Shown: piece by piece, positions 1 through 64,000 of the stretch
Layout of the letters: every line of letters begins with the position of its first letter
How positions within the stretch are numbered: the first letter of the stretch is position 1
Assembly: GCF_001815905.1 (NCBI RefSeq)
Contig: NZ_KV823250.1
Span: 1 to 64,000 of the forward strand
Length of the DNA stretch: 64,000 bases
DNA from: Brevibacterium sp. HMSC07C04
GTDB taxonomy: Bacteria > Actinomycetota > Actinomycetes > Actinomycetales > Brevibacteriaceae
Reading direction: 5' to 3'
The notes under the pieces: generated by a model
Told to the model about the DNA's origin: nothing
The model's database searches: none
The model's input: the letters and a program-made list of their open reading frames with translations, nothing else
Translations under genes and position numbers: made by a program

Positions 1-24
1 TGCCCCAAGCCGCGGCTTGGGGCA
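1..24. terminator. Perfect palindromic hairpin downstream of mscL
   Basis: A perfect 24-base palindrome whose arms begin TGCCCCAAGC. It lies just past the end of mscL (read on the minus strand) and at the window edge, so it can serve mscL and whatever converges from the left. There is only a weak T-rich stretch on the plus side (CCTTTTGTG). Confidence 0.6.
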
Positions 25-77
25 TCAGCCTTTTGTGCTGATCGGGATGTCAGCTGGCTGCGCTGATCCCGCTGATC

Positions 78-542
78 TCAGTGACGGGGAGGGACGTCCG
101 GACCGTTGTTGAAGTTGATGTTGTTGCCTTCTGCGGCAGGTTCGCCGGCAATCGAACGGCCTGCGAGCAGGTCGCGGATTTCGGTGAGGAGTTCTTCCTG
201 AGTGGGCGGAACGTCTTCGTCTTCGAGGTCGCCGGTGTTGCGCATTTCGTTGAGCTTGTTCATCGGGACGATGATGACGAAGTAGACGATGGCAGCGACG
301 ATGATGAAGTTGATGGCCGCGGTGATAACAGCACCGAAGTCCATGAAGGTGGCCTTGTTGCCGGAGACGATCTCAAAGCCGAGGCCTTCCATGTCCGGCG
401 GGCCCGCAACGGCCAGCAGCGGCTGGATGAGCTTGGTCGATATGGCTTCGACGATTGCGGTGAATGCAGCACCGACGATGACAGCGGTTGCCAGTTCGAC
501 AACGTTGCCGCGCAGAATAAAGTCGCGGAACCCTTTGAGCAT
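78..542 (-). CDS. mscL: Large-conductance mechanosensitive channel MscL
   Basis: Homopentameric stretch-activated channel of the cytoplasmic membrane that releases solutes on hypo-osmotic shock. The 154-residue protein starts MLKGFRDFILRGN, the typical amphipathic N-terminal helix. TM1 follows at about residues 14-45 (ATAVIVGAAF), then a short periplasmic loop containing the PPDMEGL segment, then TM2 at about 68-92. The acidic cytoplasmic helix (PPTQEELLTEIRDLL) and a short Asn/Pro-rich tail complete it. Length suits the actinobacterial family (about 130-160). The ATG is preceded by a GAAAGGG ribosome site. It is the last gene of a minus-strand run with the SAF-domain gene, fmdB and the folate cyclo-ligase, although a 238-base gap separates it from the SAF gene and it may have its own promoter. 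Confidence 0.97.
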   Translation of the reverse strand: MLKGFRDFILRGNVVELATAVIVGAAFTAIVEAISTKLIQPLLAVAGPPDMEGLGFEIVSGNKATFMDFGAVITAAINFIIVAAIVYFVIIVPMNKLNEMRNTGDLEDEDVPPTQEELLTEIRDLLAGRSIAGEPAAEGNNINFNNGPDVPPRH

Positions 543-780
543 GGTTTTCCCTTTCGCGGTCCTGTTTTTGAGTTAAGTAGGACACTGTTTGTAACAGATA
601 CGTACCGATTTTAGGCAGAAAACCTGTCCATTAGGCAGGTTGCCTCGCCATTAATGGGTGGAATCTGTCACATAGCGCGCCTATTCTGTGCTTCCGATCC
701 TGCTGCACGTGCTTGCAGAGCGGGCACTGTGCCGTCGGCTGAGCAGTGCTGCAGAGCCCCGAGCGCAGCGGCTATTGGAG

Positions 781-1491
781 TTACTGGACGATCGCGAAGC
801 TCAGCATGTCCGGCGGTATTGTCGCCAGTTCCGCGGCTTCGTCCGGGGTGACGGCCAGTGTGAAGACCAGCTTGTCGTCAGCAAGCGCATTGCCTGCCGG
901 ACGGGATATTCCGGTGACAACGGCTGACTGAACGACCGCCGCACCGCTGCGTGTCAGCGCCTTGGGTCCGGCACCGCCTGCCCCGTCTGATTCCCCAGTC
1001 GGGCCTGGACTGTCCGGCCCTATGCGGCCATCGCCATGGGCAGAGTAGACGCGCACTCTGCTGCCGGTCTGGATGATTGAGGCCGATGCCGGGTCAGCGG
1101 CGGTCACCGGCACGAGGACTGTCCCGTCTGGGGCTGTTGTCTTTTCCAACAGGGCATTGTCAGTGACGGGTGCACCGGCAGACAGTGATCCGGAAGCGTG
1201 CGATCCGACGACTGTCTCGATGGAACTGTGTGCGCTTTCGGGAATGAGGGCGGGAGGAAAAGTGCGAACGTCGAGGTCGGCAGATGTGATTTCTGTTCCC
1301 GCCGCCAGGTTTGTGGCGGCAACCACGACGGGCTTGCCGGATGTTTGCGGAATGACGGTCCAGACGGCAATCAGGGTGGCAAGGCCCACGAGCAGCGGAG
1401 CGATGACCATTCGGTGCGACCGCACTGTTCGACGAAGAGAGGCGAGGCGTTCAGACATGCCCCAAGTGTGTGCCGCGGAGGTAAGTGACAC
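781..1491 (-). CDS. SAF-domain (CpaB/RcpC-like) membrane-anchored protein
   Basis: Hypothetical secreted or anchored protein of 236 residues. One N-terminal TM segment (about 31-48, VIAPLLVGLATLIAVWTVIP) is followed by a SAF/CpaB-like domain at about 53-125 (VVVAATNLAAGTEITSADL ... GAPVTDNALL), as in Flp-pilus assembly protein CpaB. The rest is a beta-rich region interrupted by a Gly/Ser/Pro linker. No pilus genes are nearby. The same gene is found beside fmdB and the folate cyclo-ligase in many actinobacteria, so the link is positional rather than to piliation. The GTG start used here has no clear ribosome site; ATG at 1458 (MSERLASLRR) is an equally good start, giving 225 residues. Confidence 0.75.
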   Translation of the reverse strand: MSLTSAAHTWGMSERLASLRRTVRSHRMVIAPLLVGLATLIAVWTVIPQTSGKPVVVAATNLAAGTEITSADLDVRTFPPALIPESAHSSIETVVGSHASGSLSAGAPVTDNALLEKTTAPDGTVLVPVTAADPASASIIQTGSRVRVYSAHGDGRIGPDSPGPTGESDGAGGAGPKALTRSGAAVVQSAVVTGISRPAGNALADDKLVFTLAVTPDEAAELATIPPDMLSFAIVQ

Positions 1492-1588
1492 ACGGAAAAA
1501 AGAGCAACTGTGACCTACAGTGCCGCGCTGCTGTTCCGCAATCGTCGCGAAAGAGCTGCTATTGCTGCGAATCCCCGCAGCAGCGGCG

Positions 1589-1795
1589 TCAGTCCCCGGA
1601 GCCTCCGTCAGATGAGCCGCGAGAATCGTTGCGGTAGAACCCCGAACCCTTAAACGACACCCCGAGTGAACCGAACACTTTGCGCAGCTGGTCTTGCCCG
1701 CATTCGGGGCATGTTGTCAGGGCATCGTCGTTGAAACCCTGGTGGATGTCGAAGCTGTGACCGCAGTTCTTACAGGAGTAGGAGTACGTGGGCAT
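1589..1795 (-). CDS. FmdB-family zinc-ribbon regulatory protein
   Basis: Small protein of 68 residues that begins MPTYSYSCKNCGHSFDI and has two CxxC knuckles (CKNC and CPEC), the FmdB zinc ribbon. The C-terminus is Gly/Ser-rich (GFYRNDSRGSSDGGSGD), typical of the family. The reading frame stays open much further upstream, but ATG at 1795 is chosen because it sits behind AAGGAAAG and exactly at the family's N-terminus. The molecular role is unsettled; the family was first proposed as regulators of formamidase genes. It lies between the folate cyclo-ligase and the SAF-domain gene on the same strand, the usual actinobacterial arrangement. Confidence 0.9.
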   Translation of the reverse strand: MPTYSYSCKNCGHSFDIHQGFNDDALTTCPECGQDQLRKVFGSLGVSFKGSGFYRNDSRGSSDGGSGD

Positions 1796-1941
1796 GTGTT
1801 CTTTCCTTGACGGTGGGCTGTTGCGGCCCGTGTGACCGACCCAGAAAGTATAGCCAGCCGCGCATGCGCAGAACCCGCCGCACCCGCCGCACCCCCCCCG
1901 AACTCCGCCGCCCGCCAAGGCTCCTGCGAGTGCCGCACCGA

Positions 1942-2637
1942 CTATTCGGCTGTGCGCAGCCCGTCTTCCGTCAGGACCGACTGAACGGTGAGGTCCCATT
2001 CCTCTGCCGCCAGGCGACCGCCGAACTCCCAAGAGAAGCAGACTCCGGTCAGCGGCACCTCGTGAGCCAGAGCGGCAGCCTGCCCCTGCGGCCCGAAAGT
2101 GCGGTCATAGAACCCGCCGCCGTTGCCCAGCCGGGTGCCGTCGGCACCGAACCGTAGGCCCGGAACCAGCACGAGCGGAGCATGCGGTCTGTCCTGGGGG
2201 AGCGCACCGCGCTCAGGCCCGGAAGTTTCCGAGGCGCCGGCCCGGTTCTCTTTGGAATCCACGCTGGCAGGTTGGGTGAGGTCGAGCAGGTGTTCGGCCA
2301 GCTGCGCGGTGGTGAGCTCTTCGCGGGGTTCGCGAATGTGCCACTTGCCCCGCGGTGGGAGGTCCATGCGGCCGGGAGCTCGCCCCCAGGTGAGCGGCCT
2401 ATTCGGGCGGGTGACGGGCAGGAACACGGTGCCGCCGTCGTGCATGTGGGCATTCAGCGCGGAATCGAGGTTGGGTTCGCCGGGCAGTGCCGCGTAGGCG
2501 ACGACGGCAGGACGACCGGCGATGAGTCGAGCGGTCGCGCGTGCCAGCCGCTTCTGTGCGGATGCCGCAGCAAGGCTGGCTGACCTGCGGGTTTTCCGCA
2601 CATCGTCGCGCAGAGCGGCTTTGATGCTGTGGTCCAT
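1942..2637 (-). CDS. 5-formyltetrahydrofolate cyclo-ligase (MTHFS)
   Basis: Converts 5-formyl-THF to 5,10-methenyl-THF with ATP, rescuing a storage and inhibitory folate in the cytoplasm. It has 231 residues. The N-terminal basic helix (KAALRDDVRKTRRS) and the loop YAALPGEPNL match the family, and the key ATP/folate motif GTRLGNGGGFYDR is intact near residue 170. A hydrophilic insert of about 30 residues (around 120-150, TQPASVDSKENRAG...) precedes the conserved LVLVPGLRFG strand; it is longer than in most homologs and probably a surface loop. It is divergent from galU across only 44 bases. A second folate-C1 enzyme, fhs, lies 28 kb away. Confidence 0.93.
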   Translation of the reverse strand: MDHSIKAALRDDVRKTRRSASLAAASAQKRLARATARLIAGRPAVVAYAALPGEPNLDSALNAHMHDGGTVFLPVTRPNRPLTWGRAPGRMDLPPRGKWHIREPREELTTAQLAEHLLDLTQPASVDSKENRAGASETSGPERGALPQDRPHAPLVLVPGLRFGADGTRLGNGGGFYDRTFGPQGQAAALAHEVPLTGVCFSWEFGGRLAAEEWDLTVQSVLTEDGLRTAE

Positions 2638-2669
2638 CGTCGCTCACCTTCCGTTCATCTGTTACAGCT

Positions 2670-2675
2670 TAGAAT
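2670..2675 (+). promoter_or_regulatory. -10 box of a probable leaderless galU transcript
   Basis: TAGAAT followed by only 6 bases (GACCGC) before the galU ATG, so transcription should begin at or next to the start codon. There is no ribosome-binding site. No convincing -35 is seen. Confidence 0.65.
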
Positions 2676-2681
2676 GACCGC

Positions 2682-3596
2682 ATGAAGAACCCTGAGCGAA
2701 AAGTCCGCAAAGCTGTTATTCCGGTTGCCGGACTCGGTACCCGTTTCCTCCCGGCCACGAAGGCCATCCCCAAGGAAATGCTTCCGGTGGTTGACAAGCC
2801 CGCCATCCAGTACGTCGTCGAAGAAGTCGTCGATGCGGGGCTGAACGACGTTCTCATGATCACCGGGCGCAACAAGCGGCCGCTGGAGGACCACTTCGAC
2901 CGGGTTGACGGGCTGGAAGAAACACTGCGGGCAAAAGGCGATGACGCCAAACTGGAAAAAGTCCAGAAGGCCAGCACGCTGGCGGATGTTCACTATGTGC
3001 GCCAGGGAGATCCCAAGGGCCTGGGCCACGCCGTTCTCAAAGCCGAGCAGCACGTGGGTGACGAACCTTTTGCCGTGCTTCTGGGCGATGACCTCATTGA
3101 CACGAACAACCCCATTCTGCCGACCATGATCAAGGTGCAGGAAGCTACGGGCGGTTCAGTTGTCGCGCTCATGGCGGTGCCCCCGGAAGACGTCAGCCTG
3201 TACGGCTGCGCAGCGGTTGAAGATGCTGCTGTTGAAGGTCTGGAAGTTGATTCGGCCGTCAAGATCACCGGTCTGGTTGAAAAGCCGGCAGCGGAAGAAG
3301 CCCCGTCGAACTTCGCAGTCATCGGACGCTATGTGCTCGCACCGGAGATCTTCCCCGTGCTGGCGCAGACCCCACCTGGCCGCGGCGGTGAGATCCAGTT
3401 GACCGACGCTTTGCAGACACTGGCGGAAGACCCGTCTTCGAATGGTGTCTACGGCGTTGTGTTCTCAGGCGACCGCTATGACACGGGCGACAAGCTCAGT
3501 TATCTCAAAGCTGTTGTCACCCTCGCCGGCCGCCGCGATGACCTGGGCAAAGACCTCAACGACTGGCTGCGCGACTACGTGAGCGCCCTTGACTGA
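2682..3596 (+). CDS. galU: UTP-glucose-1-phosphate uridylyltransferase
   Basis: Makes UDP-glucose from UTP and glucose-1-phosphate in the cytoplasm, supplying sugar for wall polymers and, through galE, UDP-galactose. It has 304 residues, the family's normal length. The nucleotide-binding loop VAGLGTRFLPATKAIPKEML is intact near residue 16, as are DKPAIQYVVEE and the C-terminal GDRYDTGDKLSYLKA. There is no ribosome site; a -10 box lies 6 bases before the ATG, so translation is probably leaderless. The downstream genes (Mog-like, rimJ-like) follow in the usual actinobacterial order. The glycan clusters in the rest of the window are its obvious consumers. Confidence 0.97.
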   Translation: MKNPERKVRKAVIPVAGLGTRFLPATKAIPKEMLPVVDKPAIQYVVEEVVDAGLNDVLMITGRNKRPLEDHFDRVDGLEETLRAKGDDAKLEKVQKASTLADVHYVRQGDPKGLGHAVLKAEQHVGDEPFAVLLGDDLIDTNNPILPTMIKVQEATGGSVVALMAVPPEDVSLYGCAAVEDAAVEGLEVDSAVKITGLVEKPAAEEAPSNFAVIGRYVLAPEIFPVLAQTPPGRGGEIQLTDALQTLAEDPSSNGVYGVVFSGDRYDTGDKLSYLKAVVTLAGRRDDLGKDLNDWLRDYVSALD

Positions 3597-3701
3597 GAAG
3601 GGTGATGCGGCAGGCGCTGCCCCAGATGCGCAGATGAGCATGCCAATGCGCGCTTCTGCCGCTGTGCGCTCATGCCCAATCGGCATCCGGGAGGTTCTCT
3701 G

Positions 3702-4307
3702 ATGACTGCGGGTCAGTGGCAGCCGCCTCACAGAAGTGCTGCGGTTGCGCCGCTCGGGGGCGATTCGCTGGCAGCGCAGGCGGCGACCTCCGTGCACGAA
3801 GAGCTCGAAAGCGCCGGTTTTGACTCCATCGAAGCACTCCTGCCGGATGTTGCCGGTGTGGGGCCGCTGTGCGATGCCTTTGCTGATTCGGCGGATCTGC
3901 TCGTGCTGGTCGGAGGGCTCAGCGCCGATGACAGCATGGATGTGGCCGGCGCTCTGTCACAGTTCACCGACACGCCGCTGCCGGGGCTGCAGGCGATCAT
4001 CTTCGATTCCGCTCGCCGTCACGGGGCTGCTCACGTGCTGTTCACGGCCCCGTGGGTTGGATGGGTCGGCACGACACTCGCTATTGCCCTGCCCGCTGAC
4101 GAGGCGGTGGCAGCTTCCGTCATGTCCGAACTGCTTCCGCTGTACTCCCAGCTGTTGGAGCAGCGCGACAGCGACACTGGGCCGGGCGGGCCCTCTGATC
4201 GTCTGCGCGGTGAATCTCGCAGCGGGCCCGGAAATGAACCCTCCGGCGGTGCTTCGATCCTTCAGATGCCGCGCCCTGTCACCCCGGATGACGAGGGTGA
4301 TGCTTAA
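3702..4307 (+). CDS. Degenerate MogA/MoaB-like (molybdopterin-binding fold) protein at the glp/moeA locus
   Basis: A 201-residue protein in the slot between galU and rimJ that other actinobacteria give to a MoeA-type protein (Glp). The segment from about residue 20 to 145 follows the MogA/MoaB pattern: DLLVLVGGLSADDSMDVAGAL aligns with the family's TTGGTG region, then PLPGLQAIIFDSARRHG, then TLAIALPADEAVAASVMSELLPL in place of the usual NLPGSP loop. The TTGG and NLPGSP catalytic/binding signatures are both lost, so cofactor synthesis is unlikely. The last 50 residues are polar and probably disordered. ATG at 3702 is chosen for its GGGAGG site 7 bases upstream. A non-enzymatic role, such as the divisome role reported for corynebacterial Glp, is inference. 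Confidence 0.6.
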   Translation: MTAGQWQPPHRSAAVAPLGGDSLAAQAATSVHEELESAGFDSIEALLPDVAGVGPLCDAFADSADLLVLVGGLSADDSMDVAGALSQFTDTPLPGLQAIIFDSARRHGAAHVLFTAPWVGWVGTTLAIALPADEAVAASVMSELLPLYSQLLEQRDSDTGPGGPSDRLRGESRSGPGNEPSGGASILQMPRPVTPDDEGDA

Positions 4308-4319
4308 GCGCGCGGCGCT

Positions 4320-5027
4320 GTGGGGCTGAGAGGCGTGGGTGCTCCGTGGTGGCCGATGCGACTGGTGGGCCCGCAGAGCTTGGTTCTGCGGGCGCTCAAG
4401 CGCTCTGACGCTGCGGCCTTTGCCGAGGTTCGGGTGGCTAATCGCGATTGGCTCAGACCGTGGGACGCAACTCTGCCCGGGGCTTCCGTGCCCGGCGGTT
4501 CTGCGGCCTGGGCGGCGAGCAGCCTTGACGAGCAGTCTTCCGATCCGGATCTCCGAGCGGCCCTTAAGGAGGAGCGCACCGCGTTTCACTTTATGCGCCG
4601 GGCATTGAAAGCACGGGCCAGAAGGGGAGAGGCGCTCCCGTTTGCCATTGAGATTGCCGGGAGTTTTCGCGGGCAGGTGAGCGTTTCGGATATTCAGTGG
4701 GGGTCGATCGGCTCAGCGCAGATCGGCTATTGGATTGATTCGCGCATGGCGGGGCGGGGGCTCGTTCCGCTTGCTGTGGCTATGACTGTCGACGCCTGTT
4801 TCTTTGAGCTGGGGCTGCACCGGGTGGAGATCAACATTCGACCCGAAAACGCCAAGAGCCTCCGCGTTGTCGAAAAGCTGGGATTTCGGTTTGAGGGTGT
4901 GCGCCGAGGGTACATGCACATTGCGGGAAAGTGGGCGGATCACCGCTCTTACGCCCTGCTTGCTGACGAGGTGCCCACCGGGCTGACCAGCCTCTACACC
5001 CGTGACCGCGGGTGGGCAGATGGGTGA
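4320..5027 (+). CDS. RimJ-like GNAT N-acetyltransferase
   Basis: Acetyl-CoA-dependent N-acetyltransferase of the RimJ/RimL family (235 residues); possible substrates are ribosomal or other protein N-termini. Family landmarks are LVLRALKRSDAAAF, the WLRPWD segment, GYWIDSRMAGRGLVPLAVAM (acetyl-CoA loop), HRVEINIRPENAKSLRVVEK and LGFRFEGVRRGYMHIAGKW. It starts 13 bases after the Mog-like gene, so the two are probably cotranscribed. The GTG start is uncertain; ATG at 4356 (MRLVGPQSLVLRAL) fits the family's N-terminus equally well. Position after galU and a MoeA-like gene is conserved in actinobacteria. Confidence 0.85.
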   Translation: MGLRGVGAPWWPMRLVGPQSLVLRALKRSDAAAFAEVRVANRDWLRPWDATLPGASVPGGSAAWAASSLDEQSSDPDLRAALKEERTAFHFMRRALKARARRGEALPFAIEIAGSFRGQVSVSDIQWGSIGSAQIGYWIDSRMAGRGLVPLAVAMTVDACFFELGLHRVEINIRPENAKSLRVVEKLGFRFEGVRRGYMHIAGKWADHRSYALLADEVPTGLTSLYTRDRGWADG

Positions 5028-5234
5028 GGCGCCCTGAAGGTGAGTGGGCAGGCGGAGCTCGGCTGGTGCCTCGGCAGTTGGGAAAAGCGTGCTGGCAGGC
5101 AGTGCGGGGCCGTGAATGTGAATAGACGCTGACAATGTGACAGACACACCGCAAAGCATCCCCCACCCAATAAGGGGTCTGCATATTGTTGTGTTCTGGA
5201 TGATCAGCGAAAACGGCGCCGGACGGACACATCT

Positions 5235-6365
5235 ATGAATTCACACAGCTCATCGCAGCCGCGCAGCACTCGGGAATCTGCACGCGGCGCGCAGAATGCT
5301 GCTTCGACTCACAGCGGTGCGTCAGCACACCGTGGTGCTGGCAACGGCGACGCTGCAGCCGGTGTGGACACGCGCAATGTGCGACGCGCGCTCGGAATCG
5401 GTTTTCTGCTCTTCAGCCTCACAACGATCGTCACGTTCTTCTTTTCCCTGTTCACGGCTCTGACCTGGGCGGTTCCCGTGCTCAGCACAGCCATGGCGCT
5501 CAGCTGCGTGCTGGTTGTCATAGCCATCAACGGCGAAGCCTCCGAAAGCGCAGTCGAGCGTCGTTCAGCTCCCGCCGGTCGCGCTGCTGATCGGGTGGCT
5601 GGTTCGCAGGGTGCTGCCGGTCGGACTGCCGGTGCTCAGGCTGGAACCGGCAAACCTGCGCCCGCAGCAAAAGCTGCCCCGACCGTAAAAGCTGCCCCGG
5701 CCGCGCAGCCGGCGCGCACTGCGCAGAAGACCCGCACCGCTGAGCCCACGCCGACGGTGAAAGCTGAGCCTTCCTCGGCCAAGGTGAGCCGGCAGACGCC
5801 CGCGCAGAAAGACAAGGCGACTGCCGCCTCGTCGGATTCAAAGCCTGCTTTTCGCGATAGCGGAGACAATAGCGAAGCCCGTGCTGAGGACGCGCGTCGC
5901 TTGGCGGCCAGCTCTGCGCGCCGCAACGATGCTGCAGGCCGAGAGGTGTTGGACCTCGAAGCTCCGACCGGCGAAATCCCAGTTGTCTCAACTGGTGTTC
6001 AGCGCACCCGAGAGGTCGTGGCGAGTGCTGAGTTTGCGCCTCGCCCGGTGCCGGAGCCCACGTACGTCAAGGTGGCTCGGGAGGCTGGTGAGAAAGCCGC
6101 GCAGGATGCCGCAGGCGATGCGCAGAAAGCTGAAGGCTCACCTGCAGAACGCGAATCCGCCGCCGAACACTTCGCGGCGGCCGACGGCACTGTTCCCGAA
6201 CTGGTCGATGCGGCAAAGGAAGATGACGGCACTGCGGCCCTGAAACACGGGCGGAAGGCAATCCGTGCCGACAAGCAGACCGCGCAGCTGGGCGCTGTGT
6301 CGCGTGCTGCTGAGGACGCCGCCTATGCAAAGGTCAACGATCTGCTGGCTCGCCGCCGCGCCTGA
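5235..6365 (+). CDS. Membrane protein with two TM helices and a long Ala/Pro-rich disordered tail
   Basis: Unrecognised 376-residue protein. Residues 1-50 are polar. Two TM helices follow at about 54-78 (LGIGFLLFSLTTIVTFFFSLF) and 81-100, placing both termini on one side. Residues 110-290 are low-complexity, rich in Ala, Lys and Pro (repeats of the KAAPTVKAAPAAQ type). The last 80 residues are charged and end KVNDLLARRRA. It follows the degenerate Mog-like protein by two genes. In Corynebacterium a membrane partner of the gephyrin-like divisome protein Glp is encoded close to glp, and this architecture would fit such a partner, but no homology can be shown here. The 207-base upstream gap has a possible -10, TATTGT at 5184. 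Confidence 0.7.
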   Translation: MNSHSSSQPRSTRESARGAQNAASTHSGASAHRGAGNGDAAAGVDTRNVRRALGIGFLLFSLTTIVTFFFSLFTALTWAVPVLSTAMALSCVLVVIAINGEASESAVERRSAPAGRAADRVAGSQGAAGRTAGAQAGTGKPAPAAKAAPTVKAAPAAQPARTAQKTRTAEPTPTVKAEPSSAKVSRQTPAQKDKATAASSDSKPAFRDSGDNSEARAEDARRLAASSARRNDAAGREVLDLEAPTGEIPVVSTGVQRTREVVASAEFAPRPVPEPTYVKVAREAGEKAAQDAAGDAQKAEGSPAERESAAEHFAAADGTVPELVDAAKEDDGTAALKHGRKAIRADKQTAQLGAVSRAAEDAAYAKVNDLLARRRA

Positions 6366-6381
6366 TCTCTGAACTCAACTG

Positions 6382-6425
6382 CTGAAGCCTCGCCCGGTTC
6401 TATCACCGTGCGAGGCTTCAGTATT
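6382..6425 (+). terminator. Terminator after the membrane-protein gene
   Basis: An 11-bp perfect stem (CTGAAGCCTCG / CGAGGCTTCAG) with an 18-base loop, followed by TATTTC, 17 bases past the stop codon. Confidence 0.75.
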
Positions 6426-6450
6426 TCAGCGTCCTGCACGCCGGGTGGTG

Positions 6451-6507
6451 TGCAGATCAGGGCGCATCCGGAGGCAAAAATCGCCTCCATATGCGCCCTG
6501 ATCTGCA
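6451..6507 (-). terminator. Long convergent hairpin after gabD
   Basis: A 17-bp perfect stem (arms 6451-6467 and 6491-6507, beginning TGCAGATCAGGGCGCAT) encloses a second 6-bp stem GGAGGC/GCCTCC with an AAAAATC loop. It lies 19 bases past the gabD stop on the minus strand and probably ends transcription from both sides. Confidence 0.75.
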
Positions 6508-6525
6508 GAAGTGCGCGCTGAGCAA

Positions 6526-7983
6526 TCAGCCGACGGGCGTGGCAACGTACTTGATTTCGAGGTATTCGTCGATGCCGAACTGCGAACCTTCGCGTCCCAG
6601 ACCGGATTCCTTGACCCCGCCGAAGGGGGCGGCCGGGTTGGAAACGAGGCCGGTGTTGAGGCCGACCATTCCGGCTTCGATCTGCTCGGACAGACGCAGG
6701 GCCTTCTCCAGGTTCTCCGTGTAGAGGTACGACGACAGCCCGAATTCGGTGGCGTTGGCCATCTCGATGGCCTCGTCTTCACTGTCGAAGGTGTAGATCG
6801 GGGCAACCGGTCCGAAGATCTCTTCGTGGTTGATGGCAACACCGGCGGGGATGTTCGTCAGAACGGTCGGCTCGTAGAAGAAGCCGTCGCCTTCAATGCG
6901 CTTGCCGCCGGTGACGACGGTCGCACCGGCGGAAACGGCCTCATCCACCAGCTCAGCAACCTTGTCGAGTGCCTTTTCTTCAACCAGCGGCCCGATGTCA
7001 ACGCCTTCCTCAAGCCCGTTGCCGACCTTGAGCGTGCTCATGCGCTCAGCCATCCGCTTGGCGAATTCATCCGCCACGGACGAGTGGATGATCAGTCGGT
7101 TGGCCGACGTGCAGGCTTCGCCGATGTTGCGCAGCTTCGCCTGCATTGCCCCGTCGACCGCTTTGTCGAGGTCAGCGTCTTCACACACGATGAACGGTGC
7201 GTTGCCGCCGAGCTCCATAGAGGTCTTGAGCACGTTGTCGGCCGCCTGCTTCAACAGGTTCTTGCCGACATCGGTGGATCCGGTGAAGGAGATCTTGCGC
7301 GCAATTCCGGATTCCATCCACGGGGTGACCACGCGGCGGGCCGAGCTCGACGTGACGACGTTGACCACGCCCGCGGGAACACCGGCTTCGATGAGCACTT
7401 CCGTGAGCATGAACGAAGTCAGCGGGGTCAGCTGCGCGGGCTTGAGCACAACGGTGCAGCCTGCTGCCAGTGCGGGTCCGATCTTGCGGGTGCCCATGGC
7501 CAGCGGGAAGTTCCACGGCGTGACCAGGATGCACGGGCCAACCGGCTCCTTGGAGATCATGAGGCGGTTTTTGCCGTCGGTGGACTTCATGTAGTCACCG
7601 CCGACGCGCACGGCCTCTTCGGAGAACCAGCGGAAGAATTCGGCGCCGTAGGCCACTTCGCCCTTGGCTTCGGTGAGCGATTTGCCCATTTCAGCGGTCA
7701 TGACCGCACCGATTTCATCCTGTCGTTCCATGAGCAGCTCGAAAGCGCGACGCAGGATTTCACCGCGTTCGCGCGGCGGGGTTGCCGCCCACGACTTCTG
7801 GGCGCGGCCAGCTGCTTCGATGGCGTCCTGCGCGTCCTTTTCGCTGCCGTCGGCAACCTTCGCAATGACTTTCCCGGTGGCGGGGTTGATGACGTCGATG
7901 GTGTCGCCGGTTTCGGCGTCGCGCCACTGCCCGTCGATGAACAGTCCCGTGTTGACCTTGTCGATGATCGACTGTGCGTCCAT
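6526..7983 (-). CDS. gabD: NAD(P)-dependent succinate-semialdehyde dehydrogenase
   Basis: Oxidises succinate semialdehyde to succinate in 4-aminobutyrate and related catabolism (cytoplasm). The 485 residues follow the GabD family: LFIDGQW at the N-terminus, TPWNFPLAMGTRKIGPALAAG, the cofactor site FTGSTDVGK, general base Glu in MELGGNAPFIV, catalytic Cys in NIGEACTSANR, and the C-terminal GGVKESGLGREGSQFGIDEYLEIKY. The usual GQxC at the catalytic loop is GEAC here. No GABA transaminase or permease adjoins, so the specific substrate is inferred from sequence type only. ATG start preceded by GAAAGGACGG. An ACGAGGCGCCG repeat lies about 100 bases upstream. Confidence 0.88.
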   Translation of the reverse strand: MDAQSIIDKVNTGLFIDGQWRDAETGDTIDVINPATGKVIAKVADGSEKDAQDAIEAAGRAQKSWAATPPRERGEILRRAFELLMERQDEIGAVMTAEMGKSLTEAKGEVAYGAEFFRWFSEEAVRVGGDYMKSTDGKNRLMISKEPVGPCILVTPWNFPLAMGTRKIGPALAAGCTVVLKPAQLTPLTSFMLTEVLIEAGVPAGVVNVVTSSSARRVVTPWMESGIARKISFTGSTDVGKNLLKQAADNVLKTSMELGGNAPFIVCEDADLDKAVDGAMQAKLRNIGEACTSANRLIIHSSVADEFAKRMAERMSTLKVGNGLEEGVDIGPLVEEKALDKVAELVDEAVSAGATVVTGGKRIEGDGFFYEPTVLTNIPAGVAINHEEIFGPVAPIYTFDSEDEAIEMANATEFGLSSYLYTENLEKALRLSEQIEAGMVGLNTGLVSNPAAPFGGVKESGLGREGSQFGIDEYLEIKYVATPVG

Positions 7984-8084
7984 GCTTGAGCCGTCCTTTC
8001 TCTTTGCTCCTGTGCCAGTGTATGCGCCCGGGGTGCCGTTCGGCTTCCCCTTTTTTGCTGGTCAGCGCCTGCACTCAACAGCTG

Positions 8085-8095
8085 ACGAGGCGCCG
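8085..8095 (+). repeat. ACGAGGCGCCG repeat, copy 1
   Basis: First copy of an 11-base word found six times in the window on both strands. It lies in the gap between a small GNAT gene and gabD. Confidence 0.6.
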
Positions 8096-8156
8096 CTCAC
8101 CACCCTGTCCACGGCCCGGTTCCGCTGTGCTCACCGGCCGTTCGCGGGTGTGTGCG

Positions 8157-8438
8157 TCATTTGACGTGTTCGGCGTATTCGGGGTGCTTTCCGATGTAGT
8201 GCTCGATGTAGCTGCATGAAGGCGTGAACGTAAACCCGTCGTTGACTGATTCGCTGAGCGCGTGGCCTACGATCTGGCCGGCGACTCCTTTTCCGGTGTA
8301 GCCGTCGTGGGTGACGGTTTGGAAGAAGTCGCGGTGGGTGCCGTTTTCGCTGTAGGCGGCGAAACCTGCTTCTTCGCCGTCGATGAATCCGACGTAGCGC
8401 TTGTTCTCGCGCTGGTGTTCTACGTTGACGTTCGTCAT
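8157..8438 (-). CDS. Small GNAT-like N-acetyltransferase (YjdJ/COG2388 type)
   Basis: A 93-residue single-domain protein of the short GNAT-like family. It shows RYVGFIDGEEAGFAAYSENG, an acetyl-CoA loop in DGYTGKGVAGQIVGHALS, and the conserved ending TPSCSYIEHYIGKHPEYAEHV. These short proteins lack the N-terminal half of a normal GNAT, and their substrate is unknown. It lies upstream of gabD on the same strand with a 173-base gap. The ATG start is preceded by AGGGAGAC. Confidence 0.88.
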   Translation of the reverse strand: MTNVNVEHQRENKRYVGFIDGEEAGFAAYSENGTHRDFFQTVTHDGYTGKGVAGQIVGHALSESVNDGFTFTPSCSYIEHYIGKHPEYAEHVK

Positions 8439-8492
8439 GGGTCTCCCTTCCTCACTCGTCGAAACGAGGTGAGGCGCTCAGCTTATTCCGTC

Positions 8493-8498
8493 TACAGT
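8493..8498 (+). promoter_or_regulatory. -10 box for the ornithine-cyclodeaminase-family gene
   Basis: TACAGT, predicted to start RNA near 8505 and give a leader of about 45 bases. The in-frame GTG at 8497 sits inside this box and so cannot be the start codon. Confidence 0.5.
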
Positions 8499-8547
8499 GG
8501 TGACCAGCACATGCAAACCCGGATACTCAAACCCGTGGGAGGTTTCC

Positions 8548-9507
8548 TTGTTGAACATCGACGCCGAAACCCTGCTGTCGACCGTGTCGTCAGCTCAGGC
8601 GCGCGACGGCATGCGCGAAGCTCTGCGCGGAGGCTATGATCCGGAAACCTGCCTGCCGCGTACATCGGCTGATCTTCCCAACGGCCAATTTCTCTTCATG
8701 CCCAGCGCTGTCGGCGATTTCGTGGGCATCAAGGTGCTGACTGTCACCCCGGAGAACGCCGACCGCGGCCTGGCGACAATTCAGGGCAGTGTTCTGCTGT
8801 TCGACGGCCAAACGCAGACTCCGCTGGCGACTGTCGACGGTGCCGCGATCACTGAGCTGCGCACTCCCGCTTTGTCAATGGCCGGGGTGAAAGACGTGCT
8901 GCAGCGCCGCTTCGCAGAGGGTGCTGCGATGGTGATCTTCGGTGGGGGAGCGCAGGCTGCCGCTCACATTGAGGCCGCACTGGCTACCGTGCCGCTGACC
9001 TCGATCACCGCGGTTGTTCGCGGTGAGGGCAAAGCGCAGAGGGTTGCCGAAAAGGCTGCGGAGTTCGGCATCGACTTCACTGAAGCAACGTCCAACAGCC
9101 CTGAAGCTGTTGCCGCTGTCCAGCGGGCCGGTTTTATTGTCACGGCGACCGGCGCCTCTGAACCCCTGCTGGAGGATGTCCACGTGCGCGATGACGCGGT
9201 TGTCGTCGCGATGGGCTCTCACCTGTTGGACGCCCGTGAACTTCCCGGCGAACTGTTGGGCCGTTCGACCGTCGGCGTGGAAGCTCTCGACAACGGCAGA
9301 CGTGAAGCCGGGGACGTTCACCAGGCGGTTGAAGAAGGCCACCTGACCTGGGATGAGGTTCTGTCGTTCAGCGACATCGTGAACTCCGCTGGGGCCCGCA
9401 TTCCCGACGATCGCCCCTTTGTGTGGAAGACAGTCGGCCAAGGCTGGGAAGACATTGTCGTGGCAGGCCTGGCATACCGCGGCGTGCGCGGGGAGGCTGA
9501 CAAGTGA
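8548..9507 (+). CDS. Ornithine cyclodeaminase / mu-crystallin family protein
   Basis: NAD(P)-dependent family that includes ornithine cyclodeaminase, alanine dehydrogenase and ketimine/imine reductases. The predicted 319 residues show the Rossmann loop MVIFGGGAQAAAHIEAAL, TELRTPALSMAG, FIVTATGASEPLL, VVAMGSHLLDARELP and the ending EDIVVAGLAYRGV. The start is taken as TTG 8548 because GGGAGG lies 5 bases before it; a second TTG directly follows and may be used instead. The stop overlaps the start of the next GNAT gene by 4 bases, so the two are translationally coupled. The substrate cannot be decided from sequence. Confidence 0.85.
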   Translation: MLNIDAETLLSTVSSAQARDGMREALRGGYDPETCLPRTSADLPNGQFLFMPSAVGDFVGIKVLTVTPENADRGLATIQGSVLLFDGQTQTPLATVDGAAITELRTPALSMAGVKDVLQRRFAEGAAMVIFGGGAQAAAHIEAALATVPLTSITAVVRGEGKAQRVAEKAAEFGIDFTEATSNSPEAVAAVQRAGFIVTATGASEPLLEDVHVRDDAVVVAMGSHLLDARELPGELLGRSTVGVEALDNGRREAGDVHQAVEEGHLTWDEVLSFSDIVNSAGARIPDDRPFVWKTVGQGWEDIVVAGLAYRGVRGEADK

Positions 9508-10052
9508 GCCGTCTTGTAGTCCGCCGCGCCGAACTGGGCGACGCTCCCGCGCTGGTAGAACTGATCGAATCTGCTTACCGTGGCGAGCGCTCGCGCTCCG
9601 GGTGGACGACGGAGGCTGATCTTCTGGGCGGGCAGCGGGTCGATCTGCCCATGGTCGAGGACATGATCGGCACCTCGACTGTTCTGGTCGCCTTCCCATC
9701 AGATGACCAGGCGCCTGCAGGTCCCCGCTCTCCGCTGGCTACCGTGACGCTTGCCGATGAAGGCGACGGTGTCGCGTATTTCGGCACGTTCGCCGTGTCT
9801 CCTGACGCGCAGGGCAGCGGGGTGGGCAAAGAGCTCATGGCCTTCGCCGAATCCTATGCTCAGCGTCAGTGGGGCACGACGGCCATGCGGATGACGGTCA
9901 TCAGCAAGCGCGCGGAGCTCATCGCCTTCTATGAGCGCCGCGGCTATGTCCGCACGGGGCAGACCGAGCCGTTCCCCTACGGTCAGGAGCGCTTTGGGGT
10001 TCCCAAGTGCGACGACCTCGAATTCGCAGTGCTCACGAAGCCGCTGTCCTGA
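9504..10052 (+). CDS. GNAT family N-acetyltransferase
   Basis: A 182-residue RimI-type acetyltransferase. It begins RLVVRRAELGDAPALVELI and has the acetyl-CoA motif FAVSPDAQGSGVGKELMAFA, then MTVISKRAELIAFYERRGYVRTG and a C-terminal EFAVLTKPL, all characteristic. The GTG start overlaps the preceding stop by 4 bases. An operon of a cyclodeaminase-family enzyme with an acetyltransferase suggests modification of a small amine or amino acid, but the substrate is not recognisable. Confidence 0.85.
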   Translation: MSRLVVRRAELGDAPALVELIESAYRGERSRSGWTTEADLLGGQRVDLPMVEDMIGTSTVLVAFPSDDQAPAGPRSPLATVTLADEGDGVAYFGTFAVSPDAQGSGVGKELMAFAESYAQRQWGTTAMRMTVISKRAELIAFYERRGYVRTGQTEPFPYGQERFGVPKCDDLEFAVLTKPLS

Positions 10053-10224
10053 ACCTGAAGACTATGTGATCGGGTGCACAGCGGGTTCGGAAATAGGTTT
10101 AGACTCATCAGTAGCCATCCGCCGGACAGACCTGTGCGTCAGCCTTCGGCCCACATAGAAGTGGGCTGGCGGCTGCTTTTCGGCCTGTTCGGCGGGACGC
10201 TGTTCCCACAGGAAGCGAGGACAC

Positions 10225-11877
10225 ATGCTCAAAGGAATCCCTTCGACTCTCGGTGACAGCTACCAGCTGAACACCACCACTCTGATGCGGCACGCGGTGA
10301 ACAACTTCCCGCAGCAGGTCATCACCCACCGCACCGTTGACGGCCAGTGGCACAACACGACGTACGGTGAATTCGGCAAGCGGGTCAGCCACTTGGCGCA
10401 CGCTTTGGACAAGTTGGGCATCGGCCCGGGCACGATGGTCGGTGTTGCCGACTGGAACTCGCTGCGCCACTTCGAGCTCTACTTCGGCATCCCCGCACTT
10501 GCGGCGACCATGCTGCAGATCAACATCCGCCTGGCGCCGACAGACATTCAGTACGTCGTGAACCACTCGAACGCCGAGTGGATCTTCATTGACGAAACCC
10601 TCCTGCCGATTGCCGAAGCGATTGCCAAGGCCAGCTACGTCAAGGGCTTCGTCATCATGACGGACAAGCCATCATCGGAAGTTGAGCACAACCTGCCCAA
10701 CGCCTACTTCTACGAGGACCTGCTGGCTGAGGCTGCCGAAGAACACGGCGATGACTACGAATTCCAGCAGGTTGAAGAGACCACGGCCTGCTACGCGGGG
10801 TACACCACAGGCACCACGGGACGTCCGAAGGGCGTCTACTATTCGCACCGTTCCATGTACCTGCACACCATGGCGGTCATCAGCAACCTCAAGATCGACT
10901 TCACTGATGTTGCTATGCCGTTTACGCCGATGTTCCACGTGCTGTCGTGGGGCTTCCCGCAGGCGGCGATGGGTGCCGCAGCGAAGCTCGTTCTGCCGGG
11001 TATGTTCTCGGCAACGGACATCGGGCCGGTGGCCGAGGCGATTGCCCGGGAGGGCGTAACCGTCACGAACGGTGCGCCTGCACTGTTTGCGCCGATTCTT
11101 GAGTACTTCCGTTCACTGGACACTCCGCCGGATCTGTCGCGCACCCGCATGATCGCCGGTTCGACCGAACCTCCTGTTGCGCTCATGAAGGGCTTTAAAG
11201 AACTGACCGGCGCCTATGTCATCCACGGCTACGGTGCGACGGAAACGTCCCCGTTGGCGTCGATCAACTGGCAGCTGCCGCCGTGGCTGCATGACCTGTC
11301 GGAGGACGAACAGTGGGACATCCGCCGTGCCCAGGGTGTGCCGCTGCTGGGTGTCGAGTCCCGTGTGGTCGACCCCACTGGCGAGGATGTTCCGCACGAC
11401 GGCAAGTCCAACGGCGAGATCATTATGCGCGGCCCCTGGATCACGGAGTCGTACTACAAGCTCGATGACAACGACGACCGCTTCATGGACGGCTGGTGGC
11501 GTTCGGGCGATGTCGCGGTCATCCTGCCGTCGGGTCACCGCAAGATCACTGACCGCCTGAAGGACGTCATCAAGTCCGGCGGTGAGTGGATCAGCTCGAT
11601 CGACATGGAAAACGCGATCCTCGATGAACCGGCTGTCCTCGAAGCCGCTGTCATCGGTGTGGCGGATGCCCGGTTCGACGAACGTCCCGTCGCTTTCGTT
11701 GTGCCTCGCCCCGGCAAGGAAGTCACGGACGACATGATCATCGCGGTTCTCAAGGACCGTTTTGCCAAGTGGCAGCTGCCGGACAAGATCATCATTGCCG
11801 AAGAGCTGCCCCGCACCTCTGTCGGCAAGCTCGACAAGAAGGTCCTGCGCGAGGACTGGGACGAAGCAAACAGCTGA
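10225..11877 (+). CDS. Medium/long-chain fatty-acid-CoA ligase (AMP-forming)
   Basis: Activates fatty acids to acyl-CoA through an acyl-adenylate (cytoplasm; beta-oxidation or lipid synthesis). It has 550 residues with a complete ANL fold: P-loop YTTGTTGRPKGVYYSHRS, VIHGYGATETSP, the hinge region GWWRSGDVAVILPSGHRKITDRLKD, GGEWISSIDMEN, and the catalytic Lys in TSVGKLDKKVLRED. It resembles AlkK-type medium-chain ligases. ATG start with a GAGG site. A hairpin GCCCAC/GTGGGC lies about 60 bases upstream in the leader. A peptide transporter and a hydroxyacyl-CoA dehydrogenase-like gene follow. Confidence 0.93.
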   Translation: MLKGIPSTLGDSYQLNTTTLMRHAVNNFPQQVITHRTVDGQWHNTTYGEFGKRVSHLAHALDKLGIGPGTMVGVADWNSLRHFELYFGIPALAATMLQINIRLAPTDIQYVVNHSNAEWIFIDETLLPIAEAIAKASYVKGFVIMTDKPSSEVEHNLPNAYFYEDLLAEAAEEHGDDYEFQQVEETTACYAGYTTGTTGRPKGVYYSHRSMYLHTMAVISNLKIDFTDVAMPFTPMFHVLSWGFPQAAMGAAAKLVLPGMFSATDIGPVAEAIAREGVTVTNGAPALFAPILEYFRSLDTPPDLSRTRMIAGSTEPPVALMKGFKELTGAYVIHGYGATETSPLASINWQLPPWLHDLSEDEQWDIRRAQGVPLLGVESRVVDPTGEDVPHDGKSNGEIIMRGPWITESYYKLDDNDDRFMDGWWRSGDVAVILPSGHRKITDRLKDVIKSGGEWISSIDMENAILDEPAVLEAAVIGVADARFDERPVAFVVPRPGKEVTDDMIIAVLKDRFAKWQLPDKIIIAEELPRTSVGKLDKKVLREDWDEANS

Positions 11878-11898
11878 TCTGACCAGCGTCTTCTCCTT

Positions 11899-11972
11899 CA
11901 CGAGGCGCCGCCTGCCTCCCAGCTGCACCCCACCTAAGGTGCGGTGGTCGGGAAGTTCAGCGGCGCCTCGTG
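11899..11972. terminator. Stem-loop built from two inverted ACGAGGCGCCG repeats
   Basis: CACGAGGCGCCG at 11899-11910 and its exact complement at 11961-11972 form a 12-bp stem with a 50-base loop. The loop holds a smaller stem of the CACC...GGTG type around TAA. It lies 21 bases after the acyl-CoA ligase stop and may terminate it. The right arm also lies close to the -35 position of the peptide transporter gene. Confidence 0.55.
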
Positions 11973-12000
11973 CTCTGTTGTCCTCTACGCTGGTGGAGTG

Positions 12001-13476
12001 ATGAAAACCCCAGCAAAGAGTTCTGACGAAGTCCAAGCGGATACTCGCTTCTTCGGCCACCCGCTTCCGCTCGCCCAGCTGTTCGGCTTGGAGATGTGGG
12101 AGCGGTTTTCGTATTACGGCATGCAGGGGATCCTGGCGATCTACCTGTACTTCTCGGTTGCCGACGGCGGTTTGGGCTACTCCAAAACGGTTGCCACCGC
12201 GTTTGTCGGCGCCTATGGCGGGGCGGTGTTCCTGGCGACCATTCTGGGTTCCTGGATTGCCGACCGCGTGCTCAGCTCCGAGCGGGTGCTGTTCAGCAGC
12301 GCGATCATCATCGTGGCAGGCCACGTGGCGTTGGCGATTGTGCCGGACTTTGCCGGTGTGCTCATCGGTACGGGGCTGGTGGCACTCGGTTCGGGTGGTC
12401 TGAAGGCGACTGCTTCGGCGATTGTCGGCACGCTGTATTCGGAAAAGGACCCGCGGCGCGATGCCGGGTTCTCGCTGTTCTACCTGGGCATCAACATCGG
12501 TGCTCTGCTGGGTCCGCTGATTGTGGGTCTGCTGCAGGATCGGATTGGCTTCCACATCGGCTTCGGTGCCGCCGCGGTCGGTATGGCGCTCGGCCTGCTT
12601 GCCTACATGACCGGCCGGAAGAACCTGCCGGCGGATTCGCGCAGAACGGTCAACCCTCTTCCGCGCAACAAGCTGTGGATTCTGCCGGCGGCCGTCGTGG
12701 CGGTTGTGCTGGCCATTTGGGCCGTTGTGGCTTTCGGCTGGCTGACGGTGTCGAATATCTCCACGTGGATTGCCGGGGTTTCTGCCTTCGCTGCGATCGT
12801 GTACTTCACGATTATGACCACCAGCAAGCAGGTCACGGCTGTTGAGCGATCGCGCGTGTTTGCATTCATTCCGTTCTTCTTGGCTTCCGTGGTCTTCTGG
12901 GCGCTGTACCAGCAGATCTTCGGCGTGCTGGTTGTGTACTCCGATGAAAGCCTCAACCGGGCGGTGTTCGGCTGGGAAATGCCGATTGCATGGGTGACGC
13001 TCATTCCCGCAGCGTGGGTGATCCTGCTGTCGATGGGAACGTCGGCCCTGTGGCTACGCATGGGTGACAAGCAGCCCTCGACCATGGTCAAAGCCGGTCT
13101 TTCGCTGCTGCTGATCGGTGTCGCGTTCCTGCTGTTCATTCCGTTCTCTGCCAGCGGCACCGGCGGGGCGCGCACACCCTTGCTCTACATGATCTTCTTG
13201 CTGATGCTGTTCGTCATTGCCGAACTGCTGATCTCACCCATCGGGCTTTCCGCCGCCAGCCGTTTGGCTCCCAGAGTGTTCCGCTCGCAGATGATCGCCC
13301 TGTTCTTCCTGGCCTCCGGTGTCGGAACGTCGCTTGCCGGTGTGACCTCCCGCTTCTACGCGGTGGACAACCAGCTGCCGTACTGGATGTGGCACGGCAT
13401 TGCCGCTCTGGTGTTCGGCGCCGCTGTGCTGGCCGCGGCCAAACCCGTCACCAAACTCATGAAGGGTGTTCGCTGA
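12001..13476 (+). CDS. POT/PTR-family proton-dependent di-/tripeptide transporter
   Basis: Twelve-to-fourteen-TM proton-coupled oligopeptide symporter of the cytoplasmic membrane (491 residues). Family signatures are the proton-coupling ExxERF motif in LEMWERFSYYGMQGIL, then FLATILGSWIADRVLSSERV, and the PTR2 signature FSLFYLGINIGALLGPLIVG. ATG at 12001 is used because it follows GGTGGAG and matches the family's N-terminus (RFFGHPLPLAQLFGLEMWERF); an upstream in-frame start at 11944 would lie in the stem-loop. The stop overlaps the start of the next gene by one base. Confidence 0.93.
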   Translation: MKTPAKSSDEVQADTRFFGHPLPLAQLFGLEMWERFSYYGMQGILAIYLYFSVADGGLGYSKTVATAFVGAYGGAVFLATILGSWIADRVLSSERVLFSSAIIIVAGHVALAIVPDFAGVLIGTGLVALGSGGLKATASAIVGTLYSEKDPRRDAGFSLFYLGINIGALLGPLIVGLLQDRIGFHIGFGAAAVGMALGLLAYMTGRKNLPADSRRTVNPLPRNKLWILPAAVVAVVLAIWAVVAFGWLTVSNISTWIAGVSAFAAIVYFTIMTTSKQVTAVERSRVFAFIPFFLASVVFWALYQQIFGVLVVYSDESLNRAVFGWEMPIAWVTLIPAAWVILLSMGTSALWLRMGDKQPSTMVKAGLSLLLIGVAFLLFIPFSASGTGGARTPLLYMIFLLMLFVIAELLISPIGLSAASRLAPRVFRSQMIALFFLASGVGTSLAGVTSRFYAVDNQLPYWMWHGIAALVFGAAVLAAAKPVTKLMKGVR

Positions 13477-14423
13477 TGAAGATCGCTGTTATCGGTGCTG
13501 GTGTTATCGGCCAGTCGTGGGCCAAGCTGTTTGCCTCTCACGGCCACGAAGTTGTTCTGAGCGATCCTCGGGAGGATCTCGGGGAGATCGTTTCGGGGTT
13601 TTCTGCCGAGTTGGCTGAGGCTGGGTCTGGTTCGGGTGAGGCTGACGAGGTGCCGGCTGGGGCTGGTTCGGTTTCGGCCGGTTCCGTGCGGGCTGCGGAG
13701 GGGGAAGATCCCCTGGCAGATGCCACCTCGGGAGCTGATTTCGTCCAGGAATGCGGCCCGGAGCGTGTCGATGTGAAGCGCGAACTCTTCGCCGCAGCTG
13801 CCCAGCATGCGTCGGCGCAGGCGGTGTTTGCGTCGAGTTCGTCGGCGATCCCGGCATCGGTGACCGCTGCCGAGCTGCCGGACGATGTCGCTGCCCGCCT
13901 GCTGGTGGGGCACCCGTTCAACCCGCCGCACATCATGCCGCTGGTGGAAGTCGTGCCTTCGCCGAAAACCTCGGACGCCGCGGTGCAGACAGCTGTCGAG
14001 TTCTATCGCGGTGTGGGCCGTGAGCCGATTGTGCTGAAGAAGGAAGCGCGCGGCTTTGTGGGCAACCGACTGCAGAATGCGGTGCTGCGTGAAGCTGTGC
14101 ACCTGGTGCAGAGCGGTGTTGTGGATGTTGAAGATCTCGATGCTGCTGTACGCAATTCACTGGGCATCCGTTGGGCTGCGGTTGGGCCGTTTGAAGGCCT
14201 GCACTTAGGCGGCGGCAAGGCTGGTCTGCGAGGGCTGATCGAGCACATTGGGCCGAGCTTCGCACAGATCGATCTGCCTGAGCCGGACATGTCTATGGAA
14301 GGTATGACCGAGGTTTTCGAGCAGACTGAAGCTGCCTACGGCATGCCGCCTGAGGAGTCGATCGCTGTTCGCCGCGACGAAATCCAAAACGCGATCCTAC
14401 GTGCGAGAGCCGCGGGGCGTTGA
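13476..14423 (+). CDS. 3-hydroxyacyl-CoA / L-carnitine dehydrogenase-like protein
   Basis: NAD-dependent hydroxyacyl dehydrogenase family, 315 residues. The N-terminal Rossmann domain (KIAVIGAGVIGQSWAKLFAS) is followed by VQECGPERVDVKRELF, SSSSAIPAS, GHPFNPPHIMPLVEVVPS and the C-terminal helical domain starting ARGFVGNRLQNAVLREAVHL. VQECxPERxxxK and the PHIMPLVEVVP loop match L-carnitine dehydrogenase and lambda-crystallin better than FadB-type enzymes. Residues about 45-85 are unusual: a Gly/Ser/Glu/Ala low-complexity stretch replaces the usual helices. The gene begins in the stop of the peptide transporter, so coupling is likely. The true substrate is not known. Confidence 0.78.
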   Translation: MKIAVIGAGVIGQSWAKLFASHGHEVVLSDPREDLGEIVSGFSAELAEAGSGSGEADEVPAGAGSVSAGSVRAAEGEDPLADATSGADFVQECGPERVDVKRELFAAAAQHASAQAVFASSSSAIPASVTAAELPDDVAARLLVGHPFNPPHIMPLVEVVPSPKTSDAAVQTAVEFYRGVGREPIVLKKEARGFVGNRLQNAVLREAVHLVQSGVVDVEDLDAAVRNSLGIRWAAVGPFEGLHLGGGKAGLRGLIEHIGPSFAQIDLPEPDMSMEGMTEVFEQTEAAYGMPPEESIAVRRDEIQNAILRARAAGR

Positions 14424-14452
14424 CGGCCGGGCATGGGCTTCGCTTAACCGTC

Positions 14453-14497
14453 AGATTCCCTCGCCGGGCCGGTTTCTTCTGCCCGGCGAGGGAATCT
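14453..14497 (+). terminator. Terminator with a 17-bp perfect stem
   Basis: Arms 14453-14469 (AGATTCCCTCGCCGGGC) and 14481-14497 are exact complements around an 11-base loop, 29 bases after the stop codon. Only a short CATTCT follows, with no real T-tract. Confidence 0.8.
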
Positions 14498-14613
14498 GCA
14501 TTCTAGGTGGAATATTGAGGCGATCCGTGCGTTTTTGCCTCGTTCTTCCGACTAGACGGCAGAGTAACTTTTAGCAGCACCGGCGGAGTTGTGGGCCGAA
14601 CCCACCTCACACC

Positions 14614-14985
14614 TCACACTGCGGCGCGGTAGAAGTAGCTGGTGCGCTTGGCGATTGTGCCGTCGGCGTTGAAGACGAAGAAGTCGGCGAAGCCTTCGTG
14701 CGCGTCTGAACCGTCTTTGAGCTTGCCGTTGAATTCGCCGCGGGAAGCCGCCTGGCTTCCGCTGACAATGATGTCCAACAGCGTGTGTTCACCAGATTCG
14801 ATCACGCGGTCTTCCAGGTAGAACCGGCGGATGTCTTCACCGACCATGGTGTCGTAGCCGGGCCGGTCGTACGTGCCGTCAGCGGCGAAGAGGTCTGCGG
14901 TGGCGTTGTCGTCACCGGCATCGACGGTTGTGTAGTACCGACGGACGAGAGCTTCAACATCGGCGGGGGAGAGTTCGGCGGTCAT
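14614..14985 (-). CDS. NTF2-like/SnoaL-like fold protein
   Basis: A 123-residue single-domain protein with the cone-shaped NTF2 fold: VEALVRRYYTTVDAGDDNATADLFAADG is the classic N-terminal helix pair, followed by YDRPGYDTMVGEDIRRFYLE and strands through FADFFVFNADGTIAKRTSYF. Members are small-molecule isomerases, hydrolases or orphan binding proteins. The Tyr/Asp-rich pocket is present, but no function can be assigned. It is transcribed alone and divergently from the AtoE-type transporter. ATG start preceded by GAAAGGACGG. Confidence 0.85.
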   Translation of the reverse strand: MTAELSPADVEALVRRYYTTVDAGDDNATADLFAADGTYDRPGYDTMVGEDIRRFYLEDRVIESGEHTLLDIIVSGSQAASRGEFNGKLKDGSDAHEGFADFFVFNADGTIAKRTSYFYRAAV

Positions 14986-15097
14986 GGTCCGTCCTTTCGT
15001 GTGGCGTCATTGCAACATGCGTGCGCAGACACGCTGCAGACACGTTTCTGCGACAGGTGTCCTCACCGGAGTTTTCGCCCTCCGGCTGTGTGTTCTC

Positions 15098-15103
15098 TAC
15101 GAT
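15098..15103 (+). promoter_or_regulatory. -10 box of the AtoE-like gene
   Basis: TACGAT, placing the start of RNA about 32 bases before the ATG, with AAGGAG at 15128-15133 in the leader. No clear -35. Confidence 0.5.
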
Positions 15104-15141
15104 AACTGTGAACCAGCACACGAACGCAAAGGAGCGCTCTT

Positions 15142-16608
15142 ATGTCGGAGTCGGCGAACAGACACTCAGATTCCAGCAGCCGCAGTGAGCTTCAGCCACC
15201 GACCTCTGGAAGCCAGGTGGATGCCGGGAATTCTGCTGAAACCGTCACCCCTCCCAGCTCTGCGGCAGCTCCGACCATTATGCGGCCGTTGAATGCGCTG
15301 TTGGAGAAGTGGACGCCGTCAGCGCTCATGTTCGCTGTTGTGCTGAGTGTTGTTGTCGGCGTTCTTGCGCTTGTCCTCACTCCGACTGCACCTGTCGATG
15401 TGCTGGTCGGCTGGGGCGATGGTCTTTCGGGCCTGCTGGAGTTTATGACGCAGATGGCGCTCATCATCTTCTTGGGGCACATGTTGGCCCACACTGCACC
15501 GGTGCGGAAGCTGCTGGCCAAGATTGCCGATGTGCCTTCCGGCCCCCGTTCTGCCTACGTCTTGGTCTTCTTGGTGGCGGGTGTATCGGCGCTCATCACA
15601 TGGGGTCTGTCCCTGGTGGTCGGTGCGCTGTTGGCGGTCGAAGTGGCTCGTTCGGCTCGCCGTCGCGGCTTCAAGGTGCACTTCCCACTGCTTGTTGCGG
15701 CTGGCTATTCGGGCATGGTCGTGTGGCACATGGGCTATTCGGCTTCGGGCCCTCTGACTGCGGCAACGCCCGGTTCGTTCCTTGACGAGGCGATGGGCGG
15801 CACCATCCCGGTTTCGCAGACAATTTTTGTGTGGTGGAACCTGGCGGCTGCCGCTGGAGTGCTCATTGTCATGGCGATTCTGTTTGCTTTGACCGCCCCG
15901 AAGCCCAACGCCCCGATTGTTGAAATGCCTGCTGAAGTTGAGCACGGCGAAAAGCCCTTCGTGGGCGAAGAGATCGTCACCCCGGCTGATCGCATTGACG
16001 CATCCCGCATCCCCACGCTGCTGGTGGGCCTGCTGCTTGCGGCGTATATCGTGGTCCACTTCGCACGGGGCGGCACGATGACTCTGGACATCGTCAACTG
16101 GAGCTTCCTGACGCTCATCCTGCTGTTGGTGCGCAGCCCCTTCGAGATCATCTACCTGGCCAAGGGTGCGGCGGTCAACGTCGGCGAGATCCTTCTGCAG
16201 TTCCCGCTGTACGCCGGCATTATGGGCATCATGAGCGCGTCGGGTCTCATTGAGATCTTCTCCAACGCGCTGGTTTCGATCTCCGGTCCGCACACTTTCG
16301 GTGCTCTCGCTTTCCTCGCTGCCGGTGTGGTCAATTTCTTCGTTCCCTCCGGTGGTGGGCAGTTCGCCGTTCAAGGGCCGATCATGCTGAAGGCCGCGGA
16401 ATCACTCGGCGTTGACCCTTCGGTTGCGATCATGGCGGTGTCCTACGGTGACCAGTGGACGAACATGATCCAGCCGTTCTGGGCTCTGCCGGTGCTGGCT
16501 ATTGCGGGTCTGAAGATGCGCGACATTCTGGGCTACACCACGATGACGCTGGTGGGTTCGGGCATTGTGTTGGGCGGAACCATGCTTGCGGTGAGCTTCC
16601 TCATCTGA
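15142..16608 (+). CDS. Short-chain fatty-acid transporter (AtoE family)
   Basis: Polytopic membrane protein of 488 residues related to E. coli AtoE, which takes up short-chain fatty acids. After a 45-residue polar N-terminus come about 12 TM helices. Recognisable family segments are FMTQMALIIFLGHMLAHTAP, ALITWGLSLVVGALLA, GYSGMVVWHMGYSASGPL, NFFVPSGGGQFAVQGPIM and YGDQWTNMIQPFWALPVL. ATG start behind AAGGAG. The substrate is inferred from family only. The acyl-CoA ligase and hydroxyacyl dehydrogenase upstream fit a fatty-acid theme. Confidence 0.88.
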   Translation: MSESANRHSDSSSRSELQPPTSGSQVDAGNSAETVTPPSSAAAPTIMRPLNALLEKWTPSALMFAVVLSVVVGVLALVLTPTAPVDVLVGWGDGLSGLLEFMTQMALIIFLGHMLAHTAPVRKLLAKIADVPSGPRSAYVLVFLVAGVSALITWGLSLVVGALLAVEVARSARRRGFKVHFPLLVAAGYSGMVVWHMGYSASGPLTAATPGSFLDEAMGGTIPVSQTIFVWWNLAAAAGVLIVMAILFALTAPKPNAPIVEMPAEVEHGEKPFVGEEIVTPADRIDASRIPTLLVGLLLAAYIVVHFARGGTMTLDIVNWSFLTLILLLVRSPFEIIYLAKGAAVNVGEILLQFPLYAGIMGIMSASGLIEIFSNALVSISGPHTFGALAFLAAGVVNFFVPSGGGQFAVQGPIMLKAAESLGVDPSVAIMAVSYGDQWTNMIQPFWALPVLAIAGLKMRDILGYTTMTLVGSGIVLGGTMLAVSFLI

Positions 16609-16637
16609 CTCCCATATCGGTGGGTAATACTGGTGGG

Positions 16638-17099
16638 ATGTGCAAGTCCCCGAAGCAATCCCCTAAATCGGTTGTCGTCGCCGCTGTGTGCTTGATCCAT
16701 CCGGATCGGCCGGAGCTGCTGATGGTTCGGAAGAAGGGGACGAGCTCGTTCATGTTGCCGGGAGGCAAGATCGAAACTGATGAATCACCTCGTGCCACCG
16801 CTGTTCGCGAAATCGCGGAGGAGCTGCACTTGGATCTCGATCCGGATCGGCTGGATCTGCTGGGTTCCTGGACGACGGATGCGGCTAATGAACCGGACAC
16901 TCACGTGACTGGGACGGTGTTTCTGCATCGCGGGACACCGGATGGTCTGAATGCCCAGGACCCGGGGTTCTTCAGCGAAATTGACGAGGCGGAGTGGTTT
17001 CCCATTGCGGACCTGCCCCAGGACACTCCGGAGCGTGCTTTTGCGCCGCTGACGCGCAATCATGTCATTCCTGAGCTGCTGAACCGCGGGGTGAACTGA
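16638..17099 (+). CDS. Nudix hydrolase
   Basis: Hydrolyses a nucleoside diphosphate linked to another moiety; the substrate is not predictable. It has 153 residues with a complete Nudix box, GGKIETDESPRATAVREIAEEL (GX5EX7REUXEE pattern), that carries the Mg-binding glutamates. VVVAAVCLIHPDRPELLMVRK forms the first strands. ATG at 16638 is chosen because it is where the family begins; GGTGGG lies directly before it, and AATACT 6 bases upstream could alternatively be a -10 for leaderless RNA. It directly abuts the PAP2 gene. Confidence 0.9.
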   Translation: MCKSPKQSPKSVVVAAVCLIHPDRPELLMVRKKGTSSFMLPGGKIETDESPRATAVREIAEELHLDLDPDRLDLLGSWTTDAANEPDTHVTGTVFLHRGTPDGLNAQDPGFFSEIDEAEWFPIADLPQDTPERAFAPLTRNHVIPELLNRGVN

Positions 17100-17864
17100 A
17101 TGAGCAACCGCTCAGGCCAACCTGGTCCAAATGCCAACCCACCTGTCGAAAAGCCATCCGGCAATAACCGCCCAGCCCCGAATCCGCCGGTCAAACGGAT
17201 CAGCACGGGCGTGCTCTTGTTTGCCCTGGTGGTCGTGTTCGGTCTGCTTGTGCAGACCAGTGTGGTGATGGAGGCCGACCGCGAAGTGCTCGGAGACATG
17301 ATCGAGCACCGCAGCGATCCGCGCACTGCTGTTCTGGTGTTCTTCACCAATATCTTCAGCCCCTTGGGCACGATCATCTTGGGTGCAGCGGTGTCGGCCG
17401 TCGTGTGGATTCTGGCGCGCAGTTGGCGCCCGGCAGCCTATATTGCAGGGTGTGTTGCGCTCGCCTCAGCGATTACACATTCGCTCAAACCGCTGTATGC
17501 GCGCCCGCGGCCTGCGGAAGAACATCGGATGGTGTTGGAAACGAACTTTTCATTTCCCTCCGGGCACGCAACGGGTACGTCGGCGCTGCTGTTCTCTTCG
17601 GCCGTTGTGTTAAGCCTGCTGTTTGTGCGCCTGTGGCAGCGGGCGCTCATTTGGGCGAGTGCTTTGGGCATGACTGCCCTCATCTGCCTGTCTCGTCTGT
17701 ATTTGGGCGTGCACTATTTCACGGATGTGAGTGCCGGCTGTTTGGTGGGCGTGGGGGCCTGTTTGGTGCTGTATGTGCTTGTTCGCCGCAGATTGACTGC
17801 GCTGAGGAACACAGATGTTCGGAAGAGCACGGCTGCCCCGAAGAACACGGATGCTCCAGCATGA
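17100..17864 (+). CDS. PAP2-family membrane phosphatase
   Basis: Integral membrane phosphatase of 254 residues with about 6 TM helices and an extracytoplasmic active site. All three motifs are present: KPLYARPRP, PSGH (in FSFPSGHATGTSA) and SRLYLGVHYFTD. Likely substrates are undecaprenyl diphosphate or phosphatidate-type lipids. The N-terminal 35 residues are Pro/Asn-rich and cytosolic. The last residues are encoded by three imperfect 18-base repeats. It abuts the Nudix gene and its stop overlaps the DUF2127 gene by 4 bases, making a three-gene operon. Confidence 0.92.
   Translation: MSNRSGQPGPNANPPVEKPSGNNRPAPNPPVKRISTGVLLFALVVVFGLLVQTSVVMEADREVLGDMIEHRSDPRTAVLVFFTNIFSPLGTIILGAAVSAVVWILARSWRPAAYIAGCVALASAITHSLKPLYARPRPAEEHRMVLETNFSFPSGHATGTSALLFSSAVVLSLLFVRLWQRALIWASALGMTALICLSRLYLGVHYFTDVSAGCLVGVGACLVLYVLVRRRLTALRNTDVRKSTAAPKNTDAPA
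17804..17857 (+). repeat. Three tandem 18-base repeats at the 3' end of the PAP2 gene
   Basis: Three imperfect units (starting GAGGAACACAGATG, GAAGAGCACGGCTG, GAAGAACACGGATG) encode RNTDVR, KSTAAP and KNTDAP. They lie just before the ATGA junction with the next gene. Confidence 0.75.
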
Positions 17865-18481
17865 CATTTCATAAGCACGACGCGGCCGAACGCCTGGTGC
17901 CGACTCTGGCGGATACGGAAACCCCGGACGAGCTCATTCCGCCCGCCCAGCGCAAGCGCGAACACTGGCTGCACGTGATCTTCTACATCACGCTGATCGG
18001 CAAGGGGCTGTTCGGCCTGGGCCAGATGGCTTCTGGCATTGCGGTTCTTGTTGTGCCCCGGCACGTGTGGCACCAGCTGGCGGTGAAGCTCACGGCGGGC
18101 AATACGGACAACCCTGTCACGGCGTGGCTTCTGCATCAGACGGAGCATCTGGATTCGGGTATTCAGCTGTATGCGGCGATCTACATGATCAGCCACGCGG
18201 CCACGAAGATCGTCCTGGTGTGGGCTGTGCTGAAGGGCAAGATGTGGGCCTACCCGTGGATGATGGGCTTCTTGGCGGCGTTCATCATCTACCAGACCTA
18301 CGAAATCTTTGCCCGCCACTCGATCTTCTTTGTGCTGCTGACGATCTTTGACATCTTCATTGTGTGGCTCACCCGCCACGAATGGAATCTGCAGAAACGC
18401 CAAAAGGCACTGAAAGAGGCTGCCGACGCTGCCGCGTCTGGCCCGGCTTCAGCCGAACACCCGGACGAAACCGCGGACTGA
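17861..18481 (+). CDS. DUF2127 membrane protein
   Basis: A 206-residue protein of the DUF2127 family with four predicted TM helices: about 38-60 (HVIFYITLIGKGLFGLGQMA), 96-118, 122-140 and 145-165. The family segments HLDSGIQLYAAIYMISHAATKIVLVW and YPWMMGFLAAFIIYQTYEI are clear. Function is unknown. The ATG lies inside the PAP2 stop (ATGA), so a much longer open frame extending into PAP2 is not used. A bidirectional terminator follows. Confidence 0.88.
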   Translation: MTFHKHDAAERLVPTLADTETPDELIPPAQRKREHWLHVIFYITLIGKGLFGLGQMASGIAVLVVPRHVWHQLAVKLTAGNTDNPVTAWLLHQTEHLDSGIQLYAAIYMISHAATKIVLVWAVLKGKMWAYPWMMGFLAAFIIYQTYEIFARHSIFFVLLTIFDIFIVWLTRHEWNLQKRQKALKEAADAAASGPASAEHPDETAD

Positions 18482-18496
18482 CCTGACTTCAGAAAA

Positions 18497-18536
18497 ATGA
18501 CGAGGTGCCTGCTTACGTGAGCAGGCACCTCGTCAT
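18497..18536. terminator. Bidirectional terminator between DUF2127 and DUF805 genes
   Basis: A 17-bp perfect stem (arms 18497-18513 and 18520-18536, containing GACGAGGTGCCTGC) around TACGTG. An AAAAA run before it gives a T-run on the minus strand, which suits the DUF805 gene ending at 18549. Confidence 0.85.
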
Positions 18537-18548
18537 GTGGTCGTGGGG

Positions 18549-19199
18549 TCAGTCGCCGGTCGAGTCGTCGCGTCCGGGGTGGCGGGCGGCCAGTTTGGTG
18601 GGCATGACGCACAGGACGATGTTGATGAGTCCGCCCAAGTAGGGCACGAAGCTCAAGAAGACGAGGGCGCCGTGCATGCCGGCATCTTGGATGCGTCGCC
18701 AGCCGGAGGACAGGGTGGGCACTGCGGCGACCAACAGGAACAGGAACGAAACGAGGGTCCCGATGATCGCAAGTGCCGGGACGTCGGGCTCGGCTTTGTA
18801 GCCGGTGGCTTCGAATGTTTGCTGCGCTTGCATGTCGCTGATGATGAGGGCGACGATGCCGGGGGCGAACACGACAAGGCAGATCAGGGTGTTGATCAGT
18901 TGCGGCCACCAGTATTCCGACGGCGATGCGTAGCCTTTGAATCGCACGTATTTCTTCCAGAAGCGGATGTAGGCGGTTATGGGTTTTGCGCCGTAGAGAG
19001 GCTGCGACAGCGGGGGTTCTTGGCCAAGCTGGCGGTAGTCGGCCTCGGTCATCATTGCGTTCTGCGGTGCGGATTGTGCCCCACCAAAGGGGTCCCCAGC
19101 GTTGAATGAGGATGCTCCGGGCTGCTGCTCGTAGCTGCTGTAAGGCGGCTGCTGGTAGCTGCTGTATGTCGGATGCGGGTCGTTGGGATTCGAGCTCAT
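18549..19199 (-). CDS. DUF805 membrane protein with a Tyr/Gln/Pro-rich N-terminus
   Basis: A 216-residue protein. The first 70 residues are Ser/Tyr/Pro/Gln-rich (YSSYQQPPYSSYEQQPG) and probably disordered. They are followed by the DUF805 domain: AYIRFWKKYVRFKGYASPSEYWW at its start, about four TM helices, and the conserved SSGWRRIQDAGMHGALVFLSF. Function is unknown. ATG at 19199 is chosen over the upstream in-frame start at 19364 because it follows GGAGAAAC, and a -10 (TAGACT on the minus strand, 19234-19239) lies about 35 bases upstream. Confidence 0.88.
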   Translation of the reverse strand: MSSNPNDPHPTYSSYQQPPYSSYEQQPGASSFNAGDPFGGAQSAPQNAMMTEADYRQLGQEPPLSQPLYGAKPITAYIRFWKKYVRFKGYASPSEYWWPQLINTLICLVVFAPGIVALIISDMQAQQTFEATGYKAEPDVPALAIIGTLVSFLFLLVAAVPTLSSGWRRIQDAGMHGALVFLSFVPYLGGLINIVLCVMPTKLAARHPGRDDSTGD

Positions 19200-19330
19200 G
19201 TTTCTCCACGGTTGGGTGATGTGGTTGATCGCCAGTCTAGTGTTTTCTGACAGTTGTATGGGAAGTCTCGGCGTGTCTAGACCCCCGCCTTGGCAACCGG
19301 AACCCGAGCGCTTTGACAGCTTCGCGCTGG

Positions 19331-19336
19331 CATACT
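19331..19336 (+). promoter_or_regulatory. -10 box for a probable leaderless transcript
   Basis: CATACT followed by 7 bases and then the ATG of the first CDP-glycerol glycerophosphotransferase-like gene; no ribosome site is present. Confidence 0.5.
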
Positions 19337-19343
19337 TGTCAGC

Positions 19344-20630
19344 ATGATGAACAGGGTGTCCCACGTGCTTTCATCGGCGAAGCGATTCTCAGCCCAGATG
19401 GGCCGTGAACTGTCGGTGCGTGCAGCAGAACGGCGGTTGGATCCGAAGTTCAGGCCGTCACGTGATGACGGCTTTGTGGTCGGGGTGTATCACGCGGGTG
19501 ACAGGGCGTCGTCGTATCAGCTCAAGCAGTGGCTGGCCCCGATTGAGGACCTTGCGGCCACCATGAGTTTGGAGACCGGAACCACTCTGGACGGCCCGGG
19601 AGAAGGCGCACCGTGGCCGGTGGGCATTCTGATGCGCAATCTGGACAACGCCCGCGAAATTGCCCAGCTGACGGAACTGCCGGTTCGCTATGCGCGGCTG
19701 ACGGCTGACCTTGATCGCTTTATGACTCAGCCCACGCTGTGCGCGGTGCTGTATGTCAATCAGGCTGTGCTGAATTTTCAGGCTCTGCGGTATCCGGGGC
19801 CAGCTCATGTGCATTTGTCGCACGGCGAGAGCGAAAAGGTCTCAATGGTGTCGAATCAGCTGAAGGCCTATGACTGTGTATTCACGGCTGGTTTGGCTGC
19901 CAGGCAGCGGATTGAGAAGGCGCTTCTGGGGCGGCTGCCGGACATGAGGGATGTTGGCAGGCCCCAGTTGGACTATGCGCAGCCTCTGCCACAGCGCTTC
20001 CAGCAGGTGCTCGATGGCAGCAGGCTCACTGTGTTCTATGCACCCACGTGGGAAGGCGATTCGCCGTCAATGGCCTACGGCACCGTCGCCCAGTCGGGCG
20101 TGCCTTTGGTAGAGGGGCTGGTGAACGCCGGTTTCGGTGTCATCTACCGGCCGCATCCGCGCACCGGGGTGGTCAAGCCGGAGTGTGCTCGGGCTGATGC
20201 CCAGATCCGTGAAATTGTGGCGGCAGCAGATGGCTCTGTTTTTGATGATTCGCCGACGGTGTCGTGGCAGTTTGCCGCAGCAGATGCGTGTGTTGCGGAA
20301 ATGTCGTCAGTTGCGTTCGACTGGTTGGCAACGCATAAGCCGCTGGTGGCGCTGGCTCCGACCGATCCGGGTGCCGAGGTGGCTGCCGGTGGTCTGTTTG
20401 AGCGGGTGCCGTCGGCTGTGGGCACTGCCGAAGGGGGTCGGCAGGCAGCGCAGATGGTTCGGCAGGAGCTCGACTCAGCGGATTCTGGTCGAGCAGAACG
20501 CGAAAAAGTGTGCCGTTACTACCTGGGCGATACGAGCCCCGGAAGCCAGAGGCGGCGCTTTGCGGCGGCTGTTGCCGGTGTTGTGGGGCAGCGCTGGGCC
20601 GATCGGCAGCTCAATGCCGGCAACAGCTGA
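19344..20630 (+). CDS. CDP-glycerol glycerophosphotransferase-like protein (TagB/TagF family), copy 1
   Basis: 428-residue member of the CDP-glycerol:glycerophosphotransferase family that primes or extends glycerol-phosphate teichoic acid at the inner membrane face. The C-terminal GT-B half is recognisable: HLSHGESEKVSMVSNQLKAY (in place of TagF's WHGTxxK), VGRPQLDY, FYAPTWEGD, VIYRPHPRTGVVKP, and DSPTVSWQFAAADACVAEMS with the Ser/Asp-type binding site. It shares HGES(E/D)KxSMVSNQxKAYD and YAPTWEG with the protein at 24844-26121, so the two are paralogs. Substrate could be CDP-glycerol or CDP-ribitol; the tagD nearby favours glycerol. No membrane helix is seen; an N-terminal basic helix may anchor it. 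Confidence 0.8.
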   Translation: MMNRVSHVLSSAKRFSAQMGRELSVRAAERRLDPKFRPSRDDGFVVGVYHAGDRASSYQLKQWLAPIEDLAATMSLETGTTLDGPGEGAPWPVGILMRNLDNAREIAQLTELPVRYARLTADLDRFMTQPTLCAVLYVNQAVLNFQALRYPGPAHVHLSHGESEKVSMVSNQLKAYDCVFTAGLAARQRIEKALLGRLPDMRDVGRPQLDYAQPLPQRFQQVLDGSRLTVFYAPTWEGDSPSMAYGTVAQSGVPLVEGLVNAGFGVIYRPHPRTGVVKPECARADAQIREIVAAADGSVFDDSPTVSWQFAAADACVAEMSSVAFDWLATHKPLVALAPTDPGAEVAAGGLFERVPSAVGTAEGGRQAAQMVRQELDSADSGRAEREKVCRYYLGDTSPGSQRRRFAAAVAGVVGQRWADRQLNAGNS

Positions 20631-20641
20631 AGTCTGCCGGT

Positions 20642-22483
20642 TCAGTGTTTGCTGATCTGCAGGCTCAGCTGCCCTTCGTCATCGAGGGCCGAGGTGAAGA
20701 ACGAGCCAGCTGCTGTTGGAGGCTCGTCAGCCAGGATGCGGGTGCGGCGGAACGAACGGCCGTCTGCGAAGTCCGCGGACAGTTCTAGGGTTCCTGCTGG
20801 CAGCAGCTGCAGTTCGGACAGGGGAATGTGCGCGCGAAGAGTCGTTCCGTCAAAATCAGCCGGGGTGCGGCCGTAGTAGGTTGTGCCCGTCAGGCACCAT
20901 GACACGTAGGTGTGGGCGGTCTGCTCCCAGGGGTGGTCTGCAACGGATGCTTCGATTGCGACGCCGGTGTCTGTGACTGTCAGCGAGGTCAGGTTCGCGA
21001 TGGCCTGCGAGCGTTGAAATGGATCGAATGAACAGCCGCGGAACATGGCCGCCCATTTTTCGACGATGGTGGCTTCGTAGAAGTCTTGTGCCCGCTTAAT
21101 GGCGTTGCGGCGCATGGTGGTGAGTTCGGCATCGTCCATTGTGGCTATCCGGATGATTGCCTGGGTGAGGGCCTCAATGTCGCCATCGGGGACGAGGAAG
21201 CCGTCCACTCCGTCGGTGATGATGTCACTCGGACCGTATTTGATGTCGTAGGCAATCGGAATGCAGCCGGCTGACATGCTTTCGAGCAGGACCAACGGTT
21301 GGCCTTCCTGAGCGCTGGTCAGAAGGCTGAACGAGGCATCGTGGAAGTGCTCTTTGGCGTTGCTGACATAACCGCGCAGGGTGATGTGCTCGCCCCCGCT
21401 GTTGGCGTCGATCTGCTGGGCGAGTTTGCTGTGCATATCGCCATCACCGCAGATATCCAGCTGCAGTCCTGGTGCACTGGCACATGCTGCAGTCACAGCA
21501 CGGATAGCGTGGTCGATCCTTTTGCCCTTGGTGAGTCGGGCCAGCATGAGACCGTGTGTCTTGGTGCGGGGCTTCTTGGCGTTGCCCTTGAGATTGCGAA
21601 TCAGGTTGGGCATAACGGTGAGGTTGCCGGAGGACAAATGGTGCTCGAGCATGTCTCGCTGTTGGGCGTGGGTCAGCGTGATTGCCCGGTCGAAACGGTC
21701 AAGGTTGCGCAGGATCTTGAACTTGCCGCGGATCAGCCTGCGCGCATCGGTTTTGTGGTTCTCGAGGAAATTGCTGTGCATCGCAGTGCAGAAGATGACG
21801 TTCTTTTTCCTATAGGTGCTGAAGAGGGACCCCGCATAGGACGAATCGACGATGACATAGCTGGGCTTATTTCCGAAGACAGCGTTGAGCCATGCCTTGT
21901 AGAAAGCGGTGGCGGTACGCCACTGGCCGATGATTTCCCCCTGTGAGTTCAGGAGGGTCAACAGGCGTCCGCCCTTGGTGCCGCGGGTTTTTGTGTCTTG
22001 GCGGTCGATGACCAGCAGGTTGCCCCCTGCGCTGTAATGGTCAGTCTGCAGAACTGTGCCAACATCATCGGTTCGCTGCTCGCATGCCTCGCCCGACGTG
22101 CGGGGGAGGGCGTCGTCGACCGCTTCCGGTACGGGCTGAGCTGTGCCCTTCATGCGAGCAAGTTCGTCATCTGACCATTGGCTGAGGTCTTCCCAGACGT
22201 TGCGCAGGGAAACGCGCTTATCCAGTCGGCCTTCAGCTTTGAGGGCTCGTTCACGTTCTTTGCCGCTGTTGTCACGCGAAAATGTGAGGATCTCGACGGG
22301 GCGGTTGTCTCGGCGGGCAAATGCCGAGGACCGCTCCAACGCGACTGAGGTCATCCCGCCAAAGGTCTCGGGAATGGCCCACAGCATGGTGTAGTAGTTG
22401 CCAGCAGGAAGAATGCCCTTGGGCTCAGAGCGGAGCAGGGCGGGGATTATGCGGCGCACACGCCGAGGCAGTGACGAGTTCAT
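20642..22483 (-). CDS. GT4 glycosyltransferase, TagE/TarM-like (teichoic-acid glycosylation)
   Basis: Large retaining GT-B glycosyltransferase, 613 residues from the start used. N-terminal domain: GNYYTMLWAIPETFGGMTSVALERS (acceptor-side GGMT loop of TagE/TarM proteins). Middle: a 45-residue polar insert, then FCTAMHSNFLENHK. C-terminal GT4 domain: LMLARLTKGKRIDHAIRAV, LDICGDGDMHSKL and the donor site EGQPLVLLESMSAGCIPIAY then YGPSDIITDGVDGFLVPDGD. The last 110 residues form a beta-rich extension like those in TagF proteins. By family it would put a hexose on poly(glycerol phosphate). The frame is open to 22579, but ATG 22483 is preferred: similarity starts there and TAAAGT lies 8 bases before it. 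It is divergent from tagD. Confidence 0.8.
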   Translation of the reverse strand: MNSSLPRRVRRIIPALLRSEPKGILPAGNYYTMLWAIPETFGGMTSVALERSSAFARRDNRPVEILTFSRDNSGKERERALKAEGRLDKRVSLRNVWEDLSQWSDDELARMKGTAQPVPEAVDDALPRTSGEACEQRTDDVGTVLQTDHYSAGGNLLVIDRQDTKTRGTKGGRLLTLLNSQGEIIGQWRTATAFYKAWLNAVFGNKPSYVIVDSSYAGSLFSTYRKKNVIFCTAMHSNFLENHKTDARRLIRGKFKILRNLDRFDRAITLTHAQQRDMLEHHLSSGNLTVMPNLIRNLKGNAKKPRTKTHGLMLARLTKGKRIDHAIRAVTAACASAPGLQLDICGDGDMHSKLAQQIDANSGGEHITLRGYVSNAKEHFHDASFSLLTSAQEGQPLVLLESMSAGCIPIAYDIKYGPSDIITDGVDGFLVPDGDIEALTQAIIRIATMDDAELTTMRRNAIKRAQDFYEATIVEKWAAMFRGCSFDPFQRSQAIANLTSLTVTDTGVAIEASVADHPWEQTAHTYVSWCLTGTTYYGRTPADFDGTTLRAHIPLSELQLLPAGTLELSADFADGRSFRRTRILADEPPTAAGSFFTSALDDEGQLSLQISKH

Positions 22484-22615
22484 CAACAGCCACTTTATTG
22501 CGCAGCCGCTGAGTGGAAACTCAGGAATGCCCTGCCGCTGCTGTGGTAAACGGCACCCGCTCGGCGGACGTCTGGGCACGACTTCGCGAGACCTCTGGGG
22601 TATCGTCTATATGAT

Positions 22616-22637
22616 CTTCAAGTTAACTCCAAGTTAA
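22616..22637. promoter_or_regulatory. Tandem 11-bp direct repeat between the GT4 gene and tagD
   Basis: Two adjacent 11-mers, CTTCAAGTTAA and CTCCAAGTTAA, differ at one base. They lie next to a -10-like TATGAT (22610-22615) in the only AT-rich part of the divergent promoter region. An 11-base period is what response regulators of the PhoP/OmpR type bind. The actual regulator is unknown. Confidence 0.6.
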
Positions 22638-22651
22638 GCGAGGGCTGTTTC

Positions 22652-23038
22652 ATGCGCCGTGTCATCACCTACGGCACCTTTGACTTGCTGCACTACGGCC
22701 ACATCCGACTGCTGCAACGCTGCAAGGCACAGGGTGACTACCTTGTCGTTGCCCTGTCCACTGACGAATTCAACGCCGGCAAGGGCAAGAAGTCCTATTT
22801 TTCGTGGGACGACCGCAAGAACATGCTCGAAGCCATCCGCTTTGTCGACCTGGTCATCCCCGAGAACACGTGGGAACAGAAGCGGACAGACATCGAGAAG
22901 TACCACATCGACACCTTCGTCATGGGCGATGACTGGGAAGGCAAGTTCGACGACCTCAAAGACCTGTGCGACGTGGTCTATCTGCCGCGCACACCGGAAA
23001 TCTCAACCACCAAGATCAAGGGCGATCTCAGCCAGTGA
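22652..23038 (+). CDS. tagD: Glycerol-3-phosphate cytidylyltransferase
   Basis: Makes CDP-glycerol from CTP and sn-glycerol-3-phosphate, the activated unit for glycerol teichoic acid. It has 128 residues, the same as known TagD proteins. The cytidylyltransferase motif HYGH is in GTFDLLHYGHIRLLQR, the RTDIEKYHIDTFVMGDDWEG region is intact, and the ISTTKIK signature ends the catalytic domain. ATG preceded by GAGGG. Divergent from the GT4 gene and followed after 40 bases by a CDP-alcohol phosphatidyltransferase. This is the strongest single evidence that the region makes a glycerol-phosphate polymer. Confidence 0.95.
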   Translation: MRRVITYGTFDLLHYGHIRLLQRCKAQGDYLVVALSTDEFNAGKGKKSYFSWDDRKNMLEAIRFVDLVIPENTWEQKRTDIEKYHIDTFVMGDDWEGKFDDLKDLCDVVYLPRTPEISTTKIKGDLSQ

Positions 23039-23066
23039 GCTCCAGCTATCCTGCTGGGGTGCTACC

Positions 23067-23072
23067 TAGCCT
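23067..23072 (+). promoter_or_regulatory. -10-like box before the CDP-alcohol phosphatidyltransferase gene
   Basis: TAGCCT followed by 6 bases and the ATG, the same layout as other probable leaderless starts in the window. No ribosome site precedes this ATG. Confidence 0.4.
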
Positions 23073-23078
23073 TTAGAC

Positions 23079-23915
23079 ATGAGCGAAGCACACTCTGACC
23101 GTCCTAAGAATCCGACGCTGGAACAGCTGCGAGCTGTTGCCCAGCCGCCGGAAGTGCGTGCGCGCAAAAACGCCGAGCACTGGACAGCGGAACTGTACCT
23201 GCGGCACATCTCCATTTATCTGACTGCGCTGCTGGTGCGCACGCCGATTACCGCCAACGGCGTAACAGGGCTGATGATCCTGTCGGGGTGGGCGATCGGC
23301 TTTGCTCTGCTCATCCCGGGCATCTGGGGAGCGCTGCTGGCTCTTTTCTTTTCGCAGCTGCAGCTGTACTTCGACTGCTGTGACGGCGAAGTCGCACGTT
23401 GGCGCGGCACTCGCAGCGCGAAGGGAGTTTTCCTCGACGCGGTAGGCCACTACACGACAGAAGGTTTTGTCGCCTTCATGCTGGGCGTGCGAGCAGTCAG
23501 CGATCTGGGCCTGCTGAAGTCTGATCCCGGTTTCGCCTACCCCTATCTGGTGGCCGGCGGAATAGTCGCATCGCTCGTGCTGCTGAACAAAGCGCTCAAC
23601 AGCCTGGTCCACATGAGCCGCGCTTTCAACGGCTTGGACAAACTGGAAGACTCCGCTGCCGCAACTGCCGTCACCCACGGCGGTCTTGCCCGTGTAAAAC
23701 AGCTTGCTCGGTTTGTGCCGTTCCATCGCATCTGGCATTCGGTTGAAATGTCGATGCTGGCTGTTGTCGCGAGCGTGGTTTCGCTCATTGTGGTTGCAGC
23801 CGGCGGCCCGGAACTCGCCGGTGAACGTTGGATGATTCTGGCGATGGTGCCGCTTGCCGCGCTTTCCGTGGTAGGGCACTTCGTGTCGATCTGGTTTTCC
23901 CGAAGGTTGGGCTGA
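23079..23915 (+). CDS. CDP-alcohol phosphatidyltransferase-family membrane protein
   Basis: 278-residue membrane enzyme of the CDP-alcohol phosphotransferase family, which transfers a substituted phosphate from a CDP donor to an alcohol. It has about six TM helices. The signature DxxDGxxARx8Gx3Dx3D is present as DCCDGEVARWRGTRSAKG followed by VFLDAVGH: the first three aspartates are kept and the fourth is His. N-terminal residues 1-45 are polar and contain RARKNAEHWTAELYLRH. It sits between tagD and a GT2, suggesting that it uses CDP-glycerol or a related CDP-alcohol to build a lipid anchor or linkage unit rather than a bulk phospholipid. That is inference. Confidence 0.8.
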   Translation: MSEAHSDRPKNPTLEQLRAVAQPPEVRARKNAEHWTAELYLRHISIYLTALLVRTPITANGVTGLMILSGWAIGFALLIPGIWGALLALFFSQLQLYFDCCDGEVARWRGTRSAKGVFLDAVGHYTTEGFVAFMLGVRAVSDLGLLKSDPGFAYPYLVAGGIVASLVLLNKALNSLVHMSRAFNGLDKLEDSAAATAVTHGGLARVKQLARFVPFHRIWHSVEMSMLAVVASVVSLIVVAAGGPELAGERWMILAMVPLAALSVVGHFVSIWFSRRLG

Positions 23916-24796
23916 TGGAAGTATTCGATTACGGCGTTGTCATCCTCACCATGGGCAAAAGGGTGGACGACCTTAAGCGGGGCATTGACTCGCTGTTGGC
24001 CCAGCGGAACGTCAATCTTGACGTTGTGTGCGTGGGCAACGGCTGGGACCCCGTGGGCCTGCCAGACGAAGTCAGAACCCACATGCTGCCCGAAAACGTT
24101 GGGATTCCCGCCGGGCGCAATGCCGGTGTTCCGCTGGTCAAAGGCGAGTTCCTGTTTTTCCTCGACGATGATGCATGGCTGCCCGACCAGGACACCCTGT
24201 GGAGGATGGCGCAGTACATGCGCGAAAACCCGAATGTGGGAATGGTGCAGCCCCGTGTGGTCGACCCTGAGAACCCCAACGCGCCCAAGCGCTGGATCCC
24301 GCGCCTGCGCAAAAGGTCGGCAAGCCATTCGTCGAACGTGTTCTCCGTGTGGGAAGGCGCTATCGGCATGCAGAGGAAGGCATTCGACGAATGCGGGGGC
24401 TGGCCGGGATCGTTTTGGTACGCCCACGAAGGAATCGAACTGGCCTGGCGAGTATGGGATGCAGGCTATGACGTGTGGTACATGGGCGACCTTGCAGTAG
24501 CCCACCCCGTGATCGACCCGAAGCGCCACGACGAATACTTCTACATGAACGCCCGCAACAGGGTGTGGCTGGCCCGCAGGAACCTGCCCTGGCCCTTCAG
24601 CTGGGCCTATGTGGGCTCATGGACGGGAGTTCAGGTTCTCCGGTGGGCACGCAAACCTGAACAGCTCAAACCGTGGTTCAAGGGCTGGGTTGACGGTTGG
24701 CGGGACGACCCGTGGGACGGCGAAGAAGACGAAGCTAAACTCAGCAAACGCGGAGTCCTGCGCATGAGCTTCAAAGGACGCCCGCCGGTTATCTGA
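23915..24796 (+). CDS. Family 2 glycosyltransferase
   Basis: Cytoplasmic GT-A enzyme of 293 residues. The start VVILTMGKRVDDLKRGIDSLLAQ is the nucleotide-binding strand, AGRNAGVPLVKGEFLFFLDDDAWLP carries the metal-binding DDD, and GGWPGSFWYAHEGIELAWRVWDAG is the acceptor/ED region typical of rhamnosyl-type GT2s. The ATG shares one base with the preceding stop, so it is coupled to the CDP-alcohol phosphatidyltransferase. The sugar is unknown. It converges on the second TagF-like gene. Confidence 0.87.
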   Translation: MEVFDYGVVILTMGKRVDDLKRGIDSLLAQRNVNLDVVCVGNGWDPVGLPDEVRTHMLPENVGIPAGRNAGVPLVKGEFLFFLDDDAWLPDQDTLWRMAQYMRENPNVGMVQPRVVDPENPNAPKRWIPRLRKRSASHSSNVFSVWEGAIGMQRKAFDECGGWPGSFWYAHEGIELAWRVWDAGYDVWYMGDLAVAHPVIDPKRHDEYFYMNARNRVWLARRNLPWPFSWAYVGSWTGVQVLRWARKPEQLKPWFKGWVDGWRDDPWDGEEDEAKLSKRGVLRMSFKGRPPVI

Positions 24797-24820
24797 TGGG
24801 TGAGGGTTTAGCCTAGTGCT

Positions 24821-24842
24821 GCCGCCCGCCTTCGGACGGCGT
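24821..24842. terminator. Weak convergent hairpin with a TTCG loop
   Basis: CCGCC-TTCG-GACGG (one mismatch) between two converging genes that are 47 bases apart. No T-tract. Confidence 0.4.
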
Positions 24843-24843
24843 C

Positions 24844-26121
24844 TTAGCTGTTGTCCTCGCTGGCTTCAGCTGCTGACACCATGTAGGCCTGATCGATGTT
24901 CTGGGCTTCACGTTCGGCAATCAGCCGTTCAACGGTCGAAATGAAAGCCTGCTTCGATTCGCCGACCCCGTGGCTGCCGAAGTACAGAGCACGTGCTTCG
25001 GCACGGGCTTCTGCATTGCCGCCACTGGCCAATTCAGTTTCGATCATTGTCTGAAGGCCATTGACAGTTGAATCGTCGATGATGGGCACACTGGATGCGA
25101 TGGGGGACTCGTCGATGAGCTTTTCGCGGTTTGTGCGGCGGTCAGTCAGCAGGAGCGGGCTGTCTGCTTTGAGGTAGAGGAAGTCCAAGCCAACGCTGGA
25201 GATGTCGGTGATCATGAGGTCAACATCCTCGAACATGGCAAGGATGTTGCCGTCGGTCAAGACCAAGTGCTCTCCGCCGCCAGCATTGGCTTTTTCGATC
25301 AGCTCGAGGATCATGGCGTGCCCGCCCTGCATGCCCTCGTCGTGCGAACCAGCCACACGCGGGTGCGGCTTGTAGACAAGGCGAGTGTTCGGTGTTGCCA
25401 GAGCAGCCGCAACGATGGCCGGGCCGAAGCAGTCGACTGAGGTGTAGTTGTTGTTGTCGTTTTCGCCTTCCCACGTGGGGGCATACATGATGGTGCGCTT
25501 ATCGCTGGCTGGAAGTTCGGGTTCGTAGTCGAGGTCAAGTTGAGGCCTGCCGACCTCAATGAGTTTGGATTCGTCAAAATCAACGAGTGCACGTTGGTGC
25601 CTGCGCAATGCAGCAGGTCCAGCGGTGAACACAGCGTCGTATGCCTTGGCTTGGTTTGAAACCATGGACAGCTTGTCAGATTCACCGTGATTGATGTGCA
25701 CGTGCACCGCGGGAGCAAAACTCAGCACCTGGAAGTTCGATTGCCCGTTGTTGACATACAGGATGAGCTTCGGTTGGTGCTCTTCTACGTACGTCATCAT
25801 GTCGTCGAAAGACTGCCGGAAGACGATGGGCAGAGATGTGCAGTCAGCGGTTTCCTGGATTGAGGAAGGGCGGCGAAGAAATACTGCAGTTGGGACAGCT
25901 CTGTTCAGCTCTTCGAGTACGGGAAGCCACTGTTGAAGCTGGTAGAGCTTTGAGTGAGTGTCGCCGAAGTAAACAAGAGCCTTGGCGTCCGGTGCGGCGC
26001 TGTCTGCGAACTCGCGGGCAGTCAGCGTGAATTCGCGCGTGCCGCGTATACGCTGGCTGGTGGCCTTCCAAGCGCGCGATCGCAGGACTGCGAGAATGGC
26101 GTTTCGTACAAGCTGGCGCAC
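24844..26121 (-). CDS. CDP-glycerol glycerophosphotransferase-like protein (TagB/TagF family), copy 2
   Basis: 425-residue paralog of the protein at 19344-20630. Shared landmarks are HINHGESDKLSMVSNQAKAY, EVGRPQLDLDY, MYAPTWEGENDNNNY, LVYKPHPRVAGSHDEG and MFEDVDLMITDISSVGLDFLYL. This last segment is closer to canonical TagF (DxLITDYSS) than copy 1, so this copy may be the more typical enzyme. A basic N-terminal helix (RNAILAVLRSRAWKATSQRIRG) may bind the membrane. GTG start behind AGGAGG. It is divergent from the large GT2-TagF fusion gene across about 200 bases. Confidence 0.82.
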   Translation of the reverse strand: MRQLVRNAILAVLRSRAWKATSQRIRGTREFTLTAREFADSAAPDAKALVYFGDTHSKLYQLQQWLPVLEELNRAVPTAVFLRRPSSIQETADCTSLPIVFRQSFDDMMTYVEEHQPKLILYVNNGQSNFQVLSFAPAVHVHINHGESDKLSMVSNQAKAYDAVFTAGPAALRRHQRALVDFDESKLIEVGRPQLDLDYEPELPASDKRTIMYAPTWEGENDNNNYTSVDCFGPAIVAAALATPNTRLVYKPHPRVAGSHDEGMQGGHAMILELIEKANAGGGEHLVLTDGNILAMFEDVDLMITDISSVGLDFLYLKADSPLLLTDRRTNREKLIDESPIASSVPIIDDSTVNGLQTMIETELASGGNAEARAEARALYFGSHGVGESKQAFISTVERLIAEREAQNIDQAYMVSAAEASEDNS

Positions 26122-26259
26122 ACGTCCTCCTGGGGATAGAGCAGATCGGGCACATTCTACTGGCCGCTTGACTGGTGCTGGGGCACTGTATCCACAGCTG
26201 GCGTTGCAGAAAGTGCGCCTCGCCGCTCGGCTATACGGTCGCGAAAGCTGCGGCCTCGG

Positions 26260-26265
26260 TACAAT
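26260..26265 (+). promoter_or_regulatory. -10 box of the GT2-TagF fusion gene
   Basis: TACAAT, putting the start of RNA near 26272. The leader then contains AGAAGGG (26310) before the ATG at 26320, supporting that ATG over the in-frame GTG/ATG at 26275/26278. Confidence 0.5.
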
Positions 26266-26319
26266 ACACGGTTAGTGATGCTGAACGTACAGCAAATCGT
26301 AAGTGAACAGAAGGGCACA

Positions 26320-29300
26320 ATGAAGCAGGCAGTACGGAAAATCCTGGGGCGTGCAGTAAAGCGTGTGCCGGCAGAAACAAGGCGCAGAGTTCGCGACGGC
26401 GTTCACCCAGCGCTGCGGCAGCGAATCGTGACGCTTTTGGCAGGATCTCAGTCTGGCAAACCCAAGCTGTCGGTCATCGTACCCGTCTACAACGTAGAAC
26501 CGTATATTGCCAAATGCCTGAACAGTCTGATTCAGCAAACCTACCGGAACTTGGAAATCATCGTTGTTGATGACGGAAGCCCTGACAATTCGGCAGCGAT
26601 CGCTCGCCAATACGCTCGATGGGACAACCGTGTCAAGGTGATCAGCAAGGTCAACGGCGGGCTTGGAGCTGCTCGCAACACTGGTCTTGAACACGTGACC
26701 GGCGAGTATCTGACGTTTGTCGATTCCGACGATCGCATCCCGCGTGACGCGTACCAAGTGATGATGCGCACTATACGGCGCACTGGCTCCGACATGGTCA
26801 GCGGTGGAGTGTACCGGCAGAAGGGGACAAAGGTCTGGCTCTCTGCGTGGACAAAAAAGTTCCATTCGGAAGACCGGCTCAGCATCACCATTGATGATTT
26901 CCCAGAAATCTTCGAAGACGCCATGGCCTGCAACAAGATCTTTTCCATGGAGTTCTTTCAGCGGGCCGTCGGAGAATTCCCTGTCGGCATTCGCTATGAG
27001 GACCAGGAGCCAATGGCGAAAGCGTACTTGCGGGCGCGATCTTTTGACGTTCTTCGGCACCCGGTCTACTACTGGCTGCTCCGCGATGACGGTTCGTCCA
27101 TTACCCAAGGTAAAGAAAACATTGATGACCTTACAGACCGGCTGGCAGTGCTTGAAGCCGGGACACAACACGTATTCAGCGAAGGCTCAGATGCTGCGCG
27201 CCGTGGGTGGTTCAAAAAGGTCTTGACCGGTGATCTGATTCAGTACCTGCACGTAGCGCAGAGAACCGGGCAAGAATACTGGGACGTTTTCAGCGGTGGA
27301 CTGAAGAAGATTGTCGCCCTCAGCGGAGACGATCTGTGGAGTGACCTCCCGTTTTGGCTCAGGTTGCCCATGTGGCTTGCTGTCCATAAAGGGAGGAGTG
27401 AGGCATTTGCCGCGGTGCTCTGGCGCAGTGAGCATGGAACCGGACTCAACCTCAAGTCAACTGACGCTGGGTTTGTGGTTGACGGCGCAGACTTCGAAGA
27501 AGCGTTTGGCACCGTTCCATCAGAGATACTTCAGGTCGCACCGGACTCCGTTGTACTCAATTGTGCTGTTAACCGGGTCGAATGGGTAACCGGTTCCGTC
27601 GTTGAGATCGCCGGGCACGCGCACTGTGATCACCTGTTCAACGGCAGCGAAGTGACGCCCCGCTTGCTTTTGGTTAACAAGTCCGGTGACCGGGAAATCG
27701 AACTCTCCGCCGATCGCACGCAACCGCTGCTTCTTCATCCTTTCAAGTCTCAGCTGGTTGCGCCGACAAAGACTGCCTACTCGGTGCGAATCAACACAGA
27801 GAACTTTGATGCGATCGAAGAGTGGCGCCTCATCGCTCGAGTTTCCGTCAACGACATCGATATTGACCACCCCGTTGGGGCACTCGACCAAGCGAAGGCA
27901 GCTGCTGATCCTGGATTTTCGGATGTACGAGATGGTCGGCGCTGGATTCTTGAACCAGCCCCGGACGGCAACTTGTGGTTCAAACCCCAACAGGTGACGC
28001 TGTCGGCAGAGATTGAAGAAGTCGGCGGCCGTCGATTCGCTGTGGTCACACGCGGCGACCGTGCGGCAGACTTCAATAAACTGCGGATCTACAATCGCCG
28101 TTCATCGCATGAACTTGTGGTTGCAGGCCAGCCCACGCCCGATGGAAGTTGCCGGTTTGAGTTTGAACTGCCGACGCTTGGCGGGTCTTTAGCCGAAAAG
28201 AACACTGACAACGCATGGACGCTTCGCGCAGTCAACGGCAAAAAGCAGATGCCGTTGAAGCCGCATCTCGGATACAGCGGGGTCCGGAGCTTTCTAGACG
28301 CTGGGGCTGTCCATGCCGGTGTCACGACTGCCGGGAACCTCAAAATCCATGAAAACCCGTGGTTCGTTATGGCCGACTCTTACGCCATTGATTCGGACAG
28401 CGGTCATACGCGAATCAGCATCAACGGTCGCTTCGAACTGCCGACCGGGTGGAGACCCTCCGCTCTGGAGCTGTGCTCCGAAACCAAGACGGTTGCTCAT
28501 GCAGATGTCGAATGGGCTGCGGGAGAATTTTCTGCCACTGTCAACCTGACCTCCCAAGACTGGTTTGACAACACCGTGCCTCTGCCTGCGGGCGGGTATC
28601 ACTTTAAAGTCGAAGGAACTGACAGTCGCACTGGGCACACCGCGCGCAAGTGGCTCCGGTTGTCAGATTCGGCAGCTATGTCATTGCCCGGATTGTCTGA
28701 TGATGCGACGCCTGCCGTCGTCATCACCCGCACAGTCAAAACTCGGTCGCTGTGGTTGCGACTCACACCGCCGGTTAAGTTTGCGGAACGGAGCGCGTAT
28801 AACCGGGCTCGGGTTATCGAGGACGCTGTTCGCGCCCACGCCGACAGACCACTGGAGAAAGCTATCCTGTTCGAATCTTTCTTCGGAAGACGAGCGGGGG
28901 ATATTCCAGAGCCCCTGTACTTCGAACTTCGCAAGCGTCTGCCGGATTGGAAATTCTATTGGTCGAACGCGCAGGAGAGCTTCGAAAGCCCCGAGGGTAC
29001 AGAAACCGTTGTCACCCACTCCGAAAAGTACATCAGGGCCCTGTTCACCAGTCAGATCATCGTCAATAACTGCGAATTCCCGGCGTACTTCCGAAAGCAG
29101 CCAGGACAACTGTACGTGCAGACGTGGCATGGAACTCCACTCAAAATGATTGGGGCAGACGTTCACAGCGCGGGACTGTCTCCTGAGTACCGTGCAAAGG
29201 TGCGACGCGAAACGCAGTATTGGGACATTCTGTTGGCCCAGTCTGATTTTGCCGCCGAGAAGTTTGAGTCGGCCTTTTCGTCACACGCCCGGACTATTGT

Positions 29301-29952
29301 TGATGGATACCCGCGCGTGGATGTGCTTGTGGACCCTGAGCGGATGCGTGCAGCGCGCGCAGCAACCCGGGCGAACCTGGGACTGAGTGATGATGACATC
29401 TTCGTCCTCTATGCACCGACCTTCCGTGATGCGTCGAAAAAGGCCGGTGTTGGATACCACCTGGAAATTGCCATTGACTTTGAGCGTTTGAAGCAGGCGC
29501 TGCCTGGTAATGTTCGCCTCGGACTTCGAGCGCACTCAAATGTCAGGGCCATGCAGTTGGCCGGTGACGAGTTTGTCATTGATGTCACCGAATTTCCCGA
29601 CGCGCAAACGCTTCTCGCGGCTACCGACGTGCTGATTGCTGACTATTCGTCCATCATGTTCGACTTCGCAGCGACCCGCCGACCGATGGTGTTCTTCGCC
29701 CCAGACCTAGAGGACTACTTGGAGAAGAGCCGCGGCATGTACTTGGACTACGAGTCAACCGTCCCAGGCCCGCTGGTGCGCACGACGGCCGAACTGGCGG
29801 ACGCATTGAACACTGTCATTGAGAAGGGATCACAGGCGTACGAGGCTAAGTACGCGGAGTTTGTGGCTGATTACCTGCCCCACGAGGATGGGCACTCGGC
29901 CGAACGCATTGCCGATCAAATCGTACGTGCCGCCCGGTCACAGGAGAACTGA
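26320..29952 (+). CDS. Bifunctional GT2 glycosyltransferase - CDP-glycerol glycerophosphotransferase
   Basis: 1,210-residue fusion, probably a teichoic-acid polymerase that also adds a sugar. N-terminal GT2 domain, about residues 40-270: KLSVIVPVYNVEPYIAKCL, VDDGSPDNSAAIARQYA, GGLGAARNTGLEHVTGEYLT, FVDSDDRIP (DxD). Middle, about 290-770: helices then repeated beta-sandwich segments. C-terminal TagF domain, about 790-1205: VQTWHGTPLKMIGADVHS, the conserved VDGYPRVDVL, LYAPTFRD, LRAHSNVR, and DVLIADYSSIMFDFAATRRP. Unlike copies 1 and 2 it keeps WHGTPLK. The ATG at 26320 follows AGAAGGG. A GT2 in cis could produce a mixed glycosyl-glycerol-phosphate repeat; that is inference. Confidence 0.88.
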   Translation: MKQAVRKILGRAVKRVPAETRRRVRDGVHPALRQRIVTLLAGSQSGKPKLSVIVPVYNVEPYIAKCLNSLIQQTYRNLEIIVVDDGSPDNSAAIARQYARWDNRVKVISKVNGGLGAARNTGLEHVTGEYLTFVDSDDRIPRDAYQVMMRTIRRTGSDMVSGGVYRQKGTKVWLSAWTKKFHSEDRLSITIDDFPEIFEDAMACNKIFSMEFFQRAVGEFPVGIRYEDQEPMAKAYLRARSFDVLRHPVYYWLLRDDGSSITQGKENIDDLTDRLAVLEAGTQHVFSEGSDAARRGWFKKVLTGDLIQYLHVAQRTGQEYWDVFSGGLKKIVALSGDDLWSDLPFWLRLPMWLAVHKGRSEAFAAVLWRSEHGTGLNLKSTDAGFVVDGADFEEAFGTVPSEILQVAPDSVVLNCAVNRVEWVTGSVVEIAGHAHCDHLFNGSEVTPRLLLVNKSGDREIELSADRTQPLLLHPFKSQLVAPTKTAYSVRINTENFDAIEEWRLIARVSVNDIDIDHPVGALDQAKAAADPGFSDVRDGRRWILEPAPDGNLWFKPQQVTLSAEIEEVGGRRFAVVTRGDRAADFNKLRIYNRRSSHELVVAGQPTPDGSCRFEFELPTLGGSLAEKNTDNAWTLRAVNGKKQMPLKPHLGYSGVRSFLDAGAVHAGVTTAGNLKIHENPWFVMADSYAIDSDSGHTRISINGRFELPTGWRPSALELCSETKTVAHADVEWAAGEFSATVNLTSQDWFDNTVPLPAGGYHFKVEGTDSRTGHTARKWLRLSDSAAMSLPGLSDDATPAVVITRTVKTRSLWLRLTPPVKFAERSAYNRARVIEDAVRAHADRPLEKAILFESFFGRRAGDIPEPLYFELRKRLPDWKFYWSNAQESFESPEGTETVVTHSEKYIRALFTSQIIVNNCEFPAYFRKQPGQLYVQTWHGTPLKMIGADVHSAGLSPEYRAKVRRETQYWDILLAQSDFAAEKFESAFSSHARTIVDGYPRVDVLVDPERMRAARAATRANLGLSDDDIFVLYAPTFRDASKKAGVGYHLEIAIDFERLKQALPGNVRLGLRAHSNVRAMQLAGDEFVIDVTEFPDAQTLLAATDVLIADYSSIMFDFAATRRPMVFFAPDLEDYLEKSRGMYLDYESTVPGPLVRTTAELADALNTVIEKGSQAYEAKYAEFVADYLPHEDGHSAERIADQIVRAARSQEN

Positions 29953-29987
29953 AAACATGTTGGTCCGCTGAGCTCATGCTAGGGGAA

Positions 29988-30008
29988 GCGCTGACTTCAC
30001 GTCAGCGC
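29988..30008 (+). terminator. Terminator after the GT2-TagF fusion gene
   Basis: GCGCTGAC-TTCAC-GTCAGCGC, with outer AGGGG/CTCC pairs and a CTTCTGTATT tail, 36 bases after the stop. Confidence 0.8.
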
Positions 30009-30098
30009 CTCCTTCTGTATTCAGGCTCGGAGAATGCAGGGCCGCGATCCCCGCCTGCGAATCGTTGCGCTCACCCTCTTCAGTGAGACACTGGTCTC

Positions 30099-31805
30099 AT
30101 GACTGTTGATCAGGAGATTGCACGCAAGGCTCAGATTGAGCGCATCGACTCAATTGCTCAGGCAGTCGGGCTCAGCGCTGATGACATCATTCCCTACGGC
30201 CATTACAAAGCGAAAGTCCCCGCACCTGACGTTGTGCAGCGCGGAAACAGTGCCGATCTCGGCAAGCTCATCCTGGTCACCGCCATGAGCCCAACGCCGG
30301 CGGGCGAAGGCAAGACAACCACGAGCATCGGCCTGGCCGACGGCATCAACCAGCTGGCCCAGCAGGAGAACTGGGACGTCCCAGACGGCAAACAGCCTGC
30401 CGTGCTTGCCCTGCGCGAACCATCCCTGGGCCCTGTGTTCGGAATGAAAGGCGGCGCAGCCGGCGGCGGATACGCGCAAGTGCTGCCCATGGAAGACATC
30501 AACCTGCACTTCACCGGCGACTTCAACGCCATCGCCCTTGCCAACAACCTCGCGGTAGCTGTTCTCGACAACCACCTGCAGCACGGCAATGAACTCGGCA
30601 TCGACCCGCGCCGGGTTGAAATCCGCCGCGTAGTCGACCTCAATGACCGTGCCCTGCGCCAAATCGCCATCGGCCTGGGCGGCTTCACCGGGGGCATGCC
30701 CCGCGAAGACGCCTTCGACATCGTCGTTGCCAGCGAAGTCATGGCAGTGTTCTGCCTGGCGACCTCCATCAAAGACCTCAAAGACCGGCTGGGCCGCATT
30801 GTCGTAGCCCGCACCTTCAGCAAAAAGCCCGTCACAGTCGCCGACCTCGGCGTGCAGGGCTCCATGGCGGCCCTCCTTGCTGAAGCACTCTCACCCAACC
30901 TGGTGCAGTCCATCGAACACACCCCGGCGTTCGTCCACGGCGGCCCCTTTGCCAACATCGCCCACGGCTGCAACAGCGTGCTCGCCACAACGGCAGCAAT
31001 GACCCACGGCCAGTACGCAATCACAGAAGCCGGCTTCGGTGCAGATCTTGGGGCCGAAAAGTTCCTCGACATCAAATGCCGAACCGCGGGAATCTTCCCC
31101 AGCGCGGCAGTAGTCGTCGCCACCGTCCGCGCCCTCAAATACCACGGGGGAGTGGCCAAAGCTGACCTCGAAGCCGAAGACATTGACGCCCTCAAAGCCG
31201 GGCTTCCCAACCTGCGCAAACACCTGAACAACCTGCGTGAGGTCTACGGCATCCCCACTGTCGTAGCCGTCAACCGCTTCCCCACAGACACCGACGCGGA
31301 ACTTAAAGCGCTGAAAACAGAACTCGACGGCACCGCCACGGTCGCCATTGCCGAACACTGGGCCAAAGGCGGCGCCGGTGCAATCGAGCTTGCACAAGCA
31401 GTCATCGCAGCCGCCGACGGCAGCCAGCCGCAGCCGAAATTCGCCTACGAACTCGACCAGCCGCTGGAAGCCAAAATCGAGGCGATCGCCACGCGCATCT
31501 ACAACGCCGACGGCATCGACGTACCCGCCAAGGTCAAGCGCAAACTCGACATGTTCACCGCCGACGGCTACGGCGACCTGCCGGTGTGCATCGCCAAAAC
31601 CCAGTACTCGTTCAGCACCGACGCGGCCCGCCTGGGTGCACCCACCGGCCACACCGTCACAGTGCGCGACGTGCGCCTGTCCGCAGGTGCGGGCTTCATA
31701 GTCGTCATCTGCGGTGACATCATGACCATGCCGGGCCTGCCTAAAAGACCGGCAGCACTGTCCATCGACGTCGACGATGACGGGGTCATCTCCGGCCTGT
31801 TCTAA
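30099..31805 (+). CDS. fhs: Formate-tetrahydrofolate ligase
   Basis: Makes 10-formyl-THF from formate, THF and ATP (cytoplasmic C1 metabolism). It has 568 residues, full length. Motifs: N-terminal IDSIAQAVGLSADDIIPYGHYKAK, ATP-loop TPAGEGKTTTSIGLADG, EPSLGPVFGMKGGAAGGG, DRALRQIAIGLGG, and the C-terminal GAGFIVVICGDIMTMPGLPK. There is no ribosome site before the ATG; GACACT lies 6 bases upstream, again the leaderless layout. Codon third positions are more C-rich than in the flanking teichoic genes, as expected for a well-expressed gene. It ends at a convergent terminator shared with metI. Confidence 0.97.
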   Translation: MTVDQEIARKAQIERIDSIAQAVGLSADDIIPYGHYKAKVPAPDVVQRGNSADLGKLILVTAMSPTPAGEGKTTTSIGLADGINQLAQQENWDVPDGKQPAVLALREPSLGPVFGMKGGAAGGGYAQVLPMEDINLHFTGDFNAIALANNLAVAVLDNHLQHGNELGIDPRRVEIRRVVDLNDRALRQIAIGLGGFTGGMPREDAFDIVVASEVMAVFCLATSIKDLKDRLGRIVVARTFSKKPVTVADLGVQGSMAALLAEALSPNLVQSIEHTPAFVHGGPFANIAHGCNSVLATTAAMTHGQYAITEAGFGADLGAEKFLDIKCRTAGIFPSAAVVVATVRALKYHGGVAKADLEAEDIDALKAGLPNLRKHLNNLREVYGIPTVVAVNRFPTDTDAELKALKTELDGTATVAIAEHWAKGGAGAIELAQAVIAAADGSQPQPKFAYELDQPLEAKIEAIATRIYNADGIDVPAKVKRKLDMFTADGYGDLPVCIAKTQYSFSTDAARLGAPTGHTVTVRDVRLSAGAGFIVVICGDIMTMPGLPKRPAALSIDVDDDGVISGLF

Positions 31806-31816
31806 GCCCACACGCC

Positions 31817-31871
31817 CGAGGCGGAGGTCCAGAACTCCCGCGGGTCACCGCGGAACTGGACCTCCGCCTCG
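31817..31871. terminator. Bidirectional terminator between fhs and metI
   Basis: A 16-bp perfect stem (arms 31817-31832 and 31856-31871, beginning CGAGGCGGAGGTCCAG) with an inner CCGCGG/CCGCGG stem. It lies between two converging genes. Confidence 0.85.
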
Positions 31872-31892
31872 TAAGAAGTGAGACAGCTCAGA

Positions 31893-32597
31893 TCAGCGAT
31901 GGTCCACCAGGCGGGCCAGCCAGTCGCCCACGCGCTGAATGATGACGACAACCGCCACCAGCAGCACAATGCAGGCAATCATGACATCGCCCTGATAGCG
32001 CTGGTAGCCATAGGAAATCGCCAAAGCACCCAAGCCTCCGCCGCCCACAGCCCCGGCCATCGCCGTGTATGACACCAGGTTGACCGCTGTGACCGTCGCC
32101 GCCGAAATCAAACCCGGCAGGGCTTCGGGAATCAGCACCTGACGGATGATCTGAAAATTCGTCGCACCCATCATCTGGACAGCTTCGATCTTGCCGCCGG
32201 CAACCTCGCGCAGAGCAGCCTCGACCAAGCGGGCAAAGAACGGAATGGCGCCGATTGCCAGCGGCACAACAGTCGCCTGCCAACCCAAAGCACTGCCGAC
32301 CACAAAGCGGGTGAACGGGATGATCGCAATCATCAGAATGATGAACGGGATCGAACGGCCGAAATCCACAATCGCACTGACAATCCGGTGCACAGTCAGC
32401 TGTGGAGCCAGCGAACCCTTCGCTGTCACCCACAGCCAAATGCCCAACGGCAAGCCCAGCAGAACCGCAAACAGGGTAGAGAACGCCGTCATCTGCAGCG
32501 TCTCAATCGTCGCCGGAAGCAGATCCTTGGTGATCGCCGGGTTGTTCAGCCAACGCGGTTTGTCGCCGGCTGCAAGCACAACATCAGAAGCAAACAT
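31893..32597 (-). CDS. metI: Methionine ABC transporter permease
   Basis: Membrane permease of the MetNIQ importer, 234 residues with five to six TM helices. The family's EAA loop appears as RLVEAALREVAGGKIEAVQMMGA, and TALFAVLLGLPLG-type and PFIILMIAIIPFTRFVVGSALG segments are conserved. Its start shares one base with the metN stop, so the two are coupled. No metQ lipoprotein gene is next to it in this window; it must be encoded elsewhere, or another binding protein serves. Confidence 0.92.
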   Translation of the reverse strand: MFASDVVLAAGDKPRWLNNPAITKDLLPATIETLQMTAFSTLFAVLLGLPLGIWLWVTAKGSLAPQLTVHRIVSAIVDFGRSIPFIILMIAIIPFTRFVVGSALGWQATVVPLAIGAIPFFARLVEAALREVAGGKIEAVQMMGATNFQIIRQVLIPEALPGLISAATVTAVNLVSYTAMAGAVGGGGLGALAISYGYQRYQGDVMIACIVLLVAVVVIIQRVGDWLARLVDHR

Positions 32598-33571
32598 CAG
32601 CGAGCCTCCTTGCAGTAGATTCCGGCATCCGCCAGGGCCTGAGCCAAGCGCTGCGTAGCAGGGTCATCGGCCCCGCGCACACGCAGCCTGCCGACCTCCA
32701 AACCGTCAATCGTCTCAAGGGTTCCCGCCTGCACCTCGGCAATCGGAACACCAGCGGAATCCGCCAGCGCAAACAGCTCTGATGCCGACGTCCCAGCCAA
32801 ACTGACTTCCAGAGTCCTGCGCTCCTCACCTTCCTGCGGCAAAGGCGCTGACGGCAGAGGAATGAGTTCCTTCGCCAAGGGCGATGAAGGGTCAGCCAGA
32901 ATGTCGCGCAGACGGCCAGTCTTCATGTTCTTGCCGTCAGCCAGCAGAGTGACCGAGTCGCAGATTTCACGCACAACTGACATTTCGTGGGTGATGATGA
33001 GCACCGTGATGCCCAGTTCGTCACGCAGCTGGCGGATAAGCCCCAGAATCTGGGCGGTCGTGGTGGTGTCAAGGGCCGAGGTGGGCTCGTCACACAGCAG
33101 AATCTGCGGGTCGGCAGCCAGGGCGCGGGCAATGCCCACACGCTGACGCTGCCCACCCGACAGCTGCGCGGGGTAGCTGTTCCCGCGTCCTTCCAAGCCA
33201 ACGCGGCCCAGCAGCGATTCCGCTTTTGCGAAAGCATCCTTCTTGGGCACACTGGCAACCAGCAGAGGGTGGGCAATGTTCTGCAGCGCAGTCTTCGCCG
33301 ACAGCAGCTCAGCGTGCTGAAACACCATGCCGATATTGCGGCGGGCCTTCCTCAGCGCCGCCCCGCGCAGACCGGTCACATCGACCCCGTCGATTTCCAC
33401 CGTCCCAGACGTGGGCCGCTCCAGCCCTGTCAGACAGCGGATGAGGGTCGACTTGCCAGCACCAGAACGACCGACAATGCCGTGAATGAGTCCGGCATCA
33501 ACCCGCAGGTCAATGCCGTCTAAAGCCGTGGTGCCCGCGAATTCCTTCGTCAGGCCAGTCAGAGTGATCAC
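32597..33571 (-). CDS. metN: Methionine ABC transporter ATP-binding protein
   Basis: ATPase subunit of MetNIQ, 324 residues. Walker A GRSGAGKST, Q-loop MVFQHAELLSAKT, signature LSGGQRQRVGIARALA, Walker B ILLCDEPTSALD and the H-loop His in IITHEMSVV are all intact. The C-terminal NIL regulatory domain (about 250-324, ending ATQRLAQALADAGIYCKEAR) is present, so feedback by methionine is likely. GTG at 33571 is chosen over 33682 because homology begins at VITLTGLTKEF and AAAGGAAA precedes it. A 7-bp hairpin (CCGCACA/TGTGCGG, 33633-33653) lies in the leader; I do not recognise a SAM riboswitch. Confidence 0.93.
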   Translation of the reverse strand: MITLTGLTKEFAGTTALDGIDLRVDAGLIHGIVGRSGAGKSTLIRCLTGLERPTSGTVEIDGVDVTGLRGAALRKARRNIGMVFQHAELLSAKTALQNIAHPLLVASVPKKDAFAKAESLLGRVGLEGRGNSYPAQLSGGQRQRVGIARALAADPQILLCDEPTSALDTTTTAQILGLIRQLRDELGITVLIITHEMSVVREICDSVTLLADGKNMKTGRLRDILADPSSPLAKELIPLPSAPLPQEGEERRTLEVSLAGTSASELFALADSAGVPIAEVQAGTLETIDGLEVGRLRVRGADDPATQRLAQALADAGIYCKEAR

Positions 33572-33632
33572 CCGGCAGTTTCCTTTCCGTGGGGATAAGC
33601 CGCTGTGCGAAACACGCGAGGGAGTCCAAACG

Positions 33633-33653
33633 CCGCACACCTTCGATGTGCGG
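33633..33653. other. Hairpin in the metN leader
   Basis: CCGCACA-CCTTCGA-TGTGCGG, 62 bases upstream of the metN start in the divergent region shared with the acyltransferase gene. It could be part of an attenuator or an operator. Confidence 0.4.
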
Positions 33654-33763
33654 AGCATTCGGCGCCGAAACACAGGCGGCAAAGAAAGTGTGACACCAGA
33701 TGACTATCCCGGCTATCCGGCCCGTCATAAAGCGTCGTGAAGCACGTTGGCGCGGATTTTCAC

Positions 33764-33769
33764 TAAGAT
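33764..33769 (+). promoter_or_regulatory. -10 box of a probable leaderless acyltransferase transcript
   Basis: TAAGAT followed by 7 bases (GACCCCG) and the ATG at 33777; no ribosome site. Confidence 0.6.
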
Positions 33770-33776
33770 GACCCCG

Positions 33777-35876
33777 ATGGTGAGGAAATACCGCGGCGAA
33801 ATTCAAGCCCTGCGAACAATCGCAGTGCTCGCCGTCGTCATCTACCACATCAACCCGAACTGGCTGCCCGGCGGATTCATCGGCGTGGACGTGTTCTTCG
33901 TCATCTCCGGCTACCTCATCACCACGGGGCTGCTGCGCCGCGTAGCCGAACACGGCAGAATCTCCGCAGCTGACTTCTGGGCCAACCGGGCCCGCCGAAT
34001 ACTGCCTGCGGCAACGCTGACCATCATCACGGTGACCATCGCGTCGCTGTTCATTCTGCCGCGCTCACAGTTTCCCACCCTGAGCCTGCAGGCAGTCGCC
34101 TCCGGCTTCTACATTCAGAACTACGCACTTGCCAGACAGTCGGTTGACTACTTGGCCGCCGACACAGCCCCCACACCCTTCCAGCACTTCTGGTCCCTGT
34201 CGATCGAAGAGCAGTTCTACATCTTCTGGCCCATGCTGGTAGTCGCCGCATGGCACATAGCTCAGCGCATCCGCTGGGCCAGCCCCACCGACGACATCCG
34301 CCACCGACGCCGCGTCAGAGTGGCAGCCACAGTGCTGTTCTTCGCTGTAGTCGGAGGGTCCTTCGCATACAGCGTCTACATCACCGCACACAACCCCACC
34401 AGCGCCTACTTCTACACCCTGTCACGCGTGTGGGAACTGGGAGTCGGCGGCATCCTCGCCGTCTACCTGGGCGACCCCGTGAAATTCCCCCGCACCCGCA
34501 AATGGCTGGCACTGACCGGCACGCTCACAATCCTCGCCTGCGCCTTTGCATATTCCGGCGACATTCCCTTCCCCGGTCTGACCGCCCTCGTGCCGGTGGC
34601 GGCAACCGCCGCAGTGATCACCGCAGGCCACACCACCGGTTGGGGGTCCCCACAGCGAATCTTCGAACTGTGGCCCGTGCAGAGAATCGGCGACTGGTCC
34701 TATTCCATGTACCTGTGGCACTTTCCGATCATCGTCTTCTTCGAAGCGCTCGCAGGGCGCAAAGCAACAGTGCTCGAAGCGGTCATCATTGTGCTGGCCT
34801 CTATACTCATCGCCGGATTCAGCTTCTACCTGTTCGAAAAGCCGATCCTGCACTCACCGACCATGCGCCGCTCATCTCCGCTGACCCTGGCCGGAGCGCT
34901 CGTGGCCGTCACCGCCGCGGTGGGCATCGGCACCGTGCCGCACGCTCTGGTCAAAATGGACGAGGCGAAAGCCGCCGCCGCTGAAGCTCAGGTCTTCGAC
35001 CCGCCGGAACTGACTGCCGCCGGTGAATTCGGGCCGGGATTCAAGTCCCTGCGGACCACCATGTACGAACCGGTCTACCAAGCCCAGCCCATCAAACCGG
35101 GACTGGGCTCGATCAGCGAAAACCACCCCACATTCGACGGGTGCGGAGACGTTCCCGCTCTCGGCACCTCGGCAAACACCCCACCGTGCACTGCCGGAGA
35201 CAGCAGCGGAACCAAAACACTCGTTGTGGCAGGTGACTCCCACGCGGTGCAGTGGGTGCCGGCATTTGAAGAAGCACTGGGCCGTCAGGGGTGGAAGATC
35301 GTCGTCATAGCGCGTGAAAACTGCCCGCTGAACCCCCAACCGCGCACTTTCGAGCAGCAGGAAAGCGGCTTTGTCTGCTCACAGGCCGTGCCGGACATGC
35401 TCACCAGCATTCAAAAGCAGAAGCCAGACGCCATCGTGATCACCAACCGCCGCTACGACGACTTCGCCGGCGGGCAGCCCAATGCCCAGCGCGGCTACGA
35501 AGAGGTCTTCGAGCAGCTGTCCGACACCGGAGCGAAGATCATTGCGCTGGGCGATTCTCCCGAAGCAGCGAACGAGGAGAACATGGCCGACTGCGTGGCC
35601 GCAGCCGGTGACGACACCAGCGCCTGTGACTTCCCACGGCCAGGGCAGGCAGAAGAGAAGTCCAACCGGGCGCTGCGCGGGGCCGCAGACAAAGCCGGTG
35701 ACAGCGTCGACTACGCAGACACCCTCGACGCCTTCTGCACCGACACCACCTGCCCGGCGGTCATTGGGTCTCGCGCCGTCTACCGTGACTCCAACCACAT
35801 CACAGCGGAGTATGCGACCACACTCGACAGCTATATCAGCCGTGATGTCGTTCCGCTGATCACAACTGCAGAATAA
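33777..35876 (+). CDS. OafA-type membrane acyltransferase with SGNH domain, copy 1
   Basis: 699-residue O-acyltransferase. The N-terminal acyltransferase-3 domain has about ten TM helices with the catalytic His segment YRGEIQALRTIAVLAVVIYH, PGGFIGVDVFFVISGYLIT, RARRILPAATL and FWSLSIEEQFYIFWP. It takes an acyl group from the cytoplasm and presents it outside. A TM helix at about 365-385 leads to an extracytoplasmic SGNH domain with the Ser motif VAGDSHAVQWVP and the Asp-His pair in YRDSNHITAEYA. It probably O-acetylates a wall glycan. ATG at 33777 is preferred over in-frame 33747, which lies upstream of the -10 box. Confidence 0.9.
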   Translation: MVRKYRGEIQALRTIAVLAVVIYHINPNWLPGGFIGVDVFFVISGYLITTGLLRRVAEHGRISAADFWANRARRILPAATLTIITVTIASLFILPRSQFPTLSLQAVASGFYIQNYALARQSVDYLAADTAPTPFQHFWSLSIEEQFYIFWPMLVVAAWHIAQRIRWASPTDDIRHRRRVRVAATVLFFAVVGGSFAYSVYITAHNPTSAYFYTLSRVWELGVGGILAVYLGDPVKFPRTRKWLALTGTLTILACAFAYSGDIPFPGLTALVPVAATAAVITAGHTTGWGSPQRIFELWPVQRIGDWSYSMYLWHFPIIVFFEALAGRKATVLEAVIIVLASILIAGFSFYLFEKPILHSPTMRRSSPLTLAGALVAVTAAVGIGTVPHALVKMDEAKAAAAEAQVFDPPELTAAGEFGPGFKSLRTTMYEPVYQAQPIKPGLGSISENHPTFDGCGDVPALGTSANTPPCTAGDSSGTKTLVVAGDSHAVQWVPAFEEALGRQGWKIVVIARENCPLNPQPRTFEQQESGFVCSQAVPDMLTSIQKQKPDAIVITNRRYDDFAGGQPNAQRGYEEVFEQLSDTGAKIIALGDSPEAANEENMADCVAAAGDDTSACDFPRPGQAEEKSNRALRGAADKAGDSVDYADTLDAFCTDTTCPAVIGSRAVYRDSNHITAEYATTLDSYISRDVVPLITTAE

Positions 35877-35927
35877 AAGCGTTTCTGCACCGCCGCACCA
35901 GGCGCATGCGGCTACCATTGCTCTGGA

Positions 35928-35933
35928 TACAGT
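35928..35933 (+). promoter_or_regulatory. -10-like box before the GtrB-like gene
   Basis: TACAGT 12 bases before the GTG start; the predicted leader is only about five bases. Confidence 0.4.
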
Positions 35934-35945
35934 CCCCTCAAACCT

Positions 35946-36905
35946 GTGAAGCTGAGAGTGCAAGAGAACAATCCCTTCGGCTCGCGCCGCATCGCCGCCA
36001 TCGTCCCGTGCCACAACGAAGAGCTGACGGTCGGGAAAGTCGTCACCGACCTGCGCGCCGCCCTGCCCGGCGCGGCAGTCTACGTCTACGCCAACAACTG
36101 CTCCGACAACACTGCCGAAGTCGCACGGGAAGCAGGCGCTGCCGTGCGCTTCGAAGACCGGCCCGGCAAAGGCAATGTCATCCGGCGGGCTTTCGCTGAC
36201 ATCGAAGCGGACATCTACCTGATCATCGACGGTGACGACACCTACGAAGCCGCAGACGCCCCCGGCATGGTCCAGACGATGATCGACGGGAACTACGACC
36301 ACGTGCTCGGGGTGCGCACCCCCGCCGATTCATCTGCGTACAGGCCCGGCCACGAAAGCGGCAACCGAGCGTTCAACGTTCTGACCAGCTGGACGTTCCG
36401 CGACAAGGTCACTGACATGCTGTCGGGCTTCCGGGTGTTCTCACGCCGGTTCGTCAAATCCTTCCCCGCCGTCAGTCGGCACTTCGAAATCGAAACCGAA
36501 CTCACGGTGCACACCATGTCGCTGCGACTGCCCAACGCCGAATACCCGGTGGGCTTTCGCGACCGTCCGGAAGGCAGCTTCTCGAAACTGTCCACCGTCA
36601 AAGACGGATTCAGAATCCTCGGCCTGATCACCCAGCTGACCGCCCACGAAAGGCCCCGGCTGTTCTACGGCGGTCTGACCGTTCTGTTTGCCCTCATTTC
36701 GCTCATCCTGGGCCTTCCCGTGGTGTGGGAGTACTTCCAAACCGGCTACGTGCCGCGCCTGCCCACCGCGCTGCTGTCAGCAGGCTGCATGATCCTTGCG
36801 TTCCTCATGGGATCGGTGGGAATCATCATGGACGGTGTGCGCCGAGCCCGCCGAGAGACCTCCCGCCTGCACTACCTGGCACTGCCGGCGCCCGGAAATG
36901 AGTGA
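35946..36905 (+). CDS. GtrB/DPM-like polyprenyl-phosphate glycosyltransferase
   Basis: 319-residue GT2 of the dolichyl-phosphate mannosyltransferase/GtrB/CsbB type, which loads a sugar on undecaprenyl phosphate at the inner membrane face. GT-A core at about 15-235: AAIVPCHNEELTVGKVVTDL, VYANNCSDNTAEVAREAGA, PGKGNVIRRAF, YLIIDGDDTYEA (DxD) and DMLSGFRVFSRRFVKSFP, then FRDRPEGSFSKLSTVKDGFR. Two C-terminal TM helices follow (FYGGLTVLFALISLILGLPV and LLSAGCMILAFLMGSVGII). This two-TM tail and the overlapping gtrA gene are the hallmark of three-component glycosylation systems. The GTG start is uncertain. Confidence 0.87.
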   Translation: MKLRVQENNPFGSRRIAAIVPCHNEELTVGKVVTDLRAALPGAAVYVYANNCSDNTAEVAREAGAAVRFEDRPGKGNVIRRAFADIEADIYLIIDGDDTYEAADAPGMVQTMIDGNYDHVLGVRTPADSSAYRPGHESGNRAFNVLTSWTFRDKVTDMLSGFRVFSRRFVKSFPAVSRHFEIETELTVHTMSLRLPNAEYPVGFRDRPEGSFSKLSTVKDGFRILGLITQLTAHERPRLFYGGLTVLFALISLILGLPVVWEYFQTGYVPRLPTALLSAGCMILAFLMGSVGIIMDGVRRARRETSRLHYLALPAPGNE

Positions 36906-37365
36906 GAGTCGGCACAGCTCGCTGATCAAGGAGGCGCTGCAGTTTCTGACCGTCGGCGGCATCAGCTACATCGTCGATGTGGGGCTGTCCAACCTCCTGG
37001 TGTACGGCCTGTGGGCAGTGCCCGCACTCCTGCACGACGGCCCCATCAAAGCGAAGATCATTTCGACTATTGCGTCCGTCATCGTCGCCTGGATGGGCAA
37101 TAAGCTGTGGACCTACGGAGACAGGGAGACCGGCTCAAACCTGCGCGGTTTTGTGCTGTTCGTCCTAGTCAACGGCGCCGGCATGATCATCACCGTGCTG
37201 CCGCTGGCCTTCACCTGGTACGTGCTGGGACTGCGCGGCCCCATTGCCTACAACATTTCGACGAACATCGTCGGCATCGGCCTGGCCATGGTGTTCCGCT
37301 TCTACGCCTACCGAACCTGGGTCTTTCGCGACACGCGCGAAGTTCTTGACGGCCCTGCGTCCTGA
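36898..37365 (+). CDS. GtrA-family polyprenyl-phosphate-sugar flippase
   Basis: 155-residue protein with four TM helices; GtrA proteins are thought to flip undecaprenyl-phosphate-sugar to the outer face. Characteristic segments: ALQFLTVGGISYIVDVGLSN, VASVIVAWMGNKLWTYGDRE (conserved NKLWT) and MVFRFYAYRTWVFRD at the end. It overlaps the GtrB-like gene by 8 bases, so it is translationally coupled. Its 3' 201 bases are antisense to the end of the GT52-DUF6716 gene on the other strand. Confidence 0.9.
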   Translation: MSESRHSSLIKEALQFLTVGGISYIVDVGLSNLLVYGLWAVPALLHDGPIKAKIISTIASVIVAWMGNKLWTYGDRETGSNLRGFVLFVLVNGAGMIITVLPLAFTWYVLGLRGPIAYNISTNIVGIGLAMVFRFYAYRTWVFRDTREVLDGPAS

Positions 37366-39549
37366 CCTGTAAGCACGCACCACCGGTTTGGGTGAGTGCG
37401 CGCGCAGCTCTGCGCGCAGAGTCGGCCAGGACTGAAGTGAATCCCGGGTCTTTCGGCCCGCGAGTTCATAGTTCTCCGAGCGTCGCGCCAAGCACGCCAG
37501 CTGCGAAGGGACCTCCTCGCTGGGCTTTTGAAAGTAGTTCTCCTCCAGCCAGGCCGGGTCCGGGTGGCGGAAGTTGCCCGCCGCGAGGTCATCGAAAGTT
37601 CCTATGAGGTTTGAACCGGCGAAGACCTCATTGAGCATTTTCTTGGTCACCCCGAAATCGCCGATGATGAAAGTGCGCAGGCCCCGGTCCAGAGACTCCA
37701 GCGCCGCAGTTGATGACACCGTCACAAGCGCAGCCCCGTCTGTGAGGAAATCAGCCATGGGGCCGACTTCAACCTGGAGGTCGTCAGGTCCCAAAGCTCC
37801 TTCGGCAATGAGCTCCGACAGGATCTCAATATAGGTGTGCTCTTCGTGGTGGGTTTCGTGTTCGCCTGGGCGGCTGCGGACCTTGATGATGACAGGAACA
37901 TCGAGCTGTCTTCCGGCACGGGCAAGTTCCAGCAGAGCGGTGCGACGGTCACAGCGCTCCTTGGGAACCTTTGCCTGCGGGGCGAAGATAATGCGGTTCG
38001 GGGCTGTGCCGTCGGCGAACTGCGGCTGCGGAGCACCGACGGACTTCAGCATGGGCAGGCGTCCCACCCACACATCCACCGGCAGGCCCAGCCGTCGATT
38101 GACCTCGCGGTACAGCTGGCGCTCGTGTTCAGAATGGGCTATGAAAGCATCCCCGCGGCGGCGGTAGCGCTGGCCCTTGAACGTTGCAGGCAGGCCCACA
38201 CCGGGCAGACCGGACACCAAACCGGGTCGGCGCGGCAGACGAGCGGCAGTCGAATACACCGTCTGCACCACCGGGCCGGTGGCCGCTGCCAACACCACGT
38301 CCGGGCTGGCCGCCGACAGTTCGCCCTCCAAACGAGACACGGGGACCAGGGGGACCTCCGCCTCGGCCCGCGATGTTCCGGCAACCGCATTGGCAATCTG
38401 CTCGCCCGTGGGCTGGATGGGAGACTCGACAATCCACAGGTCCGTTTCAAAGCTGTCGTCCAAGCCGTCCAGCAGCGCAGCCGCCCACTTGAGATAGGAC
38501 TCGCTGTCACAGACGGCGACAAGCCGGTGGCGCCTCGCCCCGTGAGAATCGAGCATCCGGCCCGGTGAGAGGGCCGACTGGGCATTGAGTTCACGACGCA
38601 GCGAGTCCGGGGCGGATGTTTCCCACCACGCGCGCGGAATTTCGGTGATGTGGATTTCGGGGCAGTCCATGACCAGCGGCAGTGTCTGCACCGCCGTTGA
38701 CGGCATCGAATAGACCGGTGTGTGCGCGGGAAACGGCGCCAATCGCAGTTCGAGAGGCGTGCCCGATTCCACGACGGTGATGCCCTGCAGGGCGCCGATG
38801 GCAGCGAGTTCGTCAGCTGTCTGGCGGCGGTGAGCGAAATACAGTGCAGGCTGCTGCCTGCCGATACCAGCGGCCCAGTCGATAAGCGCCTGTTGGTTGA
38901 TCAGCCCGTCAGCGGCAAGAGCAGTGCCCACAATGACAGCGCGGTCGGTGGGAGTGTCGGGCGCGGTGGCCTCCAAACACCTGCGCACCTGCGCGAAGGA
39001 ATGACGGACGAGTTTCCCACCGGCGGCCGTAAAGCGCTGCGGCAGGGACTCATCGGGCGTCAGAGCGCTGAACCACGTGAGCCTGCCCAGCTTGATGGCG
39101 CTGCGCAGCACCGCTGCGGCGGCATGGCCCAGCGCGGTCCGCCGCACCGTCGGTTTGATGCGCGCACGGACAAGCGCCTGCCGGTTGGGGCTCAGAATAA
39201 GTCGGATAGCGCGCACCGTGGCAAAGCCGTCATCAAGAACCGTGATGTGCGGCAGCCCTCCCGGCCGCACCGCACATTCGGCAAGCAGCCGCTGAATCCT
39301 GCCGGACAGAGGGTCACCCAAAAGCAGATGGCCAGCCTGCGCGGCTTGCGCGGGGGAGGGGAAGCCCGACTGCAGGCGAGAGTCGTCCCGCAGCAGACCC
39401 TCGGGCAGGTTGCTGGCGAACGCGGCCAGTGACGGACTGTCTTCGCGAATGCAGACCACCACGTCGTCTCTGTGCTGAGCAGCGTGCAGAGCCTCCAGCC
39501 CTGACAGAAGCTGCAGAGGTGATTCAGCCAGAATGTACGTTCGTGCCAC
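37165..39549 (-). CDS. Fusion of a polysialyltransferase-like (GT52) domain and a DUF6716 putative glycosyltransferase domain
   Basis: 794 residues, two glycosyltransferase-like halves. Residues 1-330 resemble the polysialyltransferase (GT52) family: ARTYILAESPLQLLSGLEAL at the N-terminus, VLDDGFATVRAIRL, VYSMPSTAVQTLPLVM. Residues 345-725 match the actinobacterial DUF6716 type: RHRLVAVCDSESYLKWAAALL, VLAAATGPVVQTVYSTAA, GLVSGLPGVGLPATFKGQ, AFIAHSEHERQLYREV and TVSSTAALESLDRGLRTFII. GTG start behind GGGAGG. The last 66 residues are read from DNA antisense to gtrA and look like non-conserved sequence. Likely donor is CMP-nonulosonate for the first half, given neuA/neuB 11 kb away; the second half's donor is unknown. 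Confidence 0.75.
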   Translation of the reverse strand: MARTYILAESPLQLLSGLEALHAAQHRDDVVVCIREDSPSLAAFASNLPEGLLRDDSRLQSGFPSPAQAAQAGHLLLGDPLSGRIQRLLAECAVRPGGLPHITVLDDGFATVRAIRLILSPNRQALVRARIKPTVRRTALGHAAAAVLRSAIKLGRLTWFSALTPDESLPQRFTAAGGKLVRHSFAQVRRCLEATAPDTPTDRAVIVGTALAADGLINQQALIDWAAGIGRQQPALYFAHRRQTADELAAIGALQGITVVESGTPLELRLAPFPAHTPVYSMPSTAVQTLPLVMDCPEIHITEIPRAWWETSAPDSLRRELNAQSALSPGRMLDSHGARRHRLVAVCDSESYLKWAAALLDGLDDSFETDLWIVESPIQPTGEQIANAVAGTSRAEAEVPLVPVSRLEGELSAASPDVVLAAATGPVVQTVYSTAARLPRRPGLVSGLPGVGLPATFKGQRYRRRGDAFIAHSEHERQLYREVNRRLGLPVDVWVGRLPMLKSVGAPQPQFADGTAPNRIIFAPQAKVPKERCDRRTALLELARAGRQLDVPVIIKVRSRPGEHETHHEEHTYIEILSELIAEGALGPDDLQVEVGPMADFLTDGAALVTVSSTAALESLDRGLRTFIIGDFGVTKKMLNEVFAGSNLIGTFDDLAAGNFRHPDPAWLEENYFQKPSEEVPSQLACLARRSENYELAGRKTRDSLQSWPTLRAELRAHSPKPVVRAYRSGRRAVKNFARVAKDPGSVGVEAEHHGQADADDVRRNVVGNGAAQSQHVPGEGQRQHGDDHAGAVD

Positions 39550-39661
39550 GCAATATCCTCCCTAAATGTGCACGACCCGGCGCAGACAGTGACAGCAACC
39601 GGGAAGCGCTGTGAGATTATGGGCCAAGAGTGAATCAAACAGATGACCGGAAGGTAAACAC

Positions 39662-40624
39662 ATGGCAGTCATGGTGACCGGCGGTGCCGGTTACATCGGT
39701 TCGCACGTTGTGCGACTGCTCAAACAGCGCGGCGATGACGTAGTCGTCGTCGATGACATGTCCAACGGAGTGCGTTCGCGTGTTGAAGGGCTTCCGGTTG
39801 TCGAAGTCGACCTCGCATCCCCGCAGGCACCTGAAGTGCTGCGCGGAGTGTTCGCTGACTACAGCGTCGACTCCGTCATCCACTTTGCCGCCAAGAAGCA
39901 GGTGGGAGAATCCGTTGAGCGTCCCCTCTGGTACTACCAGCAGAACGTCGGCGGGCTCACCAATCTGCTGCAGGCCATGGAAGACTCCGGCATTGAAACG
40001 CTCGTGTTCTCGTCTTCGGCAGCCGTGTACGGCATGCCAGACGTTGAAATGGTGCGCGAAACAACAGACTGCCACCCCATCAACCCGTACGGTCACACCA
40101 AGCTCATCGGCGAATGGCTCATCGACGCTCAAATGGCAGCCGGCAGGCTTTCCGCGGTGAAGCTGCGCTACTTCAACGTTGCAGGCACCGGCTGGTCCGA
40201 CCTTGCCGACACCGCCGTGATGAACCTCATTCCCATCGTGCTCAACCGCTTTGATCAGGGCCAGCAGCCGGTTGTCTTCGGCGATGACTACGACACCCCG
40301 GACGGCACGTGCATTCGCGACTACATTCACGTGGCGGATCTCGCCGAAGCCCATATTTCCGCTCTCGACTACCTCAAGGGCGGCAATATCCGCGGAACCT
40401 CGTTCAACGTGGGCACGGGCACGGGCGCTTCGGTCCTCGAAGTCATCGACGCGGTTTCCAAGGCTCTTGGCGAAGATCTCGAACCCGTCATGGCCGACCG
40501 CCGTGCAGGCGACCCACCGCAGCTGATTGCCGATCCCACGGCAATCAACGCAGACTTGGCCTGGAAAGCGCAGTTCACCCTGGACGACATTGCTCGCAGC
40601 GCGGTTGAAAGCCGCACTCGGTGA
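39662..40624 (+). CDS. galE: UDP-glucose 4-epimerase
   Basis: Interconverts UDP-glucose and UDP-galactose (or the GlcNAc/GalNAc pair). 320-residue SDR-extended enzyme: NAD loop TGGAGYIGSHVVRLL, active-site FSSSAAVYG and YGHTK (Tyr-xxx-Lys), PDGTCIRDYIHVADLAEAH, and the C-terminal ADRRAGDPPQLIAD. ATG behind GGAAGG. Its stop overlaps the next membrane-protein gene by 4 bases (GTGA), placing it at the head of the operon with the three GT-C-like paralogs, presumably as sugar-nucleotide supplier. galU at 2.7 kb makes its substrate. Confidence 0.95.
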   Translation: MAVMVTGGAGYIGSHVVRLLKQRGDDVVVVDDMSNGVRSRVEGLPVVEVDLASPQAPEVLRGVFADYSVDSVIHFAAKKQVGESVERPLWYYQQNVGGLTNLLQAMEDSGIETLVFSSSAAVYGMPDVEMVRETTDCHPINPYGHTKLIGEWLIDAQMAAGRLSAVKLRYFNVAGTGWSDLADTAVMNLIPIVLNRFDQGQQPVVFGDDYDTPDGTCIRDYIHVADLAEAHISALDYLKGGNIRGTSFNVGTGTGASVLEVIDAVSKALGEDLEPVMADRRAGDPPQLIADPTAINADLAWKAQFTLDDIARSAVESRTR

Positions 40625-42072
40625 CTCCTGCTCGATCAGCGGTGACCGCTGAGTCTCCTCTCAACCGCCGTCACCGCTGCATTTTCGCTGCTTCTGCGGG
40701 CATAGCCACAGCACTGGCCTGGCTGCTGTATGGAGCAATGGCTCCCGGCGGCTTCAGCAAGGACACCGTCTTCCAGCTGGGTCAGGCTCAGCGGACGCTT
40801 CCGCTCAACGACTGGCACCCCATAGCCATGACCTGGACGTGGCAGTGGCTCATAGACCTCACGGGGACCATCAACTCGATGCTCTTCATGCAGGTCTGCG
40901 CCGCGTGGGTCTGCGCGGTGCTGACCGCGTACTACCTGCTCAAAGTGTCCCGGCGCGGATGGAGCGCGCTGGCAGGTCTGTTCATCCTGTTCATGCCCAA
41001 CACCGTCAACATCGTCGGGATCGTGTGGAAGGACACCCACCTGGGCCTGGCGCTGTACTTCGCGGTGATTCTCACGCTGCTCATGCCGGTGGTGCCCAGG
41101 CTTCGCTGGGTGCTTGCGGCGCTTGCCTTCGGCGCCCTGGTCTACGGCGGGCTGGTGCGCAAGAACTCAGCCGTTGCAGTCCTGCCGATCATCGCGCTCA
41201 TCGCCGTGTGGCTGCTGGTCCGCATCAAGGGCAAGAAGTCAAAGGAACAGAAGCGGACGACGGGGCAGAAGCGGACACTGTCCAAGCGGCGCAGACTGAC
41301 AGCCGCCGTCGTGGCAGCAGTGAGCTTCGGTGCCGTGCTCGTAGGGGTTGACACGGGTCTCAAAGCATCGCTCCAGCCGACCGAGAATTCGCAGTTCACG
41401 CAGGTGATGCTCGACGACCTCGTATTCGCGGTGCCGCAGGAATCCATTGACGCAGCTGCGGCTCCCGCGGCGGAGAAGACGCGACTGGCCCAGGCCAAAA
41501 TTTCGTGCGCCGACAAGAACACCGAACGCCGCGAAGCCGGCAAAGCGGAGATCATCTGGGACGCCTACTGGGACTGCTACGGCATGGGCGCGAACGGTGA
41601 ATACACCCAGATCCAAGATCCAGCGGCCGTGACCAGCATCTGGAAGCAGACAATGCCGCAGCACCTGGACAGCTATGCCGCCTACCGCATTCAGACCACG
41701 ACGAAGTTCCTCTTCACATCGAAACTCCAGTTCATCCGCGACCGCGACCGCGATTACCCCGCACAGCAGCAGATGCTTCGCGCCTCCCTGCGCACCTATG
41801 TTGTTGACTTCGGAGTTGCAGTCTTCCCGTGGCTGTTCCTGGGGGCAGTCGCAGCTGGGCTGTCTGCAGTCGGAATCGCTGTGGGTGCCAAGAAGAGACG
41901 ACGTTCACCGGGTGCGCTCGTTGTATTCAGTTCAGCCATTCTGTACCTCATGACCTACGTGCCGACCGCTCCGGCGAATGACTACCGCTATGTTTTCTGG
42001 CCGTGGCTTGCCGCGATGCTGGGCTGGCTGGTGCTGTGGGCCGAAGGCCAGAAGCGCCGCCGCATGGGATGA
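40621..42072 (+). CDS. GT-C-like polytopic membrane protein, paralog 1
   Basis: 483-residue protein with about ten TM helices, probably a polyprenyl-phosphate-sugar-dependent (GT-C) glycosyltransferase; it may correspond to the DUF6020 group. Shared with the proteins at 42141 and 45903: an Asp after TM1 (D48 in FSKDTVFQLGQ) and DWHP exactly 16 residues on (64-67), WKDTHLGLALYF (KD in the third loop), LVRKNSAVAVLP, then an outside domain with LDDLVFAVPQES, a Cys (KISCADKN) and WDAYWDCYGMGANG, and a final PTAPANDYRYVFWPW. The N-terminal Asp position fits the catalytic acid of GT-C enzymes. GTG start overlaps galE. The acceptor is unknown. Confidence 0.7.
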   Translation: MTPARSAVTAESPLNRRHRCIFAASAGIATALAWLLYGAMAPGGFSKDTVFQLGQAQRTLPLNDWHPIAMTWTWQWLIDLTGTINSMLFMQVCAAWVCAVLTAYYLLKVSRRGWSALAGLFILFMPNTVNIVGIVWKDTHLGLALYFAVILTLLMPVVPRLRWVLAALAFGALVYGGLVRKNSAVAVLPIIALIAVWLLVRIKGKKSKEQKRTTGQKRTLSKRRRLTAAVVAAVSFGAVLVGVDTGLKASLQPTENSQFTQVMLDDLVFAVPQESIDAAAAPAAEKTRLAQAKISCADKNTERREAGKAEIIWDAYWDCYGMGANGEYTQIQDPAAVTSIWKQTMPQHLDSYAAYRIQTTTKFLFTSKLQFIRDRDRDYPAQQQMLRASLRTYVVDFGVAVFPWLFLGAVAAGLSAVGIAVGAKKRRRSPGALVVFSSAILYLMTYVPTAPANDYRYVFWPWLAAMLGWLVLWAEGQKRRRMG

Positions 42073-42128
42073 GACGGCGCTCACAGGGGCCGTAAAGGGG
42101 TGTTCACTGGTTTTGGAGGAACAGCCCG

Positions 42129-42134
42129 TACAGT
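42129..42134 (+). promoter_or_regulatory. -10 box of a probable leaderless transcript for paralog 2
   Basis: TACAGT followed by 6 bases (TCTCCT) and a GTG start. This would be an internal promoter in the galE operon. Confidence 0.55.
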
Positions 42135-42140
42135 TCTCCT

Positions 42141-43646
42141 GTGCCCCAAACCACTGTTGAAAATGAAACCGCCGCGCCGAAGGCCGTGTCTGAGCGCGCT
42201 CCTCTAAGCCCTGAGCACCGCAGGGTGATGGGCGTGCTCTCAGTCATCGGCACAGTGCTCGCAGGCCTCATCATTTTTGCCATGTACCCCGGCGGTATCA
42301 GCCCTGACGGAGTTTTCCAGGTCAGGCAGATTCGCGGCGAGGTTCCGTACAACGACTGGCAGCCGGTCTCTATGACCTGGACGTGGCACCAGCTGACAAA
42401 CATCTTCGGCACTGTCACGGCCCTGCTGTGGGCACAGGTCCTCTTCGGCTGGGTGTGCGCGCTGCTGACCAGCTATGTGCTGCTGAAGATCTCCCGGCGC
42501 ACCTGGGTTGCCGCACTGGGCCTGTTCATGCTTTTCATGCCGAACATGGTCAACATCCTGGGCGTCTTCTACAAGGACGTGCACTTAGCGCTGGCGCTGT
42601 ACCTGGCTGTTCTCATGATGTTCCTGGTGCTGCTCCAGCCGAAAGGACGCTGGGTCTGGGCCGCCGTGGCGTTCGGCAGTTTGGTCTATGCGGCGCTTGT
42701 GCGCAAGAACTCCGCCGTAGCGGTGCTGCCCATTGTTGCGGTGTTCGTGCTGTGGTTCCTGCGGGCCCGCGGCAGCCGTGTTCGGGCAGAACTGGTCAAA
42801 GTCGGCGTCATCTCTGTTCTTGCCACCGGCATTGTCGGCGGGACGGTGCTCGCAGCGGACAAAGCACTTGCCACCGCCACCGGTGCCACCCAGAACTCGC
42901 AGTTCACCCAGGTGTTCATCGACGACATCGTCTTCGGCATGCCCGAAGAGGCGATCTTTGCGGCAGATGCCCCGCAAGCAGAAAAAGACCGCATCATGTT
43001 CGCCCGCGAAACCTGCAAGAAGCGCGAAGAACAAGAAGGGCGTGAAATCATATGGGACGCCTACTGGAACTGCTACGGCCTAGGCGTCAACGGGGCATAC
43101 ACGGAAGTTGAGGACCCCGATGCCGTGGTCACACTGTGGAAGGCAACAGTGCCTCACCACCTGGGCGACTACGCCAAGTACCGAACTAAAACCACCTGGC
43201 GGTTCCTGACCCACACATCGTCCGTGGCCGCTGCACCGGTCCGCGGTGACCAGGTGGACTTACCGCCCACCCACCCGAAGGCACGCGACATTCACTCCGG
43301 CTACGTCTACTCAGCCGCCTACGGGTTCATGCCGTTCATGTTTCTGGGCATAACGGCGCTCGCGGCCTGCATAGTGGGCGCAGTCGTCAGTCTGCGCACA
43401 CGCACCCGTTCCCTGGGGGCGTGCGCCGTTTTCACATCCGTCATCCTCTACGTCCTGACGTATTTCCCCACCGCGCCAGCAGACCTGTACCGCTACAGCT
43501 ACTGGCCGTTTGCCGGAGCTATGTTCGGCTGGCTGCTGATCGCGGCGTCGCGCAGGCACACCCGCAGGCTCCGCTGTGAAAAGCAGCGCCCGATGGTCAA
43601 ACGCAGCCGGACAGTCGTGCACGATTCCGCCGACACTTCTCAGTAG
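42141..43646 (+). CDS. GT-C-like polytopic membrane protein, paralog 2
   Basis: 501-residue paralog of the preceding gene, most similar to it. Signature positions: D56 in SPDGVFQVRQ, DWQP at 72-75 (again 16 residues apart), FYKDVHLALALYL, LVRKNSAVAVLP, IDDIVFGMPEEA, Cys in ARETCKKRE, WDAYWNCYGLGVNG, and PTAPADLYRYSYWPF. About ten TM helices with one long outside loop (about 235-370). It starts 68 bases after paralog 1 and probably has its own leaderless promoter. Having a near-duplicate side by side suggests two enzymes for two positions or sugars. Confidence 0.7.
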   Translation: MPQTTVENETAAPKAVSERAPLSPEHRRVMGVLSVIGTVLAGLIIFAMYPGGISPDGVFQVRQIRGEVPYNDWQPVSMTWTWHQLTNIFGTVTALLWAQVLFGWVCALLTSYVLLKISRRTWVAALGLFMLFMPNMVNILGVFYKDVHLALALYLAVLMMFLVLLQPKGRWVWAAVAFGSLVYAALVRKNSAVAVLPIVAVFVLWFLRARGSRVRAELVKVGVISVLATGIVGGTVLAADKALATATGATQNSQFTQVFIDDIVFGMPEEAIFAADAPQAEKDRIMFARETCKKREEQEGREIIWDAYWNCYGLGVNGAYTEVEDPDAVVTLWKATVPHHLGDYAKYRTKTTWRFLTHTSSVAAAPVRGDQVDLPPTHPKARDIHSGYVYSAAYGFMPFMFLGITALAACIVGAVVSLRTRTRSLGACAVFTSVILYVLTYFPTAPADLYRYSYWPFAGAMFGWLLIAASRRHTRRLRCEKQRPMVKRSRTVVHDSADTSQ

Positions 43647-43649
43647 CCT

Positions 43650-43655
43650 TAGAAT
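43650..43655 (+). promoter_or_regulatory. -10 box of the second acyltransferase gene
   Basis: TAGAAT just after the preceding stop; the predicted leader is about 40 bases and holds GAGGAG before the ATG. Confidence 0.45.
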
Positions 43656-43701
43656 TCGAACCCGGACTGCCCACTGACCGTCAAACGAACGCGAGGAGAC
43701 C

Positions 43702-45906
43702 ATGCACCGTAGGTTTCGGCCGGAGATCCAGATGCTGCGCGCACTGGCCGTCGTCACCGTGGTCGTCTATCACATCAACCCGGATTTCCTGCCGGGCGGC
43801 TTTGTGGGCGTTGATGTCTTCTTCGTCATATCCGGGTTCCTCATCACAGCGCACATGCTGCGCGAAGCCGAACGCACCCAGACGGTCAACCTGCTGACAT
43901 TCTGGGCGAACCGGGCTCGCCGCATCCTTCCGGCGGCGACGGTCGCGATTGTGGTCACCGCCCTGGCATCCCTGTACTTTCTGCCGCGCAGCGCTTTATC
44001 TCAAGCCGCGGTTGAAGGACTGTCCTCAGCGTTCTACGTGCAGAACTGGGCGCTGGCTTCCGGCGCGGTTGACTATCTGGGCGCCCAGAACTCGCCATCG
44101 CCGTACCAGCACTTCTGGTCGCTGTCGATCGAAGAGCAGTTCTACATTCTGTGGCCGCTGGTGGTGATCCTGGCCGTGTGGGTTGCGGGACGGACCACCG
44201 CTCGCCACTCACGAGGCGCCGTCCCCGGTATTCTGCGCAAGCTCGGCACGGCGGGGGCGCACCATGTGTCACCCGAGCATCGTTTCCACCGGACGTTCCG
44301 CATCTGCGTCGGCATTCTCTTTGCCGTCATCATCCTGGCGTCGTTCGTGTGGTCGGCGGTGCTTGTGGGCTCCGGTGATCCCACCGCGTACTTCGTCACC
44401 CAGTCCCGCATTTGGGAACTCGGCGCCGGCGGTCTGCTGGCCGTGGTTATGGTCGATACGGAGCGCTTTGCGCGTCTGCGCACGCTGTTGGCCCTTGCCG
44501 GCGTCACCGCGATTGTCGTGGCATGTATTTTCTACGACGGCACCACACCGGCGTTTCCGGGAATATCAGCGCTCCTGCCCGTGCTGGGCACCATGGCGGT
44601 CATTGCGGCCGGACGGACGCAGGGGCTGGGCTCGCTCACTCCGATTGTCGATCTGCGGGCAGTGCAGAAGATCGGCAATTGGTCGTACTCGCTGTACCTG
44701 TGGCACTTCCCCCTGGTGGTCTTCTTCACCGCGCAGTTCGAACGCCATGCCAATACCATCGAAGGCACCGGCCTGCTGGCCTTCGCGGTGGCGCTGGCTT
44801 ATCTGAGCTTCACCTTTGTTGAAGAGCCCCTGCGCCGCAGCGAACTTCTGAAGAAGCGCAGGTGGCTGACAGTGGAAATCGCGGCGGTGTCCATGGTGCT
44901 TGCCGCGGTGCTCGCACTTGTTCCGCAGTGGGCGGTCAACCGTGAATACGACAGGGTGCCGGAAGCACAGGAAACATACGACACGGTTGCCGATGATCAG
45001 GCGCAGCAGAAACAGGAAGACAGTGAGCCGCTGTTCGGTGCTCGCGCAATCAGCGATCCGCTGGACACGTTCGACCTGCCAATGCACGCTGAGGGCCAGG
45101 AAGACTATTTCCCGAAGGCGGTCGATCTTATTGAAGACCGTCCCCAGTTCCCTGACGAGTGTGACCCGTACCCGAACAAGAGGGAAGCCGACACCATACG
45201 CGGCTGCACTGTCCTCAACCCGGGAGGGTCAAAAGAACTGGCCGTGGTGGGGGATTCCCATGCGGCACAGTGGGTGCCGGGACTGGAAAAGGCCCTTGAC
45301 GGCACAGACTGGAAGCTGCGCGTCTACGCGAAGAACGCCTGCGGTCTGAACACGACCCCTCGTGACTACAAAAACGAAGGGCTCAACTGTGTTGAGCCGG
45401 TGAAGAAGCTCGTCAAACACCTTGTAGAAGACAAACCGGACAAGGTGCTCATTGCGAACCTCGACGTTGACGACTACGACGTCGACGCGGCGCGCGAGCA
45501 GGGTCTCGCTGACTCTGACGTTGTCGGCTACGATGGCTACATTGAAACTCTCAAGCCGCTGAAGGAAGCCGGAATCGATGTCGTCGCATTCGGCGATACC
45601 CCCATCCCGCCTTCCAATATGGCCGACTGCATGGGTCTGAATGAAGCCAACCCGGAAGAATGCAATTTCAAACGCGAAGACCCCAAACCTGACGGTGCGG
45701 ATCTCGCTTTGAAACAGGCTTCGGAAGACCTCGGCATCCGCCACTGGGATCCCACACCGTATTTCTGCGGCCAGTCCACAACGTGTCCTGCCGTGGTCGG
45801 GTCGGTGGTCGTCTACCGCGACAATGACCACATTTCGGCAGCCTATTCGGAAACTTTGGCTGACTACGTGGTCAAGGCCCTGAAGATAGAAACAGCCGAA
45901 CAGTGA
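43702..45906 (+). CDS. OafA-type membrane acyltransferase with SGNH domain, copy 2
   Basis: 734-residue O-acyltransferase, clearly paralogous to copy 1. AT3 domain: FRPEIQMLRALAVVTVVVYH with the catalytic His, PGGFVGVDVFFVISGFLIT, ANRARRILPAATVAI, FWSLSIEEQFYILWP. SGNH domain: VVGDSHAAQWVPGLE and YRDNDHISAAYSETL. An extra cytoplasmic or loop insert of about 30 residues near 165-200 (RTTARHSRGAVPG...) contains an ACGAGGCGCCG word at the DNA level. Its stop overlaps the third GT-C-like gene (GTGA), so acylation and glycosyl transfer are probably coexpressed. ATG behind GAGGAG. Confidence 0.9.
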   Translation: MHRRFRPEIQMLRALAVVTVVVYHINPDFLPGGFVGVDVFFVISGFLITAHMLREAERTQTVNLLTFWANRARRILPAATVAIVVTALASLYFLPRSALSQAAVEGLSSAFYVQNWALASGAVDYLGAQNSPSPYQHFWSLSIEEQFYILWPLVVILAVWVAGRTTARHSRGAVPGILRKLGTAGAHHVSPEHRFHRTFRICVGILFAVIILASFVWSAVLVGSGDPTAYFVTQSRIWELGAGGLLAVVMVDTERFARLRTLLALAGVTAIVVACIFYDGTTPAFPGISALLPVLGTMAVIAAGRTQGLGSLTPIVDLRAVQKIGNWSYSLYLWHFPLVVFFTAQFERHANTIEGTGLLAFAVALAYLSFTFVEEPLRRSELLKKRRWLTVEIAAVSMVLAAVLALVPQWAVNREYDRVPEAQETYDTVADDQAQQKQEDSEPLFGARAISDPLDTFDLPMHAEGQEDYFPKAVDLIEDRPQFPDECDPYPNKREADTIRGCTVLNPGGSKELAVVGDSHAAQWVPGLEKALDGTDWKLRVYAKNACGLNTTPRDYKNEGLNCVEPVKKLVKHLVEDKPDKVLIANLDVDDYDVDAAREQGLADSDVVGYDGYIETLKPLKEAGIDVVAFGDTPIPPSNMADCMGLNEANPEECNFKREDPKPDGADLALKQASEDLGIRHWDPTPYFCGQSTTCPAVVGSVVVYRDNDHISAAYSETLADYVVKALKIETAEQ
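44211..44221 (+). repeat. ACGAGGCGCCG repeat, coding copy
   Basis: The only copy inside a gene, in the segment encoding HSRGAV of acyltransferase copy 2. Confidence 0.5.
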
Positions 45907-47360
45907 AGAAGTCGTCCCGGTGGAGCCTGCTGCTCGTCGCACTGACAGCATTCTGCGCCGCTGGGACGATCATCGGCTTCGGCACCGGCCGGGCCGAATA
46001 CGACATTGTTGAACAGTTCAAGCAGGCTGTCGGCCAGAAGCAGATGAGCGACTGGCATCCGCCGATCGTCGCCGTTGTGTGGAGAGGCCTGTACGGGCTG
46101 ACCGGTTGGATCGGATCGCTGTTCGTGTGCTCGGCGCTCCTGTACTTCACCGGAGTGCTGCTGACCGCCGAGTATGTTCACCGGCGGTTGGGCAGCCGAC
46201 TGGGTTCGCTCGGCGTTTTGGCCGTATCCATCAGCCCGTGGGCGTACAGCCAGATCAACATCCCGTGGAAAGACACAATCCTCACCGGTGCACTGCTGGC
46301 CGGGTGCGGCTGCGTCATGCTCATACGCCGCGGCGCCCGGTCAAAGCGGACCGCAGTTCTCGCGCTGGTCGCGGTGGGAGCGCTGATCTTTGCGACTCTG
46401 GTGCGCAAAAACGCCATAGCCGCAGTTGTGCCCATCTGCTTCTACCTGGCCTGGCAGCTGCTGCCGATTGCACACCGTACGATGCGGAAGCTGCAGGCGC
46501 GCAACAGCGCGGCCAGTTCGAGTTTGCGCAGGTTCGTCGCATGGCTCGCTGGGTCCTTTGTTCTCATCTTTGCGGTTGGTGGGGCGGCTGTCGTCGCCGA
46601 TGCCGGAATCGCAAGAGTCTGGCACGTCAAGGAAACCCACCAGGAATATCAGGTGATGCTCGATGACGTCATGTTTTCGGTTCCCGAAGATGAACTCAAC
46701 GCAGCCGATGTTACTCCGAAGCTGAAGAAGCGCATCAACACGTCTAGAGCTCTCTGCTATGAAAGAGGCGTATTCTACGACGCCTATTGGAACTGTTTCG
46801 GAAGAGGCCACGGCGGAGACTATCAGCCTATTGAAGAATCCCACAGACAAGGTCTGGAAAAACTGTGGCGTGAGAACGTCATCACACACCCCGCGCGCTA
46901 TCTTTCCTACCGCTGGTCTGTGTACCGCTTCTATTTGACGACTTCCGCGCTGGAGTATTTCCAATATCCCGTAAACACTGCGCAGGAGATCGGGTTCGGC
47001 ACCGGGCCTGAGCCGTTTGAACGTGCGGTGAAAACATATGTTTTGGATTTCGGCGTTGAGAAGCTTGGGTTCACATTCAAACCTTGGTTCTGGCTGACAG
47101 GCTGCGTTCTAGTCGCAGCTGTGGCTCTGAAGCGCAGGCGTGCGGCAGCCGCCGTGCTCACGCTGACGGCGTCAGCCTTCCTCTACACAGCCGCGTACTT
47201 TCCGGTGATCCCCGAAGCTCACTTCCGCTACACCCACTGGCCTGCCGTAGCGGTGTCTATAGCCCTGATAGCTGCTTTCACGGAACATTTCAGGGGCAAA
47301 AGCAAGCGGCCCGCCGAAACAGCCGACGGGCCGCTGCGCGAGAAGACTTCAGCGCTGTAA
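45903..47360 (+). CDS. GT-C-like polytopic membrane protein, paralog 3
   Basis: 485-residue, more divergent third member of the family. Signature positions: D34 in AEYDIVEQFKQ, DWHP at 50-53 (16 residues apart as in the others), WKDTILTGALLA, LVRKNAIAAVVP, LDDVMFSVPEDE, Cys in SRALCYERG, YDAYWNCFGRGHGG, and PEAHFRYTHWPAV. GTG start overlaps the acyltransferase stop by 4 bases. Its end overlaps the converging GT52 gene by 12 bases. Conservation of just these residues in a divergent paralog marks them as functional. Confidence 0.7.
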   Translation: MKKSSRWSLLLVALTAFCAAGTIIGFGTGRAEYDIVEQFKQAVGQKQMSDWHPPIVAVVWRGLYGLTGWIGSLFVCSALLYFTGVLLTAEYVHRRLGSRLGSLGVLAVSISPWAYSQINIPWKDTILTGALLAGCGCVMLIRRGARSKRTAVLALVAVGALIFATLVRKNAIAAVVPICFYLAWQLLPIAHRTMRKLQARNSAASSSLRRFVAWLAGSFVLIFAVGGAAVVADAGIARVWHVKETHQEYQVMLDDVMFSVPEDELNAADVTPKLKKRINTSRALCYERGVFYDAYWNCFGRGHGGDYQPIEESHRQGLEKLWRENVITHPARYLSYRWSVYRFYLTTSALEYFQYPVNTAQEIGFGTGPEPFERAVKTYVLDFGVEKLGFTFKPWFWLTGCVLVAAVALKRRRAAAAVLTLTASAFLYTAAYFPVIPEAHFRYTHWPAVAVSIALIAAFTEHFRGKSKRPAETADGPLREKTSAL

Positions 47361-48812
47361 GGGCCTGACCGTCCTCTTCACGCGCCTTCGGAGCCTGCGA
47401 TAGGGCTCCCGCAGATTTGTGGGCAGGCGTCTTTCAATCTTGCCGTTCTGGACCTTTTCCTTCTTCGGCAAAGCTCCCGGAAGATTGAGCTTGGTCAGTC
47501 GGCGCCTGCGGAAGTACCGAATATCGTCCGTGTGCTGCGCGGTCTTCAAATAGGATTCCGCATGAGTGCGCAGATGCGGAACGACCTTGGGGCGCGACGC
47601 ATAGGCAATGGCTTCGATCAGACCCTGCAGACGCTCAATGTCATCGGAGGTCAGTGCACCGGCCGAACCGTCCATGACGGCGTCACAGAGGACAGCCGGA
47701 ATGCGGTTGGAGTTCTCAAACGGGGTCAGCGCATTCAACACGGTCTGCGTGCCGACTGCAACAGCGGGAATGCCGTAGGCCGAGCGCGCCGTGGCAAGCG
47801 TCGTTGAGAAGCACCCGATTACAAGCGCCGGTGACAGATGCTCCAGGATTGCTTCGGCGATGACCGGACGGTTGAATATCGTGAAGCCCAGCCCCAAACC
47901 CTCAGCAGCATCGCGCAGAGCACTGACAGCAGCCGGCGGCGCTGCAGGGTGCGGTTTGAAGACCACGTGAGCGGCACCTCGGCGGTGTGCTTCTTCCAGC
48001 ATGCTCACGTGCATCCGGTCTTCTTCATCCGGCGTGAGAATATCGAGAGCAGCCAGGTACTGACCGACCACCAGCGCGGTGGAAGAACCGGACAGAGAGC
48101 CCAGCTGTGCATCGAGAACAGCCCTGACAGTCTCCAGGCTTTCGACAACCACACGCCGATACGCGTCCCAGCTCAGTGCAACCGGGACGATTCCGTGTTC
48201 GCTCAACAGCACCGGGTCCAGCTGCTCAATGTAGGGCAGGTAGTGCAGAGAAGTCATGCGCTGACCATTGCTCAGATGCAGATGATTGCGCGTTGCCGCA
48301 TAGGACATCAGACCGTCAGCGTGCACCCTCTGAAAAGCGGTGTGAAAGACACGGCCAATCGCCACGGCAGGGTTGACCTGCGGTGATTCGACAATCAGCT
48401 CGAGCTCAGCATCGCCGAGCTCCCAACGCTGACGCAGCAGGCGCTCCCATACGGGAAGTTCGGTATCTTCCGGGGACCACGTGGAAGGATGAATGGGCGA
48501 CAGCGTGGCATTGAGGTCGACGACACGGTCAAAGCGGCTCAGCGCAGGCTGCGCTTCGGGCAGCTCCCACAGCGGTGTCGCTGTTTCAGGGGCAAGCGAA
48601 TGGTTCGATACAACGAGGATGCGCTCAGAAATCGACGGGAAGTCATCTCGCACGCGCCGCTCGGCGGGCATAGCCTCAAGTGTGCTGAAAGGTTCGCCGA
48701 TCGACAAAGACGCCACCTGCGGAAGCCATCCGGTGTCATACGCGCCGTCGTCAATGCCTGCGGCAAGCGTAATCACCTGAGACATAGTGGAAACAAAGAA
48801 CAGCTGTTTCAT
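47349..48812 (-). CDS. Polysialyltransferase-like (GT52-type) glycosyltransferase
   Basis: 487-residue GT-B protein of the alpha-2,8-polysialyltransferase-like family. N-terminus QLFFVSTMSQVITLAAGIDD, a central LHYLPYIEQLDP, then the CMP-binding-side motifs HVVFKPHPAAPPA (the family HP motif) and PALVIGCFSTTLATARSAYG (the Ser-rich SST motif). The last 70 residues are strongly basic (KLNLPGALPKKEK ... RRLRRRVKRTVR), probably membrane-associated. The start overlaps the preceding GT2 stop by 4 bases. With neuB and neuA upstream, it likely transfers a nonulosonic acid. Confidence 0.82.
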   Translation of the reverse strand: MKQLFFVSTMSQVITLAAGIDDGAYDTGWLPQVASLSIGEPFSTLEAMPAERRVRDDFPSISERILVVSNHSLAPETATPLWELPEAQPALSRFDRVVDLNATLSPIHPSTWSPEDTELPVWERLLRQRWELGDAELELIVESPQVNPAVAIGRVFHTAFQRVHADGLMSYAATRNHLHLSNGQRMTSLHYLPYIEQLDPVLLSEHGIVPVALSWDAYRRVVVESLETVRAVLDAQLGSLSGSSTALVVGQYLAALDILTPDEEDRMHVSMLEEAHRRGAAHVVFKPHPAAPPAAVSALRDAAEGLGLGFTIFNRPVIAEAILEHLSPALVIGCFSTTLATARSAYGIPAVAVGTQTVLNALTPFENSNRIPAVLCDAVMDGSAGALTSDDIERLQGLIEAIAYASRPKVVPHLRTHAESYLKTAQHTDDIRYFRRRRLTKLNLPGALPKKEKVQNGKIERRLPTNLREPYRRLRRRVKRTVRPLQR

Positions 48813-50014
48813 GCCGATGTCCTTTCCGTTTCCGGAAGATACCAGGAAATATGCGCCTGGCGTTTGTCAGTGCTGGCTGCGAAGACTTCGCTGAAAACAT
48901 CCCGCGGGATGCGCTGAGCCACCCGTCCGCCACGAGCACGAAGGGCATCCAGCACTTCCTGCGGAATGATCTGCACGGGCGGGAGATCGCTGGGATCCTT
49001 CGTGGCCTGAATGTTCCTGCGCTCTTCCTCGACCGCCGCCAGAAACATCTGCGAACGCCCACGACGGCCGGCAACGCGAAGCTTGAGATGGTCGAGAACT
49101 GAAGAATCTGCGCTCGTCTCTGCTGTGTCGACCCCGAGCTCTGCAACCGCCTGGGCATAGGCGACCGCCTGGATATAGCGCTTATGGTGATGTTCCATGA
49201 GCGCAAACAGGTTGCGGGCTGCTTTGGGGTAGAAGGTGTGACCCTCAGAGTCGTTGTCCAAGCGTTCGAAGATGAGATCAAAGGCATCGAGGAACATCAG
49301 CTGGCGCTCATCCAGAATCTGGGTGAGAGAACCGCTGACATTGCGCCGATACATGATGCCGGGAGCATCAACCACGGCAAATGATTCAGCATCCAGGTGC
49401 AGCCCCCAGATCCAGCTGCGGTCTTCGGCCGTCATGAAGTCCTTGGGAAAGTACAGCAGTCCTGAATCGCGCAGGCGCCTATGGAAGATTCCCGCCCACG
49501 CGTAGGGGTAATCGACCATGGTGTTGGTGTGGGCCGGGAGGATTCCGGTGCGGGGATTGAGCGCGCGATTCCTAACCGACATGGGTGCCCGCTTGAGACC
49601 GCGCTTGTTGCCGGTGACGGTCGTGTGGTCGCAGCGCACAAAATCGACGTGCAGACTCTCCATTGCCGCGAGCATGGTGGGCAGGTGGTTCGGGGCCAGC
49701 CAGTCATCGCCGTCGAGGAAGACGATGTATTCGCCCTCGGCCCGGTCAAGGCCCTGATTGCGGCCATTGGCCAGGCCGACATTGGTGGGGTTGGTGATGA
49801 CTTCGAAGTTGTCGAACTTCGCACCGAACTCATCGAGGACTTGGGCAGTCCCGTCCGAGCTTCCGTCGTCGACTGCTATGACCTGCAGCTCTTTGAGGTC
49901 AATGGGGTCTGGCTGCAGTGGGTGGGGTTCGGCCTGCATGAGAATAGACCGGTAGACCTGCGGCAGATAGTGCGCACAGTCCTTTGCGGGAACGATAAGC
50001 GAAAGCTTGGGCAT
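48809..50014 (-). CDS. Family 2 glycosyltransferase
   Basis: 401-residue enzyme. GT-A domain at about 1-230: KLSLIVPAKDCAHYLPQVYRS, VIAVDDGSSDGTAQVLDEF, GLANGRNQGLDRAEGEYIV, FLDGDDWLAP (DxD), and FMTAEDRSWIWGLHL (ED base). A helical C-terminal region of about 170 residues follows, ending SWYLPETERTSA. The frame stays open upstream to 50299, but ATG at 50014 is where homology begins. It lies after a terminator-like hairpin that follows neuB, and is coupled to the GT52 gene. It resembles GT2 domains found with capsule or teichoic-acid polymerases; the sugar is unknown. Confidence 0.87.
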   Translation of the reverse strand: MPKLSLIVPAKDCAHYLPQVYRSILMQAEPHPLQPDPIDLKELQVIAVDDGSSDGTAQVLDEFGAKFDNFEVITNPTNVGLANGRNQGLDRAEGEYIVFLDGDDWLAPNHLPTMLAAMESLHVDFVRCDHTTVTGNKRGLKRAPMSVRNRALNPRTGILPAHTNTMVDYPYAWAGIFHRRLRDSGLLYFPKDFMTAEDRSWIWGLHLDAESFAVVDAPGIMYRRNVSGSLTQILDERQLMFLDAFDLIFERLDNDSEGHTFYPKAARNLFALMEHHHKRYIQAVAYAQAVAELGVDTAETSADSSVLDHLKLRVAGRRGRSQMFLAAVEEERRNIQATKDPSDLPPVQIIPQEVLDALRARGGRVAQRIPRDVFSEVFAASTDKRQAHISWYLPETERTSA

Positions 50015-50046
50015 GGGGATCTTTCGGTGCTCTGAAACTGCGGTCA

Positions 50047-50090
50047 ATTCAGTTCGCACCCCAGCGAGGGAGCCGGGGTGCGAACTGAAT
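50047..50090 (-). terminator. Hairpin between neuB and the GT2 gene
   Basis: A 16-bp perfect stem (arms 50047-50062, ATTCAGTTCGCACCCC, and 50075-50090) with a 12-base loop, no T-tract. It separates neuA-neuB from the downstream GT2-GT52 pair and may give partial termination. Confidence 0.65.
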
Positions 50091-50114
50091 GTCGGTAGAG
50101 GTGGTCGGCGCGAC

Positions 50115-51026
50115 TCAGCTGTGGACGCGCAGGGACGCGATCTTGGGTTCTTCGCCCGGCATGACGCGCTTGTTGCCGTCACCCAGAGCAGTTTCGATTT
50201 CCCGGATGTGACGTCCCAGCGCAATGAACTCAGCCGGTTCCATGGAAGCCGACTGGTCCGAACCCCACATGGTCGAATCCAGCGTGATGTGACGTTCAAC
50301 GGTCACAGCGCCCAGGGCGACTGCGGCGGTGGTGATGGTGGTGCCCAGTTCGTGGCCGGAGTAGCCGACCGGAATGCCGTAGCGTTCGCGCAGAGCCGGA
50401 ATCGCCAAGAGGTTCACTTCGTCCGCAGGCAGCGGGTAGGTCGAAGTTGCGTGCATGAGCACCAGGTTGTCGGTGCCGAGGATCTCCACGGCGCGGTCGA
50501 TCTGTTCGAGAGTCGACATTCCGGTCGACATGATGAGCGGTTTGCCGGTGTCGCGCAGAGCTTCGAGCAGCTTGACGTCCGTGATGGAGGCCGAAGCGAC
50601 CTTGTGGGTGACAGCGTCGAACTTCTCCAGGAAGTTCACCGAGTCAACATCCCACGGGCTTGCAAACCACTGCAGGCCCAGCTCCTTGGCGTAGCGGTCG
50701 ATTTCGGTGTACTGCTCGTCTTCGAACTCAACGCGGTACTTGTATTCCAGGTAGGTCATTTCGCCCCAGGGTGTGGAGCGCGGCTTCGACTTCTGGTGTT
50801 CCGGTACCGCAACTTCGGGGTTGCGCTTCTGGAACTTCACGGCCTGTGCGCCGGCAACCTTCGACACGTCCATGAGCTGCTTGGCCAGTTCGACGTCACC
50901 GTTGTGGTTGATGCCGATTTCGCCGATCAGGTAGGTGGGGTTGCCCGGTCCGACCTTGTGTTCGCCGATGCCGACGGGGGTGATGGTCTTTCCTGCGCTG
51001 GTGGTGGAGTAGGGGACAGCGGTCAT
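50115..51026 (-). CDS. neuB: Nonulosonate synthase (NeuB family) lacking the SAF domain
   Basis: Condenses phosphoenolpyruvate with a hexose derivative to a nine-carbon 2-keto acid. 303 residues make one TIM barrel: YLIGEIGINHNGDVELAKQL, AGAQAVKFQKRNPEVAVP, GLQWFASPWDVDSVNFLE, IMSTGMSTLEQIDRAVEIL, HATSTYPLPADEVNLLAIP, VGYSGHELGTTITTAAVALG and VERHITLDSTMWGSDQSASM. Most NeuB proteins (about 340 residues) end in a SAF/antifreeze-like domain that caps the neighbouring active site; it is absent here. ATG behind AAAGGA. It follows neuA-HAD by 30 bases. Whether the substrate is ManNAc or mannose (6-phosphate) is not certain; see the Kdn finding. Confidence 0.88.
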   Translation of the reverse strand: MTAVPYSTTSAGKTITPVGIGEHKVGPGNPTYLIGEIGINHNGDVELAKQLMDVSKVAGAQAVKFQKRNPEVAVPEHQKSKPRSTPWGEMTYLEYKYRVEFEDEQYTEIDRYAKELGLQWFASPWDVDSVNFLEKFDAVTHKVASASITDVKLLEALRDTGKPLIMSTGMSTLEQIDRAVEILGTDNLVLMHATSTYPLPADEVNLLAIPALRERYGIPVGYSGHELGTTITTAAVALGAVTVERHITLDSTMWGSDQSASMEPAEFIALGRHIREIETALGDGNKRVMPGEEPKIASLRVHS

Positions 51027-51056
51027 GTCAATCCTTTCGGGTAGGTGGTTTTCGGC

Positions 51057-52325
51057 TCAGAGTGTGGTGGGTGAGTCGGGTTCTTGGGCACTCGCAGAAT
51101 GGCGAGTGGGCACATGGACGAGGTCGCAGACCTCGCGGACGGCACCTCGGCCGCCTTCTGCTGCCAACACGTGGCGGGCGGCGGCGAGAACAGCCGGGTG
51201 GGCGTCGGCGACGGCAATCGGCCAGCCGACTTCGCTGAACGCTTCGAGGTCGTTGACGTCATTGCCGACATAGGCGACCCGGGCGGGGTCCAGCCCGTGC
51301 GAAGCCATCCAGTCGGCGATCACGCTGGCCTTGTTGTCGATGCCCTGGGCGACTTCCACCCGCAGCTTCTCTGCGCGGCGGGTGACCACGGGGTTGCGCT
51401 CCTTGGACAGGATGAGGAACGGAACACCTGCCTTGACCAGGCGGGAGACTCCCATGCCGTCGCCGCGGTGGACCGGCACGGTCTCGGTGCCGTCCTCTGC
51501 GGTGAACACGCGGTCGTCAGTGTGCACGCCGTCGAAGTCCGTGACAACCGCGTCGATGTCGAGTTCGCTCAGCTGTGATGTGTCCTGCTGGCGCTGATCA
51601 GCCAGCGCGCGCAGCAGCGTGAGATCGGACAGCGAATCGATTTCGCGGGCGTCGTCTTCCGGGACTTCCTGGATGCCGATCGAACCGAAGAAGCGGTGGC
51701 CCGATTCCTGAAAGCCCGCGGTGCGCATGACGTAGAACGCGCCGGTTTCGGAGTAGTGCGGTTCGCGGTCTTGGCGGCGGGGTCGAAATTCCGCGCTGTG
51801 GCCGACGGCTTCGGCGGTGTTGTCCGAGCTGAGCTTCCACAGGAACGAATGGTCAACAGCGGCTGAGAAGACAACGTCGTGGCGTCCGGCGGCCACGGCC
51901 TCTGTTGCTTCGTCGAGGTCCTGCGGGCTGATGAACGGCGAGGTGCACTGAATGAACACCGTGATGTCAAAGGGGCGGTGGGTGCGGCTGAGCTGCGCGA
52001 GCGTGTAGAGCAGGGCGGATTCGCTGGAAGCTGTGTCACCGCTGATGTCGTCGGGGCGCATGACGACTTCGGCCCCGTGAGCGCGTGCTTCTTCTGCAAT
52101 GCCCTGGTGGTCGGTGGAAACGACGACGGTATCGATTCCCGTGCTTCTCTGTGCCGCTTCGATAGCACGCGCCAAAAGGGAGCGTCCGCCGATCTTCTGC
52201 AGGTTCTTCAGGGGGATTCCCTTGGAACCGCCGCGGGCCGGAATGATTGCCACCGCCGATGCGCGTTGTGTATCCGATGTGTTTGCTGTGGCGGGGGACG
52301 GGGGAGTGTTGGCTGAAATGGTCAT
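51057..52325 (-). CDS. neuA: CMP-nonulosonate synthetase fused to a KDO8P-phosphatase-like HAD domain
   Basis: 422-residue bifunctional protein. Residues 22-245: cytidylyltransferase with IIPARGGSKGIPLKNLQKIG (CTP loop), PFDITVFIQCTSPFISPQDLD, HYSETGAFYVMRT and EIDSLSDL. Residues 255-400: type C0 HAD phosphatase with VTDFDGVHTDD (Asp nucleophile DxD), FLILSKE (Ser), QGIDNKASVIADW (Lys) and YVGNDVNDLEAF (metal Asp). Such HAD domains include Kdn-9-phosphate phosphatase. The fusion would remove the 9-phosphate and then activate the sugar with CMP. The ATG has GATAAT 8 bases upstream, nearly leaderless. First gene of the neuA-neuB unit. Confidence 0.9.
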   Translation of the reverse strand: MTISANTPPSPATANTSDTQRASAVAIIPARGGSKGIPLKNLQKIGGRSLLARAIEAAQRSTGIDTVVVSTDHQGIAEEARAHGAEVVMRPDDISGDTASSESALLYTLAQLSRTHRPFDITVFIQCTSPFISPQDLDEATEAVAAGRHDVVFSAAVDHSFLWKLSSDNTAEAVGHSAEFRPRRQDREPHYSETGAFYVMRTAGFQESGHRFFGSIGIQEVPEDDAREIDSLSDLTLLRALADQRQQDTSQLSELDIDAVVTDFDGVHTDDRVFTAEDGTETVPVHRGDGMGVSRLVKAGVPFLILSKERNPVVTRRAEKLRVEVAQGIDNKASVIADWMASHGLDPARVAYVGNDVNDLEAFSEVGWPIAVADAHPAVLAAARHVLAAEGGRGAVREVCDLVHVPTRHSASAQEPDSPTTL

Positions 52326-52333
52326 AGGGGGCC

Positions 52334-52339
52334 ATTATC
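52334..52339 (-). promoter_or_regulatory. -10 box of neuA
   Basis: GATAAT on the minus strand, 8 bases before the ATG, in a locally AT-rich segment. Confidence 0.5.
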
Positions 52340-52532
52340 AGGACTCCGTTGCGAACAGAACTTTAAATCAAAGCAACACTCCAGTTGGTTTCCGGTTAAC
52401 CTTCCTTCCGAAACTGGACGGGTTTTGCTGAGGGTGTGTTTGCATGCGGTGCTGTAGGCAGGCGCGATTGAGTTGCCCGACTTCTGCCGGTGCGGATGTG
52501 CCGGGGAGGTTGGCTGTGTGCGGCAGGGCCGG

Positions 52533-54191
52533 TCAGATCCAGGTGGGGTTGAGCATGCGCATGCGCCACGAATCGTAGGGGATCGTGGCGCCCGTCCAAA
52601 TGGGGTAGTAGAAGGCAAACACGAGGACCGCGGCTGCCAGAATCACGGCAACCGCCAGTCGGCGCGCACGCAGGGACTGTGCTGCCGCACCCTGGACGGC
52701 CGTGCCGCCTGTGGCTCTTCCCCAGACGATCCCCAGAGCGTAGACGAGTGCGAGAACAATGAACGGCACCATGACGATGGTGTAGAAGGTGAAGATGGTG
52801 CGGTGCTGGTAGTTGAACCACGGCAGCCACACGGCCGCCAGTCCGGCAAGAACCGCGCCGGCTCGCCAGTCACGGCGCAGCACCCAGGCCAGCAGCACTA
52901 CGACGAGTGCCGCGGTGCCCAGACCCCACACCACCGGGTTGCCCACGGCGAGAATCGCAGCCGAACACTTGTCCACTGCGCAGCCGTGTTCGCCAGGGCC
53001 ATAGGAGCGGTAGTAGAAGCTGGTGGGCCGCCACTGAACTGTCCAGCCCCATGGATTCGACATGTAGGTGTGCGGTTTGTCCAGTCCTACGTGGAAGTTG
53101 TAGGCCGTGTAGTGGTAGTGCGCGAGGCTGACCAGCCAGTCCGGCAGGAAGTCCCACCAGCCGCTGTTGTCAGCCGCCCAGCCGCGGTCCCAGCCCTTGG
53201 GGCTGAGAATCCACCCGGTCCAGCACAGCAGGTACACGATTCCGGCAACCGGGACGAGCGACATGAACGCCGGCACGGAGTCCTTGCCGAGAGCGGCAAG
53301 CCACGGGCGGCTGACACCGGCCGCACGGCGGTTGGCAACATCCCACAGCACGATCATGATGCCGAAAACAGCCAGTGCGTACAGGCCGTTCCACTTGACG
53401 CCACAGGCCAGGCCTAGGGCAATGCCGCCGGCCAGCCGCCAGGGGCGAAGCCCAAGAGAAGGGCCGAACGAAGCGGGCATGAACCATGATTTGGGGCTCG
53501 GGCTGTGCTGCTTTTCGAGGTGAGGCTCGCCAGCGTGCTGCAGTGCGGTGCGCTGCAGGATCTTCCGGCGGGCGTCATCGCGGTCGATGAGCAGCAGCCA
53601 GAACGCGATGAGCACGAAGAACATGACGAAGATGTCCAGCAGGCCGGTGCGCGAATGAACGAAGTGCTGACCGTCAGCTGCCAGGAGAAGGGCCGCCGCG
53701 GTGCCTAGCCATACCGAACCGAACATGCGGATGGCAATGCGGGCGATGATCACGATGGTGAGCGTGCCGATGAGCGCTGCGGCAAAGCGCCAGCCGAAGG
53801 GGTTTGCTCCGCCGTCGAAGAGCAGCTGCCCTGCGCCGAGCATCCATTTGCCCAGCGGTGGGTGGACTACATAGGAAGGATCGCCGCTCAGAGCAGAGAA
53901 ATCACCGGCGGCGAACTTGTCGTTGGCGTCTTCTGCCCATTTGAGTTCGACTCCGTGGTGGGCAACGGAGTGGGCGTCTTTGACGTAGTAGGTTTCATCG
54001 AACACGAGTTCGCCAGGATGGTCCAGACGCAGCATGCGCAGCACCCCGCCGATCACGGCGATCAGCAGCGGCCACACCCAGCCCCACACAGAACTCAGTG
54101 CGGGATTCTGCGGCACCTGAGCGCGCGGTCTGGGGTGCCGGATGCGCGTTGATCCGGTGCCGCTGCGCGCGTCTGCTGTCAAGGAACTCAC
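52533..54191 (-). CDS. pmt: Protein O-mannosyltransferase (Pmt, GT39)
   Basis: 552-residue GT-C membrane enzyme that transfers mannose from polyprenyl-phosphate-mannose to Ser/Thr of exported proteins. About ten TM helices. The catalytic Asp-Glu pair lies in the first outside loop (ELVFDETYYVKDAHSVAHHG), followed by VHPPLGKWMLGAGQLLF, FGWRFAAALIGTLT and the C-terminal PWFNYQHRTIFTFYTIVMVP. TagD or NeuB pathways do not feed it; it needs a polyprenyl-phosphate-mannose synthase, not identified here. GTG start with TAGACT 6 bases upstream, a leaderless layout. It is divergent from the DUF4190 and rsmI genes, as in other actinobacteria. Confidence 0.93.
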   Translation of the reverse strand: MSSLTADARSGTGSTRIRHPRPRAQVPQNPALSSVWGWVWPLLIAVIGGVLRMLRLDHPGELVFDETYYVKDAHSVAHHGVELKWAEDANDKFAAGDFSALSGDPSYVVHPPLGKWMLGAGQLLFDGGANPFGWRFAAALIGTLTIVIIARIAIRMFGSVWLGTAAALLLAADGQHFVHSRTGLLDIFVMFFVLIAFWLLLIDRDDARRKILQRTALQHAGEPHLEKQHSPSPKSWFMPASFGPSLGLRPWRLAGGIALGLACGVKWNGLYALAVFGIMIVLWDVANRRAAGVSRPWLAALGKDSVPAFMSLVPVAGIVYLLCWTGWILSPKGWDRGWAADNSGWWDFLPDWLVSLAHYHYTAYNFHVGLDKPHTYMSNPWGWTVQWRPTSFYYRSYGPGEHGCAVDKCSAAILAVGNPVVWGLGTAALVVVLLAWVLRRDWRAGAVLAGLAAVWLPWFNYQHRTIFTFYTIVMVPFIVLALVYALGIVWGRATGGTAVQGAAAQSLRARRLAVAVILAAAVLVFAFYYPIWTGATIPYDSWRMRMLNPTWI

Positions 54192-54197
54192 GACGCC

Positions 54198-54203
54198 AGT
54201 CTA
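54198..54203 (-). promoter_or_regulatory. -10 box of a probable leaderless pmt transcript
   Basis: TAGACT on the minus strand, 6 bases (GGCGTC) before the GTG start. Confidence 0.6.
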
Positions 54204-54293
54204 AAGCCAGGCTCTGACACAGCTGAGCTGACAGTGCCGGGGCGGTCATGACTACACTGGGCGGATACGCATCCCGATATTCGAGGAGCCGCC

Positions 54294-54803
54294 GTGTCCA
54301 GTTCACACATCCCCCAGCCGCCGGACGAACAGCCGCAGAGCAGTCTGCAGCCGTATTCGCACTCTGAAAGCGGCTATACAAGCCCGTCCTACGGACAGTC
54401 GCAGTATGGCCACCAGGAGCACCCCTACGGTCAGCGGGCGTTTGGGCAGTACGGCTATGGTCCAGCGCACGGGCAGGCTTATGGACAGCCCTACGGCCAG
54501 CCGGCGGGCTATTACCAATCGCCGGGCACCAACGGCTTGGCAATCGGATCGCTGGTCAGCTCGCTTGTCGGATTCGTTCTGGGGTGGACCTTCAGCCCGC
54601 TCTTCCTGGGTCTGCTGGTCGGCATCGTTCTGGGGCACGTCTCTCTGTCCCAGATCAAGAAGACGGGCGAACAGGGTCGAAGCATGGCATTGGGCGGGCT
54701 GATCTGCGGCTACATCGGCACCGGCCTTGTTGTGCTGTTCCTGTTGGGCATGCTCGCGTTCTTCGGCCTTATTATCGGTGCGGGAACGCTCGCAAACTCG
54801 TGA
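54294..54803 (+). CDS. DUF4190 membrane protein with a Tyr-Gly-Gln-rich N-terminus
   Basis: 169-residue protein. Residues 1-77 are low-complexity with repeated YGQ/YGH units (HEHPYGQRAF-like, GQAYGQPYGQPAG), probably disordered and cytosolic. Two TM helices follow in the DUF4190 domain: NGLAIGSLVSSLVGFVLGW and LGGLICGYIGTGLVVLFLLG, with GIVLGHVSLSQIKKTGEQGR between them. Function is unknown. GTG start behind GAGGAG. The stop overlaps the rsmI start by 4 bases. Confidence 0.87.
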   Translation: MSSSHIPQPPDEQPQSSLQPYSHSESGYTSPSYGQSQYGHQEHPYGQRAFGQYGYGPAHGQAYGQPYGQPAGYYQSPGTNGLAIGSLVSSLVGFVLGWTFSPLFLGLLVGIVLGHVSLSQIKKTGEQGRSMALGGLICGYIGTGLVVLFLLGMLAFFGLIIGAGTLANS

Positions 54804-55642
54804 ACGACCACCCGGACCGAGCTGCACTCGTGCTTGTGGGCACGCCGCTTGGCAACCTCGGGGACGCTTCGCCGCGCATGCGCGAAGAGATCGCTGCGGC
54901 TGACCTCATCGCGGCCGAAGATACCCGCCGGTTCCTCGACCTTGCCGAACGGCTCGCGGTCCAACACACGGCCAAGATCATGAGCCTGTTCGACCACAAC
55001 GAACAGTCCCGCGCCGAAAAAATCGCCGATGCCGTCGATTCTGGCATGCGCGTCGTGCTGCTCACCGACGCCGGTATGCCCGGCGTTTCCGACCCCGGAT
55101 ACCAGGTGGTCAAAGCCGTATCCGATCGCGGCCTGCCCGTGACCAGTGCGCCCGGCCCCACCGCCGTGACAACCGCGCTGGCGCTGTCGGGACTGCCCAC
55201 CGACCGCTTCACCTTCGAGGGCTTCCTGCCGCGCAAAGCCGGCAAGCGCCGCAGTCTCCTGCAGTCACTGCAGAGCGAAGAGCGCACCATGGTCTTCTAC
55301 GAAGCCCCACACAGGATCGTCCAGTCAGTCGAAGCGATTGTCGAAGTGTTCGGCCCCAACCGCAGGATCGCACTGTGCCGAGAGCTCACCAAACTGCACG
55401 AGGAAGTCATCCGCGGCCGCGCCGTGGACGTGCTGGCCGACATAGCCGACGGGGTGAGAGGTGAAATCGCCCTGGTCGTATCTGGCACTGACGGTCCAGG
55501 GCTCGAACCGGATGATGTGCTCGAACGGGTTTCAGAACTCGTCACTCAGGGCATGCGCGGCAAAGACGCGGCCGCTCAGGTTGCCAAAACCGCGGGACTG
55601 AAGACTCGCGAGGTCTACGAAGCCTATCTGCACCGGGACTGA
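54800..55642 (+). CDS. rsmI: 16S rRNA (cytidine(1402)-2'-O)-methyltransferase
   Basis: SAM-dependent methylation of C1402 in the ribosomal P site. 280 residues, the usual length: [101 protein letters not shown] and [15 protein letters not shown] are all conserved, as is the C-terminal helix pair [23 protein letters not shown] at 54800 is inside the DUF4190 stop; the longer open frame from 54584 is not used. Followed by metG, a common actinobacterial order. Confidence 0.95.
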
Positions 55643-55689
55643 CCCCGGCCTGCCGCGAAGAGAACCAGGGCGGTGCAGCCGAAGGTGGG

Positions 55690-55700
55690 CGGCGCCTCGT
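55690..55700 (-). repeat. ACGAGGCGCCG repeat upstream of metG
   Basis: Minus-strand copy (CGGCGCCTCGT on plus) that overlaps the predicted -35 position of the metG promoter. Confidence 0.6.
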
Positions 55701-55718
55701 GATGTCAGTGACCGCCCG

Positions 55719-55724
55719 TAGACT
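55719..55724 (+). promoter_or_regulatory. -10 box of a probable leaderless metG transcript
   Basis: TAGACT followed by 7 bases (GTGCCAC) and the metG ATG; no ribosome site. Confidence 0.6.
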
Positions 55725-55731
55725 GTGCCAC

Positions 55732-57312
55732 ATGAGCTTCTATATGACCACGGCGATCGCCTACCCCAACGGCCAGCCGCACATCGGCCACGCCTACGAA
55801 TACATCGCAGCGGACACGATCGCGCGGTTCAAGCGCCTGGACGGCGAAAACACGTTCTTCATGACCGGCACTGACGAACACGGTCTGAAAATGCAGCAGA
55901 CCGCCCAAAAAGAGGGCATCAGCACCCGCGAACTCGCCGATCGCAACGCCGCGAAATTCCAGAAGCTCCACGACGACCTCAACTGCAGCTACGACCGCTT
56001 CATCCGCACAACGGACGAAGACCACCTCAAGGCCAGTCAGTTCATCTGGCAGAAGATGGTCGATGCCGGGGACATCTACCTGGACAAATACTCCGGCTGG
56101 TACTCGGTGCGGGACGAGGCCTACTACGCTGACGACGAAACCACGCTGCGCGAAGACGGCACCCGCGTTTCCATCAGCACCGACACGGAAGTCGAATGGA
56201 CAGAGGAAGAGTCCTACTTCTTCCGCCTGTCGGCCTACCAGGACAAACTGCTCAAACTCTACGAAGAGCACCCCGAATACGTCGGCCCGGACAGCCGCCG
56301 CAACGAAGTCATCGGCTTTGTGTCACAGGGGCTGCAGGACCTCTCGATTTCGCGCACGACCTTCGACTGGGGCGTGCCGGTTCCAGGCGATGACAAGCAC
56401 GTCATGTACGTGTGGGTCGACGCGCTGACCAACTACCTCACCGGCGTGGGCTACCCGGATGTCGAATCTGAGTCGTTCCGCGAATTCTGGCCGGCTGATG
56501 TGCACATCATCGGCAAAGACATCCTGCGCTTCCACTCGGTCTACTGGCCGGCATTCCTCATGAGCGCGGGCCTCGAACTGCCCAAGCGCGTCCACGCCCA
56601 CGGCTTCCTGTTCAACAAGGGCGAAAAGATGTCCAAGTCGATCGGCAATGTGGTCGACCCCTATGACCTCATCGACAGCTTCGGACTCGATACCCTGCGC
56701 TACTTTGTGCTGCGGGAGATCTCCTACGGTCAGGACGGCTCCTATTCCGCCGAAGGCATCATTTCGCGCAAGAACGCTGACCTCGCCAATGAATACGGCA
56801 ATCTGGCGCAGCGTTCGCTGTCCATGGTCGCCAAAAACCTCGGCGGGACTGTGCCGGACGTTTCCGACGACGAATTCACTGATGACGACCGCGAACTTCT
56901 GGACGCGGCCGCGGCTCTGCTGAACAAGGCGCGTTCGGAAGTGCAGCTGCAGGAACTCCACCGCTATGTGGGCGCCCTGTGGCGGGTGCTCGAAGCTGCC
57001 AACCGCTATTTCTCCGCGCAGGAACCGTGGAAACTGCGCAAAACCGACGAGCGCCGCATGACGGTAGTTCTCTACACGACTCTCGAAGTCCTGCGCCGAG
57101 TTACCATTCTGGTTCAGCCGGTCATGCCCGAATCCGCGTCCAAAGTGCTCGACCTTCTGGGTGTGGAAGCCGGTACGGCAGAAGCTGGTGCGCACAATAT
57201 CGAAGCCGACGACCCGCGCAGCTTCGCAGCTTTGGATGTGCGCCTGAGCGGCGGCACCGAACTGCCCAAGCCCGAACCCGTATTTCCCAAATACACAGAA
57301 CCGGAGGACTGA
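55732..57312 (+). CDS. metG: Methionine-tRNA ligase
   Basis: Charges tRNA-Met and initiator tRNA. 526 residues: HIGH motif in [33 protein letters not shown], the KMSKS loop in [35 protein letters not shown]-type editing region, and an alpha-helical anticodon domain with [17 protein letters not shown]. The connective peptide has no Cys knuckles ([15 protein letters not shown]), so it is the zinc-free type. No C-terminal EMAP/tRNA-binding domain. ATG at 55732 is used because the upstream in-frame start at 55699 would lie before the -10 box. tatD follows after 5 bases. Confidence 0.96.
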
Positions 57313-57317
57313 TAGGC

Positions 57318-58247
57318 GTGGCCTCACGCGCAGCGGGGGAGTACCCGGAAGTACCGGAACGTCTGGCGACACCCGGTGTTGACGCCCACACCCACCTGGA
57401 CATCTGCACCGGCGTGCGCCTGCCGCTGAAAGCAGGCGAAGTCATCGCAGAAGACGTCCAACCCGGCGAAGACGAAGAGTTTCCGCCGATGTCGTTCTTC
57501 TACGAATCCGCCATGGCCGCCGGCATCGAACGCGTAGTCCAAATCGGCTGCAACCTGCCGGCCGCCCGCTGGACGGCCGACACCGTGGCCTCCGAAGCTG
57601 CCGCTGGAAGGCCGTGGCTGCTGGGCGGGGTTGCACTGCATCCAAACGAAGCGCCGACGTTGGCCCGCGCGGGCCAACTGGACGAAGCCCTGGCGGAAAT
57701 CGACGAACTCGCAGGCCGTGAGCGCGTGCGAGTTGTCGGGGAAACCGGACTCGACTACTTCCGCACCGACGCATCGGACAGTGCGGACATGAGGGCGCAG
57801 AAAGAATCGTTCCGCGCGCACATCGAAATCGCCAAGCGCCGCGGTCTGGCACTGCAGATCCACGACCGCGAGGCACACAGTGACGTTCTCGACACCCTTG
57901 CTGAAGTCGGGGCGCCAGAGGTCACCATCCTCCACTGCTTCTCCGGCGATGTTGCGATGGCCCAAGAGTGCGCTCGCCGCGGATACTTCATGTCCTTTGC
58001 TGGAAACATCACGTTCAAAAACGCCGACGGGCTGCGCGAAGCCGCAGCGGTCGTGCCAGATGAACTCCTGCTGACTGAAACCGATGCGCCGTTCCTCACC
58101 CCTCCCCCGCACCGCGGCAAGCCCGGCGGGCCGTATCTCGCGGCACTCAACGCGCGCAAGCTGGCCGAAGTGCGCGGAGTCACCGAAGAGCACATTGCGA
58201 ACGTCACCACCGCCAATGCTCTGCGGGCAATCGGGGAGTGGTCCTGA
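57318..58247 (+). CDS. tatD: TatD-family metal-dependent deoxyribonuclease
   Basis: Amidohydrolase-fold nuclease of 309 residues. Metal ligands are visible in order: HxH in DAHTHLDICTG, Glu in VVGETGLDYFR, His in LQIHDREAHSDVL, His in ILHCFSGDVAMAQ and Asp in LLTETDAPFLTPPPHRGKPG. There is a 30-residue insertion after the first motif (ICTGVRLPLKAGEVIAEDV), common in actinobacterial members. GTG at 57318 is chosen because it lies 5 bases after the metG stop with GGAGG further upstream; the start is moderately uncertain. DNA repair or RNA quality-control roles are reported for the family. Confidence 0.92.
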   Translation: MASRAAGEYPEVPERLATPGVDAHTHLDICTGVRLPLKAGEVIAEDVQPGEDEEFPPMSFFYESAMAAGIERVVQIGCNLPAARWTADTVASEAAAGRPWLLGGVALHPNEAPTLARAGQLDEALAEIDELAGRERVRVVGETGLDYFRTDASDSADMRAQKESFRAHIEIAKRRGLALQIHDREAHSDVLDTLAEVGAPEVTILHCFSGDVAMAQECARRGYFMSFAGNITFKNADGLREAAAVVPDELLLTETDAPFLTPPPHRGKPGGPYLAALNARKLAEVRGVTEEHIANVTTANALRAIGEWS

Positions 58248-58257
58248 CTGACAGCGG

Positions 58258-58284
58258 TTAGCACTCGGCTTGACCGAGTGCCAG
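58258..58284 (+). promoter_or_regulatory. CIRCE operator 1 (HrcA binding site)
   Basis: TTAGCACTC-N9-GAGTGCCAG: the left arm is perfect, the right arm differs from GAGTGCTAA at two positions. It covers the predicted -35 of groES. Confidence 0.88.
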
Positions 58285-58298
58285 GGGCGGACTACAGT
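58270..58298 (+). promoter_or_regulatory. groESL promoter
   Basis: TTGACC at 58270-58275 and TACAGT at 58293-58298 with 17-base spacing. The -35 lies inside CIRCE 1 and the predicted start of RNA (about 58305) lies in CIRCE 2, so HrcA at either site would block it. Confidence 0.8.
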
Positions 58299-58303
58299 CT
58301 GAA

Positions 58304-58330
58304 TTAGCACCTGAGTGGTGCGAGTGCTAA
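58304..58330 (+). promoter_or_regulatory. CIRCE operator 2 (HrcA binding site)
   Basis: TTAGCACCT-N9-GAGTGCTAA: the right arm is perfect, the left arm has two changes at its 3' end. Confidence 0.9.
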
Positions 58331-58444
58331 TCGCTGAACAGTGAGCTGAGCACAGGGCTCAGCCGGAAACCTCAGCACACCGCACTCGTCAAGGACCGTT
58401 CCCGCCGGCACCCGCGACGACGGCAGGAAACAGACCAAAGCGGG

Positions 58445-58455
58445 CGGCGCCTCGT
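58445..58455 (-). repeat. ACGAGGCGCCG repeat in the groES leader
   Basis: Minus-strand copy (CGGCGCCTCGT on plus), 81 bases before the groES ATG and downstream of the predicted RNA start, so it should be in the untranslated leader. Confidence 0.6.
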
Positions 58456-58536
58456 CAGAAGACAGCGCCCCAGCTGTCCCCTCCGCTCAAGTTGACCACA
58501 GCAACCTTCATACAACTGATCGAAGGAGTTTCCTCC

Positions 58537-58830
58537 ATGTCGGTGAACATCAAGCCGCTTGAAGACCGGATCGTCGTCCGTCAGGTCGAAGCCGAGCAGA
58601 CCACTGCCTCCGGCCTCGTCATCCCGGACACCGCCAAGGAAAAGCCGCAGGAAGGCGAAGTCGTCGCAGTCGGACCCGGACGCGTTGCCGAAAACGGCAC
58701 CCGCGTGCCCGTCGACGTTGAAGTCGGCGACAAAGTCATCTACTCCAAGTACGGCGGCACCGAAGTCAAGTACGCAGGCGAAGAGTACCTGGTGCTCTCG
58801 GCTCGCGATGTCCTCGCAGTCATCGCCTGA
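58537..58830 (+). CDS. groES: Co-chaperonin GroES
   Basis: Ten-kDa lid of the GroEL folding chamber, 97 residues. It begins [20 protein letters not shown], has the mobile loop [20 protein letters not shown], then [22 protein letters not shown] and ends [12 protein letters not shown] preceded by GAAGGAG at an 8-base spacing. The leader is long (about 230 bases). Controlled by two CIRCE sites, hence heat-inducible through HrcA. groEL follows after 104 bases with no terminator between, so they form one operon. Confidence 0.98.
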
Positions 58831-58931
58831 TCACTTCCGCACCAACAGCAGCTGCCGCTCCCTAGAGGCAGAGCCCGCCCCACGGGCAAGGCGCTCACCC
58901 AATAGGCAAAGGCTTACAGAAAGAGAAGTGA

Positions 58932-60521
<1,590 letters not shown>

Positions 60522-60558
60522 GCGTCTAGCTGACGATTGGCTTATTGCCTGAGTTTGA

Positions 60559-60581
60559 GGCTCAGGCTCAGCGCCTGAGCC
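60559..60581 (+). terminator. First hairpin after groEL
   Basis: GGCTCAGGC-TCAGC-GCCTGAGCC, 37 bases after the stop. Confidence 0.65.
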
Positions 60582-60602
60582 GTCTGGATTTGGGTGTGCC
60601 CA

Positions 60603-60664
60603 CCCTTTAGCAACAGAAACTCCCGTTAGCAGTCCGGCTAACGGGAGTTTCTGTTGCTAAAGGG
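60603..60664 (+). terminator. Second hairpin after groEL, 28-bp perfect stem
   Basis: Arms 60603-60630 and 60637-60664 are exact complements around a 6-base loop (AGTCCG). This is far longer than a normal intrinsic terminator stem. No T-tract follows. Confidence 0.75.
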
Positions 60665-60870
60665 AGTCCTTGTGCGCAGGGCGCGGGTGACTCAGAAGGA
60701 CGAGGTGGATCTCAGCTGCCAGAGGAACTTACCCCTTGCCGAAACCCTGAGTTCACGTTCCTGACACTCGTAGTCGGAATACTGAGCGAATTGGCTTTCA
60801 GCCGTACGAAAATCGAGCATGCTCCGGCCAGCATGCTGTGCACGTTGAGTCGAGATGAAAGTTCGCTGTA
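60665..60870. other. 206-base gap with no recognised feature
   Basis: The groEL-acyltransferase interval (349 bases in all) holds the two hairpins listed separately; in the remaining stretch I see no gene, RNA or clear promoter. A promoter for the acyltransferase is expected here. Confidence 0.5.
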
Positions 60871-62964
60871 GTGAGTACGCCGGTGCGAGTATCTTCGATG
60901 TTGGGTGTTCCCGAACGCAGATTTCGTCCAGAGCTTCACGGTGTTCGCGGGCTTGCGCTGCTGGGTGTTGTGCTCTTCCACCTTTTCGGCCAAGGGCGAG
61001 TCTCCGGTGGCATTGACATATTTCTTGCGGTTACCGGTTTTCTCTTTGTCAGCATGCTGGTGCGGGAGTTCACCGCCGATGGCCAGGTCAACCTGACGCA
61101 ATACTTCGGCAGACTGTACAGGCGAATCTTCATACCCGCAGCCCTCGTCATCGGCATTACGGCAGCCTTCGCATACTTCATCCTGCCCAAAACCGCTCAC
61201 CGTCAGGCATTTGCTGAGGCGCGCGCCTCGCTTCTGTACTTTGAGAACTTCGAGCTCATCCGCTCGCAGTTGGCCTACGGGGCAGCGGGGCCGCAGACGT
61301 CGCTGTACCAACATTTTTGGTCACTGTCAGTACAGGGACAGTTCTATGCTGTGTTGCCTGTCTTCTTCGTCGCAGTGGCGATTTCCGCCGGCACAGTCCG
61401 GGGGATGCACTTTGTCCGGGCGATCGCCCTGGCCCTCAGCGGTGTTCTGATCATCTCACTGCTGTGGGCGGCCATCCAGGGTTTCTATGCTCAGGACAAG
61501 GCCTATCTGTCGACCTGGACCAGGCTTTGGGAGTTCGCGTTCGGCGGTCTTGCTGCTCTTGTCCTTGACCGGATCCGTGTGCGCAGCAGCTGGCGGCTGC
61601 CAGCCGGGTGGATTGGCCTTGCAATGATCGCCACAACTGGATTTGTGTTCGACGGAGGCCAGGTGTTTCCCGGCCCCTTGGCTCTGTGGCCGCTGTTCGG
61701 CTGGCTGCTCGTGATGGTTTCTGGGGACCTCAGCGGTACGCCCGCAGATCGGTTCTCGGCTTCGAGGTTCCTGAAGTCGCCCACGGTGCGCTGGTTTGCT
61801 GACCGGTCCTATGGCATCTACCTGTGGCACTGGCCGGTTCTCATCTTCTACCTGAACATCAGAGACCGATCCGCCGTCGGCATTAAGGGCGCGGCCCTTG
61901 TCTTCTTCATCACCTTGGTTCTCGCGGCAGCAACCTATCGGTCTGTCGAGCTGCGCCTGGCGCCGCGGTCGACTTCGTGCATAGGCACGATCTTCAAACG
62001 CAACAAGACCATGATCCCGGCAGGATCAGCGGCAATGCTTGTCGGGGCGCTTGTCATCACCCCTTTGGCCAATTCCAACGGTGAAGTCCGGACCGCATAC
62101 GAAGACCTGAACCAGGACGTATACCCCGGGGCACACATCGCCTTTTGGGAGGACGACCGCGATCTTCCGGAGGCAGACATGGTTCCGATGCCAGAAGAGG
62201 CACGAGACTTCAAGTCCCCGTATTTCTATCAGGGTTGTGAGCAGAGCTCGGGCGATGACCCGGGCACGGATGTTGTATTGGTCTGTGAGGACGAAGGTGC
62301 GCCGTCGCAGCCCACGGCGACGATTGTTCTGACCGGCGGGTCATTCGGCGGCCACTGGGAGACGACGTTCAAAAGCCTGGCACGCAAATACGGCTGGGAA
62401 GTCATCGTGCTGGATAAGGGCGGCTGCCCGCTCGGCGGAGAACTGTCTCCAGACTCAATGTGCGGACGATACAACGAAAATCTTGTGGAATGGCTCGCCT
62501 CCAACGACGTCGACTTGGTGGTTGCGTCGGGATCCCGCACGGATGAAGCGCGGGATGAAGAGTACATTCTTGATCGCGCCCCGTACTGGTGGAAGCAGAT
62601 CACCGAGACAGGCACGCAGCTGATGCTCATGCGCGCTGCACCCAAGGACAGCAACCTCGACATCCCTCGATGCTTGTCCGACGGCGGAACGTCGCAGGAA
62701 TGCGGCATACCGAAGAAGTGGCTGAAAGAAGATCCGCAGACGGATCTTCCCGACGGCGCCTATTCGCTGGACATGAAGGAATACGTTTGTCCCGCCGTCA
62801 ACGATCCACAAGCCGACAACTGCGATGCGATTGTGGGCAACATCCTGACCAGCTACGACCACGGCCACTTCACGGCGCCGTTTGCGCGTTCCCTGGCGGA
62901 CGGACTGGAAAAGGAAATGCGGCAGGACTTCGGCTGGCTGATGCGGCAGAGCAGCGCCACCTGA
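60871..62964 (+). CDS. OafA-type membrane acyltransferase with an altered SGNH domain, copy 3
   Basis: 697-residue relative of the two acyltransferases at 33.8 and 43.7 kb, but more divergent. AT3 domain: RPELHGVRGLALLGVVLFHL keeps the catalytic His, but the usual GGFVGVDVFFVISGF reads SGGIDIFLAVTGFLF and SIEEQFY reads SVQGQFY (both Glu lost). SGNH-like domain: the Ser motif GDSH is replaced by GGSFGGHWE, with Ser kept and Asp lost, while the Asp-His pair survives in SYDHGHFTAPF. The C-terminal Cys pairs (CPLGGELSPDSMC, CLSDGGTSQEC) suggest disulfides. GTG start is uncertain; ATG 60898 is an alternative. Activity may be reduced or changed. Confidence 0.82.
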   Translation: MSTPVRVSSMLGVPERRFRPELHGVRGLALLGVVLFHLFGQGRVSGGIDIFLAVTGFLFVSMLVREFTADGQVNLTQYFGRLYRRIFIPAALVIGITAAFAYFILPKTAHRQAFAEARASLLYFENFELIRSQLAYGAAGPQTSLYQHFWSLSVQGQFYAVLPVFFVAVAISAGTVRGMHFVRAIALALSGVLIISLLWAAIQGFYAQDKAYLSTWTRLWEFAFGGLAALVLDRIRVRSSWRLPAGWIGLAMIATTGFVFDGGQVFPGPLALWPLFGWLLVMVSGDLSGTPADRFSASRFLKSPTVRWFADRSYGIYLWHWPVLIFYLNIRDRSAVGIKGAALVFFITLVLAAATYRSVELRLAPRSTSCIGTIFKRNKTMIPAGSAAMLVGALVITPLANSNGEVRTAYEDLNQDVYPGAHIAFWEDDRDLPEADMVPMPEEARDFKSPYFYQGCEQSSGDDPGTDVVLVCEDEGAPSQPTATIVLTGGSFGGHWETTFKSLARKYGWEVIVLDKGGCPLGGELSPDSMCGRYNENLVEWLASNDVDLVVASGSRTDEARDEEYILDRAPYWWKQITETGTQLMLMRAAPKDSNLDIPRCLSDGGTSQECGIPKKWLKEDPQTDLPDGAYSLDMKEYVCPAVNDPQADNCDAIVGNILTSYDHGHFTAPFARSLADGLEKEMRQDFGWLMRQSSAT

Positions 62965-62971
62965 CAGCAGC

Positions 62972-63007
62972 GGCCGGGTGCAGGCAGTCTGCCGCTTGCA
63001 CCCGGCC
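62972..63007. terminator. Convergent hairpin after acyltransferase copy 3
   Basis: GGCCGGGTGCA (62972-62982) and TGCACCCGGCC (62997-63007), an 11-bp stem with a 14-base loop, between two converging genes. Confidence 0.75.
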
Positions 63008-63049
63008 CTGACCGTGAAACACCTGAGCGTGAGCTAATCGGTCTGCGCC

Positions 63050-64000
63050 TCAGTCCACGTGAATTCGCCCTTCGCCGTCGAGGTGGGCTGTCACTCCGGT
63101 GCGCAGCCATTCGCCGTCAAGCGAATCGGCGGTTGCAAGCGGATTGCGCCAGAAGCTCTTCAGCAGGCCGGGACCGCGCAGCTGCAGCTCACCGTGCGAA
63201 GCCGAGACCTCTCCAGAGGCCGAACGCTCGTCGTCCCCCGCCGCCGCTGTATCCCCACCGGAAGCAGCAGCCGAGTCCCGGGCTTCCACCTCGTCAGGGG
63301 AGGCTCCGCCCATGGCGGTGCCGGAGCCTTCAACAATTCGAACGTCAATGCCGGTTCCCTGTTCGGCGGTGCCCACAGCTCCGGGAGCCTTCACAATGTC
63401 CTGAGCCGTGATCAGCAGACCGACACCCGCGGCAGCACCGGGGGAGTACAGGCCATAGAAGTGCTTAGCCCGATAGGCGCGCGCAATTTCAGCACCCACT
63501 CGCGGTGACGACACGGTGCCGAGCACAAAAATCCGCTCAATGTCACCCGGCGCAAAACCAGCAGAGGTCGCCCCCGGCAGAGTTGCAAGAAGCGCCGCTT
63601 CCGTGCCGGTGACCACCGTCGAACCGGCCTTCTGCACAAGTGATGCTGCCGAGGCCGGCTTGGGATCAGCCGACAACACCACCGCGGCACCCAACGACAG
63701 CGGGGTCAGAATCGAAGTGTGCAAGGCTGTGGGATTCCACAGGGGAGAGGCGGTCTGCACCACGTCATAGCCGTCGATTCCCATGGCCCGTGCAACAGCT
63801 GGCTGTGCTTCGGCCAGGCCGGCGTGGGTGAATACCGCGCCGCGCGGAATACCGTCAACAAGGTCGATGTACTGAATGAGCGCGGTCGCGGCGTCTTCGT
63901 ATTCAGCTTCCGTGTACGGGTCGACAGCGTCAATGGTCGTTTCGAAAACAGTGCCGCCGGAACGACCGTTTCCACCGCGGCCCTCTGCACGCTGACTACG
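63050..64000 (-). CDS. AMP-binding (ANL superfamily) protein, 5' end outside the window, short C-terminus
   Basis: Reading frame open from the window edge to a stop at 63050, 316 residues visible. DGIPRGAVFTHAGLAEAQPAV corresponds to the TxGxPKG...H region of acyl-CoA synthetases, followed by YDVVQTASPLWNPTALHTSI, LTPLSLGAAVVLS and a YG(L)YSPGAAAGVG segment where YGxTE is expected. A 45-residue Asp/Ala/Ser-rich insert (residues about 260-300 of the visible part) precedes GELQLRGPGLLKSFWRNP. The protein stops at GEWLRTGVTAHLDGEGRIHVD, so the C-terminal subdomain of about 110 residues with the catalytic Lys is missing. It is probably a degenerate or non-catalytic member. Confidence 0.75.
   Translation of the reverse strand, partial: RSQRAEGRGGNGRSGGTVFETTIDAVDPYTEAEYEDAATALIQYIDLVDGIPRGAVFTHAGLAEAQPAVARAMGIDGYDVVQTASPLWNPTALHTSILTPLSLGAAVVLSADPKPASAASLVQKAGSTVVTGTEAALLATLPGATSAGFAPGDIERIFVLGTVSSPRVGAEIARAYRAKHFYGLYSPGAAAGVGLLITAQDIVKAPGAVGTAEQGTGIDVRIVEGSGTAMGGASPDEVEARDSAAASGGDTAAAGDDERSASGEVSASHGELQLRGPGLLKSFWRNPLATADSLDGEWLRTGVTAHLDGEGRIHVD

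Follow-up and report, generated by a model that had tools for sequence, protein, structure and literature searches.

Glp of Corynebacterium glutamicum binds both FtsZ and GlpR through a loop of its domain IV, and glp and glpr are described as co-occurring when present (PMC10522489). In Mycobacterium smegmatis, MoaB2 binds sigma-A (PMC11656743). Here, we describe a Brevibacterium locus that contains a Mog-like gene and a membrane-protein gene (Table 1), located in the window, by which we mean the whole 64,000-nucleotide stretch of DNA that was analysed. A preliminary description had suggested that the two might be a minimal Glp and its receptor.

Organization of the locus

The coordinates previously proposed for the Mog-like, rimJ and membrane-protein genes proved to be right. 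A galU match with an E-value of at most 1e-40 marks the left anchor in 30 of 39 genomes, the window genome among them, and rimJ is present in all 57 genomes of the genus. The Mog-like gene probably starts at 3702 and not at the ATG at 3672, since the same [MV]TAGQ beginning is found in B. ravenspurgense and in two further relatives. In these two relatives the start is a GTG, which overlaps the galU stop.

Table 1. Features of the galU-rimJ-GlpR locus, in window coordinates
Feature	Position	Strand	Remarks
galU (UTP-glucose-1-phosphate uridylyltransferase)	2682..3596	+	left anchor; Pfam NTP_transferase 6e-29
Mog-like gene	3702..4307	+	201 aa, degenerate MogA/MoaB-fold protein; galU and rimJ on either side
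MogA/MoaB-fold domain of the Mog-like protein, residues 10-158	3729..4175	+	VIA-align, loop comparison and dN/dS
C-terminal motif ASILQMPR of the Mog-like protein, residues 184-191	4251..4274	+	follows a linker of low model confidence
rimJ-like GNAT acetyltransferase	4320..5027	+	right anchor; Pfam Acetyltransf_3 1.2e-19
GlpR homologue, 376 aa, shortened at the N-terminus	5235..6365	+	first TM helix and first disordered region absent
TM hairpin of the GlpR homologue, residues 51-103	5385..5543	+	hydropathy and alignment
PxPxPxPTY of the GlpR homologue, residues 269-278	6039..6068	+	common to GlpR of other families
C-terminal LARRRA of the GlpR homologue, residues 371-376	6345..6362	+	invariant in 18/18 genus sequences; similar ends in four outgroup sequences

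A MogA/MoaB fold without its catalytic loops

By sequence, the relation of the Mog-like protein to MogA is weak, yet real. Its match to the Pfam family MoCF (PF00994) has an E-value of 8.4e-4 and 19.5 bits, below the cut-off of 26.6, and an alignment of 11 relatives matches one locus MoaB in hhalign at 97% with an E-value of 4.5e-11. The predicted fold superposes onto single-domain MogA/MoaB structures with Z-scores of 16-20, compared to 12-13 for the MoeA-type domain, on which grounds a remnant of MoeA (domain III) was rejected. Residues 9-160 of the model align in VIA-align with 3tcr_A with a Z-score of 20.0 and an rmsd of 2.1 over 150 aligned residues, and MoaB2 (8byr) scores 19.2, level with the MogA and Cnx1G entries at 19-20. 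The likeness of the model to MoaB is not wholly independent, because its input alignment included six MoaBs. Model confidence is good across most of the core; past residue ~158 there is a low-confidence tail.

The loss of the TTGG and NLPGSP signatures noted earlier holds for the whole family, as both loops are lost in 11/11 members. In the window protein, VGGLSADDSMDVAG stands where TTGGTGxxPxDxTPE would be expected, and ALPADE replaces NLPGSP. The DG loop is likewise absent in the five members that were aligned with MoaBs. Within the alignment of all 11 members, no conserved charged residue was found in place of the lost loops; the invariant positions are Met, Leu, Pro, Gly and Phe, together with one nearly invariant Thr.

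Distribution, selection and the C-terminal tail

An open Mog-like frame is present in 11 of the 57 genus genomes, and these carriers form one clade; the other 46 are without a strong match. Between the window gene and that of B. ravenspurgense, dN/dS over residues 1-153 is 0.095, a value from a single species pair that indicates purifying selection and excludes a pseudogene. Substitutions between the two number 15, 13 and 76 at the first, second and third codon positions, respectively. None of the last 18 residues is changed between these species, in a tail whose synonymous sites are saturated. Identity to nine of the ten relatives of the window protein is 23-28%. The pattern IL-x-[ML], chosen after the alignment had been viewed, occurs in 9/11 tails against a mean of 0.05 in shuffled sequences; in the other two (L041 and L100) the motif is changed (KVVPLNR).

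In 149 genomes of the order, a Mog-like profile gave some match in 93, with at least 225 bits in only five, all of them in the genus, and 71 bits for the next-best match; in most of these genomes scoring was confined to 20 first-look candidates. Judged by score, we read the weaker matches as ordinary MoaB/MogA. Four outgroup MoaBs from the locus score 40.5-51.4 bits and are thus not set apart by the profile from other matches, which reach 71. A second weak MoCF match of the own genome, at C22:96391, was discarded as a Mog gene, as its frame looks like TsaE by eye. Among the titles and abstract openings of open-licence papers, we found no report on the Mog-like gene in Brevibacterium.

Molybdopterin genes and Glp

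A search for MoaC, MoeA_N and MoCF found none of the three in the window genome or in B. ravenspurgense, counting only MoCF matches above the cut-off. MoaC is present in 55/57 genus genomes, as is an over-cut-off MoCF. Because these families are absent from its genome, a molybdopterin role for the Mog-like protein is very improbable, in agreement with what had been supposed. The Mog-like family also illustrates clearly how a Moco-enzyme fold can be held under selection in the absence of the Moco genes that were sought.

Glp was not found in the genus sample. In a MoeA tree, 0/13 genus MoeAs, from 7 genomes, fall within the Glp clade (support 100/98); four duplicate rows had been dropped and one of the two copies of genome G004 was included, and the program flagged long branches for C. 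glutamicum Glp and the rows of the genus. A tree with the MoeAs of the family of G029 (22/22 loci) was built by a quick method and rooted on four genus rows, after 14 Glp-locus rows had been dropped. The Mog-like protein shares with Glp its place beside rimJ and glpR. The four-domain MoeA architecture is lacking: the protein has 201 residues and a weak MoCF match only, in a genome without MoeA_N. The FtsZ-binding loop and the Pro-rich hinges of Glp are also missing from its one MogA-fold domain. A minimal Glp acting in the manner of Glp is unlikely, because the domain is of the MogA/MoaB type and domain IV is absent; this part of the preliminary description is not borne out.

The GlpR homologue

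The membrane protein downstream of rimJ is, on profile comparison, a GlpR homologue. Its C-terminal part matches proteins in the GlpR position of other actinobacterial families at 98.1% and an E-value of 9.6e-14 over 78 columns in hhalign. Profile A8, which includes three genus rows, finds the gene at 2.6e-12. The earlier statement that homology to the receptor cannot be shown is thereby superseded, and its description of two TM helices with a long disordered tail is upheld by hydropathy (residues ~51-103) and by the low complexity of the tail. The plan of three TM helices and two disordered regions is not seen in this copy: the N-terminal helix is kept in 16/18 rows of alignment A4, and the window and B. 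ravenspurgense proteins have the hairpin only. GlpR as characterised binds Glp and Wag31, and the window genome has no MoeA_N match.

GlpR was inspected in 42 of the 57 genus genomes, 31 without and 11 with the Mog-like gene, and lies downstream of rimJ in the galU locus in the window and in 42/42 of these; three are cut by a contig end. It is two genes on from the Mog-like gene in 11/11 loci (the L104 copy runs off its contig) and is equally present in 31/31 inspected loci that are Mog-free. The anticipated co-occurrence of the pair is thus real but one-way, since every Mog-like locus has GlpR and GlpR is also kept without it. No motif of the GlpR alignment stood out by eye as tracking the presence of the Mog-like gene.

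Among the matches listed, 12 galU-rimJ loci of the Micrococcaceae type that lack moeA also keep GlpR. A text pattern recognised GlpR in 46 of the 80 loci listed and the A8 profile in 77 (all except L202, L209 and L231); no GlpR was recognised in outgroup locus L068. Four genomes listed for family f4 (G027, G075, G091 and G106) have neither a MoeA_N nor a GlpR match, a pattern that fits co-loss of Glp and GlpR and speaks against GlpR without Glp as a rule.

As GlpR is kept where the sampled MoeAs include no Glp, and in a genome without MoeA_N, it must be able to function without Glp or with another partner. This contrasts with the reported co-occurrence of glp and glpr (PMC10522489). The genus thus provides a natural experiment on the functions for which GlpR requires Glp.

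Origin of the Mog-like gene

Some related actinobacteria have the order galU-moeA(Glp)-moaC-moaB-rimJ-GlpR, in which the Mog-like gene would occupy the moaB slot. It may be the moaB that remained after the loss of moeA and moaC. In four outgroup loci moaB lies between moaC and rimJ, with one extra ORF between moaB and rimJ in L065. The rimJ loci fetched were 80 among the matches listed, not a census, of which 25 are from Brevibacterium. Among the 55 others, galU-moeA-moaC-moaB-rimJ occurs in six and moaC-moaB-rimJ in one more, giving moaB in the slot in 7/55, and 20/55 have moeA with no moaB found. The full order ending in GlpR is seen, among the loci inspected, in L063, L065, L066, L227, L252 and L258. 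The presence of moaB in the direct ancestor is only assumed, because few loci have it and the nearer Micrococcaceae-type loci listed have neither moeA nor moaB. The preliminary view that a single-domain MogA-like protein replaced the MoeA-type gene is correct as to the protein; replacement is not required, because some related loci already hold moaB between moaC and rimJ.

In the tree, the 11 Mog-like rows form their own long branch, and the best topology leaves the MogA genes of the genus as a separate group. A tree joining the two is not rejected (p-AU 0.405). Retention of the Mog-like gene would imply at least two losses within the genus, or else one late gain.

Possible functions

The explanation we favour, at about even confidence, is that the Mog-like protein has a MoaB fold devoid of catalysis and has been retained to serve as an adaptor. 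It would be a MogA/MoaB-fold pseudoenzyme that has dropped its catalytic loops and is retained for a purpose other than molybdopterin. It may descend from the moaB of a galU-moeA(Glp)-moaC-moaB-rimJ-glpR locus in an ancestor that later gave up moeA and moaC. As other MogA/MoaB proteins do, it may form trimers or hexamers in which every subunit displays a conserved short motif, ASILQMPR in the window protein, carried by a flexible linker, which would make it a multivalent adaptor for some protein partner. The GlpR homologue, having lost its first TM helix, would work without Glp in this lineage, and a link to the divisome or elongasome is presumed on the strength of its homology.

A regulator that binds the housekeeping sigma factor, as M. 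smegmatis MoaB2 does, is rather unlikely. The folds agree (8byr is tied with MogA entries), and the catalytic Asp is missing as well from MoaB2, whose involvement in Moco synthesis is considered unlikely, but the available part of PMC11656743 makes no mention of a conserved tail, and the Mog-like gene is found in just one clade of the genus. We regard as improbable a retained small-molecule function, in which the altered pocket would take up either a different ligand or the tail of the protein itself: the domain is strongly conserved between the window and B. ravenspurgense and its core is mostly modelled with good confidence, but the lost loops have no conserved charged replacement among the invariant residues.

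Also improbable, and slightly more so, is a Mog-like protein that has taken over from Glp as the cytoplasmic counterpart of GlpR, with a role at the site of division. The shared locus, the lack of a Glp-clade MoeA, the selection without the Moco genes searched for, and an FtsZ with the C-terminal sequence DSLDIPSFLK in the genome are all consistent with it; against it, domain IV, through which Glp contacts FtsZ and GlpR (PMC10522489), is missing, and GlpR persists in the Mog-free genus loci and in the Micrococcaceae-type loci listed. We give still less credence to the specific scenario in which, after the loss of Glp, a second Moco enzyme from this locus was recruited, so that the dead MoaB domain would have come to partner GlpR in the cytoplasm by means of its oligomeric state and tail motif; if true, this Brevibacterium clade would divide with the counterpart of the gephyrin G domain where corynebacteria use that of the E domain. 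A decaying relic, which the patchy distribution and the low identity among relatives might suggest, is hardly credible given the intact frames, the codon-position bias, the low dN/dS and the unchanged tail.

Comparison with known systems

The MogA/MoaB family (PF00994; PDB 3tcr, 3pzy and 4twg) has its fold in common with residues ~9-158 of the Mog-like protein (Z-scores as above). In contrast to that family, the Mog-like protein is without the catalytic loops and has an added tail with a short motif, and its host genome lacks the Moco families searched for.

SepX of Streptomyces is a putative orthologue of GlpR. By description the two are alike, SepX being an actinobacterial membrane protein with unstructured cytoplasmic regions whose membrane parts are best conserved, and which is found at division septa with FtsZ (PMC8748795). 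M. smegmatis MoaB2 (PDB 8byr) is likewise a single MoaB domain that lacks the catalytic Asp and has a role other than in Moco; the Mog-like protein is far from it in sequence, has the tail motif, and was compared with it via the predicted fold (PMC11656743). The G domain of gephyrin is the MogA-fold, trimeric part of a scaffold, which joins it to a receptor-binding MoeA (E) domain that the Mog-like protein does not have (PMC11733289).

C. glutamicum Glp is a four-domain MoeA, whereas a single MogA/MoaB domain stands in between in the window, with no Glp, and C. glutamicum GlpR has three TM helices, compared to two in the window homologue (PMC10522489). The C. glutamicum system likewise has the galU, rimJ and GlpR neighbourhood, and its GlpR, like the window homologue, combines a TM hairpin with a long disordered cytoplasmic part (PMC10522489).

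A GlpR homologue downstream of rimJ

The galU-rimJ region lies in a 2.47 Mb genome whose closest named relative, among the matches listed, is Brevibacterium ravenspurgense CCUG56047 (locus L181; identity of 93% for galU and 77% for rimJ).

Features of the galU-rimJ region and its left flank
Feature	Position	Strand	Remark
MscL-like gene	78-542	-	left of locus; named by eye
SAF/CpaB-like gene	781-1491	-	left of locus; named by eye
galU	2682-3596	+	left end of locus
Mog-like gene	3702-4307	+	between galU and rimJ
rimJ	4320-5027	+	3' of Mog-like gene
GlpR-like gene	5235-6365	+	3' of rimJ

The preliminary description held that homology of the membrane protein to the Glp receptor could not be shown, a view that profile comparison overturns. 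The Brevibacterium family (18 rows) aligns with four outgroup proteins from the same position (probability 98.1%, E = 9.6e-14); the 78 aligned columns begin at a PTY stretch and end with [LV][DN]x[VIL]LxRRRA at the C-terminus. A mixed GlpR profile, which includes three Brevibacterium rows, recovers the window gene at 2.6e-12. With this profile, 77 of the 80 loci fetched (among the matches listed) show a GlpR-type protein 3' of rimJ. GlpR follows rimJ in 42/42 Brevibacterium loci inspected, with three cut by contig ends.

An N-terminal TM helix opens 16 of the 18 aligned copies. The exceptions are the window and B. ravenspurgense proteins, whose start aligns with an internal Met of the longer copies. 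From the end of rimJ to the start codon of the window's GlpR-like gene, no forward frame of the three encodes a first TM helix. The shortened start aligns with an internal MDxxM[TN]-like stretch of the longer copies, where translation of those copies could also initiate. Several Brevibacterium GlpR copies, whether or not their genomes carry the Mog-like gene, share a [TS]x[ED]IPVV-like motif within disordered region two (residues about 245-251 of the window protein).

Fold and conservation of the Mog-like protein

The Mog-like protein matches PF00994 (MoCF_biosynth, Pfam) at E = 8.4e-4, below the family cut-off; by sequence, its PDB matches are Cnx1G chains and 3tcr (E 0.006-0.04), with unrelated chains from E 0.13. 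An AlphaFold2 model built from 13 rows (the window protein, six relatives and six locus MoaBs) has a mean pLDDT of 75.9, with ten-residue means of 68-92 for residues 11-150 and 45-66 beyond residue 150. The fold part of this model, which draws on the six MoaBs, matches MogA/MoaB structures with Z-scores of 16-20 (3tcr_A: Z 20.0, rmsd 2.1, 150 aligned); the MoeA-type domains of Cnx1E and gephyrin E score 12-13. The TTGGTG and NLPGSP loops are lost in all 11 members, and the DG loop is also deleted in the five aligned with the locus MoaBs. The earlier assignment of a MogA-like protein devoid of both signatures is borne out.

A profile built from five members matches 21 of the 57 Brevibacterium genomes (E 0.001), 11 of them at 136.7 bits or more, with the next match at 37 bits. 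The gene lies between galU and rimJ in all 11, and these carriers fall in one clade of the galU+rimJ tree (46 rows, support 86/84). Among the matches listed in 149 genomes of the order, at least 225 bits is reached by Brevibacterium members only (next match, 71 bits).

Matches to MoCF over the cut-off, MoaC and MoeA_N are all absent in two of the 57 genomes, those of the window and B. ravenspurgense, and both retain the Mog-like gene. For this one pair, dN/dS (Nei-Gojobori, 201 aligned codons) is 0.122 for the whole gene, 0.095 for residues 1-153 and 0.36 for the linker, and the final 18 codons carry zero amino-acid changes; the neighbours give 0.061 (galU), 0.18 (rimJ) and 0.21 (glpR).

IL-x-[ML] occurs in 9 of the 11 tails (shuffled mean 0.05, maximum 3 in 5,000 rounds) and [ST]IL-x-[ML] in 8, counts that are descriptive because the motif was picked after the alignment was seen. 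The window motif, ASILQMPRP (4251-4274), may resemble the segment of the glycine receptor beta loop that binds gephyrin, a likeness that is probably coincidental.

GlpR where no Glp was found

In a tree of 64 MoeAs, a branch with support 100/98 sets apart 38 rows that include C. glutamicum Glp, and none of 13 MoeAs from seven Brevibacterium genomes belongs to this clade; C. glutamicum Glp and several Brevibacterium rows carry long-branch warnings from the program. Very different MoeA types occur across the genus, and for a set from four loci (L107, L108, L110 and L112) the branch length is 1.9 changes per column. In a second tree, extended with 22 MoeAs drawn from 10 of the 13 genomes of the family of genome G029, 0/22 fall in the Glp clade; the galU locus of G029 most closely resembles those of Paenarthrobacter, Arthrobacter, Sinomonas and Kocuria.

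PMC10522489 describes glp and glpr as co-occurring when present. At least 12 Micrococcaceae-type loci, one titled Vibrio cholerae, have galU-rimJ-GlpR and no moeA found. Three genomes of family f20 (G077, G093, G135) lack MoeA_N, yet match the GlpR profile (E 1.2e-5 to 2.9e-12), and G033 of family f10 shows the same combination (1.8e-7); these are further possible Glp-free GlpR lineages. Four f4 genomes (G027, G075, G091, G106) have neither MoeA_N nor a GlpR-profile match. GlpR without Glp therefore seems to extend past Brevibacterium, though it is not the sole outcome.

The locus titled Vibrio cholerae strain 35D (L234) has a galU-rimJ-GlpR stretch resembling Arthrobacter-type loci, probably assembly contamination. 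Two short contigs titled Bifidobacterium breve MAG (L254, L255) carry moeA and rimJ, with galU also in L255, and are possibly mis-binned.

Origin and possible role of the Mog-like protein

The order galU-moeA-moaC-moaB-rimJ occurs in four outgroup loci (L063, L065, L066 and L068; L065 has one further ORF before rimJ) and in 6 of the 80 fetched rimJ loci (among the matches listed). Since the Mog-like gene occupies the moaB position of these loci, one reading is that it is the moaB remaining once moeA and moaC were lost. This origin is uncertain, because among the matches listed moaB was found in the slot in only 7 of 55 non-Brevibacterium fetched loci, 20 of the 55 have moeA and no moaB found there, and in Micrococcaceae-type loci neither was found. 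The protein tree unites the 11 Mog-like rows in a single clade (100/100) whose branch is long, and a topology that groups them with the MogA genes of the genus itself is not rejected (p-AU 0.405).

The proposal that the locus keeps the role of Glp with a minimal protein does not hold for the Glp mode of action. PMC10522489 places the binding site of Glp for FtsZ and GlpR in a loop of domain IV. A MogA domain lacks this part, so the Mog-like protein cannot act in that manner; it may still be a GlpR partner by some other mode. We favour a putative pseudoenzyme adaptor. A precedent for the recruitment of MoaB-type domains to other roles is MoaB2 of M. smegmatis, characterized in PMC11656743 as a MoaB-fold protein that lacks the catalytic Asp and binds sigma-A.

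Follow-up and report, generated by a model that had tools for sequence, protein, structure and literature searches.

It is difficult to spot the third component of a GtrAB system by sequence, and the locus studied here raises the question of whether three related polytopic proteins encoded near a gtrB–gtrA pair could be components of this kind and, if so, which sugar they would transfer and to what. The window that we analysed is a stretch of 64,000 nucleotides from the actinobacterium Brevibacterium sp. HMSC07C04 (contig NZ_KV823250.1), the genome assembly of which comprises 2.47 Mb in 63 contigs and is 99.97% complete.

Organization of the gene set

The putative first component, a polyprenyl-phosphate hexose synthase of the gtrB type, is encoded on the plus strand at 35946–36905. 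It is a GT2 protein (PF00535, 4e-14) with two C-terminal hydrophobic segments, the first beginning near residue 237 and the second near residue 269. Its best NCBIfam match was AglJ (4e-54, below the cut-off of that model) and phmmer matches in the PDB included dolichol-P-mannose synthase 5mlz; in domain, relatives (AglJ and DPMS) and hydrophobic segments the protein thus has the features of the synthase of GtrA/GtrB/GT-C systems, a GT2 with C-terminal TM helices. The gtrA gene for the second component, a lipid-linked sugar flippase (36898–37365, plus strand; GtrA-type by PF04138, 6e-21, over cut-off), starts inside the end of gtrB with an overlap of 8 bp, so that the pair of overlapping genes described in the original prediction holds in full. 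Immediately 5′ of gtrB lies a gene for an OafA-SGNH acyltransferase (33747–35876, plus strand; PF01757, 4e-30; PF19040, 7e-32) with a probable accessory role, and the overlap and short gap suggest that oafA-gtrB-gtrA (33747–37365) forms one unit.

A second unit begins with galE, encoding a UDP-glucose 4-epimerase (39662–40624; PF01370, 2.5e-55), and continues on the plus strand with the GT-C-like paralogs 1 (40621–42072) and 2 (42141–43646), a further OafA-like acyltransferase with an SGNH domain (43702–45906; PF01757, 3e-28; PF19040, 1e-28) and paralog 3 (45903–47360). Overlaps of 4 bp join galE to paralog 1 and this acyltransferase to paralog 3, and the remaining gaps are 68 and 55 bp, for which reason galE-fam1-fam2-oafA-fam3 looks like one operon, in agreement with the arrangement originally predicted. 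The interleaved acyltransferase gave a SucT-like NCBIfam match below cut-off, and we infer for it an accessory O-acylation of a surface glycan. The paralogs of the window genome lie at least 3.8 kb from gtrB, in a separate transcription unit. The same layout is found in Brevibacterium ravenspurgense, the nearest named record, having paralogs 74–92% identical to those of the window.

Between gtrA and galE there is one convergent gene on the opposite strand, encoding a DUF6716 putative glycosyltransferase, the frame of which extends some 200 bp, in antisense orientation, into the 3′ part of gtrA (37165–37365); at the B. ravenspurgense locus the corresponding antisense overlap is about 100 bp (L054). 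A third protein with Acyl_transf_3 and SGNH domains is encoded at 60871–62964 (plus strand), outside the gene set.

The paralogs form a constrained sequence family

The three paralogs have lengths of 483, 501 and 485 residues, with paralogs 2 and 3 being 48% and 30% identical to paralog 1. When 26 family members with identities down to about 25% were aligned, the first outer loop (EL1) contained an invariant Asp, which was followed in all 26 by a DWHP motif at a distance of exactly 16 residues, with the D-W present in every member and the H and the P in 25 each. Equally constant in all 26 were the KD of a (W/F/Y)KD triplet, the R and N of VRKN, a DD pair with its following F, the YW of DAYW, both Cys residues and an R-Y close to the last TM helix. 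The signature in the original prediction was therefore shared, including its spacing, although the W of WKD, the LV of LVRKN and the D of DAYW turned out to vary. This signature is real and strongly constrained, far beyond what chance would give.

None of the window paralogs matched a Pfam or NCBIfam model above cut-off. Paralog 2 came nearest, to PMT_2 (PF13231; 18.6 bits against a cut-off of 26.1, E=0.0023) and to the LA_3751/2 NCBIfam (E=3e-4, below cut-off), and PMT_2 was matched at E≤0.01 by two of the 26 family members, with a best E-value of 5e-7. The YfhO model found no match at E≤0.01 in a Pfam scan of the same 26 members. The NCBIfam identities WsfD and LA_3751 were discarded as weak matches far below cut-off. 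Sequence searches of the PDB with the family yielded no meaningful match and searches of plasmids none at all, while a single pattern scan of genome contigs found the family in Brevibacterium and Galactobacter only. At the level of sequence, the candidate third-slot GT-C of the GtrAB system is a new family, the window members of which score below the cut-off of every Pfam and NCBIfam model.

In the family tree, subfamily A comprises paralog 3 together with the genes that occupy the slot beside gtrAB, and in other species its member usually separates gtrB from gtrA. Paralogs 1 and 2 belong to subfamily B and pair as sisters in the lineage that unites B. ravenspurgense with the window genome. 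The tree has a small third group as well. Two or three family copies are also present in several other species. At one locus (L040:9849–11427, in G010) a copy is split over two frames near an intact one and is apparently a decaying gene.

Genetic linkage of the family to gtrB

The original prediction connected the paralogs to GtrAB by proximity only, a reservation that comparison across the genus has overtaken. Most of the family-bearing Brevibacterium loci examined have the order gtrB-fam-gtrA or gtrB-gtrA-fam: at loci L045–L051, L053, L059, L077 and L080, for example, gtrB and gtrA flank a single member encoded on the same strand, and the order gtrB-gtrA-fam is seen at L043 (G007:C4) and at L092, the latter in another genus of the Brevibacteriaceae. 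Two Galactobacter contigs have the order gtrB-fam, with no gtrA seen nearby. Every one of the 41 copies of gtrB in the genus shares a contig with a family member, the gap between the two having a median of 186 bp and falling within 700 bp in 35 of the 41.

Among 57 genomes, 40 have both gtrB and the family, 14 have neither, none has gtrB alone and three have the family alone. In two of these three (G016 and G017) gtrB is also gone and the family gene is truncated at its 5′ end, apparently through one deletion spanning gtrB and the start of the family gene; in the third (G051) the gene is close to the edge of a contig, in a genome that is 87% complete. The co-occurrence gave a Fisher P of 9e-11 with kinship ignored, and on the GtrA tree, with G016 scored as lacking, absence amounts to six changes, at least five of them forced by well-supported branches. 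As adjacency eases joint deletion, co-absence and linkage do not count as independent evidence. The link between GtrAB and the family is the best supported part of the gene set.

This distribution also bears on which of the paralogs would use the GtrB product. Paralog 3 could be the only one to do so, with paralogs 1 and 2 drawing on another lipid-linked donor such as polyprenyl-P-mannose, for these two are set apart in a well-supported subfamily of their own, stand behind galE rather than gtrAB in the window, and have in their vicinity a gene for a protein O-mannosyltransferase (PMT), the expected user of polyprenyl-P-mannose. We regard this as unlikely, however, since a subfamily-B member occurs elsewhere in a gtrB-gtrA-fam set of its own (L043) and the well-assembled genomes lacking gtrB yielded no intact family member. 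Because subfamilies A and B both have members beside gtrAB, both probably use the GtrB product.

Predicted fold of the paralogs

AlphaFold2 models, built from the window and named-locus sequences only, reached a mean pLDDT of 84.1 for paralog 2 and 87.9 for paralog 3. Foldseek searches of the PDB ranked ArnT first for both (E=4e-3 and 5e-4, respectively), followed almost entirely by other GT-C enzymes, namely PMTs, EmbA/B/C, AglB, ALG3 and ALG9, with PglB and DPY19 further down. The order of helices in the two models, with TM1 followed by two short helices and then TM2 onward, is that of the GT-C module, with modest E-values in the searches. Whole-chain TM-scores were about 0.3–0.45, which together with those E-values suggests GT-C-like proteins having a divergent variable half. 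When the family was aligned to the profile of the neighbouring PMT, the EL1 Asp fell on the Asp of FDE and DWHP on HPP, a weak alignment (E=0.009, hhalign probability 5%). The models thus support, at modest E-values, that the paralogs belong to the GT-C fold superfamily, and we propose the EL1 Asp as their likely catalytic base. The original prediction had proposed a GT-C-like third component and had named an unrelated fold as the finding that would speak against it; no such fold emerged. Joined to the 41/41 linkage and the co-absence, the fold searches describe a polytopic GT-C genetically tied to the synthase.

The same rankings weigh on two other readings. Polymerases or ligases of the Wzy/WaaL kind, working on diphosphate-linked glycans rather than transferring monosaccharides, would suit the polysaccharide cluster in which the genes lie, and WaaL does appear far down one of the fold lists (probability 0.44), but the leading fold matches are all GT-C, the EL1 Asp is conserved and the constant partner is a GtrB-type synthase, leaving this reading very improbable. 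Transporters or flippases for a wall precursor, suggested by the polytopic nature of the paralogs and by MFS-type matches, have the least chance of all, given that transporters rank at a Foldseek probability of ≤0.23 only, that invariant acidic, aromatic and paired Cys residues lie outside the helices and that GtrA already supplies a flippase. Both a transporter and a polymerase fold were rejected on the Foldseek ranking.

Proposed mechanism, sugar donor and acceptor

All features that can be tested by computation fit a three-component system, and we consider it highly probable that the gene set directs transmembrane glycosylation of wall glycopolymers by way of GtrB, GtrA and the three GT-C paralogs. 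The family, its motifs, the predicted GT-C-like fold, the synteny and the co-absence were computed, and from them we infer the flipping, catalysis, sugar, acceptor and division of labour that follow. At the inner leaflet GtrB (35946) would load polyprenyl phosphate with a hexose taken from a nucleotide sugar, GtrA (36898) would move the polyprenyl-P-hexose to the outer leaflet, and the three integral-membrane paralogs would use it outside the membrane, each probably with an acceptor site or polymer of its own.

The donor sugar is probably galactose or glucose. Galactose is favoured by the finding that the galE heading the operon was the only galE homologue found in a search of the genome; galE is not beside the family gene in most species with a single member, and GalE has other uses.

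With regard to the acceptor, three TagF-like proteins are encoded in the neighbourhood, and a nonulosonate module on the minus strand (47349–52325) encodes a PF07388 polysialyltransferase-like protein, a GT2, a NeuB-like synthase and a fusion of a NeuA/PseF-like cytidylyltransferase with a KdsC-like phosphatase. A search of the 99.97% complete genome found no PF02350 epimerase (NeuC/WecB), with matches in 11 of 14 control genomes, and the nonulosonate is for this reason more likely to be Kdn than a ManNAc-derived sialic acid. Kdn-teichulosonic acids occur in actinobacteria (PMC11481543, PMC6801904), and in Brevibacterium iodinum a mannitol teichoic acid bears glucose side chains and a glycerol teichoic acid carries GalNAc (PMC6801904). 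The neighbouring genes probably supply the acceptor, in the form of a teichoic acid, a Kdn-type nonulosonate polymer or both, and the acyltransferases may decorate the same wall glycopolymers. More tentatively, and with less than an even chance in our estimate, the paralogs may represent a new GT-C family, so far found in Brevibacteriaceae and Galactobacter only, in which one GtrAB pair feeds three GT-Cs, each modifying its own sites on a teichoic or Kdn-type (teichulosonic) polymer. The neighbouring PMT (PMT and PMT_4TMC; 52536–54191, minus strand) is encoded at the edge of the wall-polymer cluster, which a PMT gene adjoins in several other Brevibacterium species as well.

Relation to known systems

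Multi-component systems of this general kind are established in Firmicutes, including CsbB-GtcA-YfhO, GtlA-GtcA-GtlB, GttA-GttB/GtlB, CsdAB/CD/EF with CflA, and GtsABC, and there one flippase or synthase can serve several GT-Cs, as with CflA or with GttA acting together with GttB and GtlB (PMC8035078). The Brevibacterium set shares with them a GT-A synthase with TM helices, a GtrA flippase and a polytopic GT-C-like transferase, but its third component is of a different sequence family (DWHP/KD/VRKN/LDD/DAYWxC) that scores below the Pfam and NCBIfam cut-offs, and three paralogs accompany one gtrAB in an actinobacterial host. Polyprenyl-phosphoribose/GT136 systems likewise combine a lipid-P-sugar synthase, a flippase and a GT-C for post-polymerisation side chains, but use a pentofuranose donor, a MATE-family flippase and a GT136 transferase (PMC11127046). 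ArnT and the PMTs (GT83, GT39) have the nearest solved folds and, by the weak profile alignment, a comparable arrangement of an EL1 Asp and a subsequent HP motif; the window proteins have no sequence match to them above cut-off, and the acceptors of ArnT and PMT are lipid A or protein. The general principle of such systems is already established, and what is new is the sequence family of the GT-Cs and their occurrence as a set of three.

The family is actinobacterial and unmodelled, its signature is strong, and its natural presence and absence among close species make the wall-sugar prediction directly testable. We know of no biosynthetic side-chain pathway for teichulosonic acid, and if the nonulosonate polymer is the acceptor, these genes would make the attachment of side chains to such acids accessible to genetics.

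Retention and additional copies of gtrA

Genomes without the GT-C family have kept gtrA in all cases except one incomplete assembly, so that GtrA must have some further role or partner. It stays after loss of gtrB and the family at loci L062–L074, several having an adjoining acyltransferase 3 gene, and lies intact beside the truncated family genes of G016 and G017 (L078, L094). A literature search on Brevibacterium GtrA gave nothing relevant, judging by title and abstract. Most genomes of the genus carry a second GtrA; at L075 (G000:C25, about 9.4–15.7 kb) its gene lies near those for an LCP (LytR_cpsA_psr) protein and a phosphomannose isomerase.
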